DNA from: Aquisalimonas sp.
GTDB lineage: Bacteria > Pseudomonadota > Gammaproteobacteria > Nitrococcales > Aquisalimonadaceae
DNA: 47,557 bases
Assembly: GCF_007120195.1 (NCBI RefSeq)
Contig: NZ_SKOG01000119.1
Coordinates: 1-47,557 of the forward strand
Direction of reading: 5' to 3'
Of this stretch, positions 1 to 47,557 are shown piece after piece. Position 1 is the stretch's first letter, and every line of letters begins with the position of its first letter. A program made the position numbers and the translations under genes. The notes below the pieces were generated by a model that saw only the letters and a program-made list of their open reading frames with translations, did no database searches and had not been told where the DNA came from.

Positions 1-2
1 AT

Positions 3-1595
3 GGTGCGTCCATCGTTCACTTCGACGCGCGCTTGCGGCAGTCGCAAACTGACAGTGCCAGTGACCGCGCGAACATTCCGCGAGCGATGGAGACGCGGAT
101 GGGGACTCAAGGATTTGAGGTGACCAGCACCGGTCTTGCCTATCGCCGCATTCTACCCGTATGGAATGATCGGCAGCCGGTGGGTGCCGTGGAGGCCGTG
201 CTGCAACCCGGCGATCTAGTGACACTGCTGCGGCGGATCGGTGGCGACGCATTGCTGTATCACGTGCTTCTGCGCGCCGATGCCGTTCCCGAGGCGCTGA
301 GTACCGGAACGCGCGCTCAGTTCCTTCGGCCGACCGCACTCCATCCCGAGCTCCTCGAGCCTGTCCAGAGAGGCAGTCTTGGGTCGCGCCTGCCGCACTG
401 GCTGGAACAGTCGACGACGCTGCGCCGGGCGCTGGCCGAAGGTTTGCCCAGCAACGAACCGGTGACCGCCCTGGTGCGCGACGCCTACGGCCGCCATGTG
501 GCGGTGGTCATGGCGCCAGTGGTGGGTATTGGCGGTGAGCCCCTCGGTTATACCGCCGCCGAGAGTGATGCGGCCCCCATCATTGCGTGGCGCCGCCAGC
601 TTGCCGCTTCAGCGGCGCTGGTGTTTCTTTTGGTCGGCGCTTTGGGCCATGTGGGCCTGATGATGGTGCGCTCCAGGCGGGGCGCGCGTGCCTTGAGGGA
701 GCAGATCAATGCCATCACCGAGAGCATGGGTGAGGGCGTTTATGTGCTCGACGGTTCCGGGCGCGTTCGCTATGTAAATCAAGCCGCAAGCGAGCTCCTG
801 GGTTACCGGCCGGACGAGATTACTGGTGCGAAGGCCAACGCGCTGTTCTGGGACTCCGGGGGCGTGAAAGGCCAGCCCAGCCAAATCCCCGGCTGGGAGG
901 TGTTGCGCACCGGGGGCACGTACCGCAGTGACCGCCATGAGCTGCGCCGGCGCAATGGCACCAGCTTGCCGGTGTCGCTCACGGTGGCGCCGCTGCGGGG
1001 TGTCGAGCACGGGGTCGTCGCCGTGTTCCAGGACATCGCCGAGCGCGCGCGCGAACTCTCGTCGCTGAAAGAGCAGGCGGCGCGCGATCCCCTCACCGGG
1101 CTCGGCAACCGGCGCATGTTCGATGCCAGCCTGCAACGGGAGAGCACGCGTGCGCGACGCGCGCGGACTTCGTTGTCACTGCTGATGCTCGATGTCGACA
1201 ACTTCAAGCTGCTCAACGACACCTTCGGTCATCCTGCGGGCGACGACACGCTGCGACGGATCGCGGCACTCTTGCAAGGCAGCGTCACGCGAGCGGAAGA
1301 CCTGATCTGCCGGTATGGTGGCGAGGAGTTCGCCATCATTCTGCCCCTTGCCGATGCGGATGCAGCCGCACTGGTGGCGGAGCGCATCCGCGCGGCGGTG
1401 GAAGCGGCAGCCATCCCGCAGACACGCGAGGCGGGGTGCCCCATCGTCACGATGAGCATCGGCTGCGCGACGGCCACCGGCCCGAATGTCGAGCCCGCAT
1501 CGTTGCTCGCCCGAGCGGACGCGGGCGTGTATCGGGCGAAACGCCTCGGCCGCAACCGCGTCGAACGAGTAATGGAGCACGGTGGCTCCCTTTGA
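3..1595 (+). CDS. Membrane-bound diguanylate cyclase (sensor-PAS-GGDEF), 5' end outside window
   Basis: Makes the second messenger c-di-GMP from two GTP. The frame is open to the left edge, so the start is probably upstream; the first usable start in the window is TTG at 33. Counting from there, residues 1-188 look like a periplasmic sensor domain, 189-211 are a hydrophobic membrane segment, about 222-345 a PAS domain and 350-512 the GGDEF domain. The active-site signature is GGEEF at about 429-433, and RAED lies five residues before it, matching the RxxD inhibitory (I) site, so product inhibition is expected. The PAS ligand is unknown. It stands alone; the thrS promoter starts at its stop codon. 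The active-site reading is secure; the identity of the sensor domain is inferred. Confidence 0.9.
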   Translation, partial: GASIVHFDARLRQSQTDSASDRANIPRAMETRMGTQGFEVTSTGLAYRRILPVWNDRQPVGAVEAVLQPGDLVTLLRRIGGDALLYHVLLRADAVPEALSTGTRAQFLRPTALHPELLEPVQRGSLGSRLPHWLEQSTTLRRALAEGLPSNEPVTALVRDAYGRHVAVVMAPVVGIGGEPLGYTAAESDAAPIIAWRRQLAASAALVFLLVGALGHVGLMMVRSRRGARALREQINAITESMGEGVYVLDGSGRVRYVNQAASELLGYRPDEITGAKANALFWDSGGVKGQPSQIPGWEVLRTGGTYRSDRHELRRRNGTSLPVSLTVAPLRGVEHGVVAVFQDIAERARELSSLKEQAARDPLTGLGNRRMFDASLQRESTRARRARTSLSLLMLDVDNFKLLNDTFGHPAGDDTLRRIAALLQGSVTRAEDLICRYGGEEFAIILPLADADAAALVAERIRAAVEAAAIPQTREAGCPIVTMSIGCATATGPNVEPASLLARADAGVYRAKRLGRNRVERVMEHGGSL

Positions 1596-1619
1596 TCGTT
1601 CGGCCCCGGCGGGTATACT
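1591..1619 (+). promoter_or_regulatory. Sigma-70-type promoter for thrS
   Basis: TTTGAT (1591-1596) and TATACT (1614-1619) are separated by exactly 17 bases, a close match to a sigma-70 promoter. It lies 112 bases before the thrS ATG and leaves a long transcribed leader. It is the only clear promoter ahead of the thrS-infC-rpmI-rplT run. Confidence 0.65.
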
Positions 1620-1636
1620 CCCGGCCCCATCAGGAG

Positions 1637-1676
1637 GCTGGCGTCGGGCATGCCCGGTGGCTTACTCCACGCCAGC
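1637..1676 (+). promoter_or_regulatory. Stem-loop in the thrS leader, possible translational operator
   Basis: GCTGGCGT (1637-1644) pairs with ACGCCAGC (1669-1676); inside it lies the 12-base palindrome CGGGCATGCCCG (1645-1656). In E. coli, threonyl-tRNA synthetase represses its own translation by binding leader stem-loops that mimic tRNA-Thr. The position fits such a control, but I see no sequence proof of tRNA mimicry. Confidence 0.35.
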
Positions 1677-1730
1677 GCACGCGAATACACGTGGCCTCTC
1701 GTATGGGTCACCACTGTCAGGACATCAGCG

Positions 1731-3656
1731 ATGCCAGTCATCACCCTTCCGGACGGCAGTCGCCGCGAGTACCACGAACCGGTCACCATTTCCCGGGTTG
1801 CCGCCGATATCGGCAGCGGGCTGGCCAAGGCCACCCTGGCCGGGCGAGTCAACGGCGAGCTGTGCGATGCCTGTGATCTCATCCGTGACGATGCCGAGCT
1901 TCAGGTCATCACCCCGAAGGACGCCGAGGGCCTTGACATCATCCGCCATTCCTGCGCCCACATGCTCGGCCAGGCGGTGAAACAGCTCTATCCCGAAGCA
2001 CAGATGGCGATCGGGCCCGTCGTCCAGGACGGCTTCTATTACGACATCCGCTACGACGCCGGCTTCGGCCCGGACGATCTGGAGAAGATCGAGCAGCGGA
2101 TGGCCGAGCTGATCGACCAGGAATACGACGTGATCAAGGAGGTCACGCCGCGCGACGAGGTCCTGCGCATCTTCCGGGAGCGCGGCGAGGACTACAAGGC
2201 CCAGCTGGTTGAGGACATGCCCGATGTCGAGCGCATGGCCCTGTACTACCACCAGGAATACGTCGACATGTGCCTGGGTCCGCACGTGCCCAACACGCGC
2301 TTTTGCAAGGCGTTCAAGCTAACCAAGCTGGCGGGTGCCTACTGGCGCGCGGATGCCTCCAACGAGATGCTCCAGCGCATCTACGGGACCGCCTGGGGCG
2401 ACCGCAAGGCGTTGAAGGCCTATCTCAAGCGGCTTGAGGAAGCCCAGCGGCGCGATCACCGGCGCATTGCCAAGGCCCAGGATCTCTTCCATGTGCAGGA
2501 AGAGGCGCCGGGCATGGTGTTCTGGCACGACAAGGGCTGGCGCATCTATCGCGTGCTCGAGGACTATATTCGCAACCTGCTGCGCGAGCACGACTACCAG
2601 GAGGTGCGCACACCGCAGCTCGTCGATCGCAGCCTGTGGGAGAAATCCGGCCACTGGGAGAAGTTCGGTGACGACATGTTCTACACCGAATCCGAGAACC
2701 GGACTTACGCCGTGAAGCCCATGAACTGCCCGTGCCATGTGCAGATCTTCAATCAAGGGCTGAAGAGCTACCGGGATCTGCCCCTGCGCATGGCCGAGTT
2801 CGGCTCCTGCCACCGCAACGAGCCCTCCGGGACCTTGCATGGGCTGATGCGCGTACGCCACTTCGTCCAGGACGATGCCCATATCTTCTGCACCGAGGAG
2901 CAGGTGCAGTCGGAAGTGGCCGCCTTCATCGACATGGTCTTCCGTGCGTATCGGGAGCTGGGCTTCGATGATATCCTCATTGCGCTGTCGACGCGCCCGC
3001 CGAAGCGCGTGGGCGCCGATGCGGTCTGGGACAAGGCCGAAGCCGCGCTGGAGACCGCGCTTGCGAATGCCGAGCTCGACTACACGCTGCAGCCGGGCGA
3101 GGGCGCGTTCTATGGCCCCAAGGTCGAGTTCTCGCTGAAGGACTGCCTCGGCCGCGTCTGGCAGTGCGGTACCATCCAGGTCGACTTCGCGCTGCCCGGA
3201 CGCCTGGGCGCCCATTATGTGGCCGAGGACGGCAGCCGGCGCGAACCCGTGATGCTGCATCGGGCGATCCTCGGTTCGTTCGAGCGCTTCATCGGTATCC
3301 TGATCGAGGAGCACGCCGGAGCGCTGCCGCTGTGGCTGGCTCCGGAACAGGCGGTGGTGCTCAATATCACTGATCGTCAGGCGGATTTTGCCCGCGAGGT
3401 GGAAAAAACCCTTCGCACTCGGGGATTTCGAGCCTCTGCCGACTTGAGAAACGAGAAGATCGGCTTTAAAATCCGCGAGCACACATTGCAGAAGGTTCCC
3501 TACATGCTCGTCATCGGGGACCGTGAACTGGAATCCGGTTCTGTTGCCGTGCGGACCCGCTCGGGTGAGGATCTTGGCTCGATGAAGCTCGAGGCCGCGA
3601 TCGATATGCTCGAAGCGGAAGTGGCGCGGCGTATTCGTCGTACAGCGGAGGAATAA
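1731..3656 (+). CDS. thrS: Threonyl-tRNA synthetase
   Basis: Charges tRNA-Thr with threonine in the cytoplasm. The product is 641 residues, against 642 in E. coli. The start is the ATG at 1731, giving the typical beginning [10 protein letters not shown]; an in-frame upstream start at 1650 would add 27 residues of non-family sequence. Order of domains: TGS (about 1-62), editing domain with [10 protein letters not shown], class II catalytic core with the zinc-binding region around NCPCH (near 331-336), and the anticodon-binding domain at the C-terminus. infC begins 3 bases after its stop, so the two are cotranscribed. A promoter and a leader stem-loop lie just upstream. Confidence 0.97.
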
Positions 3657-3659
3657 GGC

Positions 3660-4208
3660 ATCGCTCTGAAGAACAAGCGGAAGCGGTCTGCACCGGTTGA
3701 TGAAAAACCCATCAATGACAAGATTCGTACGGAGCAGGTCCGTCTGATCGACCAGGACGGCGAACAGGCCGGGATTGTCTCTCTCGAAGAGGCGCTCGAG
3801 CGGGCGGAACAGGCCGGTCTGGACCTTGTCGAGATGGTGCCGCATCCGGAAACGGCAGTTTGCCGAATCATGGATTACGGCAAACACAAGTTCGAGACGA
3901 GCAAGAAGCAGCAGGCCGCCAAGAAAAAGCAGAAGCAGGTTCAGCTCAAGGAGATCAAGTTCCGCCCCGGCACTGACGAGGGCGACTACTCCGTGAAGGT
4001 TAGAAATCTGCGGCGTTTTCTGGAGGACGGCGACCGCGGCAAGGTGACGCTTCGCTTCCGCGGCCGCGAGATGGCCCACCAGGAACTGGGGCTGAAGCTC
4101 CTTGAGCGGGTCGAGGCGGACCTCGAAGACATCGCCACCGTGGAGCAGCGCCCGAAGATGGAAGGGCGCACCATGGTCATGATGCTCGCTCCGCGCAAGA
4201 AGAGCTGA
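3660..4208 (+). CDS. infC: Translation initiation factor IF-3, AUC start codon
   Basis: Binds the 30S subunit, prevents premature 50S joining and discriminates against non-standard start codons. The 182-residue product matches IF-3 over its full length, including [13 protein letters not shown] and RFRGREMAH. No ATG, GTG or TTG exists in frame before 3834, which is deep inside the conserved N-domain. The only sensible start is ATC at 3660, 7 bases after the Shine-Dalgarno sequence GGAGGA (3647-3652). E. coli infC uses the rare AUU for autoregulation, so AUC here very likely serves the same feedback. A standard gene caller would truncate this gene. Confidence 0.95.
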
Positions 4209-4233
4209 TTCATCAAGTGGTGGAATACCGCAT

Positions 4234-4262
4234 GGCCAGCCAATGGGCTGGCCTGCTGTTTT
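4234..4262 (+). terminator. Terminator-like hairpin between infC and rpmI
   Basis: GGCCAGCC (4234-4241) and GGCTGGCC (4246-4253) form an 8-bp stem with a 4-base loop, followed after TGCTG by a run of T. It could partly terminate transcription or act in the L20-dependent control known for the infC-rpmI-rplT operon. Confidence 0.5.
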
Positions 4263-4279
4263 TTGACTGGAGACTGGCA

Positions 4280-4477
4280 ATGCCAAAGATGAAGACCAAC
4301 CGCGGCGCCGCGAAGCGCTTTGCGAGGACGGCCACGGGCCGGTTCAAGCGCAAGAAGGCGTTTGCCAACCATATTTTGACCAAGAAGGCGCAGAAGCGGA
4401 AACGCAATCTGCGCGGATTTACTTTGGTCGCACCGCAGGATCACGCCGGCGTGCGGCGTCTTCTGCCGTACAGCTGA
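4280..4477 (+). CDS. rpmI: 50S ribosomal protein L35
   Basis: Structural protein of the large ribosomal subunit, 65 residues, very basic, starting [14 protein letters not shown] and ending RRLLPYS, as typical of L35. The ATG at 4280 is preceded by GGAG; the upstream ATG at 4217 would add a non-family extension that also contains the hairpin sequence. It sits between infC and rplT as in E. coli, where L20 represses translation of this gene. Confidence 0.97.
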
Positions 4478-4500
4478 TCGTCCATCGGGGAGTGTGAACA

Positions 4501-4860
4501 ATGGCACGAGTAAAACGGGGCGTGACCGCCCGCGCCAAGCACAATAAGGTGCTTGCCCGCGCCAAGGGCTATTACGGTGCCCGTAGCCGCAGCTGGCGGG
4601 TCGCCAACCAGGCCGTGATCAAGGCTGGCCAGTACCAATACCGCGATCGTCGCCAGCGCAAGCGTCAGTTCCGAGCCCTATGGATCACGCGCATCAACGC
4701 GGCCGCGCGCATCAACGGGCTGTCCTACAGCCGCCTGATTGACGGCCTGAACAAGGCCGACATCGAGCTGGACCGCAAGGTCCTTGCGGATATGGCCGTG
4801 TTCGACAAGAGCGGTTTCTCGGCCGTGGCCGAGCGGGCCAAAGCCGCGCTGAACGGCTGA
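4501..4860 (+). CDS. rplT: 50S ribosomal protein L20
   Basis: Binds 23S rRNA early in 50S assembly and in E. coli also represses its own operon. The product is 119 residues, full family length, starting [18 protein letters not shown]. It follows rpmI by 23 bases and is the last gene before a strong terminator. Confidence 0.98.
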
Positions 4861-4907
4861 TCGGGCTCGTCTCCGGATCCCGCCCCCATTCGGGAGCCGA
4901 GGAGGAA

Positions 4908-4939
4908 GGGAAAGGTGGGCCAGACCTTTCCCTTTTTTT
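4908..4939 (+). terminator. Intrinsic terminator between rplT and pheS
   Basis: GGGAAAGGT (4908-4916) and ACCTTTCCC (4924-4932) form a perfect 9-bp stem with a 7-base loop, followed by seven T. In E. coli this position holds the pheM attenuator. I find no phenylalanine-rich leader peptide here, so a plain terminator is the simpler reading. Confidence 0.85.
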
Positions 4940-4979
4940 GTGATGGTGCCGTGGCTCGCGTGCCGAGCCGCTGCCGTGA

Positions 4980-6023
<1,044 letters not shown>

Positions 6024-6136
6024 CGCGCTCCGGGGCATCGGTGGCGCGCGGAATGTGCGATTGAGCTAGGGCGTTGTTGGCGCATCCCTGGTCGTAGGGT
6101 GATTGCAGAAGCGTTAACAGGTCCCAAGGAGTCTGG

Positions 6137-8515
6137 ATGAAAATCAGCGAATCCTGGTTACGCGAGTGGCTGCCCCTGGACCTGGACACCCAGACCCTGG
6201 CGCACCGGCTGACCATGGCGGGGCTCGAAGTCGACGGCATTGAGCGCGCCGCGCCGCCGTTTCGCGGAGTGGTGGTGGCGGAGATTCTGGGCTGCGAGCC
6301 GCACCCGGATGCCGGCAAGTTGTCCGTGTGCCGGGTGGATGATGGCAGCGGCGAGTCCGTGCAGATCGTCTGTGGGGCGCCCAATGCGCGGGCCGGCCTC
6401 AAGGCGCCGTTGGCACGGGTTGGCGGTGAGCTTCCCGGGGGGGTGCGCATCACGCAGGCAAAGCTCCGCGGTGTGGAATCCTGCGGGATGCTCTGTTCCG
6501 CCCGGGAGCTCGGGTTGAGCGAGGACGCCGCCGGGCTCATGGAGCTGCCCGGCGATGCACCCCTCGGCCGTGACCTGCGGGAGTGGTTGCAGCTCGATGA
6601 CGCCGTCATCGAGGTGGATCTTACCCCGAATCGCGGCGACTGCCTGGGCATGAACGGTGTTGCCCGCGAGGTCTCGGCGCTCACCGGCGGCGACCTCATC
6701 GCCCGGGATGCAGACCCCGTACCTGCGGCGGTCGACACCACAGTGCCTATCGCGCTTCAGGACGCGCAAGCCTGCCCGCGCTATGTCGGGCGGGTGGTTC
6801 GCGGCGTGGACGTCACCGCGGCGACACCCCTGTGGTTGCAGGAGCGCCTGCGCCGGGCCGGTGTGCGCAGCCTCGGACCCGTGGTCGATGTCACCAACTA
6901 CGTCATGGTGGAGTTGGGCCAGCCCATGCATGCCTTCGACCTGGCGCGGATCAACGGCGGTATCGTCGTGCGGCAGGCGGTGGCCGGGGAACGGCTCAAG
7001 CTGATTGGCGAAGAGGTCGTCGAACTGCGCGAGGGGACGCTGGTGATTGCCGATCACCGTGGCCCGCTTGCAATGGCCGGCATCATGGGCGGGGCCGACT
7101 CGGCGGTTACTGATGGCACCGTCGACATCCTCTTCGAGAGCGCGTTCTTCGCCCCAGAGGCGCTTGCCGGGCGCGCCCGGCAGTACGGCTTGCAGACCGA
7201 CTCCTCCCATCGCTTCGAGCGCGGCGTCGACCCGCACGGGCAGGTCCCGGCCGTGGAGCGGGCGACCACACTGCTGTGCGCCATCGCCGGCGGCGATCCC
7301 GGGCCGGTGATCGAACAGGCTGATCCCGCGCATATTCCGCCGGCCCGGGAAATCCTGCTGCGGGCGGGGCGCATCCGCCAGCTGCTCGGCATGGACATGC
7401 CGCCGGAGCAGGTCGCCGATATCCTCGAGCGGCTGGGTATGACGGTCGTCGCCGAGGGCGAGCAGTGGCAGGTTACGGTGCCGGCGTACCGGTTTGATAT
7501 CGGCATCGAGGCCGATCTCATCGAGGAGCTGGCGCGGGTCTACGGTTACGAGCGCATCCCGGAGACCCGGCCAGCGACGCCGGTCACGATTCAGTCGCGC
7601 TCTGAGCGGGTGCTGCCGCTCGCGCGTCTGCGCCATGTGTTGGTTGACCGCGGCTATCAGGAGGCCGTGACCTTCAGCTTTGTGGAACCGCGGCTGCAGG
7701 AGCTGCTGGATCCGCAGCACGCCCCCGTGCCGCTCGCTAACCCCATCTCGGCCGACATGGCGGTGATGCGGACTTCATTGTGGCCAGGGCTCGTAAAAGC
7801 GGCGGTGCACAACCGGCACCGCCAGCATGTGCGCCTGCGGCTGTTCGAGACCGGATTGCGCTTCCGCGGACGACTGGATGACCTGCATCAGGAACCGGTG
7901 CTCTCGGCAATCGCCATGGGGCCGGCGCAGCCGGAGCAATGGGCGGAACCGGTCCGGCCCATGGATTTCTTCGACCTCAAGGGTGATGTGGAGGCGCTGT
8001 TCGCCTTGACCGGTCGCACTGAGGCCGTGGGTTTTGTGGCGGATCGTCACCCGGCGTTGCATCCGGGGCAGGCTGCGCGCATCGAACTCGACGGAGAGGC
8101 TGTGGGTTGGCTGGGCGCCATCCACCCGGCGTTGCATGAGGCGCTGGAACTCGACGGGGCGGCGTTTGTCTTCGAGCTGCGCCTGGAAGCCATGCAGCAG
8201 GCGATCCTGCCGGCGTTCCAGCCACTCTCACGCTTCCCCTCCATTCGGCGGGATCTGGCCATCGTGGTTGACGCGTCCATTTCCGCGGCCTCGCTGAGCG
8301 ATTGCGTACGCGCTGCGGCGGGCGAGTTGCTTCGGGATATTGTGCTTTTTGACATCTACCAGGGCAAGGGTGTGCCGGAAGGCTCGAAAAGTGTGGGTAT
8401 AGGCTTGATTTTGCAGGATTTATCGCGCACGCTTACAGATACCGATGTGGACGCGCTGCTGGCTCGTGTGGTCGACCAACTGCGCAGCGAGCTTGACGCA
8501 GAGTTGAGAGGGTGA
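6137..8515 (+). CDS. pheT: Phenylalanyl-tRNA synthetase beta subunit
   Basis: Partner of PheS; carries tRNA-binding and editing functions. The product is 792 residues (E. coli 795). In order: an EMAP/OB-fold tRNA-binding domain (about 40-150), the B3/B4 editing region, the B5 domain (about 400-475), a pseudo-catalytic core, and the C-terminal ferredoxin-fold anticodon-binding domain starting near [14 protein letters not shown] good AAGGAG site precedes the ATG. ihfA begins 4 bases after its stop. Confidence 0.97.
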
Positions 8516-8519
8516 TCGC

Positions 8520-8819
8520 ATGGCATTGACCAAAGCCGACATGGCTGAACGTCTGTTCGAAGAGCTGGGGCTGAACAAGCGCGAAGCGAAAGAGCTGGTC
8601 GAGTGCTTTTTCGAGGAAATCCGTATGTGCCTCGAAGAGGGCACTGCAGTGAAGCTGTCTGGATTCGGTAACTTTGACCTGCGCGATAAGAGCGAGCGGC
8701 CAGGACGCAACCCCAAGACCGGCGACGAGATTCCGATCTCTGCCCGGCGCGTGGTGACTTTCCGGCCGGGTCAGAAACTCAAGTCACGAGTGGAAGCCTA
8801 TGCTGGAACCGGCGAATAA
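8520..8819 (+). CDS. ihfA: Integration host factor alpha subunit
   Basis: Forms the IHF heterodimer with HimD/IhfB, bending DNA sharply for recombination, replication and transcription control. It is 99 residues, exactly the E. coli length, with the DNA-binding beta-arm segment [14 protein letters not shown] around 63-76. pheT-ihfA is the usual order. The reading overlaps the start of the next gene by 20 bases, suggesting coupled translation. Confidence 0.97.
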
Positions 8820-9156
8820 CCACGAACTGCCGCCGATCCCGGCGAAGCGCTACTTCACCATCGGTGAGGTGAGCGAATTGTGCGCCGTCAAACCCCACGT
8901 GCTCCGCTACTGGGAGCAAGAGTTTCCGCAGGTCAAGCCGGTGAAGCGCCGCGGAAATCGGCGCTATTACCAGCGTCAGGACGTCATTCTGATCCGACAG
9001 ATCCGCTCCCTCCTCTACGAGGAAGGCTTCACCATCGGCGGGGCGCGCCAGCGGCTCTCCGGCGATGATGCCAAGGAAGATCTCAACCAGAGCCAGCAGG
9101 TGATCCACCAGGTGAGGTTGGAGCTGGAGGCGATCGCGCAGGCCCTCAAGCGGTAG
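8800..9156 (+). CDS. MerR-family transcriptional regulator
   Basis: DNA-binding regulator of 118 residues. The winged helix-turn-helix spans about 15-85 and shows the family pattern [20 protein letters not shown] followed by [16 protein letters not shown] short C-terminal helix (about 90-118) gives dimerisation; there is no long effector domain. MerR-type genes in this position after ihfA are common in gammaproteobacteria, but the target is unknown. The ATG at 8800 lies inside ihfA. Confidence 0.9.
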
Positions 9157-9213
9157 TCACATCCGCAAGGCTTGGCCACCCCGACGCTTTTGTGTAACAT
9201 TGCGATCCGTTCT

Positions 9214-9290
9214 CGGGGTGTAGCGCAGCCTGGTAGCGCACCTGCATGGGGTGCAGGTGGTCGCAGGTTCAAATCCTGCCACCCCGACCA
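9214..9290 (+). tRNA. tRNA-Pro, anticodon GGG
   Basis: A 77-base cloverleaf: acceptor CGGGGTG/CACCCCG, D-stem GCGC/GCGC, anticodon stem CCTGC/GCAGG (9241-9245/9253-9257) with loop ATGGGGT, T-arm GCAGG-TTCAAAT-CCTGC and encoded CCA (9288-9290). The anticodon GGG (9248-9250) reads CCC/CCU proline codons. C1-G72 is characteristic of bacterial tRNA-Pro. It marks the border between conserved core and accessory DNA. Confidence 0.97.
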
Positions 9291-9298
9291 TTCGAATC

Positions 9299-9336
9299 AA
9301 GAGGCTAGGAAACCGCAAGGAAGCGGGTTCCCTCTT
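9299..9336 (+). terminator. Imperfect hairpin behind tRNA-Pro
   Basis: AAGAG (9299-9303) pairs with CTCTT (9332-9336) and GGAAACCGC (9308-9316) nearly pairs with GCGGGTTCC (9323-9331). It is a plausible tRNA terminator, although no long T-run follows. TTCGAATCA occurs on both sides (9291 and 9335). Confidence 0.4.
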
Positions 9337-9983
9337 CGAATCACGCCAGAGTCACAGCCTGGTCCTGTCACCTACCAAGACAGGGGAGCAGGCGATGTCG
9401 ACCTACGAAAAGTTCTGCGAGCACGACGGCTATGACCTGGGCAGGTAACAGGCGCAGGCGGATTGCTACCGCTACCTTGAGGCGCTGAAAACGCTCCAGG
9501 GAGAAACCATTTGCATACATCGACCATCGCTCAGGGTACGGCCCATCGAGCCGGACGTTGGCATAAGGCCATTATGCGGACTAGCGCCCGCCATAGATCC
9601 CCTCATGCGGAAGCACCCGCGGCGTGGCCCCCCGACCATAGCGCGGCGGCGGCATTAAAGAGACCATCTGTTCGCTACGGTGCATGTCCGCAGGAGAGAC
9701 GGGGCCGCATAGGGCTCCGTCTCGCTGCCACTCAGCTCCACGTCAAGGGCTCGAACTTAATCGCCTGATGTTACCGCGACGGCAGGCGGTGGATCGACAC
9801 CATGGTGTGGTCCAGCCGATAGGTGGCGTTGAGCATCTCCGGCGGGTCCCATGCGGCGCAACATCTCCTGGGGGGCATGGCACCGGTTGCCCTGCGCATG
9901 CGGGGATAGACCTTCTCCAGCGAGCTTTACGCGAGATACCTCATATGCGTAGCGCTCGCGCGCGCCGCCTGGTCGAGCGCCGC

Positions 9984-10165
9984 CAGGCGCAGCTGCTTGT
10001 GCAGGGGCGCGAGTATGAGGTGGATACGGCTCAGGTTATGGCATCCGTCGGCGAGTCACCTGCTTGGCGTACGACTGTGAGTTCGTCAGCCTCGCTTGCG
10101 CGCTGCAGGTCCTGCTGGTCACATCGGATCGAAAGGTCCTTGGCTACACTCAATCTTTAGCTTGT
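9984..10165 (+). pseudogene. Duplicated 3' fragment of a VapC-type PIN toxin
   Basis: This stretch closely matches the second half of the intact PIN-domain gene at 30232-30636. LLVQGREYEVDTAQVMA is read in one frame and YDCEFVSLA...LLVTSDRK in another, so at least one frameshift lies near 10064. The N-terminal half is absent. The second frame runs on into the DUF418 gene, so an automated start for that gene could be placed inside this remnant. Confidence 0.85.
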
Positions 10166-10207
10166 CGATCGGCAGGAGTGAGACCGCGCTACCTTGGAGC
10201 TGCCCCC

Positions 10208-11434
10208 ATGCCAGCATCACGACAAGGCACCGATCGAATCGACAGTCTCGATGTCCTTAGAGGCTTTGCGATACTCGGCATTCTGGTCATGAACATCCAG
10301 GCCTTCTCGATGATCAGCCAAGCCTATATCAACCCGACGCTAGGAGGGACCTTCGAAGGCGTGGATTTTTGGCTGTGGGCACTGTCCCACATTGCTTTCG
10401 ACTCCAAATTCCTCGCGCTCTTCGCAGGGCTTTTCGGGGCGGGAATCGTTGTCATGGCGGAACGGGCAGAGGCGGCCGGAGCAGTGCCATGGCGTCAGCA
10501 CAGGCGACGGATGGGGATTTTGGCGCTGATCGGGCTGATCCACGCCTACGGCATCTGGTACGGGGACATCCTGTTCATCTATGCGGCGATCGGCATGATC
10601 GCCTTCGCCTTCCGCAACGCGTCGATCCGACGCCTGCTGGTCTTCGCCGCGCTCTTCTACACCGTGCCCCTTGTCGTCGCGCTGGGGATGACAGGGCTTC
10701 TCTACGCCATGCCGGGACCGGAGTACGACGCCACGGTCGCGGCGTACTGGCAGCCTTCGGCCGAAGCCATCGCAGCGCAGCAGGAGGCCTACCGCAGCGG
10801 CTGGCTTGGTCAGATGGCCCAGCGCGTCCCGGATGCAGCCACCATGCATTTACTGGTCCTGCCGATGGAGGAGGGCTGGCGGGTGCTCGGGTTGATGCTC
10901 GCCGGGATGGCGGCGCTGAAAAGCGGGCTGCTCACCGGCGCCTGGTCGGTGCGCCGCTACGCCCGCACGGGCCTGCTCGGCGCCGCTGTCGGGCCGCCGA
11001 TTGTCATTGCGGGCGTGGTCTTCAACCAGGCGACAGGCTGGGAGATGAAGACCTCACTGTATCTCGGTGCCATGTTCAACCACATCGGCGCGCCCCTGGT
11101 CACCCTGGCCTGGGTTTGTGGCGTGCTGATGGCGCTCAAACGCGGTCTTTGGGCGCCGCTGCTGGGGCGGCTGCGCGCCGTCGGCCAGACCGCCCTGAGC
11201 TGTTATCTCCTCACCAGCGTGCTCTGCGTCGCCGTGTTCTACGGTCACGGGCTGGGCCTGTTCGGGCAGGCCGACCGCATCCTCCAGTTCTTGATCGTAC
11301 TCGCCGTCTGGGCGGTTCTGCTGATCGTGGCGCCGGCATGGCTTCGCCGTTTCCACATGGGCCCGGTGGAGTGGCTGTGGCGGTGGGGCGTGAGAGGGGA
11401 GAGGCCGGCGCTACGGCGCCAGATCGCCGCGTAA
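10208..11434 (+). CDS. DUF418 family inner-membrane protein
   Basis: A 408-residue polytopic membrane protein of the YeiB/DUF418 type; the function of the family is not firmly known. It begins MPASRQGTDRIDSLDVLRGF, where RIDSLDVLRGFAILGI is the typical N-terminal signature with the first membrane helix. About ten hydrophobic segments follow, with the DUF418 region in the C-terminal half. The ATG at 10208 follows GGAG at good spacing; the frame is open further upstream only because it runs through the vapC remnant. Confidence 0.88.
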   Translation: MPASRQGTDRIDSLDVLRGFAILGILVMNIQAFSMISQAYINPTLGGTFEGVDFWLWALSHIAFDSKFLALFAGLFGAGIVVMAERAEAAGAVPWRQHRRRMGILALIGLIHAYGIWYGDILFIYAAIGMIAFAFRNASIRRLLVFAALFYTVPLVVALGMTGLLYAMPGPEYDATVAAYWQPSAEAIAAQQEAYRSGWLGQMAQRVPDAATMHLLVLPMEEGWRVLGLMLAGMAALKSGLLTGAWSVRRYARTGLLGAAVGPPIVIAGVVFNQATGWEMKTSLYLGAMFNHIGAPLVTLAWVCGVLMALKRGLWAPLLGRLRAVGQTALSCYLLTSVLCVAVFYGHGLGLFGQADRILQFLIVLAVWAVLLIVAPAWLRRFHMGPVEWLWRWGVRGERPALRRQIAA

Positions 11435-11673
11435 CCGACCACGTGGCGTTCCGTTGCATGAAGCGAGCGCATGAATCGATGGAAGGCCTGATGGACGAGG
11501 TCAATGCACGGGGTGAGCGCCAGGAAAAGGATTGAGCAGATCCATTGAGGCACCTCTCGCGGCGGGGTCATCGCCATCCAGCCGCGAAGGGTGCCAGCGA
11601 CCCGTTACGGCGCTGTGACGCAGAAGGCCCGTAACAGCGCACCCGCGCCGCGGCCTACACGGCCGGGGTGGAA

Positions 11674-12342
11674 TCAGAAGCTCGTGCTGAAGCCCGCCAC
11701 GAAAAGGTTTTGAGCATCGCTCTCATCCCGCGAGGCGTAGGTCAGGGAGATGTCGCCCTGCTGCACCGAGCGGGTCAGGCCCACTTCTCAGAACGCCGCG
11801 CCGCTCTCGTCGTCCGGATCGTCGTAGCCGATGGTGCCATCGAGGCTGGTGCCAGGCATGAACTCGTAGCCGGTGCCGATGGCGTAAACCACACTGCCTT
11901 CGGCATCACGGTCATGGGCGTTGGTGATATAGCCGACCTCGGCGTCCACTCGCCCGATACTGGCACCGAGAATGGTCTCGCCCTCATAGCGTGCCCCGGA
12001 GGTGTCTGGGGTGGCGATGTACTCGTAGGCCAGTTCCAGGTTTGCCGGCCCGGCGCTCAACCCGTAGCCAACATACGGAATGATCTCGGAGCCGTGGAAT
12101 TCATCGGCGCTGTCATTGCTCAGGTTGGAGACTGCCGTACCCACGAACAGCCCGCTGTGATGACCGTGTTCAAACACGCCTTGAACCACCGCGTTGTTGC
12201 CGGAGCGCTACTCGCCGTTGTCGATGTAGTCGCTGAACACGCCAACGCTGAACTCGCCCTGGGTCTGCGCGGTACCTGTTGCGGCAAGCAGCGCGACGGT
12301 GCCCGCGCACGTGGTGATGATGTTGCCGTGGTTTCGGGCCAT
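11674..12342 (-). pseudogene. TorF-family putative porin with two in-frame stop codons
   Basis: Outer-membrane beta-barrel protein of about 222 residues. The start ATG (12340-12342) has a good GGAGGT site and is followed by a signal peptide ending near GTAQTQG. The reading is cut by TAG at 12208-12210 and by TGA at 11788-11790, yet the frame is kept to a proper stop at 11674 with the barrel-like end FVAGFSTSF. Segments such as SVGVFSDYIDNGE and PYVGYGLSAGPANLELAYEY fit the family. Both stops fit single transitions (Gln to TAG, Trp to TGA), though the original residues are guesses. It lies downstream of the MgtE_N-like gene in the same orientation. Confidence 0.75.
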
Positions 12343-12409
12343 GGTGACCTCCGTCTGATAGCGAATGTCAGGAAGCCGCAGAGAGCCGGTCGGCTGCCTG
12401 GGGAGCCAT

Positions 12410-12748
12410 CTAGGCTGCGGGCCGGCGGCCTCGCTCAAGGCGAATGCGCCGGTCGGTACCCACGGCGTCCAGCAGTCCCGCGGCCAGCGCCGGATCGGCA
12501 TGCGCCAGGACTTCCCGGATCACCTGGTCCGACACCGAGTCCAGCAGCCGTTGGCGGTCGTCTTGCTCCAGTGCGCCGAGCAGGCGGCAGCGGTCCGCCG
12601 GCCGACTTTCCAGGAACACGACTGCGGCGCGCCAGCGGGGCAGGGCACGGATCGTTTCAACGCAGGATTGGGCCGGTAGCGTTGCAAGTTCACGGGCCAT
12701 GACACGGGGCAGCGTGGATTCCAGGTTGGCGCGGTTGATTTCCGTCAT
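12410..12748 (-). CDS. Small MgtE_N-like helical protein
   Basis: 112 residues, starting MTEINRANLESTLPRVM at an ATG preceded by GGGAGG. The middle repeats short helices of the type RPADRCRLLGALEQDDRQRLLDSV, resembling the superhelical N-terminal domain of MgtE magnesium transporters. The transport domain is absent, so it is either a small stand-alone adaptor or a fragment. The function is unknown. Confidence 0.6.
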   Translation of the reverse strand: MTEINRANLESTLPRVMARELATLPAQSCVETIRALPRWRAAVVFLESRPADRCRLLGALEQDDRQRLLDSVSDQVIREVLAHADPALAAGLLDAVGTDRRIRLERGRRPAA

Positions 12749-12767
12749 GGTGCATCCTCCCGGCAGT

Positions 12768-12792
12768 GGTCCGGGCGTTCCACGCCCGGACC
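12768..12792. terminator. Strong 10-bp hairpin upstream of the MgtE_N-like gene
   Basis: GGTCCGGGCG (12768-12777) pairs perfectly with CGCCCGGACC (12783-12792) around a 5-base loop. No T-run follows on either strand. It sits between the small gene and a truncated membrane-protein end. Confidence 0.5.
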
Positions 12793-12804
12793 GGGTGTAT
12801 GGTT

Positions 12805-12870
12805 TCACAGGCTGACCGGCAGCAGCCAGGCGGCGATCATGAAGTAGACGGCCAGGCTGCTGAATTGTTG
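12805..12870 (-). pseudogene. C-terminal end of a truncated membrane protein
   Basis: Read on the minus strand, the sequence gives SSLAVYFMIAAWLLPVSL and a TGA stop at 12805. It looks like a last transmembrane helix whose gene is otherwise missing. The family cannot be named. Confidence 0.4.
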
Positions 12871-12911
12871 CTCCCATTAAACACATTTTCTCATGGCCGA
12901 CGCGCACTGCC

Positions 12912-12948
12912 TTTCTCTGAAAATACCGAAACAGTGTTTTCAGAGAAA
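12912..12948. repeat. 12-bp perfect inverted repeat
   Basis: TTTCTCTGAAAA (12912-12923) and TTTTCAGAGAAA (12937-12948) are exact inverted copies, 13 bases apart. The position next to a gene truncation fits the end of a mobile element or an operator; nothing else defines it. Confidence 0.6.
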
Positions 12949-13610
12949 AGCACCCCATCAGCCGGTCAAAAAACCGCATTTCCTCGCAGACGAACGCAGA
13001 TGACGCGTGGGATAAAGCCGCGCTTGCGCTGCCGCAATCGGTTGCTGATATTTCTTTTCTGAGGAGAACCAGGCCGTGCCGGCCTGGAAGAAGCGCCGCG
13101 GGTGCGGCGAGGACTTCAGGCGGGCAGGACGGCCGGGCGTGGTCCGCTCAGGCGGATATCCCCGGAATTCCAACATCGACTACAAGGATCGTCCATCGTG
13201 TCTTTCTGTTGCCTCGCTACGGGTCCTTTAAGTGCGCAGAACTATACTGTTTCACGCTCCCGGGCGCAACCCCTCGTGAAGCCTTCCTATTCACGCCGCT
13301 TTGCAGGCGCGAGCGGAACGTGGGGGAGCCTGAATTCATCCTGATTCCATGCAGGCTGGTTCATCGCTGTTTCGGTATGCAGGAGGCTGCCCGACTTTCA
13401 ATATCGTGCGCCGCGGGACTACGGTGGCCTTCATCACTACATCGGCAATGCGGCAGCAACCGGCATCAATCCTCACCCGGCAACGGAACCCGGACCACGA
13501 TCCGGCGAAGCCCCACCATACCCGGCGCGGTTGCCGCGATCCGCAGGGCGGGGGATTCCCGACGCCTCGTACGCGCCGACGTACGGCCAGAGGTGGCCGG
13601 TCCAACCTGT
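12949..13610. other. No recognisable gene
   Basis: Only short, non-matching readings are seen here on either strand. The plus frame at 13345-13659 has protein-like composition (PDFQYRAPRDYGGLHHYIG) but no usable start, so I do not call it a gene. Confidence 0.4.
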
Positions 13611-13909
13611 TCAGAAGTCTTGCAACAAGAAGTCTAACGCGCCGACGATTTCCGTATGACGGTCTTCAAGAGTGGCGACTGGCTTGCCCAAGGCCGAGCC
13701 GGGCACGGCCGAAAGGAACTGAGTCAGCATGGCAAATTCTTGAGGTCCCAGACGAAAAACTGGGTTCAGCCTGCAGCCGGCGTGGGCGAATGATCGAGAG
13801 GCATCAGCGGAACGACGACGCGCGTGTTGTAATCCGCCAAGAGGTTTGCCTGCAGATCGAGCAGATAGCCGCGTTCATCCGGATTGGCATGAACGCCGAA
13901 GTGGCCCAT
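13611..13909 (-). pseudogene. ccdB: CcdB-type toxin, frameshifted
   Basis: Intact CcdB poisons DNA gyrase. The first part, GVHANPDERGYLLDLQANL to PLDHSPTPAAG, stops at a TGA; a -1 shift there restores the remainder, LNPVFRLGPQEF to GALDFLLQDF, ending at 13611. The fused sequence has the family length (about 100 residues) and the typical hydrophobic end. A single lost base near 13777 explains the break. Its ATG overlaps the ccdA stop as TGATG, typical of translational coupling. The toxin is probably inactive unless the shift is bypassed. Confidence 0.8.
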
Positions 13910-14154
13910 CAGAACTGACGGTAGTGCCCGAGCGGCAATCCATGCCGCTCCACATAGGCGTTGGCGCTTTCGATCGCCTGCCGGTTCTCGCGCAGCCAAC
14001 GCGCTTCGCGCTCGGTCGCGATCGCCCGTGCAAGCCCGATTTCTGCCGCCGTCGACACGTTCACCCCAAGTTCTCGCGCCTCTGCCAACAAGTCCTCACG
14101 AAGCGATACGTTGGTGGCGCGCTTGCGGGGCTTGGGGCGGGTTTTTTGAGCCAT
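13909..14154 (-). CDS. ccdA: CcdA-type antitoxin
   Basis: An 81-residue antitoxin with an N-terminal DNA-binding region (TNVSLREDLLAEARELGVNVS, a ribbon-helix-helix pattern) and a flexible C-terminal toxin-binding tail containing WLRENRQAIESANAYVERHG. It neutralises CcdB and represses its own operon. The start ATG (14152-14154) follows GAGAGGA. An inverted repeat lies just upstream. It appears intact although its toxin partner is frameshifted. Confidence 0.88.
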   Translation of the reverse strand: MAQKTRPKPRKRATNVSLREDLLAEARELGVNVSTAAEIGLARAIATEREARWLRENRQAIESANAYVERHGLPLGHYRQF

Positions 14155-14184
14155 TGGTCCTCTCTGCACTGACTTTCCGCCAAT

Positions 14185-14202
14185 ATACCGAACATAAGGT
14201 AT
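14185..14202 (-). promoter_or_regulatory. Candidate operator of ccdAB
   Basis: ATACC (14185-14189) and GGTAT (14198-14202) form an inverted repeat with an 8-base centre, 31 bases before the ccdA start. A TATATT element overlaps one side. This fits an autoregulatory CcdA site. Confidence 0.5.
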
Positions 14203-14206
14203 GGGC

Positions 14207-14510
14207 ATGTCGATGCGCATCAAAACTCCGCACGCCAATGCGGCAGCGACACGCACACAAGACTCGCCTGGCGCACGAGTATGGCGTTAGAGAGCTGGCG
14301 CTGATTGGTTCGGTGGCGCGGGATGACGCAACGGACACGAGCGACATCGACGTGCTTGTGCAGTTCGATGGCACGGCGACTGCAAAGCGGTACTTCGGCG
14401 TGTAGTTCTACCAGGAGGACCTGCTGGGCTGCCCTGTAGACCTGGTGTCGGACAAAGCGCCCCGCCCGGAGCTGCGGCCGTACGTCGAACGCGAAGCGAT
14501 TCATGTCTGA
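14207..14510 (+). pseudogene. mntA: MntA-type nucleotidyltransferase antitoxin, broken
   Basis: In MNT-HEPN modules the MntA protein AMPylates and blocks the HEPN ribonuclease. The active-site signature is clear: LIGSVARDDATDTSDIDVLV fits the GSxAR...SDxDxxV pattern. TAG at 14403-14405 interrupts it where the family has Gln (FGL-Q-FYLEDLLG), then the frame continues to the normal end, VEREAIHV. The N-terminus is also off: the likely start (ATG 14207 or 14213, MRIKTP) is in a different frame from the catalytic part. The stop overlaps the next gene by 8 bases. Confidence 0.8.
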
Positions 14511-14703
14511 GAGCAAATCGTCCCAACGCGAATGGGTCTTTCACCTTGATGGCATGATTGCCTTCGCTGAGAAAGTCCAGGCCTATACCGCCGGCCTGGT
14601 TCAGGCCGACTTCGTTCGGGACGCCCGCGGTGGATCTGGTGGTGCGCGCCAAGCAGGGTGGACAGTGACTCGATGTCAACTCGCACCCGTAATTTGGGGG
14701 TGA
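14503..14703 (+). pseudogene. hepT: HepT (HEPN, DUF86) toxin, truncated
   Basis: It starts MSESKSSQREWVFHLDGMI and follows the DUF86 family through KVQAYTAGLVQADFVRD, about 40 residues. After that the sequence is unrelated and ends at 14703. The RNase motif Rx4-6H, which lies in the C-terminal half of the family, is missing, so it cannot be an active toxin. It overlaps mntA as in intact MntA-HepT modules. Confidence 0.78.
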
Positions 14704-14729
14704 TTACCGCATAAAGTCATTTTATAGCG

Positions 14730-14798
14730 TATGGCACATAAACAAAGCATATGCGCCATACCCGATATTGCTAGTTTATCGGATACGGCACATAATAC
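14730..14798 (+). promoter_or_regulatory. Repeated operator-like sites upstream of hipB
   Basis: GTATGGCACATAA (14730-14742) recurs as GATACGGCACATAA (near 14783-14796), and GCCATAC (14755-14761) is the inverse of GTATGGC. Three related half-sites in an AT-rich leader fit autorepression by HipB. Confidence 0.55.
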
Positions 14799-14814
14799 GG
14801 TCGGGGTGAACATC

Positions 14815-15066
14815 ATGGCCGACCTCGCACGCACACCGAAACAAATCGGCAACCTGGTTCGCCGGGCGCGGAAGATGCGTCGCCTTACACAGTCAGAGCT
14901 TGGCGCGATGGCCGGACTGCGCCAAGAGACCATCTCGCTTATCGAGACCGGCAATCCGGCTACGAAGCTCGAGACCATGCTGGCGGTACTCGCGGCGCTG
15001 GATCTGGAGTTCCGGATTATGCCGCGATCGAAAGGCGGGGGTGCCGATATCGAGGATATTTTCTGA
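14815..15066 (+). CDS. hipB: HipB-type antitoxin, XRE helix-turn-helix
   Basis: An 83-residue regulator and antitoxin. The helix-turn-helix covers about 16-70 with LTQSELGAMAGLRQETISLIE. The ATG at 14815 (MADLARTPKQIGNLVRRARK) is preferred over an in-frame ATG at 14731 because the latter would translate the operator repeats. The TGA overlaps the hipA start as TGATG, so the pair is translationally coupled. It binds HipA and represses the operon in studied systems. Confidence 0.9.
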   Translation: MADLARTPKQIGNLVRRARKMRRLTQSELGAMAGLRQETISLIETGNPATKLETMLAVLAALDLEFRIMPRSKGGGADIEDIF

Positions 15067-16379
15067 TGCCGCGCCGCCGGCGCCATGAGCCCCTGCGGGT
15101 CCTCCTGAATAACCGTCTTGTCGGTCACCTGAGCAAGGCGGCGAGTGGCGCCATCGCCTTTCACTATGATCAAAGCTGGCTGGACTGGGAGCATGCGCTT
15201 CCGGTCTCGCTCTCCCTGCCCTTGCGCGAGGATGCCTACCGGGGCGAGCCGGTTGTCGCCGTGTTCGACAACCTACTGCCGGACTCAGGTGCGCTCCGCC
15301 GGCGCGTCGCCGAGAAGGTCGGCGCCGCCGGCACCGACGCCTACAGTCTACTCGCCGCCATCGGGCATGACTGCGTCGGCGCCCTGCAGTTCATCAGTCC
15401 CGACGACGACATTGCCACGGATACCGCGGCCATTGCAGGCGAGCCCGTGGACGATGCCGCGATCGAGAAACTGCTCATGGGCCTCGCGCAGGCACCGCTG
15501 GGTCTGGACCGGGAGGATGCGTTCCGTATCTCTGTCGCCGGTGCCCAGGAAAAGACCGCGCTGCTATGGCATGGGGGGCGCTGGCTCAAGCCGCACGGCA
15601 CGACGGCGACCACGCACATTTTCAAGACGCAGATCGGACGGCTGCCTAACGGCATAGATCTCTCGGACAGCGTCGACAACGAGTATTACTGCCTGAGGCT
15701 CGCCGCCGCCTTCGGTCTACCCGTCAACAATGCCGGGATTCGAACGTTTGGAGCGACAAGGGCGCTTGTGATCGAACGGTTCGACCGGCGCTGGGCTAAG
15801 GACGGACGCTTGCTTCGTCTGCCGCAGGAGGACTGCTGCCAGGCCCTCTCGGTACCGCCGACCCTAAAATATCAAAACGACGGTGGCCCGGGTCTGGTCC
15901 AGGTGCTGGATTTGCTGAAAGGCAGCGATAACCCGGCCGCGGATCAGGTCACGGTGTTCAAGGCGCAGATATTGTTCTGGCTGATCGGTGCCACCGATGG
16001 GCACGCCAAGAATTTCAGCATTTTCCTGACCCCCGGTGGCAGCTATCACCTCACGCCCCTTTACGATGTGCTCACGGCACAGCCAAGCCTCGATGCCCGC
16101 CAAATTGAGCGCAAGCAAATGCGGCTTGCCATGTCGGTCGGCACGCGCCGCCATTACAAGATCAGTGAAATCCAGGCGCGGCATTTCATACAGACAGGTG
16201 AGAAGACGGGGCTGCCTAAAGCACTTGTGCGCGATGCGCTCGCGGAAATGGCCGCTGCCGCTGCAGGGGCCATCGAGACAGTCGAAGGCGAACTGCCGGC
16301 GGATTTCCCGCCTGCGATTCATGACGCCGTGAAGGAGGCGGTTACGGCGCGCGTGCGCAAACTGGAAGAAGTCGCGTAA
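15066..16379 (+). CDS. hipA: HipA-type serine/threonine kinase toxin
   Basis: In E. coli, HipA phosphorylates glutamyl-tRNA synthetase and induces persistence. The product is 437 residues (E. coli 440). Key parts are present: the autophosphorylation loop FRISVAGAQEKTAL (Ser about 156), the catalytic segment ATDGHAKNFSIF (Asp 311, Asn 316) and the metal-binding YDVL (Asp 334). No lesion is visible, so this is the first intact TA pair in the region. The actual target here is not known. Confidence 0.93.
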   Translation: MPRRRRHEPLRVLLNNRLVGHLSKAASGAIAFHYDQSWLDWEHALPVSLSLPLREDAYRGEPVVAVFDNLLPDSGALRRRVAEKVGAAGTDAYSLLAAIGHDCVGALQFISPDDDIATDTAAIAGEPVDDAAIEKLLMGLAQAPLGLDREDAFRISVAGAQEKTALLWHGGRWLKPHGTTATTHIFKTQIGRLPNGIDLSDSVDNEYYCLRLAAAFGLPVNNAGIRTFGATRALVIERFDRRWAKDGRLLRLPQEDCCQALSVPPTLKYQNDGGPGLVQVLDLLKGSDNPAADQVTVFKAQILFWLIGATDGHAKNFSIFLTPGGSYHLTPLYDVLTAQPSLDARQIERKQMRLAMSVGTRRHYKISEIQARHFIQTGEKTGLPKALVRDALAEMAAAAAGAIETVEGELPADFPPAIHDAVKEAVTARVRKLEEVA

Positions 16380-16667
16380 GCGCGTCCGCATCGCGCGTCA
16401 TTAAGGAGGTCTTCCCCCTCGGCATGGGGTTCATCGTTGGCACCGGCTTGCGGTGCAGCGGGCCGCTGTTGGATGGCGGCGAAGCCGGGTGATACCCTCG
16501 ATCTCGACTGGGCGCCCGGCATCGCTATCGGCATCGGCTCCGGATCGGCCAGCCGGTCGCCTGAGCGGCGGACGGAGTCCCTCATGCTCGGTTGCGGGCT
16601 GACATACCGTTGTCTGTCCAAGCCCCGATATAGGCCTTGACGCCGACCCCACAGCCGGAGGCGCACC
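16380..16667. other. Spacer between hipA and the permease gene
   Basis: No gene is recognised. AAGGAGGT at 16404 looks like a ribosome site followed by ATG at 16425 and a 22-codon reading, too short to call. Confidence 0.4.
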
Positions 16668-17738
16668 ATTTCCCCAGGGCGCGACATCAATTGGCCCTCC
16701 TGGTTCGCGGCCGTAGCGACGGCCGCGATCGTTCTGGTGGTCCTCGTCCAGGGCCGCTACTTCCTCATCCCGCTGGCCATCGCCGTGCTGCTGTTCAGCC
16801 TGACCAGCGCCGCCGTTGACCGGCTGACCCGCCTGCGGCTCGGGCCGATTGCATTGCCGAACTGGCTGGCAAGCCTGATCAGTATCTTGCTGGTGCTCGC
16901 GGCGATGCTCGTGGTCCTGCGCATCCTCGCCGACCAGATCGAAGCGGTTATCGACGCCGGACCGCTCTACATCGAGCGCGGCCAGCAGTTGGTCGCAACC
17001 ATGGCCGCCTGGTTGGGCGACGACGCTGCCGCCGGCATTCGCCAGGCTTTCGAGGCGGTTGATTTCGGTGCCTATATTCGCGCCTTTGCCGGGTCGGCGG
17101 GCTATGCCCTGTCGGCCGCCGTGCTGATCGTGCTCTATATCGGCTTTCTGTTCGCCGAGCGCGCCCGGTTCCACGAAAAGCTGGCCCGCCTGCAACCCGA
17201 CCCGGCCCGGGCCGACAATCTGCTGCGTATGTTCCGCTCGATCACCCGCAGCGTTCATCGCTACATTCTGGTCAAGAGCGCGGTCAGCGTGATAACCGGA
17301 CTGGTGGTCTATCTGGTCATGCGCGCCTTCGGCCTGCAATTCGCCGAAACCTGGGCCCTGCTGACCATGCTGCTGAATTTCATTCCCAACATCGGCTCGA
17401 TCATCGCCACAGCGATCCCGACGCTGGTTGCGCTGGTGCAATTTGAGAGCTGGACGCTCGTCGTTCTGCTCTTCGCGACCATTGGACTGATCCAGTTCGC
17501 CGTGGGCAACATCCTCGAGCCCAACCTGATGGGCCGTTCGCTCAATCTCAGCCCCTTCGTCATCATCCTATCGCTGACGTTCTGGGGAGCAGTCTGGGGC
17601 ATCATCGGCATGTTCCTGGCCGTGCCGATCATGGTCATGCTGCTGATCGTCTGCGCGCACGTGCCGTCTCTGCACCCAGTGGCCGTGTTGCTCTCGCGCG
17701 ATGGTGTTCCCCTGCCGGACGAGGAGCATAAGGGCTGA
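16668..17738 (+). CDS. AI-2E family transporter (PerM/YdiK-like), probable AUU start
   Basis: A 356-residue inner-membrane permease with about eight hydrophobic segments; family members export AI-2 or act in ion stress, so the substrate is uncertain. The C-terminal signature with NILEPNLMGRSLNLSPFVI is well conserved. The first standard start is GTG at 16737, but that cuts off most of the first helix (SWFAAVATAAIVLVV). An ATT at 16668 sits 6 bases after a perfect GGAGG (16657-16661) and gives a complete protein, ISPGRDINWPSWF. I prefer it; GTG 16737 is the fallback. Confidence 0.85.
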   Translation: MSPGRDINWPSWFAAVATAAIVLVVLVQGRYFLIPLAIAVLLFSLTSAAVDRLTRLRLGPIALPNWLASLISILLVLAAMLVVLRILADQIEAVIDAGPLYIERGQQLVATMAAWLGDDAAAGIRQAFEAVDFGAYIRAFAGSAGYALSAAVLIVLYIGFLFAERARFHEKLARLQPDPARADNLLRMFRSITRSVHRYILVKSAVSVITGLVVYLVMRAFGLQFAETWALLTMLLNFIPNIGSIIATAIPTLVALVQFESWTLVVLLFATIGLIQFAVGNILEPNLMGRSLNLSPFVIILSLTFWGAVWGIIGMFLAVPIMVMLLIVCAHVPSLHPVAVLLSRDGVPLPDEEHKG

Positions 17739-17839
17739 GCTGACCCAGGGCCGGCGCGACCGCTGCTCGGCGGGATCGTGCTGGTCTCCACGGTCTCCGA
17801 CCGCTACCCTGCCTCGGACTCAACAACGGAGGTACCTAG

Positions 17840-18967
17840 ATGCCTGCCCTGCACCCACATATCGATCCCGACGGCTTGATGGAATTTTCGGTGGTGTTCA
17901 CCGATCGATCCCTGAATCACATGTCGGCGGCCTTTCAACGTGTCATGCGCGATATCGACGCCATGCTGCGCGAGGTCTACGGGGCTGCCGCCGTCGCACT
18001 GGTTCCCGGGGGCGGAACCTACGCCATGGAGGCGGTGGTCCGGCAGTATGCGGTTGGCAAGCGGGCGCTGATCGTGCGCAACGGCCTGTTCTCCTATCGC
18101 TGGTCGCAGATCCTGGAGGCCTCAGCGCTGGCGGCCGACGCTACCGTCGTCATGGCACGGCCGACCGGCAATGCGGTGCCCAGTCCCTACGCCCCGCCGC
18201 CGCTGGCCGAGGTCGTTACCCGGATCCGCGAGACGCGCCCGCACCTGGTCTTCGCGCCGCATGTCGAGACCTCGGCTGGGGTGATTCTGCCCGAGGACTA
18301 TGTCCGCGGCCTGGCCGAGGCCGCCCGCGAGGTCGACGCCCTGATGGTGCTGGACTGCATCGCGAGCGGCTGTGTCTGGGTGAACATGGCCGAGACCGGG
18401 GTCGACATCCTGATCTCCGCGCCGCAGAAGGGCTGGTCGGCCTCGCCGTCGGCCGGCATGGTGATGTTCTCGCGGCGCGCCGAGGCTCTGTTGGCCGAAA
18501 CCAGCTCGGACTCGTTTGCCATGGACCTGAAGAAATGGCGCGCGATCATGAAGGCCTATGAGGATGGCGGTCACGCCTATCACGCCACCATGCCGACCGA
18601 TGCCCTGGCCGGGCTGCGCGACTCCATGGTGGAAACCAAGTCCCGCGGACTTGCGCAGGTGCAGGCAGCGCAGTGGGAACTGGGCGATGGCGCCCGCTCT
18701 CTGCTCGCCGCCAAGGGCATTGTCTCCGTGGCGGCCGACGGCTTCGGTGCGCCGGGGGTGGTGGTCGGCTATACCGACGATCCCGATCTACACAATGGCC
18801 GGAGGTTCCAGGCTGCGGGAATGCAGATTTCCCCTGGCGTGCCGCTGCAGGTGGGCGAAGGCCTGGGGTTCCGGACGTTCCGGCTCGGTTTGTTCGGCCT
18901 CGATAAGCTGACTGACGTGCCTGGCACATTGGCGCGCCTGGGCGGAGTCCTAGACCGGGTAGTGTAG
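17840..18967 (+). CDS. Class V aminotransferase (alanine-glyoxylate/serine-pyruvate type)
   Basis: A PLP-dependent enzyme of 375 residues. The cofactor lysine is Lys197 in SAPQKGW and the pyridine-binding aspartate is Asp172 in LDCIAS; PGGGTYAMEAVVRQ (about 56-69) forms the phosphate-binding region. Similar enzymes transfer amino groups between alanine, serine or aspartate and glyoxylate or pyruvate, but the substrate cannot be read from sequence. CGGAGGT before the ATG at 17840 is a strong ribosome site. It follows the permease gene by about 100 bases and may be cotranscribed. Confidence 0.9.
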   Translation: MPALHPHIDPDGLMEFSVVFTDRSLNHMSAAFQRVMRDIDAMLREVYGAAAVALVPGGGTYAMEAVVRQYAVGKRALIVRNGLFSYRWSQILEASALAADATVVMARPTGNAVPSPYAPPPLAEVVTRIRETRPHLVFAPHVETSAGVILPEDYVRGLAEAAREVDALMVLDCIASGCVWVNMAETGVDILISAPQKGWSASPSAGMVMFSRRAEALLAETSSDSFAMDLKKWRAIMKAYEDGGHAYHATMPTDALAGLRDSMVETKSRGLAQVQAAQWELGDGARSLLAAKGIVSVAADGFGAPGVVVGYTDDPDLHNGRRFQAAGMQISPGVPLQVGEGLGFRTFRLGLFGLDKLTDVPGTLARLGGVLDRVV

Positions 18968-19164
18968 CCGAGCTGCCCACCTCCCGGCGCCGCAGGGCTT
19001 GCGTTTGCAGCCTCAGAGGCGGGCCACGCCGGGGGCGGCGATCACGCTCGCCAGGGGGATTGAGGCCGTCGATTTTGCGCGGCGGATCCGGCAGCAAGGT
19101 GTCGGCCGCCCTGATCCGACCGCCCGGCATGCTGTCTGCGATGTCTTCAGCCGGCAAGCCCGCC

Positions 19165-20025
19165 TCAGCCGGGGTTGTCCCAGGCGGGCGCCCGGCCCGC
19201 CGGGTTGATGATGCGGCCGTCGGCGCGCGCGAGGCAGGCGATCTCCCCCATTTCGGAGTCGCTCAGCTCGAAGTCGAAGATGTCGAAGTTACTGTGTACC
19301 CGTTCGGCCTTCGACGTGCGTGGAATGGCAGCCACACCGGGTTGCTCGTATTGCCAGCGCAGGACCACCTGCCCTGGCTCCTTGCCGTGGGTCCTGGCGA
19401 TGCGGCGGATCACCCCCTCGTGGAATATCCGCCCCTGGCCCAGTGGGCAATAGGCAGTCAGCGCCATGTCCTGGCGCGCCAGCTCTTCGCGCAGCGCATC
19501 CTGCGCGAGGTAGGGGTGGTACTCCACCTGGTTGGTGACCAGCGGGGCATCGGATTCGGCCACCGCCTCGCGCACCAGCGCGACGGTGAAATTGCTCACC
19601 CCGATGTGCCGCGTCAGGCCGCGCCGGCGGGCGTCGTTGAGCGCGCCCACGCTCTCCGCCAATGGCACATCCGGGTTCGGCCAGTGCAGGAGCAGCAGAT
19701 CGACGTCATCCAGGCCGAGCCGCTTCAGGCTCTCCTCGGCCGAGCGCTGCAGGTCACCGTCGCGGAAGCGGTCGACCCACACCTTGGTGGTAACGAGGAT
19801 CTCCTCGCGCGGCACGCCGCTGTCACGAATGCCGGCGCCGACGGCTTCCTCGTTGTCGTAGATCTGCGCCGTGTCGATGTGGCGGTAGCCGGTGACAAGC
19901 GCATCGCGGACCCGTGCCCGCGCCACAGCGGGCTCCAACTGGAACGTACCGAACCCGATTTTCGGGATGTGTACGCCGTTGGCCTCGACGACGCGTGCAC
20001 CGTTGGCCTCGACGATGTCGATCAT
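19165..20025 (-). CDS. Aldo/keto reductase (2,5-diketo-D-gluconate reductase type)
   Basis: An NADPH-dependent carbonyl reductase of 286 residues, cytoplasmic. The catalytic tetrad is visible: Asp51, Tyr56 (DTAQIYDNE), Lys81 (VTTKVW) and His114 (LLLHWP). GVSNFTVALVREA and PRTSKAERVHSNFDIF form the cofactor site. The N-terminus carries a short tandem duplication, IVEANGARVVEANGV, so about seven residues are repeated before the normal beginning. GGAGACTGCAG precedes the ATG. It lies 24 bases downstream of the helicase gene in the same direction and may share its transcript. Confidence 0.93.
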   Translation of the reverse strand: MIDIVEANGARVVEANGVHIPKIGFGTFQLEPAVARARVRDALVTGYRHIDTAQIYDNEEAVGAGIRDSGVPREEILVTTKVWVDRFRDGDLQRSAEESLKRLGLDDVDLLLLHWPNPDVPLAESVGALNDARRRGLTRHIGVSNFTVALVREAVAESDAPLVTNQVEYHPYLAQDALREELARQDMALTAYCPLGQGRIFHEGVIRRIARTHGKEPGQVVLRWQYEQPGVAAIPRTSKAERVHSNFDIFDFELSDSEMGEIACLARADGRIINPAGRAPAWDNPG

Positions 20026-20049
20026 CTGCAGTCTCCGGTGGCAGGGGGA

Positions 20050-23000
20050 TCACTCAGGCAAGAACACGACTTCGGGTAGCGCCACTTCCCAGTGGTCACA
20101 CCGCAGCATGCGCTGGTAATTCGCGTCTGAGCCCTCGCGCCGGCGAACGATAACAGCGGCGACTCGAACTTCAGCCGGGCGCCGGCCCGGTCGGATGCTG
20201 AATCGTTGTGCCATGCGCCCGATTTGCTGATCGCGGTCATCAAAGAGCGCCCAGCGGCCATCGACCTCGCGCAGATGCAACGTATCTCCCGGCTCCAGTG
20301 CCGCGAGCGCGTGGTGTACCGGATGCCGGGGTGCATGGCGGCCTGCGTAGCTCAGATCGACATCGCGGGGATTGAGCTGGGTGTACTCGCGATCGAGCCA
20401 TGGCTGTGGTTCGCCGCTCAAGGCGTCGTCGCGGATCTGCAAAGCCTCGAGCGCGGGCAGGGATGCGATCAGCGGGTTCGCGCTATTCAGCCGGCCGAGC
20501 GTCAGTGTCTCCATGGCCCGTGTCATGGCCACGTAGTAAAGGCGCCGTGGTGCATCCGGATCTTCGCCGCGGTCGTGGCGATCCCAGTTACCGTCGAGGA
20601 TGGCGACGTGAGCAAACTCCAGGCCTTTTGCCCGGTGGGCGGTCAACAGCAGCAGGCCGTGTTGCTTGCGGCGCAGCTCACGGCCCCACTCGACCAGCCA
20701 TTCGACCAGGTTCTTCCACGGCATCTCGGCCTCGGTCACCTGCAGCGCATAACCATCGATCGCCTCCCGCAGTACGTCCCACCAGTGCGTTCCCGGTTTG
20801 TCCGCAAGCCACGTGCGAACCTGGCTGGCAGCGATCAATGGTTCATCGTCGCCGTGTGTCTCGAGCCAGTGGATCAGTGCCTGCGTTTCGCGCAACCGCC
20901 AGAAGGGTGCCGCCTCATCACGGGCGAGCTGCACCGGGATGCCGTGGTGCTCGCACCAGGCGCGTACGGGATCAAGGAATTTCCATTCCCGGGCGATGAC
21001 GGCGGTCTGCGTCCACTCCCAGTCGGGATCCAGCTCGGCCAGGCGCTCCAGCTCGTTCATGACCGCGACCGCCTGCAGGCGCGGATCGTCCACCGGTGGC
21101 AGGCACTGCACGCGCCCGCCGCCGACCGGATCCAGTTTCTCCCAGCGCCCGCCTGGGGGCTCGTTCCGGCGGCCAGCGTTAATCACGATCGGATGTTTCG
21201 CCTTCATCCGCTGCTGCGCCGGCTGGATCAGTGCGTTGCTCATCGTGATGAGATGACGTGTCGCCCGATAGTTTTCGATCAGGTAGGCCGGCTTGGCCGA
21301 AAAATCGCTCTCGAAGCGGCGGATGAACTCCACTGAAGCACCGGCGAAGCCGTAGATGTTCTGATCGTCATCGCCCACCGCGAACAGGGAGAGTTTGCCG
21401 TCGGCGTCCTCCAGCGTGCGCCCGGCCAGCGCGGAGATCAGCTCGTACTGTTCGCGACCGATGTCCTGGTATTCGTCGACCAGGATCCAGCGGAACCCGC
21501 GCAGCAGTTGCTCGCGCTGGGCGTCCGCCTCCCCGGGCGGCAGGCCATCGCCCCGGAGTAGGCTCGTGGCGCGCGCAAGGATGTCACGGAAGTAGTCCTT
21601 GTCGACGACGTCGCGCCGTGCGAACAGGCTTTCGCCGGTCAGCCGCAGCGCCAGTGCATGGCAGGTCAGTATCGTCACCCCGGAAGCCTCCTCCGCGACC
21701 AGGGCGTGCAGGCGCTGGCGGATCTCGACTGCGGCGTGCCGGTTGTAGGCCAGGGCCAGGATGCGTTGCGGGCGTTCGCGCTGGACTCGAATCAGATAGG
21801 CAATGCGATGGACCAGCACGCGCGTCTTGCCGGAGCCCGGCCCAGCGAGAATCAGCACGTTGGTCTGCTGGCGTTCGTCGGTGACGATTTCCTGCTGCTG
21901 GCGGTTGCGCAGCGACTCCACGATCTCGCGCCAGGAAGTCGGCGTGGTCTGGCGCTTCAGCTCCGGTTCGCGTCCGGGCATCCAGTGCGTAATGAACTCG
22001 TCGCGCCGCAGGCGGAAGTAATCAAAGGCAAGCTGCAGCGCCTCGGCCATCTTCTCGCGCCCGCGCTGCGCGTACTCGGCCATGATGTGGATCTGGGTGG
22101 ACTGATTCTGGTAATGAATGGATAGCGGCTGAAAGTCGGTCCTGTTGAAACGCCGCTTTTCGGCTGACAGGCGAATGGTCATCGCCGGCCGGAACACCGC
22201 CAGCCCCTTATTCAGGCGAATGACATTCTGCTCATGCAGCCAGAGCAGGGCATGGTCGACGAGTCGCTCCGGTCGTTTCATCCGGCCCTGCAGCGCAATG
22301 TCGCCGTTGACGGCCGCCACCAGTTGGCCGAGGGTCGTCTCGGCAAGCTTGTCCTTGCCGCGCGTGCCTTCAGGCAACGCGCCCTCCAGGTGCGCGAGCA
22401 GGACTGCGGCGGCATCGCGGCGTAGCTCGGCCGTCTGGCGCAGCGCTGCCCATTCCCGGTTCAGGGTGACCTGCACGGACTCGGCATCGAAGCTGCGCAG
22501 GCCGATGCTGCCACCACCGCCATCCTCGCCGCGCCCATCGGCACTGAGGCTCTTCAGCAGCCGATGCAGCTTGTCCGGGAGCGAGTGCTCATGGCCTGCA
22601 TCCTTCAGTCGCTGATTCGCATGACGCAGATGCAGGACGGAGGCTTCCCCTCGCGTCAGCTCCGGCGCATGTTCGACCATCTCGTCGATCAGCGCCTTCT
22701 CCAGCCCCACGACCTGTTCAAGTCGCCGGCGCGAGGAATCCTCCACGGCGACGTGCATGTAGGCGGTCAGCGCTGTGTCATTGCTCGCGACCCCAAGGCT
22801 CTCAAGATCATGGAGTGCGGTGCGAACACCCTGGGAGGACAGCCCGGAGGCTGCCATGAGTTCGTCCGTGGAAATCCCCTCGTCCGCATCGGCAGTCAGC
22901 AGGGCGTCGACGATGTGCATCAGCTGTTTGCGGTAGTCATCATGTTCGATGCGCTTTGCGATTAGACGGTGCGCCTCGGCGGCCGAGCCAATGCGCAGCG

Positions 23001-25200
23001 ACGACGGGAACACCTGGACGTAGTTCTCCTCGCGCGACAGCAGCGCGGTTTCCTCGAGCCACGCCACCGCCGTGCGGACGCGGGTATCGTCGGTCGCCGT
23101 GTCGCGTTCGAAGGCGCCGCTATCCTCTTCGACGAGGATCTCCCCGGTCGTCGCGACGATGTCCTCCTCGGCACCCTTCCAGCGCTTCAACCGGCGCAGC
23201 GAGCGCAATACCGCATTGATCTCCCGCCGCGTCAGCCGCGAGCGCGCGGACATGGAGAACTGGCGCTCGATGTCCGGTTCCGTCTCCATGAGGATGCACT
23301 GCGCAGGCCGCTGGTCACGGCCGGCGCGTCCCGCTTCCTGCAGATAGTTCTCCAGCGAGCCGGGAATGTCGGCATGGATCACCAGGCGGACATCCGGTTT
23401 GTCGATGCCCATACCGAAGGCGTTGGTGGCCGCGATGACCTGGATCTCGCCGGCGATGAAGCGTGTCTGGGTGTCCTGTCTTGCCTCCGGAGGCATGCCC
23501 GCATGAAAGTGTGCCGCCACCAGCCCCTGGTTGCGCAGGTAATCGGCGATCTCCTCGGTGTTCCTGCGCGTCGAGCAGTAGACAATTGCTCCGCCGTCGA
23601 CAGGCTCAGGCATCTCCTGGCGCAGGACCTCGTGAATGTGGGGGAGCTTGTGCTCGCGGCTCGTGGGGATGACCGAGAAGTCGAGGTTTTTCCGATTCGC
23701 ACCACCATCGAATACGTGCAGTTCGAGTCCGATGTGGTGCCGGAAATGGTCAACGATGTCATCGACCACGTCCGGCTTTGCCGTCGCCGTCAGGCACATC
23801 ACCGGCGGGATCTCGTGGTTACCCGCGCGCTCGCGGATGAAGCGTCCGATGTAGCGGTAGTCCGGGCGAAAATCATGGCCCCATTTGGACAGGCAGTGCG
23901 CTTCGTCGAGTACCCAGGCACCGATCGCGCGCTGTTCGAGTGCCCGGCGAAACGTCCGATTGCGCAGTTGCTCGGGCGAGACGATGACGATACCGGCGTC
24001 ACCCATGCGGATACGTTGCAGGGCATCGGCGCGCTCCGGCATCGACAGCATGCCGTTGATGGTTACGCAGCAGCCGATCCCGCGGGCCTCGAGCCCCGAG
24101 ACCTGATCCGACATTAAGGCGACGAGCGGTGAGATCACCACCGTTAGCGCGCCGGTCTTGTCGAACCGCGACAGCGCCGGGATCTGGTAACACAGTGACT
24201 TGCCCGTCCCGGTAGGCAGAATCCCGAGGAGGTGCTCGCGGGCCATCGCGGCCTTCACAATCTCCGCCTGCAGCGGTTGGCCGCTGGCGTCGGCCGGTTC
24301 CGGCCGAAACTCGGCGAAGCCGAACCAGCGTGTCAGCTCCCGCCGGGGATCATGGCGCTCGCGGCACCAGGCGCATTCAGGGTTGCCACAGGGCTGGTCG
24401 CGAAGTGCGCGCACGATCCGGCCGGCATCCGTGAACTGGTGGAGCACCCAGGGCGGCATCACCGAGTTGCCCCCGGCCACGGACAGCCAGGCGAGAGCGA
24501 AGGCGAACGGCCAGCCCTGATCATGCGCGTTCGCCAGCATCTCGTGCACGTGGGTGACACAGGCCCGGCCATCAAGAAACCGGCGGATCGCCCGGGCTGC
24601 TTCCTCGTCGCCCGGGCGCCGTGTTCCCCGAATGGTCGTGAAGAATGAATCCATTCCCCTGCGTGGATCCTCCTGGGTGGTCAGCCAGTGCCAGCCCGAC
24701 ACCAGGACGGGATCGGCCCGGGCGAGATCGCGCAGCGCCGCCCACTGGTCCGAGAACAGCTCCAGCACCAGGCGCGCGTCGAGTTCGGGATTGTTCCGCT
24801 GGCCGCCCTGGATCTGGCCGTCCTGGTAATGCTTGACCAGCCGGTGATAGGGGTTCTTCGGAAAGGCGAGCGGGTTGAGCCGGAGCGTGTCGACACAGGG
24901 CAGGGCGAGGATGCCCAGGTCGGCACGGGCGGCACGTAGATGCGGAAGGTCGAAAGCAACCAGGTTGTGGCCGAGCAGAAACCGTACGCCCTCGGCGAAT
25001 GCATCCAGCTGCTGCAGCGCGTCGCGAACCTGTTTCGCTCCGGTGGCAGTCAACGCCTCGCCACCGTCGCCCCGCACGGCGGCAAGCTTGTGGATTCGGC
25101 GATCCTTGATGCCGACCTCAAGATCGATCGACAGCGCCCGGGGCGCCAGGCGCTTGCCGGCTTCCGTGTCGGAGGCGATCTTTGCCATTACATCTTCCAT
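20050..25200 (-). CDS. DnaQ-like exonuclease / RecQ / UvrD fusion helicase
   Basis: A 1716-residue DNA repair or defence protein. Residues about 20-170 resemble a DEDD 3'-5' exonuclease: SIDLEVG, GHNLVAFDLPHL, NPELDARLVLELF. A cysteine cluster, CGNPECAWC, lies near 270. A RecQ helicase follows: Walker A LPTGTGKS (about 326), DEAH (about 429), GMGIDKPDVR and QEAGRAGRD. The last third is a UvrD/Rep-type superfamily 1 helicase: AGPGSGKT (about 1117), VDEYQD (about 1241), DDDQNIYGF (about 1280), HRAKGLEF (about 1525) and VAMTRAMETL (about 1557). All core motifs are intact. ATG 25200 or ATG 25188 (MAKIASD, better spaced from GGAAG) are possible starts. The biological role is not known. Confidence 0.92.
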   Translation of the reverse strand: MEDVMAKIASDTEAGKRLAPRALSIDLEVGIKDRRIHKLAAVRGDGGEALTATGAKQVRDALQQLDAFAEGVRFLLGHNLVAFDLPHLRAARADLGILALPCVDTLRLNPLAFPKNPYHRLVKHYQDGQIQGGQRNNPELDARLVLELFSDQWAALRDLARADPVLVSGWHWLTTQEDPRRGMDSFFTTIRGTRRPGDEEAARAIRRFLDGRACVTHVHEMLANAHDQGWPFAFALAWLSVAGGNSVMPPWVLHQFTDAGRIVRALRDQPCGNPECAWCRERHDPRRELTRWFGFAEFRPEPADASGQPLQAEIVKAAMAREHLLGILPTGTGKSLCYQIPALSRFDKTGALTVVISPLVALMSDQVSGLEARGIGCCVTINGMLSMPERADALQRIRMGDAGIVIVSPEQLRNRTFRRALEQRAIGAWVLDEAHCLSKWGHDFRPDYRYIGRFIRERAGNHEIPPVMCLTATAKPDVVDDIVDHFRHHIGLELHVFDGGANRKNLDFSVIPTSREHKLPHIHEVLRQEMPEPVDGGAIVYCSTRRNTEEIADYLRNQGLVAAHFHAGMPPEARQDTQTRFIAGEIQVIAATNAFGMGIDKPDVRLVIHADIPGSLENYLQEAGRAGRDQRPAQCILMETEPDIERQFSMSARSRLTRREINAVLRSLRRLKRWKGAEEDIVATTGEILVEEDSGAFERDTATDDTRVRTAVAWLEETALLSREENYVQVFPSSLRIGSAAEAHRLIAKRIEHDDYRKQLMHIVDALLTADADEGISTDELMAASGLSSQGVRTALHDLESLGVASNDTALTAYMHVAVEDSSRRRLEQVVGLEKALIDEMVEHAPELTRGEASVLHLRHANQRLKDAGHEHSLPDKLHRLLKSLSADGRGEDGGGGSIGLRSFDAESVQVTLNREWAALRQTAELRRDAAAVLLAHLEGALPEGTRGKDKLAETTLGQLVAAVNGDIALQGRMKRPERLVDHALLWLHEQNVIRLNKGLAVFRPAMTIRLSAEKRRFNRTDFQPLSIHYQNQSTQIHIMAEYAQRGREKMAEALQLAFDYFRLRRDEFITHWMPGREPELKRQTTPTSWREIVESLRNRQQQEIVTDERQQTNVLILAGPGSGKTRVLVHRIAYLIRVQRERPQRILALAYNRHAAVEIRQRLHALVAEEASGVTILTCHALALRLTGESLFARRDVVDKDYFRDILARATSLLRGDGLPPGEADAQREQLLRGFRWILVDEYQDIGREQYELISALAGRTLEDADGKLSLFAVGDDDQNIYGFAGASVEFIRRFESDFSAKPAYLIENYRATRHLITMSNALIQPAQQRMKAKHPIVINAGRRNEPPGGRWEKLDPVGGGRVQCLPPVDDPRLQAVAVMNELERLAELDPDWEWTQTAVIAREWKFLDPVRAWCEHHGIPVQLARDEAAPFWRLRETQALIHWLETHGDDEPLIAASQVRTWLADKPGTHWWDVLREAIDGYALQVTEAEMPWKNLVEWLVEWGRELRRKQHGLLLLTAHRAKGLEFAHVAILDGNWDRHDRGEDPDAPRRLYYVAMTRAMETLTLGRLNSANPLIASLPALEALQIRDDALSGEPQPWLDREYTQLNPRDVDLSYAGRHAPRHPVHHALAALEPGDTLHLREVDGRWALFDDRDQQIGRMAQRFSIRPGRRPAEVRVAAVIVRRREGSDANYQRMLRCDHWEVALPEVVFLPE

Positions 25201-25560
25201 GGCCTGCCAATTCTGCAGTCCCGACTGCGCTTACTCAGAGTACCGGTCTGCTGTGTGCGCTGCATGTGAGGGAGTATGCCTGCTACCTGTCCGACAGCGG
25301 AAGTCGGCACCTCACACCCCAACAAGCGCTATGCTGCGCGGGTTGCGATGGGCAGGGAAGCAGTAACAGCTACCGCAGGCTGGACGTGGGGGAGTTTCGG
25401 GTATGTTCATGCATGAACAAACGACGAGTCACCGATGACAATGTCTAAGGGATGCCATGAGTCAAGCAATCCAGCGGGACGACGTGCTGGCGATCCTGCG
25501 GCGGTGTCTTGGATCTGGACACCGCGCACTTTGAGGGCCTAATGGATGTAGTGATGGCGA
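25201..25560. other. Intergenic region with palindrome and short peptide remnant
   Basis: It contains the palindrome listed separately and a short reading from ATG 25457, MSQAIQRDDVLAILRR, ending at 25534. A shifted frame continues protein-like as DLDTAHFEGLMDVVMATIGR, which suggests a broken small gene. No family is recognised. Confidence 0.4.
25404..25419. promoter_or_regulatory. 16-bp perfect palindrome
   Basis: TGTTCATGCATGAACA reads the same on both strands. It lies 38 bases before a short ATG reading and about 200 bases upstream of the helicase gene. It looks like a binding site for a dimeric repressor whose identity is unknown. Confidence 0.5.
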
Positions 25561-26421
25561 CTATCGGTCGAACTCGGGGAAGTTCTCTGGGGCGTTCAGG
25601 GTCCAGTCGTAGTCGATGTGACGGATCCGGGTCGTGTCCTCCATCGCGTCGATGACGTGGTCGTCTGCGTAGGCGCGAATGAAGTCGCGAACCGAGCCCT
25701 CTTCGCGCACGTAGTCTTCCTCGTACCAGTCAAAGAGTTCCGTGAGATACAGCGTCTCCCCCTCCACCCTCAGATGATAGTGGGTGTTGAAGGCCATGCG
25801 CGTGTTCTCGGTCAGTAGATCATCCACGTTCTCCGCAGTGTAGATGTCCGTGCGGAGCGGAGGGCAACCGACCGAGGCGCAGTTCACCGCGAAGTGAACG
25901 CGAGCCTCGGCCCATCCGCGTTCCCAGTACGCATCTCCGAGAAGAATCCCTTTCTCCATGTCGTCCAGGCTGTACGTCTCGCCGCCCACCTCGAACAGCT
26001 CCCGTTCGAACACGTTGTCGCGGAACGGATTAATGCGCCCGCCGTAATCCCAGACCGAATCCACCAGTTCGCCGTTCGGCCGCTCCTCGAGAATGTGGGC
26101 GATCATGAAGAAGTTGTATGCATTCAGCCAGAAGGCGTTGGCAGTCTTACGATTGTCGATGTCGGAGGTGTCGAACCCGGCAAGGCGTTCCCGTTGCCGT
26201 TCCAGCAACTCCATGGTGTCGTCATCTTCAAGAGCTGCCCGGTAGTCAAAGGCTGAGACGAGACCGCCATCTTCCAGGGGACGTTCGGTCAGATAACGGT
26301 CCAGTAGTTCCTGGTAGTCGCCGAAGGCGTCCGCCGCCACACCGTCGCCGAATGCCTGAGGAGTCCAGGCCGCCAGAAAAAGGGCAGAGAGTCCCGGGAT
26401 CAGTTTGCGTGCATCTACCAT
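25561..26421 (-). CDS. DUF547 domain-containing secreted protein
   Basis: A 286-residue protein beginning MVDARKLIPGLSALFLAAW, a signal peptide likely cleaved after AFGD or nearby. The DUF547 core contains TANAFWLNAYNFFMI (about 95), DDMEKGILL and the cysteine-bearing VHFAVNCASVGCPPLR, all typical. The family function is unknown; the conserved His/Cys segment suggests catalysis or metal binding. ATG 26421 is chosen because in-frame ATGs further upstream would put 21 charged residues ahead of the signal peptide. Thioredoxin lies directly upstream in the same direction. Confidence 0.88.
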   Translation of the reverse strand: MVDARKLIPGLSALFLAAWTPQAFGDGVAADAFGDYQELLDRYLTERPLEDGGLVSAFDYRAALEDDDTMELLERQRERLAGFDTSDIDNRKTANAFWLNAYNFFMIAHILEERPNGELVDSVWDYGGRINPFRDNVFERELFEVGGETYSLDDMEKGILLGDAYWERGWAEARVHFAVNCASVGCPPLRTDIYTAENVDDLLTENTRMAFNTHYHLRVEGETLYLTELFDWYEEDYVREEGSVRDFIRAYADDHVIDAMEDTTRIRHIDYDWTLNAPENFPEFDR

Positions 26422-26552
26422 TGGACAGTCTCGGTTGCGTGTCATGCCAGTCATGGGTTTAGGTTTCGCAGGGTGCCACCTCACCGCCGTCCGACAGTAG
26501 TAGGATTTCTACGGAATTCAGCCATATGCTGGTGGCGTTTCGCGGTCGAACC

Positions 26553-26879
26553 TCACGAGGTCGCCAGGGTCTCATTGATCCAAGAGGTGATCGTGGATCG
26601 ATCCGCCGCTCCGGTCCGTTGGGACACGGGCTGCCCGTCGCGAAACAGCATGATTGTGGGTATGCTGCGAATTCCGTACTCACGCGCCACGTGTATGTTC
26701 TCGTCAACATTGATCTTCACGACGCGGAGTTCCCCGACCATCTCCCTTTCGATCGCCTCAATTACCGGTGAAACCACCTTGCAGGGGCCGCACCAGGGCG
26801 CCCAGAAATCGACCAGAACCGGCTCATCACTCTCCAGAACGTCCTGGCGTAGGGTCTGCCCGTCGACTTCGTTTACCAT
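26553..26879 (-). CDS. Thioredoxin
   Basis: A 108-residue cytoplasmic disulfide reductase with the active site WCGPC (Cys30 and Cys33) and the conserved cis-proline segment RSIPTIMLF. E. coli TrxA has 109 residues. The ATG is at 26879; the frame is open upstream only by chance, through antisense transposase DNA. It is probably a secondary copy rather than the housekeeping trxA, since it sits in mobile debris next to a DUF547 gene; that part is inference. Confidence 0.93.
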   Translation of the reverse strand: MVNEVDGQTLRQDVLESDEPVLVDFWAPWCGPCKVVSPVIEAIEREMVGELRVVKINVDENIHVAREYGIRSIPTIMLFRDGQPVSQRTGAADRSTITSWINETLATS

Positions 26880-26891
26880 GACAACCTCGCG

Positions 26892-27200
26892 TTGCACAGC
26901 AGCGCTGCCTTCTTCGTCATCCGGCCCAGATCGAATACCCGGCTGCGCCGGCTCGACTGCGCAGAGGTGGACAAGAGCACCGGCCTGCGCTGCGATCAGA
27001 CCGTGGTGCTTACCGGCGTGCATACGCCGGATTACTATCCGGAGAAACTTCGGCGCATCAAGTTCCTCGACTCCGAGACCGGAAAGGTCTTGGTGTTTTT
27101 GACCAACAACTTCACGCTGCCGGCGCTGACGGTCGCCGAGCTGTACCGCAACCGATGGCAAGTGGAGCTGTTCTTCAAGTGGATCACCGAGCACAAGCGG
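26892..27200 (+). pseudogene. IS4-family transposase fragment
   Basis: About 100 residues of an IS4-type transposase core: DKSTGLRCDQTVVLTG, KLRRIKFLDSETGK, FLTNNFTLPALTVAELY and the YREK motif region YRNRWQVELFFKW. Both ends of the protein are missing, and after FFKWI the sequence no longer follows the family. It starts only 13 bases from the thioredoxin start codon on the other strand. Confidence 0.85.
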
Positions 27201-27213
27201 CATAGACCGAAAA

Positions 27214-27360
27214 TTGCCGCCTATCTCCGGCGTGTCAGTGGCATGCGGGAGATTGCGGGGGGCAGGGAAGGGTGGCAACATGCCGGCAAATGGGTCTTTT
27301 CGACTCCATCGGAGTCCGACCTGTTCCGGCCGGAATTTAGGTGCTGGAGATAGGCGGCAA
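27214..27360. mobile_element. 147-bp element with 15-bp perfect terminal inverted repeats
   Basis: TTGCCGCCTATCTCC (27214-27228) and its exact inverse GGAGATAGGCGGCAA (27346-27360) bound a non-coding stretch. The size and structure fit a MITE or the collapsed ends of an insertion sequence. It abuts the IS4 fragment. I see no target-site duplication. Confidence 0.6.
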
Positions 27361-27400
27361 CCATCCGCGTTTAAACACGGCGAATGCCCGTCTAGTAACT

Positions 27401-27407
27401 GTTATGC
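27401..27407 (+). other. Integron recombination core (R' box) at the left cassette boundary
   Basis: GTTATGC here is identical to the R' box of the attC site at 27618-27624. The partner arm is not found upstream, so this is either an attI or the right end of a truncated attC. Confidence 0.55.
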
Positions 27408-27436
27408 ATTTCAAGGTTTCTGAGAAAGGAGCATAG

Positions 27437-27558
27437 ATGCCAGATCTTAAAGTTGACGAGAACTTAGTCGAGTGGGACGAACTATCCGAGCTTGAGTGGA
27501 AAAATATACTCCTTCTTCAGTAAACTTGAATGTTCGAGATTACGATGGAGATGCATAA
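27437..27558 (+). pseudogene. Tiny integron-cassette gene with a break at an A5 run
   Basis: ATG at 27437 follows AAAGGAG and reads MPDLKVDENLVEWDELSELE, then stops at 27523 after 28 residues. With one extra A in the run at 27500-27504 the reading continues WKKYTPSSVNLNVRDYDGDA and ends at TAA 27556-27558, inside the attC R'' box, exactly where cassette genes commonly end. The gene is therefore either frameshifted or expressed by slippage on the A-run. No family is recognised; it is acidic and about 40 residues long. Confidence 0.6.
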
Positions 27559-27624
27559 CAATCGCCAGCACAGGGACAAAGTGTACGCTGCGCTTCAACT
27601 TTGCCCGTGTGGCGGGCGTTATGC
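27553..27624 (+). other. Integron attC site
   Basis: GCATAAC (27553-27559) pairs with GTTATGC (27618-27624) as R''/R'. After a mismatched 3-base spacer, the inner arms CGCCAGCACAGGGACAAAG and CTTTGCCCGTGTGGCG pair with three unpaired bases on one side, as in attC extrahelical bases. The loop holds the variable centre. Total length is 72 bases, within the known range. This is the strongest mobile-cassette signal in the window. Confidence 0.85.
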
Positions 27625-27658
27625 GCCAAAATATATCAGAAGGTAGTCACAACGACAT

Positions 27659-28267
27659 ATGAAAGTACAACGAAACGATAAGTGTCCCTGCGGTAGTGAA
27701 AAAAAATACAAGAAATGCTGTTATCTTGATCCAGCTAAGAATGCAGAAATAACCAGAGCAGCATCTATGTCAGCGACTTGGGCTGAATTGGTTGAACTAC
27801 TATCAAAACCAATGGAAGTATATAGAGTAAAGGTGATCTTGATTCGAATGGGGTTACGTGGGATGTCGGAAGAAATCTCAAGAACATTTGAAATAGAAGG
27901 TAACCATACATTATTTAATCTTCATATGGATATTCAATATGCATTTGATTGGGACAATGATCATCTGTTCTCATTCTATTTTGGAGGGAAATTATTTGAC
28001 ACAGAGAATGAGTATTCATGTAGTCCAGTAGGCGACCACTTCGTATCAGACATGGGGGCGCCATCCAAGTCGGCAGAAAAAACTCAAATTAGAGATTTAG
28101 GCCTCGCGGCGGGTTCAACATTTTTGTATCTTTTCGATTACGGAGATGAGTTGGTTCACGAAGTTGTAGTTGAAAAAATACGCGATAGAGATGATGGAGA
28201 TAAAAAACTTCCGACAGTAGTAAGCGAAATAGGCACACCTCCACCACAATATGGAGAGATTGAATGA
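27659..28267 (+). CDS. SEC-C motif / pRiA4b_ORF3-like protein, AT-rich
   Basis: 202 residues. The N-terminus holds a SEC-C zinc motif, DKCPCGSEKKYKKCC (about 7-21), and the rest resembles the plasmid pRiA4b ORF-3 fold (VKVILIRMGLRGMSEEISRTF, LHMDIQYAFDW, FLYLFDYGDELVHEV). The function of this family is unknown. Base composition is far more AT-rich than the surroundings, a clear sign of transfer. It begins 35 bases after the attC site and fits as the next cassette. The ribosome site before ATG 27659 is weak (GAAGGTAG). Confidence 0.85.
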   Translation: MKVQRNDKCPCGSEKKYKKCCYLDPAKNAEITRAASMSATWAELVELLSKPMEVYRVKVILIRMGLRGMSEEISRTFEIEGNHTLFNLHMDIQYAFDWDNDHLFSFYFGGKLFDTENEYSCSPVGDHFVSDMGAPSKSAEKTQIRDLGLAAGSTFLYLFDYGDELVHEVVVEKIRDRDDGDKKLPTVVSEIGTPPPQYGEIE

Positions 28268-28334
28268 TCGTTGATTCTGAAAACACGGCAGCAAAAGTGT
28301 GGCATGACAAGCCGAATGCCCTCGAACTCCAAAG

Positions 28335-28367
28335 AGCGCAACTCCTTCGCCGCTCTGTTTTTTGTCA
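28335..28367 (+). terminator. Terminator behind the SEC-C gene
   Basis: AGAGCG and CGCTCT form a 6-bp stem followed by GTTTTTT. It ends the AT-rich gene's transcript. No attC arms as good as those at 27553 are seen around it, only a GTTATCG at 28383. Confidence 0.6.
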
Positions 28368-28730
28368 GCGGTGATGTGCAGCGTTATCGCGCCGAGCAAA
28401 GCTCGGCGTATCTTGCGGGGTGAAAGGGCCCACCAGGAAAGGGCTGCCACCCACCCGTATCGAGTTTAGGACCTGTGGCGGAGTGGAGGATCACGGACAA
28501 AGCAGAAAGCAGGTTGAGCGTAGACAGAGAATTCTCTAGGCCGCAGGGGTGGTCGCGCACCCTGAGAAGCTGGTACAGCTTCGACAAGCTCAGTCCTATG
28601 CCTGCTTCTGCGAGCGCTGAGAGGGGCATCCGCGTGGTGTTCTCGCGCGCGGCGCCGATTCTCGGCGCGGTGGCGCAAGGGCAAGTCTAGGCCGTGAGGC
28701 CGTTATGGTTTGTCGCGGGCCTGCAGAGCA
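28368..28730. other. No recognisable gene; short hairpin
   Basis: CGCCGAGC-AAA-GCTCGGCG near 28390-28409 forms an 8-bp stem. Readings in both directions are low-complexity Arg/Ser-rich and match nothing I know. Confidence 0.4.
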
Positions 28731-29048
28731 TCAGTTGATTGCGAGCGCTGCACCCATTCGGGCGAACAGCGCGAGGTTGTGCGCCGCTACCACACTCGAC
28801 CATACGTAGGCTTTGAAGTGGTCGATGCCCTTCCAGGTGCAGCGGGCAAGCGCAAAGCAACGCTTGAGCCAGGAGATGCCCGCGTCGACCCCGGCGCGGA
28901 AGTTGCGCAGCTTGCGGTACACCCAGGTGCTCTTGAGAATCTGTTCAATGTCCAGGCCGCGCTTCTTGTGAAAAGCGACATCCTTTACGCCACGCTCCTT
29001 TACTTTAAGCACGTTGTCTTTGCTGTTAAGGCAAACGTTATGTGGCAT
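28731..29048 (-). pseudogene. DDE transposase C-terminal fragment (ISNCY-like)
   Basis: 105 residues ending in LARCTWKGIDHFKAYVWSSVVAAHN, typical of the last part of a DDE transposase with the catalytic Glu region RAGVDAGISWLKRCF. The N-terminal two thirds are missing. The family label is tentative (ISNCY/IS1202-like). The fragment abuts the hicAB cassette. Confidence 0.7.
29036..29042 (+). other. Possible R' core before hicAB
   Basis: GTTATGT preceded by GGCAAAC resembles the right end of an attC site. Together with GCATAAC at 29493-29499 it would frame hicAB as one cassette. Its left arm would have been lost to the transposase fragment. Confidence 0.35.
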
Positions 29049-29076
29049 GAATCAGAGCGCCAACGGACCTGGATGA

Positions 29077-29280
29077 ATGAAGGTCAAGGCACTGATCAAG
29101 CGGATCGAGGCGGATGGCTGGACCCAAACCCCAAACGAGGCAACGTGGAAGCCACCGGCAGTTCAGACATACAACCAAGGCCGGGAACCGTCACGATCTC
29201 GGGAAAGCCCAGCATTGATGTGCCGCCCGGCACCCTGAATAATGTGCTCAAGCAGGCTGGCCTCAAGAAGTGGGTGATTC
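29077..29280 (+). pseudogene. hicA: HicA-type mRNA interferase, two frameshifts
   Basis: HicA toxins cleave mRNA using a conserved histidine. Three consecutive frames must be joined to recover it: MKVKALIKRIEADGW from ATG 29077, then RGSHRQFRHTTK containing the GSHRQ catalytic-His segment, then GTVTISGKPSIDVPPGTLNNVLKQAGLK. Two single-base insertions explain this. The last frame runs without a stop into hicB. The toxin is very probably dead. Confidence 0.8.
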
Positions 29281-29282
29281 TT

Positions 29283-29498
29283 ATGCGCTATACGGTCGTT
29301 GTAGAGGAAGGTTCTACGAGCTGGGGAGCTTATGTCCCTGATCTGCCGGGGTGTGTTGCCGCAGCCGAAACCCGGGAAGAGGCGCTGCGGCTGATCCAGG
29401 AGGCAATCGAATTCCATTTGCAGGAGCTCAAGGAACAAGGAGAGCCAATCCCCGAGCCTCATTCTTACGGAGAAGTAGTCGAGGTCCATGCCGCATAA
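29283..29498 (+). CDS. hicB: HicB-type antitoxin
   Basis: 71 residues with the partial RNase H-like HicB fold: MRYTVVVEEG, then WGAYVPDLPGCVAAAETREEALRLIQEAIEFH in pieces typical of the family, and an acidic end. It binds and neutralises HicA. The ATG at 29283 is the natural start. The TAA lies inside GCATAAC (29493-29499), the same arrangement as at the attC site 27553-27559, suggesting a cassette whose attC was cut off. Confidence 0.88.
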   Translation: MRYTVVVEEGSTSWGAYVPDLPGCVAAAETREEALRLIQEAIEFHLQELKEQGEPIPEPHSYGEVVEVHAA

Positions 29499-29504
29499 CC
29501 CCAT

Positions 29505-29660
29505 GAAGTGCCGCCGCTCGACACTATCGTGCGCATGCTCGCCGGCTTCCTCAACCGCAAGCACGATGGCCCGCCCGGCAATGAGAGTATCTGTATCGGC
29601 CTCCAACGCACACGCGACTTCGTCCTCGCACTTGTCGCCTATGAGGCCTCCGGGCCGTGA
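29505..29660 (+). pseudogene. IS4/Tn5-type transposase C-terminal fragment
   Basis: Read as EVPPLDTIVRMLAGFLNRKH, then DGPPGNESICIGLQRTRDF, to a TGA at 29660. The segment GFLNRKHDGPPG...GLQR is typical of the C-terminus of Tn5-like IS4 transposases. It starts 6 bases after hicB's possible cassette end and probably truncated the attC site. Confidence 0.65.
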
Positions 29661-29959
29661 GTCGTGTGTAACGATATGCCATAGGCTCCAAGGCGGCATT
29701 CGTGCCTCACGCGCCTGAGCCTGGCCGTTAGGGAACCGCTGAACAATTCCGCGCTGGGCAGGGAAAGCGCCATATGGCCGGCTCATCGTCTCAGCGGTCG
29801 TTATCTGATCCACCTGACGTGGTCAGCAGTCGGCTACCGAGGCAGTGAATGGGCCACAGACGGCACTCACAGCACGCCGGCCGAATTGGTCAGCGCTTCC
29901 TTAGGTCGTCACGTAGCCGAGCTGCTTGACTTCTGTCGGTTTCGAGTGCAGCTTCCACA
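29661..29959. other. No recognisable gene
   Basis: Nothing beyond a possible outer end of the preceding insertion sequence is visible. The long minus reading across hicB is a shadow. Confidence 0.4.
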
Positions 29960-29962
29960 TTG

Positions 29963-29977
29963 GATCCATTTTGGATC
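29963..29977 (+). promoter_or_regulatory. Candidate operator of the FitAB-type pair
   Basis: GATCC (29963-29967) and GGATC (29973-29977) form a short inverted repeat, 16 bases before the antitoxin ATG and just ahead of its GGAGG site. It fits binding by a ribbon-helix-helix antitoxin. Confidence 0.45.
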
Positions 29978-29992
29978 TGCGGAGGTTGTGTC

Positions 29993-30235
29993 ATGGCGAC
30001 TATGACGCTGAAGAATGTTCCTGACGAGCTGTACGAGCGGCTAAAGGAAGCTGCCTCTCGCCATCGGCGCAGCTTGAACAACGAGGCGATCGTCTGCCTT
30101 GAGCAGGCGCTGGAGAGCGGCCCGGTTGACCCGAAGCGTCTGCTAGCGCAGGTTAGAAAGGTCCGGGCGCGTGGGGCCAACGTGTACGTCACGGACGACG
30201 ATCTTCGTGCCGCGCGGGATGAAGGGCGGCCGTGA
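29993..30235 (+). CDS. FitA/VapB-type ribbon-helix-helix antitoxin
   Basis: 80 residues, starting MATMTLKNVPDELYERLKEA, the classic FitA beta-strand and helix DNA-binding pattern, with RSLNNEAIVCLEQAL completing it. The C-terminal tail (VYVTDDDLRAARDEGRP) binds the toxin. GGAGG at 29980 supports ATG 29993 over an earlier in-frame ATG at 29960. The stop overlaps the toxin start as GTGA. Confidence 0.9.
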   Translation: MATMTLKNVPDELYERLKEAASRHRRSLNNEAIVCLEQALESGPVDPKRLLAQVRKVRARGANVYVTDDDLRAARDEGRP

Positions 30236-30636
30236 TCGCCGCCGATACCAACTTGCTGGTGTATCTCCTACTCACCGGTGAGCACACCGCTGCCGCCGAA
30301 CGGGTCTTGGAGCAAGATGCTGAATGGGCGGTTCCGCTGCTTTGGCGGAGCGAGCTCCGCAACGTGCTGGCGCTTTACCTGCGGCGTGGGCTGCTCGCCT
30401 ATGAGGCCGCACTAGAAGTCTTTCAGCAGGCCGAGCTGCTTGTGCAGGGGCGCGAGTACGAGGTGGATACGGCTCAGGTCATGGCATGCGTCAGCGAGTC
30501 CAGCTGCTCGGCGTACGACTGTGAGTTCGTCAGCCTCGCTCATGAGCTGAAGGTCCCGCTGGTCACATCGGATCGAAAGGTCATTGCAACGTTTCCGAGT
30601 TTGGCTGTTTCGCCAGAGGATTTCGGACGCAAATAG
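30232..30636 (+). CDS. PIN-domain toxin (FitB/VapC type)
   Basis: A 134-residue ribonuclease. The acidic PIN residues are visible: AADTNLLVYLL (first Asp), RSELRNVLA (Glu), SAYDCEFVSLA (Asp) and LVTSDRKV (last Asp). Such toxins cut tRNA or other RNA and are neutralised by the antitoxin just upstream. The GTG start at 30232 overlaps the antitoxin stop. A degraded partial copy lies at 9984-10165, 20 kb away. No lesion is seen. Confidence 0.92.
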   Translation: MIAADTNLLVYLLLTGEHTAAAERVLEQDAEWAVPLLWRSELRNVLALYLRRGLLAYEAALEVFQQAELLVQGREYEVDTAQVMACVSESSCSAYDCEFVSLAHELKVPLVTSDRKVIATFPSLAVSPEDFGRK

Positions 30637-30823
30637 CCCGAACCACGCGCACCAACCGACCGCTGAAAGCGGCGGCTGAGCTTCGCGTGTGTGGCGGGTA
30701 TCAGCGGCATGCGTGTCAATGCGCTGGCCGGTTACGTGCGTAAGCACTGGCCGGAGATCCGGCAGCCCGATCCTCTCACGGGGGCCTGACCGTGCACCCC
30801 GGGGGAGTCTGCCTCCCCGCTCA

Positions 30824-30871
30824 GCGTCTAGCAGGCTGCTGAATTCGGAATTTTTGCAGCCTGCTAGACGC
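30824..30871. terminator. 16-bp perfect inverted repeat overlapping the amine oxidase stop
   Basis: GCGTCTAGCAGGCTGC (30824-30839) and its exact inverse (30856-30871) flank a 16-base loop with GAATTCGGAATT. The amine oxidase stop (30864-30866) lies in the right arm. It may terminate that gene, but the AGCAGGCTGCTGAA sequence also resembles insertion-sequence ends. Confidence 0.7.
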
Positions 30872-32822
30872 AGCAACTGGCTTCGTTCTTCCCCGCCGGC
30901 AGGTTGATGGCCGGATTACGGTCGAAGAAGCCGGAGGGCATCAGTTTGAAACCGCAGCTGACACAAGGCTGCACGGGGTAGTCCTCCGGGCGCACCGGGT
31001 GGTGCAGGCCGAACACGTGCCATAGCACCACGTCGGTGTCCTCGACGGTGCGGTCGGCGGCGGTCCAGGCGGGCAGGCCTTGGCCCGGCGGCGAGTGATT
31101 GACGAACTCTCCCACCGGGTAGCGCTCGTCCTTGTGGAAGGGCGTGACCCACAGGTGATTCTGGATGAAGCCCCCGCGCTGTCCGGAGGGCGAATCCGGG
31201 TAGGTGAAGGGAGTGACCGTGTCGGTTGGCTGCAGCTTGAATGCAGTGGGCTGACCCACGGCGTTGCGCCGTTTGCGATTGACCACTTTCCAGTAGCGCA
31301 TGGTCTCGGCGTTGGCGCGCCGCTGTGCCCGCTGCTCCGAAACCAGGGGCGTCGCCTCCTCGTAGAAGGCGTTGCCACAGGGGTTGTCGGGGCCGGGGGG
31401 CACGGCGCTGGTGTTGTACTCCACCACCGTGTTCTCCGGCCCGTCCACCTCTGTGTCCAGCCGCGCGCAAAACAGGTGCTGGTGGATCTGGCCGGCGACC
31501 CCCGGAGCCACCTCGTTCGAGTACTTCGAGGGCTTGCCTGGCTCGCAGGCCACGGTGTTGATGATGCCCGTGGCCTTTATTTCGAACTCCACCATGCCGG
31601 TCTGGTAGAGGTACCAGTAGGAGGCGTACTCGTAGTTGCCCACGGTGGAGATTGATGAGATCACCAGCCGGCGCAGGCGGCGCACCTCGGTGTGGTCGGT
31701 GCGGAAGTCCCAGTGTTTCCAGGCGATGCCGCTGTCCTCCTCGTGGATGCAGATGGCGTTTTCGATCTGCATGGGCTCGCCGTCGATGCCGTTGACGTAG
31801 GCGTCCAGGTAGCGGATCGCGCCCAGGCAGTCGCAGCCGAGAGTCAGGGAGTTGGCCAGCTTGCCCAGGCCGTACTCGCCGATGTCGAAGACGTTCTTGC
31901 GCCGGTGGCCCGGTTCCGGGGTGCCGTAGGGCACCACCATTTCCGCCAGGGAGGCGCGGTAGAGCACCGCGCGGCGCTCGCCACCGTCCTCGGTGTAGCC
32001 CAGGGTATGCAGGGTGAGGCCCTCACGGGCGTTGAAGCCGATGCGCACGTCCCAGCCCTGCCAGCGCAGCAGGTTGCCCTCGAGGGTGAAGCTGGGGCCG
32101 TCGCTTTGCACCACGTCCAGGGGCTTGATGCCCGTGCGGGCGGGGCCTACCAGGTCCGCCTCGTAGTTGGACTCGCCCCGAGGCACTGGCACGGGGTCAC
32201 GCTCTGCGTAGTGATCGTCCACGCGGATCACCTCCATGGTGTCGATGTCCACCACGGCGTTCACGCCCTCGATGGGGTGGGCGTAAAAGTTGTCCCGGGG
32301 GTGGTTGCGCACCCAGGCGAAGGTGTGGGAAAGCCGGCGTCCCTCCTCGCCGGGGACGCCGAAATTGCCCGCCGACCAGGGATCCACGCACACCAGCGAC
32401 ATGTCCTCAATGCCGCGGCGTCGGCAGGCCTCCACGAACGCGGGATCGGCCTTGACCGTATCCTCCACGTTCATAAACTCCTCCAGCATGATCATGGGGC
32501 GCGCCTCGGGGAGGTGCTCCTGCGACAGGATGCGATGCTCGGTCAGGGAGAGAATCCCCAGGGTGACACCGATGCTCCCGGGACGGGACACCACGAACCG
32601 CACTTGGCGATCCACCGCCTGCCCCCGTTGCCAGCCGTGCACCGTTGCCTTGTCCGGCTCCTCCAGGACCAGGCGCTCGAACCGTAGCTCCTCGGGCCCG
32701 AACGTCTCGCGCAGCAGCGCCGCGGCGGCGCGCATTTCTTCCGGGCCCAACGGGTCCAGTGGGTGAAAGGTGTTGGCGCCCGTGGCTTCGGTGGTGGTCG
32801 TGGGGTCGTTCGCAATCGCCAT
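30864..32822 (-). CDS. Copper-containing primary amine oxidase
   Basis: Oxidises primary amines to aldehyde, ammonia and H2O2. 652 residues. Tyr397 in VGNYEYA matches the residue converted to topaquinone; Asp313 in VFDIGEYGLG is the catalytic base, 84 residues earlier, the same spacing as in the Arthrobacter enzyme. His447 and His449 (IHQHLFCAR) bind copper, with a third His near 607 (GLHHPVRPEDYP). No signal peptide is seen, so it is probably cytoplasmic. It starts 3 bases after the broken FAD-oxidase gene, as the last gene of a minus-strand operon, and is the only intact one. The amine substrate is unknown. Confidence 0.95.
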   Translation of the reverse strand: MAIANDPTTTTEATGANTFHPLDPLGPEEMRAAAALLRETFGPEELRFERLVLEEPDKATVHGWQRGQAVDRQVRFVVSRPGSIGVTLGILSLTEHRILSQEHLPEARPMIMLEEFMNVEDTVKADPAFVEACRRRGIEDMSLVCVDPWSAGNFGVPGEEGRRLSHTFAWVRNHPRDNFYAHPIEGVNAVVDIDTMEVIRVDDHYAERDPVPVPRGESNYEADLVGPARTGIKPLDVVQSDGPSFTLEGNLLRWQGWDVRIGFNAREGLTLHTLGYTEDGGERRAVLYRASLAEMVVPYGTPEPGHRRKNVFDIGEYGLGKLANSLTLGCDCLGAIRYLDAYVNGIDGEPMQIENAICIHEEDSGIAWKHWDFRTDHTEVRRLRRLVISSISTVGNYEYASYWYLYQTGMVEFEIKATGIINTVACEPGKPSKYSNEVAPGVAGQIHQHLFCARLDTEVDGPENTVVEYNTSAVPPGPDNPCGNAFYEEATPLVSEQRAQRRANAETMRYWKVVNRKRRNAVGQPTAFKLQPTDTVTPFTYPDSPSGQRGGFIQNHLWVTPFHKDERYPVGEFVNHSPPGQGLPAWTAADRTVEDTDVVLWHVFGLHHPVRPEDYPVQPCVSCGFKLMPSGFFDRNPAINLPAGKNEASCCV

Positions 32823-32825
32823 GGT

Positions 32826-33902
32826 TCACTTCTCCGGCATGCGGCTCCAGGCCGCGTGGTTCGCGTTGGTTCTGCGGGTACCTTGGGTCCGGCGCTGAAC
32901 TGAACTGACCCGGCCGGTCGTCCCCGTCACCGGTAGATCGTCCACCGGGCCTTTCTGCAAGTATCGTCGAAAATTGACACCTTTCAGCCCGCCATCGCGG
33001 ATCGTCCGCGCTGATCCGCTTGCTTCGGGCAATGTTTCAGCCGCGTCATGGACCGCCGCGAGCAGCTCTCGGGCCTCCTGTTCCGGCCCGTTGTGGCACC
33101 AGACCACCCCGCACATCATTCGGTTGTGCAGGTGCTCGGGAAACGGCGACCCCGGCGGCACGCTGAGGGAGGCGAAGAAGCCGTTCAGCGACTCAGGCGC
33201 GGCGGTAAGGAAATCGCGGTACCAGCGCAGCACGGCCGCCGAGTGCTCCAGCTCCCACAGCGTCGGGCCGGCGTTGACCAGGCGCACCGGATGCAGCTGG
33301 AACAGAAACGAGGTCGCCACGCCGAAATTGCCGCCGCCGCCGCGGATCGCCCAGAACAGGTCCGGGTACTGGGGGTCGCTGACGGTGACGAAGCGCCCGT
33401 CGGCTAGCACCAGATCGGCTTCCAGCAGATTGTCGATGTTCAGCCCGCACTGGCGGGTCAGATGGCCGTGGCCGCCACCGGTGGTGAGCCCGCCCACCCC
33501 GGTGGTGGAAATGATGCCGCTGACTGTAGCTAGGCCGAAAGCATGGCTGGCGTGATCCACATCGCCCCAGGTGCAGCCGCCTTCGACCCGCGCGGTGCGC
33601 ATCGTCGGATCGACCCGGACGCCGTGCATCGCCGACAGATCGATCACCAGGCCGTCGTCGCAGCCACCCAGCCCGGCGCCGCTGTAGGCGCCGCCGCGCA
33701 CCGCCACGGTCAGGCCCTGATCGCGTAGTTCACCGCGCCGATCACGTCAGCGGCATTGGCACAGCGGACGATCAAGCGCGGCCGCTTGGCTGTCATGCCG
33801 TTGTAGAGCCGGCGGGCCTGATCATAGTCGGGGTCGCCGGCCCCGGATCAGGCTGCCGCGCAAGGCGGCTCGGAAGGTGTCCAGCGTGGTGGCGGTGCTC
33901 AT
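32826..33902 (-). pseudogene. FAD-linked (BBE-like) oxidoreductase, frameshifted and truncated
   Basis: A flavin oxidase of the berberine-bridge-enzyme type. From ATG 33902 (MSTATTLDTFRAALRGSLI) a shift is needed near 33845 to read DPDYDQARRLYNGMTAKRP and another near 33725 to reach TVAVRGGAYSGAGLGGCDDG, the FAD-binding segment. The body continues through TGGGHGHLTRQCGLNIDNLL and AIRGGGGNFGV. It ends after about 360 codons, short of the usual 450 or more, lacking the C-terminal BBE domain. It lies between the hydrolase and the amine oxidase in one operon. Confidence 0.85.
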
Positions 33903-33919
33903 TGTGGTACTCGTTCGGT

Positions 33920-34813
33920 TCAATGCTCGGCCAGGAAATCGAGAATGGCTGCTGTGAAGGCCTCGACGGCGTTGAACGTCCCGTCATGGTTGACCCCGGG
34001 CAGCACCTGCACCTCGGTCTGCGGCTGGCATTGCGCCATGGTGTCGACGACCGACTCGAAGAAGAGGTCGGCGTGCTCACCCTTGAGGATCAGGGTGGGC
34101 TGCTCGATGGTCGCAAGATCATCGCAGGTAATGGGAGGTCGCGACATGTTCATCCAGGGTGGCAGCGTGCGGGCGTTGTCCAGCCAGATGGTGCGCATGT
34201 GTTTGGGTTCCTGTTCGAAACCGCCCGGTGGACGAATCAATACAGCCTCGACGAACAGCCTGGTGGCCTGTACCGCATCACCGGCCTCCAGCGCCTCGAT
34301 GCCCGGGGCGTACTTCTCGCGCTCCTCCGCGATGGCGGCCTGGAGTTCCTCTGGCATCCCGGCGACCAGCGAGGGGACATGCGGTCCGTTGTGCACCATG
34401 CCGAGCACCAGTTCCGGGCGCTCCAGCGCCACCATAGAGGCCAGCTCGCCGCTGTACGACCAGGTGACCAGATAGACCGGGCCGACATCCAGTGCCCGGA
34501 TGAAAGTGGCCAGATCGGCGGCATGGGTTTCGCTGGAGAACTGCTCGCCGTCATCCGGCCAGGGATAGGTGCCGAAATAGCGTTTGGTATAGGTGATGAA
34601 TCGGTGCTCGCGGGCGATGGCTTAGCGGTAGGGTTCCCACACCCGGTGGTCGACGAGGGCTGCGGGGGCGAACACAACGGGCTTGCCCTGCCCTTCGTCG
34701 ACATAATGCAACGTGACGCCATTGACCTCGACCGTGCGGGTCTCCTGTGCCATCACCTGACTGGTCAGAGCGGCGATGGCGAGAATCGCCAGAATCTTGA
34801 TTAATGTACGCAT
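33920..34813 (-). pseudogene. Exported alpha/beta hydrolase with one in-frame stop
   Basis: About 297 codons. Signal peptide MRTLIKILAILAIAALTSQVMA, given as 1-22, then TVEVNGVTLHYVDEGQGKPV. TAA at 34622-34624 interrupts after VWEPYR; the same frame continues AIAREHRFITYTKRYFG, the nucleophile segment VTWSYSGEL and the catalytic His in GVNHDGTF, ending at 33920. Only this nonsense codon separates it from an intact gene. It is upstream of the FAD oxidase by 17 bases. Confidence 0.85.
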
Positions 34814-34824
34814 GCCTTTTCTCC

Positions 34825-35115
34825 TCAATCCAACCGCTCACTGATTCCTGCGGTCATCGTCAGGGTTGACGTAGGTGCGGCCCCAAGGGGCCGGTTCCAT
34901 TGAGCTGCGTATCGCTCGGCGGTCCCCGCTCGTGGCTGGCCGTTTTCATCCCAGTAATCCCAGAGGACCAGGTTCATGAGTGATTCCGCGAACAGGGTTG
35001 CGGCGTCAAGGTCGTCGGGATAGGCGTCCGCCAGTTCGCGCATGGCGTCGGCGTGCGCCTGGTCGAGTTCCGAGCGGTCGGTTCGGGGCTCCTTTGTGTA
35101 GCGTGCGCTGAGGGC
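34825..35115 (-). pseudogene. Fragment of a TPR-type protein
   Basis: SELDQAHADAMRELADAYPDD and LDAATLFAESLMNLVLWDYW are typical of an internal part of a large tetratricopeptide-like protein with YPDDLDAATLxAESLM repeats. Both ends are missing; the sequence after RAGTAE is unrelated. Confidence 0.6.
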
Positions 35116-35119
35116 CTCG

Positions 35120-36196
35120 ATGTGCCCTTGCTCACGCTCGGTCGCTATCGTCGGGGTCGCGGAGGCGCTGCACTCCTCGGTTGCCGGTGTTGCGGACGTG
35201 ATCAACAGCGCTTCGCGTCCGGGCTGGGTTGGCGACACGCCGGGAGTCCCGTCATTCGACGTACGGATCCTTACGGACCTGAGTCAGCCTGCCGGTGACA
35301 GCCTGCCCTTCCGGGTGGACGGGACCATCACCGCGGTGGACCGCGTCAGTATCGTGATTTTGCCGTCTCTGGCGGTGAGTCCGGTTGACTGGCGACCCGG
35401 CGGGCACCCGCAGCTGCTGGCCTGGGTGCGTCGGATGAACGGCCTCGGGGCGATGTTGTGCGCTATCGGCTCGGGGGTATTACTCCTTGCGGAAACCGGG
35501 CTCCTCGACGGACACGAGGCGACCACGCACTGGGCGTACGCGGATCTCTTCCATCGCCGCTTTCCGGGGGTTCGGTTGCGGCCGGACCACTTGCTGCTTC
35601 TGTACGGCGGTACAGGCACGATCATCATGACCGGTGCCTATGGTTCCTGGAATGACCTGGCACTGTATCTGGTTGTTCGGCATGCGGGTTACGCCGCGGC
35701 GGAACGGGTTGCGCGTTTTCTGCTACTGAGAGTGGCCGGTAGACGGGCTGGCGCCGTTCGTGCTCTTCACCCCGCCCCGGCATCACCGGGATGCGGTGAT
35801 CCATGTCGCCCAGGACTGGCTTGACCGGCATTTTGACGCGGTCTCGCCGGTGGAGACCGCGAGCCTGCGGTCCGGCTTTTTTCGCAGAGCACGTTCAAGC
35901 GCCGCTTTGTAAACGCGACCGGCTACACACCGATTCACGACGTGCAGGAACTGCGAGTGGACGCCGCGCGCACCCTGCTAACGTGCAGTCGCCTGTCCGT
36001 GGATGAAATCGCCTGGAAGGTCGGGTATGTCGAGCCGGCGTTCTTCCGCCGGCTCTTCAAGCGCATGACCGGGGTCAGTCCCAGCGCGTACCGTCGGCAG
36101 TCGCAACGGTTGTCAGGGGCCCTGCCGGGCCCCGAGTCAGATTGGGCGGCGTTTCCCGGTGTGAATCCACCCGCGCCGCTCCATAGCGATCCCTGA
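35120..36196 (+). pseudogene. GlxA-type AraC-family regulator, two frameshifts
   Basis: A transcription factor with an N-terminal DJ-1/PfpI-like domain (VAIVGVAEALHSSVAGVADV to about 35700) and a C-terminal AraC helix-turn-helix (TFKRRFVNATGYTPIHDVQE, VDEIAWKVGYVEPAFFRRLF). The frame breaks near 35740, and again at the T6 run near 35872 to 35877. Divergent from the amine-oxidation operon, it was probably its regulator. It ends at 36196. Confidence 0.82.
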
Positions 36197-36368
36197 ATTA
36201 CGGCGGGGCAGATAACCTGCTCCCACGGCCTGTAACCCCCGGAAAAGGGGAGTCGGACCATTGTATCCAAAGGCGGGTGAATGCCGTCACCGTGATACCC
36301 GCGGACGACGGGCCTGCGGGTGTAAGAGCGCGCGTGCGCTACCCTCGGTGCCTATAGGATGTCGGCCT

Positions 36369-36750
36369 ATGTTCAACTTCGAGCGCGGTGAGCCCAAAGG
36401 TGAATCACCCGTGGAGGGGCTCAGCCCCGGCACCTTTCGTGCCGAGTTCACCGGGACGGTCACGACCGTCCTCGAAGGCGTGGCCTCATTCTCCTCGTCA
36501 GAGGACGAGGGTGGATTCGTCCTGTCCCTGGCCGCGCTCGGCCCCGACGGTATCAATCTCCACCGCCACGGGGCAGGACGGCCATCTCCCGGAAGCCATC
36601 CCGTCATGGACTTCCAGGCTGCAATGTTTGGGTCCGACGGGTTCTGGTGCAGTGTGTTTCTCACTGATGGGGCGGATTGTTTTTCAGCGAGAGCGGCACG
36701 CTCACGGTTACCGGCTCCTCAGAGAAGGAACTCTCGGGGGCGGTGGCTTT
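36369..36750 (+). pseudogene. DUF6252-like secreted beta-sandwich protein, broken
   Basis: MFNFERGEPKGESPVEGLSP, then GTFRAEFTGTVTTVLEGVASF and INLHRHGAGRPSPGSHPVMDF. After a T5 run at 36680-36684 the continuing match (FSESGTLTVTGSSEKELSG) is in another frame. No signal peptide remains. The fragment runs directly into the ettA remnant. Confidence 0.5.
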
Positions 36751-36752
36751 CT

Positions 36753-37109
36753 CGGCAGCGGGAGGCCAAGCAAGAGGCCTCACGGCAGAAGGTGATCAAG
36801 CATGAGCTGCAGTGAGTGCGCTCGAAGGACCGCCCGGCCAAGAGCAAGGCGGGCGAGGTGGTGATCGGCGCCACCGTCGACATCGCCGACGTGCTGGAGG
36901 AGGCCTCGCTGACCGTCCCCGGCTGCGCCATGATCATCTCCCACGACCGCTGATTCTTGGACCGCGTCGCCACGCATATCCGGGCCTTCGAGGGCGACTC
37001 CCACGTGGAGTTCTTCGAGAGCAACGACGCCGAGCATGAGGCCGACCACAAGAAGCGCGGGGGCGACGACACCCCACACCGCATGAAGTACAAGCACATC
37101 GACGCCTGA
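36753..37109 (+). pseudogene. ettA: Shredded ettA (ABC-F translation factor) remnant
   Basis: EttA gates the ribosome according to energy charge. Pieces of the linker (REAKQEASRQKVIKHELQ, RPAKSKA), the second ATPase start (GEVVIGATVDIADV) and the C-terminus (LTVPGCAMIISHDR, FLDRVATHIRAFEGD, HRMKYKHIDA) are joined by internal deletions. Two TGA codons, at 36813 and 36951, each occupy a position where the family has Trp (ELEWVR, HDRWFLDR), and the frame is kept throughout. A good terminator follows. Confidence 0.85.
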
Positions 37110-37132
37110 TGCGGCGTCTCGTGCCGCTGCAG

Positions 37133-37160
37133 AAAAGGCCCAACCGAGGTGGGGCCTTTT
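37133..37160 (+). terminator. Intrinsic terminator behind the ettA remnant
   Basis: AAAAGGCCC (37133-37141) and GGGCCTTTT (37152-37160) form a 9-bp stem whose 3' arm ends in T. This is the original ettA terminator, retained although the gene is dead. Confidence 0.8.
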
Positions 37161-37227
37161 GCTTGCCAGCCGGCGGATCCTGCCTCACTGTGCAAACAAG
37201 CTCTTCACCAAAAGCGTATCCGACATC

Positions 37228-38571
37228 ATGAATATCGGCCTGCTTCGTTACCCCTTGCAGGTGACCAAGGCTTTCCGCCAGAGCATCGCCTACCTTCCCA
37301 GCATGCTGGCGCTGGGGTATTTCCTGCTCGGGCTGCTGGCTGTGCTGCCTTGGGCGCAGATGTTCTCACTACCGGCTTCCCTTGATTTTCTGGGATTCGA
37401 CGACAGCGATACACCGCGAATCCTGCTCTCGACTCTGATCGCCGGGATGATATCGCTGGTGGTATTCAGTTTCTCGATGGTCATGTCCGTTCTTTCCCAG
37501 GCCGGCGGCAACTTCTCACACAAGCTGGTCTTCGGACTCGTAACCGAACGCCATCACCAGTGGGTGCTAGGCAACTATCTCGGCACCATTCTGTATATCC
37601 TGATGCTGCTGGTGGTGCCGATAGGCGACGAGCCGAGCCTGGGTCGTTCCCTGTGGACCTACCTGGGAGCGGGGATGGTCATCCATTGTCTGGGACTTTT
37701 CGTCTACTTCATTCACAAGGCGTCTCAGACCGTGCAGATCAACTCGGTAGTCACGGGACTTCACCAGGCCACGAACGCCTCCCTGTTGCACCTGGAGGAA
37801 CAACAAGAGAGCGAGCGCTATCGCCTGCTGGACAGGCCACCGACCATTTCTGACAAGGCCTTCGTGGTTCGCTCACAAAGGACCGGCTTTATCCAGCATG
37901 CCGATCTCGACAACCTTGCGGAACTGGCTGAACAGCTGGACGGGAGCATCCATCTCAACTTTTCACCGGGCGACTTCACGCTCTCAAACTTCCCATTGTT
38001 CTACGTCGAGAGCATGCACGCTCCAGGCGATGAATGGCAGGAATCACTGCGCGCGCAGCTTGTCTACGGCGACGGAGAATCGGTAGAGGACATTCATCTA
38101 CACGGCATGACACAACTCATGGAAGTGGCCGTCAAGGCGCTCTCTCCCGGCGTCAACGATCCCGGCACCGCACGACTTTGTATCAATCAATTGACCGACC
38201 TGCTGAGGCAGAGGCTCGATTGCCACCCAGGCAATGCCTGGGTGGATATCCGGGACACCCTTCGGGTAACCTGGCCCGTCGAAGGCTTCGACAGCCTGCT
38301 TTACAGGGTTTTCTCCCCCATACTGCACTACGGCCGCGACGATATCTCCATAGGCCTTAGCCTGCTCAAGGCACTGAAGTCACTATCGCTTTACGCAGAA
38401 GGTAGAGACCTTGTCCTGTTGCAGGCCCATGCCAACCGCGTGATTACCGTACTGACCAACGCCGCCAGGCACGACCTGGATCGTGAGTTCGTGACCCAGA
38501 GGCTGGTCAGTGGCGAGCATCGACTCACCCTGCCCGAAGCCCTTCCTGGCCGCACCCGGCCTTATCGTTGA
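37228..38571 (+). CDS. DUF2254 family membrane protein
   Basis: 447 residues with four strong hydrophobic segments in the first 200 (including MLALGYFLLGLLAVLPW, LLSTLIAGMISLVVFSFSMV and GTILYILMLLVVPIG) and a soluble C-terminal half with SPGVNDPGTARLCINQL. This matches DUF2254, an inner-membrane family of unknown function. ATG 37228 (MNIGLLRYPLQVTKAF) is chosen since earlier in-frame sequence lies in the preceding terminator region. Confidence 0.85.
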   Translation: MNIGLLRYPLQVTKAFRQSIAYLPSMLALGYFLLGLLAVLPWAQMFSLPASLDFLGFDDSDTPRILLSTLIAGMISLVVFSFSMVMSVLSQAGGNFSHKLVFGLVTERHHQWVLGNYLGTILYILMLLVVPIGDEPSLGRSLWTYLGAGMVIHCLGLFVYFIHKASQTVQINSVVTGLHQATNASLLHLEEQQESERYRLLDRPPTISDKAFVVRSQRTGFIQHADLDNLAELAEQLDGSIHLNFSPGDFTLSNFPLFYVESMHAPGDEWQESLRAQLVYGDGESVEDIHLHGMTQLMEVAVKALSPGVNDPGTARLCINQLTDLLRQRLDCHPGNAWVDIRDTLRVTWPVEGFDSLLYRVFSPILHYGRDDISIGLSLLKALKSLSLYAEGRDLVLLQAHANRVITVLTNAARHDLDREFVTQRLVSGEHRLTLPEALPGRTRPYR

Positions 38572-38584
38572 GTCGCTGTCCGAG

Positions 38585-38740
38585 CTATCGTCGAGCGAAG
38601 ATCAGCGACACCACGAACAGGATCAGGAACAGCACCAAGAGGATGTGGGCGATCGAGGTACCCACCCCGGCGATGCCGGTGAAGCCGAGCCCCCCGGCGA
38701 TGGTCGCACTGATCAGCAACAGCCGGGCGTTGATGCCTAC
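38585..38740 (-). pseudogene. DUF1328 (YtjA-like) C-terminal fragment
   Basis: [20 protein letters not shown] and [20 protein letters not shown] give the two-helix DUF1328 membrane protein. The N-terminal helix has been replaced by unrelated sequence (open to 38884), so the gene is truncated. It converges with the DUF2254 gene. Confidence 0.7.
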
Positions 38741-38989
38741 CGCATTGCCGTCGGGCGGCAGCAGGGTCGCAAGGAAGAATGGCCCCGGAGCCGCTGGCCC
38801 TGTCGCCCGCAGCGCGGGCACCGCCTGGTCTGTTCGGCTGACGTTCCCCGCGTTCAACCCGGGATGCTGGCAACCGGAGGGCACGGCAGGCCCTCAGCTG
38901 ACCTGACGGCTGAAACTGATCGCAAAAAGGGCAGTGGCGGGGGAGAGTTCTTGGGGTTTCGGGCTGGCGGCGACGGACATTGGCTCCTC

Positions 38990-39319
38990 AGACGCTTACC
39001 ATGGATGAAGAACAGGATGCCGCGCGCGCTGCAGTAGCGCCCGAGACGGGGGCAGTCCATGCGATAGCCGGTGCCGTACTACACGGTGCTCCCCGTGAAG
39101 AGGCGGGTGCGCTCGTCGCACGCCGCCTCGAGCGCGTCTCCGGGCGACTGGCCGGGCCTCGGTTTCCATCCAGTCCGGGAACGCGCCGCCATGGCTGCGC
39201 GTGCACATCTGCTCGGCGAACCGCTGCACCGCATCCGCGCAGCGGCGTGGCCACGGGCCGACACCCGCATGGTTCAGGTGGATAATGCCGTCGTAGGGGA
39301 ACTCGCGGGCGAGGTTCAC
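38990..39319 (-). pseudogene. Class V aminotransferase N-terminal fragment, frameshifted
   Basis: The GTG start (39317-39319) overlaps the exchanger stop as GTGA. It reads MNLAREFPYDGIIHLNHAGV, GPWPRRCADAVQRFAEQM and WMETEARP, then loses frame; further on, another frame gives PRLGRYCSARGILFFIHG, the cofactor-site region of the family. The lysine half is absent. Unrelated in detail to the intact aminotransferase at 17840. Confidence 0.75.
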
Positions 39320-40266
39320 GCGTTCGCCACCAGCCAGCCGAGGTAGACCGCGTAGCCTGTGAGGAGCAACGCGCCTTCGATGCGTGAGATGACGAAACCG
39401 CTGCGCAGCACCGGCAACGCGACCAGCGCGAAACCGACCATTACGCCGAGGTCGACCCACGAGACGTCGCCGACTGCGAGCGGCACGACGAACGCGGCTA
39501 ATCCGAGCACGCAAAGTATGTTGAACAGGTTGGAGCCGAGCACGTTGCCGACGGCGATGTCGCCTTCGCCGCGTCTGGACGCGACCGCGGACGTTGCGAG
39601 CTCGGGGAGGCTCGTGCCGACCGCGATGATCGTGAGGCCGATCAGTGCCTCCCGCAGTCCGAAATGACGCGCGATCTCCACCGAGGCGTCAACCAGAAGG
39701 TTCGCGCCTGTGACCAGCAGCGCGAGGCCGACGACCGCGAGCAGCGCGTAATGCCACAGCGGCCGGACCGCCGCCGGTACCAGGTCCGCGTATTCGGCGG
39801 TGACGATCGCGTTGGTCTCCGCGCGGGCCGCGCGCACGCTGTACACGACGTACGTGACCAGCGCGAGGACCAGGCCCGCCCCCTCAACGCGGCCGAGTAC
39901 GCCGTTCCACAGCAGCGCACACAACAGCAGCGAAGCGCCGATCATCAACGGCACTTCGATACGGATGACCTGCGCTTGGACCGACAACGGTCGCACGAGC
40001 GCCGCGATGCCGAGGATGAGCGCGATGTTGGCGATGTTCGAGCCGATCACGTTGCCGAGCGCAATCGCGCCACGCCCGGCGAGACCCGCTTCGAGGCTGA
40101 CCGCGAGTTCCGGCGCGCTGGTGCCGAACGCCACGACCGTGAGGCCTATGACGAGCGGCGTGAGGCCGAGCCGCAGGCCGAGTGCGGACGCGCCGCGCAC
40201 CAGCCATTCCGCCCCGAAATATAGGAGCGTCAGGCCTGCAACGAGTTGTAGTCCTGTCACGATCAT
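39316..40266 (-). CDS. Calcium/sodium antiporter (YrbG type)
   Basis: 316-residue inner-membrane exchanger with ten hydrophobic segments in two inverted halves. Each half carries an alpha-repeat: GLTVVAFGTSAPELAVSLEA with GNVIGSNIANIALILG, and GLTIIAVGTSLPELATS with GNVLGSNLFNILCVLG. The acidic Glu in each PEL forms the ion site. ATG 40266 gives the usual beginning MIVTGLQLVAGLTLLYFG; the frame upstream is open but not family-like. It exports Ca2+ in exchange for Na+ or H+. Confidence 0.94.
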   Translation of the reverse strand: MIVTGLQLVAGLTLLYFGAEWLVRGASALGLRLGLTPLVIGLTVVAFGTSAPELAVSLEAGLAGRGAIALGNVIGSNIANIALILGIAALVRPLSVQAQVIRIEVPLMIGASLLLCALLWNGVLGRVEGAGLVLALVTYVVYSVRAARAETNAIVTAEYADLVPAAVRPLWHYALLAVVGLALLVTGANLLVDASVEIARHFGLREALIGLTIIAVGTSLPELATSAVASRRGEGDIAVGNVLGSNLFNILCVLGLAAFVVPLAVGDVSWVDLGVMVGFALVALPVLRSGFVISRIEGALLLTGYAVYLGWLVANA

Positions 40267-40526
40267 GACTGGAGTCACCCCGCGCACGGTGCCATGGTCC
40301 GTCGCATTACGCTGCTGGTGGTGGTTGGGCTCAGCAATTAAATTTTGGCGCTGAAGCCAGGCTCTCTCGGGCGTCGGCGCGCAGTGGATAGAGGAAGATA
40401 CGCTATGATCCGTAACGCCTCGAGCTTGCTGGAAGCGCGACGGCACACGGGCAGCGAGCCGGAACGGTAGGCGGGGCTGCAACCCGTGAGCATGTTCAGG
40501 CACATCGATGGTTTCCGGTGCCGCTG

Positions 40527-41306
40527 ATGACCGACGGAGGGTGGCTCGAGATGACCCGACGGCTGACGCTCCCTGACGGCCGCTCCACTGCGATTTTGTT
40601 CCTGCACGGCTATCTCGGGGTGTTTCCGCGATGGCTGTACTGGCGGCATTGCCGGGCGCTGTTCGCGGAATTGCAGGCGGCGGGCTTTCGGATCGTGGTA
40701 CCGAGCGTGTCTGTAACCGGCAGCGTTGCGCGTCGTGCCGGCAAGGCTGCGAAGGTCATGGCCGGCCTGCCCGAGGAGCAGATCGTGCTGGTCGGGCACA
40801 GCATGGGCGGACTCGATGCCCGCGACATCGCCAGGCACCGCGATCCTGGCCGGCGCGTGATCGCGGTGCTCACGCTCGGCACGCCGCATCGCGGCTCCTC
40901 GCTGGCACACTGGGCGATACATACGCCCCGAGGCCTCGCCCGCCTCGCGCGCATGTTCGATCGCGGGGCGCTGTTCGACCTGACCCCGGAGGCGGCGGCG
41001 GCGTTCAATCAACGGGTGCCCGATCGGGATGACGTGCACTACACCGCGGTGGTGGCGCAGCGCCCGGAGGTGGAACTGGCGCGCACCCTGGTCCCCTATG
41101 GCCGCATGCTAACGGCCGAGGAAGGCCCCAATGACGGTATGGTCTGCGTCGCCTCAGCTTCCTGGGGCACGCGGCCGATCACCGTGCGCGCCGATCATCT
41201 CGAGCTGGCCGGCTGGAGCCTGCCGCCCCAGGTCGAGGAGCTGGGCCGCCCCTTCGATCACCTGAACGGCCTGCGTCAGGCGCTGGCGCAGGCTATGGGC
41301 GTATAA
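40527..41306 (+). CDS. Lipase-like alpha/beta hydrolase
   Basis: 259 residues from ATG 40527 (MTDGGWLEM; ATG 40518 is possible). The oxyanion segment is ILFLHGYLG, the nucleophile elbow GHSMGGLDARDIA and the acid/His part lies in the C-terminal third (NDGMV, PFDHLN). It resembles triacylglycerol-lipase/esterase proteins without a signal peptide. The substrate is unknown. The membrane-protein gene begins 58 bases later and is probably cotranscribed. Confidence 0.88.
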   Translation: MTDGGWLEMTRRLTLPDGRSTAILFLHGYLGVFPRWLYWRHCRALFAELQAAGFRIVVPSVSVTGSVARRAGKAAKVMAGLPEEQIVLVGHSMGGLDARDIARHRDPGRRVIAVLTLGTPHRGSSLAHWAIHTPRGLARLARMFDRGALFDLTPEAAAAFNQRVPDRDDVHYTAVVAQRPEVELARTLVPYGRMLTAEEGPNDGMVCVASASWGTRPITVRADHLELAGWSLPPQVEELGRPFDHLNGLRQALAQAMGV

Positions 41307-41364
41307 TAGCGACCTTCTCGCATGACCGGTGTGCCTGATGTGCGTCGCGGCCGGGAGGATGCTC

Positions 41365-42693
41365 ATGGCGCGTAGACGTTCCGAAACCGAGGACGGCGTC
41401 CTTCGGCCCGCCCGACCGGCCTCCGAATACGGCTGGCTGTTGTTGCTGACCCTGCCGCCGGTGGTGGTGGCACTCGCACTGGTGGTGGCGAGCGAGCCGC
41501 TGGCGCTGACCCGCGTCATAGAATGGCACGATCCGGTCTTCTTCCAGTACAATCTCCTCTTGCTGACGACGGCGGTGCTGTTTGTCCCGGTGATCGTGTG
41601 GCGGTATGTCGCCGTCATGGCAGCGGAGAAAGAGCAGCGCCTCGCGCGCGAGATTCCGGCGCGCGACTGGCCGGAAGTAGAGCTGACGGTGCATCGCAGG
41701 GTGCAGGAGAACTTCCGTTTCCGGCGCTATCTCGGCAGCGTCGCGGCGCTAATGCTGGTGGTGCTGCTCGGCGCCTCGGCGATCCTTCTGCTCAAGCCCA
41801 GCATGGACGGCGAGGTCGCCGGCGTCAGCTACGATACCGGCGCCAATCTGCTGCTGCTCGGGCCGTTCATCCTGGAGCCGCCTGACTCAGCGACTTACCA
41901 GAATCGCCTCGTGGTTAGTCTGACCGCGTTCCAGTTCGGTTTTCTCGGCGCCTATGTCTATTTCCTCACCCACTTGATGCGCAGTTATTTCACCGTTGAC
42001 CTGAGCCCGAGTACGTTCGTTGAGGGGAGTGTGCGCATGGTAACCGCCAGCTTGTTGGCAGTCGTGCTCGGCTTCCTCCTTCCGGCGATCCTCCGCGCCG
42101 ATCCCGCCGGCGACCCGGCGGCCTACCGCCAATCCGTGCATGCCTTGCCGGTGATCGCGTTCTTCCTCGGCTATTTCCCGAGTCGGGCGTTGTTGCTGCT
42201 TGAGAAGACTGCAAGCTCCCTGCTCGCCATGACGACTCGGAGCTACCGCGCCACCTCGCTTGGCGAGCTGAACGGCATGAGCTACGCGCACGAAATGCGC
42301 CTGGTGCGCGAGGGCTACGACAATATGGAGAACCTCGCACGCGCCGACGCGCTGGATCTCGCCGTGCGCACCGGGCTCGGCTACGGCCAGCTCCATGCCT
42401 GGATCGGTCAAGCCTGGCTGCGCGAGCGCCTCGGCGGCGAGGGCTACGAGGCTTTTCGCGCCGCCACCGGCTTGCTTGGTCGCGGCGACATCGAGCGCTA
42501 TCTCGCCGTGCGCGAGGATTCCAAGACCGCAGTCGACGAGATCGTCCACCACCTCGCCGATCCGGGCGCCGCTGAACGCCTGCGTATCCTCTGCCGCCTC
42601 CTCGCCTCGTCCGAGGCGCAGTCACCGTCCCGCGGCCAGCCGCTGCCAGACACGAAGCCACCTTCGACTCTGTCGGCCTCGAAGCTCACATAG
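41365..42693 (+). CDS. Multi-pass membrane protein of unknown function
   Basis: 442 residues. Hydrophobic segments are at GWLLLLTLPPVVVALALVV, NLLLLTTAVLFVPVIVW, LGSVAALMLVVLLGASAILLL, LTAFQFGFLGAYVYFL, ASLLAVVLGFLLPAIL and VIAFFLGYFPSRALLLL, about six helices. The C-terminal 150 residues are soluble and helical (LARADALDLAVRTGLGYGQL). GGGAGG 8 bases before ATG 41365 decides the start. I do not recognise the family. Confidence 0.75.
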   Translation: MARRRSETEDGVLRPARPASEYGWLLLLTLPPVVVALALVVASEPLALTRVIEWHDPVFFQYNLLLLTTAVLFVPVIVWRYVAVMAAEKEQRLAREIPARDWPEVELTVHRRVQENFRFRRYLGSVAALMLVVLLGASAILLLKPSMDGEVAGVSYDTGANLLLLGPFILEPPDSATYQNRLVVSLTAFQFGFLGAYVYFLTHLMRSYFTVDLSPSTFVEGSVRMVTASLLAVVLGFLLPAILRADPAGDPAAYRQSVHALPVIAFFLGYFPSRALLLLEKTASSLLAMTTRSYRATSLGELNGMSYAHEMRLVREGYDNMENLARADALDLAVRTGLGYGQLHAWIGQAWLRERLGGEGYEAFRAATGLLGRGDIERYLAVREDSKTAVDEIVHHLADPGAAERLRILCRLLASSEAQSPSRGQPLPDTKPPSTLSASKLT

Positions 42694-42724
42694 ACCGCAT
42701 CGGCGGCATCTCGCCAAGTCGATC

Positions 42725-43140
42725 GTGGTGATCGCCGTGTAGGTTCATGAACCCAAGGGCTTTGGCCGTGTGCGTCTCGCCCGGGTCGAGAAGAAAGATC
42801 GCGAACACATTATGCCGTTCATTGTCGATGCAATCAGCCACACGAATATGGCTACGAACGCGGGGCCACCGTTCTTTTCGGGGCCCGGGAGCCCGCGCAT
42901 CTTGCCATGCCCGGTGTGCATCGGATCTCCGCGCTGCTTAAGCGATGGCTGCTGAGCACCCACCAAGGCTCAGTGCACCCCGCCCAATTGGACCACTATC
43001 TCGATGAGTTCGCTTTGCGCTTCAACCGCCGCTCAGCACGATCGCGGGGGTTGTTGTTCTGCCGGCTCCTGGAGCAGGCCGTGATCAATCCGCCCGCCAC
43101 CTACGAAACCATCAAAGCGAAGCATCAACCCAATATATAG
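42725..43140 (+). pseudogene. IS1595-family transposase remnant
   Basis: First part: VVIAV, a TAG at 42740, then VHEPKGFGRVRLARVEKKDREH in pieces. Second part in another frame from 42907: PGVHRISALLKRWLLSTHQG, LDHYLDEFALRFNRR, LLFCRLLEQAV, the C-terminal end of IS1595 transposases. The middle with the second catalytic acid is deleted. Confidence 0.85.
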
Positions 43141-43179
43141 TGGGTGGTGGAGCTAGCAAGATAGTCTGACCACCTGGCC

Positions 43180-43521
43180 GGGCAGGGCCGGCCGTTACCG
43201 CATTACCTGCAGCAGGAGTTCGAAGACTATCTCAAGTGCGGGCGGCTCGAGCATGGCTTCCTTCGGGTGCGCTGCGATATCGGCATCCACATCGACAAAT
43301 CGGCAGGAGTGCCGATTTGCACAACCGCGGGCTGCCGCGAGGCGGTCGGGTACAGGGATGTTGTTGTACCCGATGAAACCTGCCCGGGGTGTGGCGGGGC
43401 AGTGCGGGTCATCGCCTGCATCGAGTCTCCCGAGGTGATCGAGAAGATTCTCACACACCTGGACGCGAACGCGGCTGAGCGCGAAGCATTGCGGCGAGCG
43501 CCTCGCCGGCCGCCGCCCTAG
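43180..43521 (+). pseudogene. IS91-family transposase with internal deletion
   Basis: The N-terminal zinc-domain part LPHYLQQEFEDYLKCGRLEH and GFLRVRC is joined in frame to a segment with CPGCGGAVRVIACIESPEVI and the C-terminus EKILTHLDANAAEREALRR. Several hundred residues, including the HUH catalytic centre, are gone. The single reading stays open through the junction to TAG at 43521. Confidence 0.75.
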
Positions 43522-44279
43522 CGGGGCTGTTCGACGAGAGGGGATGACCCAACGATGACCCTCCTTGGGGCAGCGACGCTGGCGGTGCGGCAATGGCCTC
43601 GCCTGTCCAAAAGACCGGCGGGAGGCGGAGCCGTACCCCGCAAGTGCGTCAACGGGATGGATTCGGGCGCCGGGACGCTACCCTGCGGCGATTGTCGAGT
43701 CGGTGTGACCGCCGGCCGCGGCTGCCCGCATGGGTCAGGCGAGACTGTCGGCCGCCAAAAAGGTGGTTTATGCCGCCTATACGCCCTTGGCCCGTAACTT
43801 GCCGCGCTAGTCCCGCGGCTGTGCCCGAGTGCAGCTGAGGCGGCTGAGGTCGTTTGACATAGGCGATGAAGCAACAAGCGCATCACAAAGCAGCTCAGCG
43901 CACAGCTCCTGATCGAGGAATCCGTTCTGCGCTGGGTAGAGACGGTCGATCTTGGCTTACGTGGTAGCCGAATCACTCAGGCACCGGCGCAGGCACGACG
44001 CGGCCTTCCCTGCCTGCTCGTGCTGTTGGTGGCCTCCGAGCCAGTGAAGGCGATCACCGCGAGTGGCAACATCACCCACGTTGCCCATTGGGCAAGCGGT
44101 ATTTGCCTCCGCAGGCTGGATGCGCGTGATTTCGACACCCTCCACACGATCGTACTGGAGGCCCTGCACCCGGGCACGGACATCACCCCGGAGATACTTG
44201 CAGGCCACGTTCCCGATTTGATGGATTGGAGCCTTGGTATCGGCGAGCTCGAAGACGGAAGCCGCTGAGCCAAAGTCTC
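43522..44279. other. No confident gene
   Basis: Readings such as 44020-44268 plus and 43957-44331 minus overlap each other and match nothing I recognise. Around 43890-43960 a plus frame reads ITKQLSAQLLIEESVLRWVE, protein-like and perhaps a transposase start, but too short to name. Confidence 0.4.
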
Positions 44280-45005
44280 TCATGCCGCTCCTACCTGCAT
44301 GGTATAGCGACATCCGGGGTAGTTTTTGCACCCCCAGAACTGGCTGCCGACGCGCTTGCCGCGACGGGCCGTCCGCAGGATGAGCTTGGTTCCACAGCGC
44401 GGACTGGAGGGAGTCCAGTGGTCGCCGGCGGTCGCGCGTGCGAGCAGTTCGCCCTGCTCATCCGCTGGCAACGACTGGATAAGGCTCAAAAACCGGTTGC
44501 CGACCAGCAACTGGATATGCTTGCCGACGGCGAATTGCTCAGCCTCCGCGGTATACGTAGTGGTTGTGATGAATATGCCCAGCGGGCAGCCTACATCAGT
44601 CATAATACCCAGCAACTCTCGCACAGGCCTTACGCCGATGCGGCTTGACCTCCGAGCTTTGCATTGAACTGCGCCAAGCGGTTTGGACACTCCGCCGCCT
44701 CGACCGTAGAGGTAGCAGTCCACACCCCCGTCCGCTCCGAGGCCAGTCATTTGCACGGCATGACCTTTCATCTCGAAATAGGCAGCACCCAGCTCTTCAA
44801 AGCGTTTCCACTCAAGCGCTTGCAAAAGTTGTAGCGACCACTCGCCGGGCAATTCAACGCCTGAAATTCCGGCATCCCCTCCCTCGCTTAAACAAGGCAG
44901 ACGTATTCCACGGATTGGCGACAATCCAGAGCGCACCAAGTCCGAGAACCGGCATCGCCAGGTCACCATATTTCCTTCTCTTACGCCGACCCAAAATGGT
45001 CCCAT
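44280..45005 (-). CDS. Mrr-type restriction endonuclease with topoisomerase-like zinc ribbon
   Basis: About 241 residues. The Mrr_cat nuclease domain has the PD-(D/E)XK set: Glu71 (RFEELGAAYFE), Asp96 (GADGGVDCYLYG) and Gln-Cys-Lys at 114-116 (AVQCKA). RPVRELLGIMTDVGCPLGIF continues the fold. The C-terminus is a topoisomerase-type zinc ribbon (FWGCKNYPGC) with only one Cys in the first pair (SPRCG, usually CPxCG). The start is uncertain: ATG 45005 (MGPFWVGVREG) or ATG 44969. Mrr enzymes cut modified foreign DNA. It is divergent from the Fic gene. Confidence 0.85.
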   Translation of the reverse strand: MGPFWVGVREGNMVTWRCRFSDLVRSGLSPIRGIRLPCLSEGGDAGISGVELPGEWSLQLLQALEWKRFEELGAAYFEMKGHAVQMTGLGADGGVDCYLYGRGGGVSKPLGAVQCKARRSSRIGVRPVRELLGIMTDVGCPLGIFITTTTYTAEAEQFAVGKHIQLLVGNRFLSLIQSLPADEQGELLARATAGDHWTPSSPRCGTKLILRTARRGKRVGSQFWGCKNYPGCRYTMQVGAA

Positions 45006-45477
45006 CCGCCTTGTTATGAATAGCGATCTTCTACCGTATTCGGCGTTCAAACGGCACTTCGAGCGGCACCAGGGAACAGGCCCGCAACCGCTGGCCACAC
45101 GAGGGACCTGGGCCGCAGCAGCAGCCACGGCTTGGCGGTGACGACTAAGCCACGTGCATTTGCGCAGAAGCGTATCCACTCCTCTACTCATTGCTCGATT
45201 CGCGCACTGTGTTATTCGCTCAAACTGGGGCGACAACAACGCCAACACCAAGATCTATAGACAGTTATCCTATGGCTGCATACTCGACGGCGGCTGCAGC
45301 ACATTAGCGCCGGGGCAGCGAGCGGGGGATCCAGCGGCGTGGTCTATCTCAAGCGCACGGGGACGTGCCCACAGTACCGGTACTGGTACTGGCATCCAGA
45401 GGAGGGCTGCCTGGTTACGAGCCGTGGTCAGGACAGGCCGCAGAGGCGTGAAATCGCGAACCGGCCAACCTTATGCT
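45006..45477. other. Divergent intergenic region between the Mrr and Fic genes
   Basis: A 41-codon plus reading at 45016-45141 starts MNSDLLPYSAFKRHFERHQG; it may be a small protein or chance. The rest holds no recognised gene. Shared promoters for the divergent pair would lie here; I cannot point to clear boxes. Confidence 0.4.
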
Positions 45478-46251
45478 ATGCACGCTCTGGATCCGTCGCG
45501 CTCCCAGTATCAAGTCGGTGACGTGGTATGGCATGAACCATCAGCACGATTGTGCGACATCACTTGGCTCCTCGACCGTGCCACCGCTGAAGTCCACATC
45601 CGCTTGGGCGGCTATGACACAGAATTCCCGCGTAGGGAGCTTGCGTTCGTCTCCGCAAACGTAGCCGGTGGCCCCGGGATGCAGCCTGCTCACCCGAACA
45701 TCGCCGGCGCCATCTGGACGGTCGAGCAAGCTCACCTGGAGTCGGTAGGGCAGATTTGGCTCGATGAGTACATCGAGGAGCACTACCCAACCCTGCGCAT
45801 CAGCATACACACCATGCAGGACTTCCACGCACGGCTACTGGTCCATGTCTTCCCCTGGGCAGGAGAACTCAGGAGGGAGGATGTCTGGGTAGGACGCAGG
45901 GATTTCCCGACTCCGCCCCACGAGGCAGTCCCTCATCAAGTGGAAAGGTTCTTTCGGGGTTTCGCCAACCCGCTTCTTCGCAGGGCCCGGGAAGAACGGC
46001 GCTCCCTGCTCGCGGCCCTGAGTGAGCTACACTGCGAGCTGGCACGCATCCATCCCTTTCCGGACGGTAACGGCCGGATCATTCGGAAGCTGTGTGAGGT
46101 GATCGCCTTACAGCGTGGGTACGGGCTGAATTGGCACCTGCAACGCTCCGGCGCGCGGAAGCGGTATCACTACGCGGTTCGCAAGGCCGTCCACGATGAG
46201 CGCCGTTATTTCCTCGACCGCTTGCTTGAGCGAGCGCTGACGCGGCGGTAA
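45478..46251 (+). CDS. Fic-domain protein (putative AMPylator)
   Basis: 257 residues. The Fic core shows IHPFPDGNGRIIRKL at 191-205, a full HPFx(D/E)GNGR motif with the catalytic His, and the flap region FPWAGELRREDVWVG near 125-139. Such enzymes transfer AMP or another nucleotide moiety to target proteins. I see no (S/T)xxxE(G/N) self-inhibitory helix. The first 65 residues (YQVGDVVWHE, DTEFPRRELAFVS) form a separate small beta-rich domain of unknown type. ATG 45478 has no good ribosome site; the frame is open upstream. Confidence 0.87.
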   Translation: MHALDPSRSQYQVGDVVWHEPSARLCDITWLLDRATAEVHIRLGGYDTEFPRRELAFVSANVAGGPGMQPAHPNIAGAIWTVEQAHLESVGQIWLDEYIEEHYPTLRISIHTMQDFHARLLVHVFPWAGELRREDVWVGRRDFPTPPHEAVPHQVERFFRGFANPLLRRAREERRSLLAALSELHCELARIHPFPDGNGRIIRKLCEVIALQRGYGLNWHLQRSGARKRYHYAVRKAVHDERRYFLDRLLERALTRR

Positions 46252-46499
46252 GCCTGGGTAAGGGATTGGGAGACCGCCTTGCGATCCGTCATTGCCGTGT
46301 CTGCCTTATTGGCCGAGCGCGGTGGCTGCCCCTTGCGTGCAGCCGAGACCACCCGTTTCCATTGCCGATCGCTGTACACAATGCCTTCGGCCGCCAACGA
46401 CTCCCGGGACGCCTGCGTCAAGTAACGACGCACGGCGGCCTTGTGCGCACTCGAGCGCACTTTCACCTTCTTCCGCGTTGATGTCGTTGGCACGCCCAT
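46206..46499 (-). CDS. Small basic protein of unknown function, convergent with the Fic gene
   Basis: 97 residues, rich in Lys, Arg and Ser, starting MGVPTTSTRKKVKVRSSAHK and containing YLTQASRESLAAEGIVYSDRQW. Its 3' end overlaps that of the Fic gene by 46 bases tail to tail. It may bind nucleic acid or be a coincidental reading; no family is recognised. Confidence 0.35.
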   Translation of the reverse strand: MGVPTTSTRKKVKVRSSAHKAAVRRYLTQASRESLAAEGIVYSDRQWKRVVSAARKGQPPRSANKADTAMTDRKAVSQSLTQAYRRVSARSSKRSRK

Positions 46500-47397
46500 G
46501 GCTGTTACTCGGTTGGTGCTCGATCTGATGCCTACAGTCTCGCATACCCGCGGACCCGCGTCAGCGCCATCGGCGGCTATCACCACCTGGGTAGAGACGG
46601 CCGCGCTGGACGCGCGGGAGGTGCCACCACCCACGACGGGGGAGGTCACAATCCGGGAGAATTTCCGACCGGAAGGTCCCCGAGGGGCGTGCCGGTCGGG
46701 ATGCAGGCCAGAGCCTCAAGGAGGATGAGGCCTGTGCTGCGCATGGTCGCAGCGTGTGATGACGATCAGGACTCGCCGCGTGGAGGGTCGTGGGCTCCAC
46801 GGACGGGATCCTCGCGCCAATGCCTTGCACCCCAGATAGCGCCTGTCGCCGAGTAATTCCAACTCGGGCACAGCGCATGCGCGCTCCCCCGTGCTGCCTC
46901 GGCCAGGGCAACGCAGACAGGGGGTGATTTGGCTTCACGTCATCGTCGCTATCGCTTTCTACCCCTCTCCTGCAGTGTGCCTCGCAACACTTGGCTCGGT
47001 GCAATGAGGCAGATCAACGCCATCTTCCCTCGGCGGCAACGCGGGTACACGCACACCGGGGCAGGGCCTTCCTCCACACAGGGGCGGTGTGGCCGGCGGC
47101 CGTGGCCTGTGTCTCTCTGGCAGCCAGTGCGACTCGAACTGCTCCAGGCAGTTCCGCCGGCAGCGATTGGCGAGATCGCCGCAGTGGCGCACGCGCATCA
47201 ACGCGGATGAGCATGGGCAGCAGAACACGCCGCAAGAACTCCCCACCCGCCAGGGGTATGCGGAGGTGTCGACTATAGGTGTGGTAGTCGGTGTTGCGCG
47301 GGGTGAATTGCCTCCTCGCCGATGGACAAGGTGCGGGCATCGGTGATGGCGATGGTCGGGGGTAGCGGGCGAGGTACGCAATGACGGAATATACCCA
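46500..47397. other. No recognisable intact gene
   Basis: Several overlapping readings on both strands cancel each other. Near 47280-47390 on the minus strand a frame reads TIAITDARTLSIGEEAIHPA, protein-like and downstream of the dehydrogenase end, perhaps a decayed neighbour gene. Confidence 0.4.
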
Positions 47398-47557
47398 TTC
47401 GTCATAGATCATCTTGCGCGTCATGCCACCGTCGATCACGAAATTCTGCCCCGTGAACTGCGCGGCGGACAACGGCCGATACCGCATACCCGCATCGCCC
47501 CGTCCTGGCCACGGTGGCGCAACACATGGCTGACCGACTGCCGGCGGAGACCGTCAC
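47398..47557 (-). pseudogene. C-terminal end of a short-chain dehydrogenase, entering from the right edge
   Basis: AAQFTGQNFVIDGGMTRKMI is the typical last beta-strand and C-terminus of a short-chain dehydrogenase/reductase. It is followed by YDE and then TGG where a stop would be expected; the reading runs on. Upstream sequence within the window does not match in the same frame, so it is probably a remnant; the rest lies outside. Confidence 0.6.

Follow-up and report, generated by a model that had tools for sequence, protein, structure and literature searches.

A RecQ-Annotated Polypeptide Joining a DEDD-Type Exonuclease Domain, RecQ- and UvrD-Type Helicase Cores, and a HIRAN-like Barrel

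The 47,557-nucleotide stretch of Aquisalimonas sp. DNA analyzed here, hereafter referred to as the window, carries on its minus strand a gene for a single polypeptide of 1716 residues in which an exonuclease domain, a cysteine-bearing region, a RecQ-type helicase core, a winged-helix-like linker, a UvrD-type helicase core, and a HIRAN-like domain follow one another from the N- to the C-terminus. As far as we have seen, the protein represents an apparently undescribed family of helicase-nuclease fusions that is filed in the databases under RecQ. Indeed, the database records name its members "RecQ family ATP-dependent DNA helicase." Full-text searches of the open PMC library brought up no title or abstract on the architecture, and an earlier description is possible in the subscription papers and bioRxiv preprints, most of which lay outside that scope. 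Passages of PMC5512222 and PMC2587704 likewise contain no description of it. The features discussed in this report are the following.

20050 to 25200, minus strand: whole gene, 1716 amino acids, ATG at 25200, single uninterrupted open reading frame
24751 to 25143, minus strand: DEDD-type 3'-5' exonuclease domain, residues 20-150, with invariant acidic residues and fold matches of its AlphaFold2 model
24301 to 24750, minus strand: helical region, residues 151-300, with conserved C214, C271, C276, and C279; helical in the AlphaFold2 model
23266 to 24303, minus strand: RecQ-type SF2 core, residues 300-645, with PTGTGKS, DEAH, TAT, QEAGRAGRD, and an aromatic-rich loop HCLSKWGHDFRPDY
21925 to 23265, minus strand: conserved linker, residues 646-1092 (~450 residues), winged-helix-like at ~771-853
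20491 to 21924, minus strand: UvrD-type SF1 core, residues 1093-1570, with GPGSGKT, DEYQD, GDDDQNIYGF, HRAKGLEF, and YYVAMTRA
20053 to 20406, minus strand: HIRAN-like beta-barrel, residues 1599-1716, assigned from fold matches of its AlphaFold2 model
9214 to 9290, plus strand: tRNA-Pro(GGG), the last feature in common order with genomes of the same genus

Architecture of the Fusion Protein

The gene forms one ATG-initiated frame, in line with the single polypeptide of the original prediction, and has a base composition of the coding type. A single frame covering at least 95% of the fusion is present at 69 of the 85 loci examined on genome and viral contigs, and this rules out an assembly or gene-calling artifact as its source. 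Of the other 16 loci, 10 run up to the end of their contig, three (L056, L073, and L092) are interrupted within theirs, and L042, L058, and L107 make up the rest. These 16, which have no frame covering 95% of the protein, were left out of the alignment. The 83 aligned sequences thus comprise the window protein, 11 plasmid copies, two copies from relatives, and the 69 genome and viral loci. A first scan of the genome collection with the whole protein gave no match. A profile of residues 15-305 found at least 558 relatives, and because only the best 80 of these were kept, the homolog set leans toward the window's own branch. Subsets of the 80 provided a sample of 30 loci, a neighbor test (20), and the methylase and HipA tests (29, with the Klebsiella-labeled bin G483 left out). 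The host assignment of bin L070, which is labeled Klebsiella pneumoniae and carries the gene on a 14-kb contig, is not trusted.

A Pfam scan of the 1716-residue protein gave nothing significant before residue 309 or after residue 1570, and scans restricted to the two end domains produced matches at the chance level only. The RecQ core, at ~309-645, is matched by the DEAD (1.3e-32) and Helicase_C (1.5e-22) models, and the NCBIfam model recQ_fam (TIGR00614) scores 308.6 bits, above its curated cut-off of 219.8. Within this core D432-C436, S438, W440, G441, D443-R445, D447, and Y448 are invariant in 14 sequences, and the SF2 motifs and the aromatic-rich loop typical of RecQ proteins are both present. 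Scores against the canonical RecQ equivalogs lie below the cut-offs (345.7 versus 640.2 bits for TIGR01389 and 255.4 versus 1015 bits for PRK11057). The zinc-binding Cys4 site that follows the canonical core is absent, the window protein having no cysteine between residues 635 and 1180, and no Pfam match to RQC or HRDC was found in the 1716 residues. In the linker, a profile of residues ~771-853 has winged-helix regulators as its best PDB matches, which are weak (E = 0.0085), and Pfam HTH_24 gives E = 0.16. This winged-helix-like segment may be a remote equivalent of the RQC domain.

The UvrD core, at ~1099-1568, is matched by PF00580 (2.6e-42, 145.8 bits versus a cut-off of 23) and by PF13361 (3.3e-09, 37.1 bits versus 25.6). 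The equivalog cut-offs for UvrD, PcrA, and Rep are not reached, the best score among the 25 models listed being 168.3 versus 965 bits. All 83 sequences retain K334 and K1125, the lysines of the two Walker A motifs, together with D432/E433/H435 and D1242/E1243/Q1245/D1246. Both the RecQ and the UvrD families are 3'-5' translocases. The Pfam and NCBIfam matches bear out the earlier claim of RecQ and UvrD helicases in one chain, and the protein belongs to the broad RecQ, UvrD, and DEDD superfamilies.

The model of residues 12-305, calculated with AlphaFold2 from 51 sequences, has a pLDDT of 89.1 and a pTM of 0.85. It is best matched by Staphylococcus aureus DinG (Z 15.2, rmsd 4.8, 260 aligned residues spread across DinG 3-450), and rows 3-50 of the fold matches, which include DnaQ, RNase T, oligoribonuclease, TREX-like proteins, and polymerase exonucleases, have Z values of 10.5-12.9. 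A Foldseek comparison with the TREX1 homolog Plex9.1 gave E = 5.6e-05, and a PDB sequence profile of the exonuclease region gave a weak match to DinG (E = 0.032). The DnaQ-like fold and the presence of the four acidic residues of the pattern D-x-E, D, D place the domain in the DEDD superfamily. Its motifs read D26-x-E28, GHN77-79...D84, D104-T-L, and N136-x-P-x-x-D141, with D26, E28, D84, D104, and D141 invariant in all 83 aligned homologs.

The subgroup names DEDDh and DEDDy refer to a histidine or a tyrosine in motif III of such exonucleases. Neither residue is found there in any of the 83 homologs; the position, Asn 136 in the window protein, is asparagine in 81 and serine in two, and the family thus falls into neither subgroup. 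The histidine of S. aureus DinG aligns at Asn 136. Note that N-[DN]-P-x-x-D also occurs in the distant Deinococcus, Pseudanabaena, and Bacteroides copies. Because the catalytic His/Tyr is absent from motif III, the exonuclease may be weak or silent, or, given a variant that is family-wide, slow or differently activated. The four cysteines C214, C271, C276, and C279, kept in 80, 81, 81, and 82 of the 83 homologs, respectively, are predicted to form a metal or Fe-S site. Most fold matches end near model residue 193, and for this reason the cysteine-bearing part is barely covered by the fold comparison.

The C-terminal residues 1575-1716 were also modeled with AlphaFold2 (pLDDT 89.3). The ten top-ranking solved structures are those of lp_0118 (Z 8.9), five HLTF HIRAN entries (6.1-6.6), two entries of HamB from Hachiman (6.2 and 6.0), and two Rad5 entries (6.0); the HamB entry at Z 6.2 shares 20% identity over 74 residues. 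Rows below the top ten have Z values of 3.4 or less, including a third HamB entry at 3.0. The named HIRAN matches all fall below Z 8, and the barrel is termed HIRAN-like since the Foldseek E values of the top matches are only 0.06 or worse. The Pfam HIRAN model, which may not reach so far, matched none of 14 family members at E ≤ 1. Ribosomal protein L13, brought up for the C-terminus by a PDB sequence profile (E 0.2-1.6), was judged to be spurious. The barrel is probably a DNA-end-binding domain.

The original prediction had been made from the letters of the window, and structure prediction was proposed in it as a check. The model of the N-terminal end, with its DinG-like DEDD fold, supports the proofreading-type exonuclease that it had claimed (for which no Pfam match is significant), and the conservation of C214, C271, C276, and C279 in 80-82 of the 83 homologs supports its cysteine cluster. 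Its domain list was correct for the exonuclease, RecQ, UvrD, and cysteine elements and missed the winged-helix-like linker and the HIRAN-like C-terminus. The description of all motifs as intact is wrong for exonuclease motif III, whose Asn/Ser variant is family-wide.

Distribution and Genomic Context

The titles of the best 80 relatives include Pseudomonadota, Chloroflexota, Cyanobacteria, Acidobacteriota, Gemmatimonadota, Nitrospirales, Nitrospinota, Latescibacterota, Poribacteria, Binatota, Dadabacteria, Elusimicrobia, and others. Within a spread of Pseudomonadota, 16 of 398 genomes match, the window's own included, with 14 frames of at least 1,686 residues, one of 1,487, and one 159-residue remnant. 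No full-length copy was found in four genomes of the same genus and nine of the same family, some of which are incomplete. Three of 40 genomes of the same order carry the gene, one of them on two contigs. Two other families also have matches, one in 6 of its 74 genomes and the other in 32 of its 198. In the latter family a frame of at least 1,600 residues is kept at 22 of 33 places. The other 11 copies, contig-end and broken ones unsorted, include one with an in-frame TGA (G504) and a 184-residue remnant located 681 kb into contig C1 of a two-contig genome (G497).

A FastTree phylogeny of residues 20-640, in which 13 NCBI phylum labels are counted, shows these labels to be strongly clustered (16 changes, where 12 is the least possible and the shuffled mean is 35). 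Transfer between phyla therefore looks limited or old. Within families, presence is sporadic. The Pseudomonadota require seven changes on the tree, and mixed clades exist, such as one of a cyanobacterium, an acidobacterium, and an alphaproteobacterium (support 99). Cross-phylum placements are perhaps in part mis-binned metagenome contigs; several rows are titled as chromosomes, which lessens this worry and does not remove it. Elsewhere in the host genome a 625-residue frame with a RecQ core (contig C108) and a 759-residue frame with a UvrD segment (contig C186) are taken as the ordinary RecQ and UvrD, and with these separate frames a replacement of the housekeeping enzymes by the fusion is disfavored in this host.

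At least 80% of the protein is found in 23 of 72,556 plasmid records and in none of 50,697 phage records. The UvrD half occurs in 29 plasmid records, and in 28 of them the RecQ part is matched at the same location; the remaining one holds a 684-residue Sphaerotilus helicase. Five IMG/VR contigs carry the gene, one copy being cut by the contig end. The 34 neighboring frames on the other four have terminase, tail, ParB, methylase, and transposition families among their matches. An Aliarcobacter copy adjoins parAB and rep, and a Deinococcus relative adjoins rep.

Seventeen plasmid regions contain a homolog matched along most of its length, and 13 of these have annotated neighbors (flanks of 8-15 kb a side). 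Among the 13 is a near-identical pair from Rhizobium. Defense genes lie near four of the 13, a raw count with no random-plasmid control. The Thiothrix copy lies 4 kb from a type I-D CRISPR-Cas system, and the Allochromatium copy 1 kb from a type I restriction-modification system. In Scytonema the DISARM core DrmA-DrmB-DrmC lies 2.4 kb upstream in the same orientation, separated from the gene by two others. In Pseudanabaena the immediate neighbor is a WYL regulator, followed two genes on by a DruE1-like helicase, no other Druantia parts being recognized in that flank. On these uncontrolled counts, the plasmid loci look more suggestive of a link to defense genes than do the chromosomal ones.

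In the window, the order pheT-ihfA-merR-tRNA-Pro is the same as in three genomes of the genus (G001, G003, and G004). In the ~16 kb beyond tRNA-Pro in G001 and G003, 0 of 29 window genes recur at E ≤ 1e-10, and the fusion gene therefore lies in a variable region. The G004 contig ends soon after the tRNA gene. Pfam families among 20 neighboring frames of the window include HipBA, FitA/PIN, HicB-like, and Fic, so that the island described earlier as rich in toxin-antitoxin and nuclease genes is confirmed for the former, with PIN as the only nuclease family in the 20 frames.

No common partner gene emerged from the 1210 neighboring frames of the 83 homologs. The top two clusters, by eye response regulators and short-chain dehydrogenases, reach eight loci each. 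The dehydrogenase cluster is always on the same strand as the helicase gene, within 600 bp in four cases. A two-gene system is disfavored, given that the widest clusters reach only 8 of the 83 loci; small or fast-evolving partners could be missed because the frames came from a home-made gene caller.

The survey for defense-island enrichment proposed with the original prediction gave none on chromosomal loci. With PADLOC at E ≤ 1e-25, the 139 nearest genes of 20 loci yielded 22 families versus 38 for 140 control genes taken from these contigs at a distance of 56 kb or more, a coarse comparison because families rather than distinct genes were counted. The test side included Avs2, a type IIG enzyme, two type I S subunits, and SoFic; the control side, among the 25 of 38 listed, included a type I methylase, HmaC, PD-T4-6, and mad3. 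The 29 genomes contain 123 N6_Mtase matches, of which one is within 20 kb of the gene (16 kb, G468), with 1.1 expected from uniform placement, and 47 HipA matches, of which one is equally close (15 kb, G482), with 0.4 expected. The association with HipA seen in the window, in the two near-identical Rhizobium plasmids, and in Aliarcobacter was not upheld in these 29 genomes. Confinement of the homologs to housekeeping contexts with a known repair role, the outcome that would have spoken against the earlier reading, was not observed in either respect. An accessory, mobile DNA-processing gene is supported by the patchy occurrence, the carriage on plasmids and in some prophage-like contigs, the broken copies, and the separate RecQ- and UvrD-type frames elsewhere in the host; the anti-phage or plasmid-processing role that the earlier reading called plausible is unproven.

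Comparison with Known Systems and Possible Function

The fusion resembles DinG of Firmicutes (S. aureus and B. subtilis) in its N-terminal DEDD exonuclease fold and in the presence of exonuclease and helicase in one chain, but DinG has no RecQ, UvrD, or HIRAN portion and has a histidine in motif III where the fusion family has asparagine. PMC12525004 describes DinG as a 3'-5' exonuclease with one XPD-type helicase bearing an Arch domain, and the B. subtilis protein as having no cluster cysteines, whereas the fusion family has four. Hachiman likewise combines a nuclease with an SF2 helicase, HamB, that has a winged helix, and the C-terminal barrel of HamB matches the HIRAN-like domain. According to PMC12278908, HamB is Ski2/Brr2-like, contains a winged helix that is degenerate and, at its C-terminus, an OB-like barrel, and senses damaged DNA, with the nuclease being a separate subunit, HamA. 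Hachiman is without UvrD, unlike the fusion family. Gabija pairs a UvrD-type helicase with a nuclease and is without RecQ; its GajB models match the UvrD half of the fusion and are the best PADLOC matches of that half among the 25 listed. The Gabija nuclease is the separate subunit GajA. No HamA or GajA partner was detected by PADLOC (E ≤ 1e-25) among the 139 neighbors of 20 homologs, a set distinct from the window's own neighbors, which were scanned with Pfam only. The fusion belongs to neither of these named defense systems, Hachiman and Gabija being the ones tested.

The best PADLOC matches of the RecQ core are DpdF and PsyrT/RqlH, RecQ-like proteins of defense or conflict systems, but the matches end at that core and the fusion has no widely shared partner. 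Single PsyrA/ShosA-type matches occur among the 139 neighbors of the 20 loci. WRN, matched in the PDB by the RecQ core, also has an exonuclease N-terminal to its own RecQ core; it is a DEDDy enzyme with RQC/HRDC and no UvrD or HIRAN. RecBCD and AddAB unite motors and nuclease in one machine with SF1 motors and a PD-(D/E)XK-type nuclease, in contrast to the SF2 and SF1 motors and the DEDD nuclease of the fusion.

We tentatively prefer, at somewhat less than an even chance, a mobile, stand-alone helicase-nuclease that engages DNA ends or gaps within a single polypeptide and is used in the surveillance and destruction of foreign or damaged DNA. We infer all of its biochemical steps, its preference for ends, exonuclease activity despite an asparagine in motif III, and the role in defense. 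The HIRAN-like barrel and the winged-helix-like linker would bind a junction or a DNA end that is free or frayed, the RecQ motor would open the duplex, the UvrD motor would move along and clear the exposed strand, and the DinG-like exonuclease would trim the 3' strand. The targets would be intermediates of phages or plasmids in which free ends, gaps, or forks are exposed. By analogy, such a role would be comparable to those of Hachiman and Gabija, which use separate subunits. Consistent with defense are the sporadic presence and plasmid context, the catalytic residues invariant in 83 of 83 homologs, the interrupted copies, the separate RecQ and UvrD frames in the host, the GajB-like UvrD half, the DinG-like exonuclease fold, and a HIRAN-like barrel that has the defense helicase HamB among its solved relatives. 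The genome-contig controls, the phylum-clustered tree, the repair character of the RecQ and UvrD families, and an exonuclease with no catalytic His/Tyr argue against it. A more elaborate version is somewhat unlikely: an unrecognized single-gene immune system whose two motors, from different superfamilies, would together with a HIRAN-like end sensor license a latent exonuclease that has an Asn-variant active site and a four-cysteine, possibly Fe-S, gate.

Defense is barely ahead of a reading that we consider nearly as probable, an accessory enzyme of DNA repair or replication stress that would act in end resection or at forks or gaps and would have spread for its contribution to fitness. By analogy with DinG, WRN, and HLTF, RecQ would open the duplex, UvrD would strip proteins off single-stranded DNA, the exonuclease would trim 3' flaps, and the HIRAN portion would find the 3' end. 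The relatives of the modules, RecQ, WRN, UvrD, DinG, HLTF, and Rad5, all act in repair or replication stress, and both the largely phylum-clustered tree and the lack of chromosomal enrichment for defense genes in the PADLOC and N6_Mtase tests fit this view. Sporadic presence within families and interrupted copies are, however, unusual for repair genes, and RecQ and UvrD frames are present elsewhere in the host.

A factor serving plasmids, islands, or prophages themselves, in replication, transfer-strand processing, or survival after entry, is unlikely. The 23 plasmid records at 80% coverage or more, the parAB and rep genes beside the Aliarcobacter copy and rep beside the Deinococcus relative, the terminase, ParB, and transposition families that surround the gene in IMG/VR contigs, and the position of the window gene beyond tRNA-Pro all point in that direction; yet the neighbors of the genome-contig homologs are diverse with no mobile-element gene in common, several homolog contigs are labeled as chromosomes, and not one of the 50,697 phage records has 80% of the protein. 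That the fusion is decayed or artefactual, with no coordinated function, is highly improbable. Exonuclease motif III departs from the usual pattern and interrupted copies do exist, but all 83 homologs retain the acidic residues of the exonuclease and the lysine of each Walker A motif, the domain order is constant across phylum labels, and the RecQ part accompanies the UvrD half in 28 of 29 plasmid records.

Patchy in many bacteria and present on plasmids, the fusion is therefore perhaps a portable finder and processor of DNA ends, which may be those of invaders. If it is active, functions that are usually split over several repair or defense proteins would be packed into one transferable gene. 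The family would then provide a test of whether a DEDD exonuclease works with an asparagine replacing the catalytic His/Tyr, and of whether a single gene can both sense and destroy DNA via its ends.

Toxin-antitoxin-type genes and other neighbors of the fusion protein

The window carries a HipBA pair and three further features of toxin-antitoxin type, which are as follows.

14731-16379, HipB-like HTH and HipA kinase pair
28710-29498, HicB-like antitoxin match in one frame, plus a short HicA match
29960-30636, FitA-like/PIN toxin-antitoxin pair
45154-46251, Fic protein

HipA is also found near homologues of the fusion protein on two near-identical Rhizobium plasmids and on one Aliarcobacter plasmid. 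Across the 29 genomes employed for the placement test, the proximity of HipA to the homologue showed no excess over chance.

Two recurrent clusters of neighboring ORFs, each with five members, are represented by 15741-16952 of locus L057 and 9324-9656 of locus L046. The former cluster, the sequences of which may resemble a NurA-type nuclease, occurs at five loci with a median distance of 1.4 kb and on the opposite strand in four of the five. The latter, presumably resembling a small nucleotidyltransferase, occurs at four loci, always on the same strand and in three cases within 600 bp.

A DISARM core beside the Scytonema plasmid copy

The homologue on the Scytonema plasmid (L192) extends from 9746 to 14752, and 2.4 kb upstream, on the shared strand, lies the following feature.

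1231-7345, DISARM core DrmA-DrmB-DrmC

Positioned between the two are a pentapeptide-repeat gene and a 614-residue ORF with matches to the candidate defense models PDC-M55C and HEC-05.

Interrupted, partial, and unfused relatives

Several copies are disrupted. Two are broken within their contigs, namely that of L056 (at about 11968-15526, by ∼3.5 kb) and that of L073 (at 12697-12743), and in the Nostoc plasmid copy (H21) an IS1634 transposase splits the homologue. In the annotation of the Deinococcus peraridilitoris plasmid, the copy (L193, 5707-10076) is divided between two genes that occupy different frames, and it appears to be frameshifted. The exonuclease motifs are retained in the copy from Deinococcus sp. 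AJ005 (L194). A further copy of the gene (L070) resides on a contig of 14 kb whose bin is labeled Klebsiella pneumoniae, an assignment that likely reflects mis-binning.

Downstream of the full-length copy at L038 is a second piece (16756-17760) that resembles the C-terminal part of the fusion protein (residues 1405-1715, 46%). The Sphaerotilus plasmid (L195, 7761-9815) encodes a free-standing helicase of 684 residues, which matches the half of the fusion protein that comprises UvrD and the C-terminal part. This helicase is possibly an unfused ancestor or a fission product.
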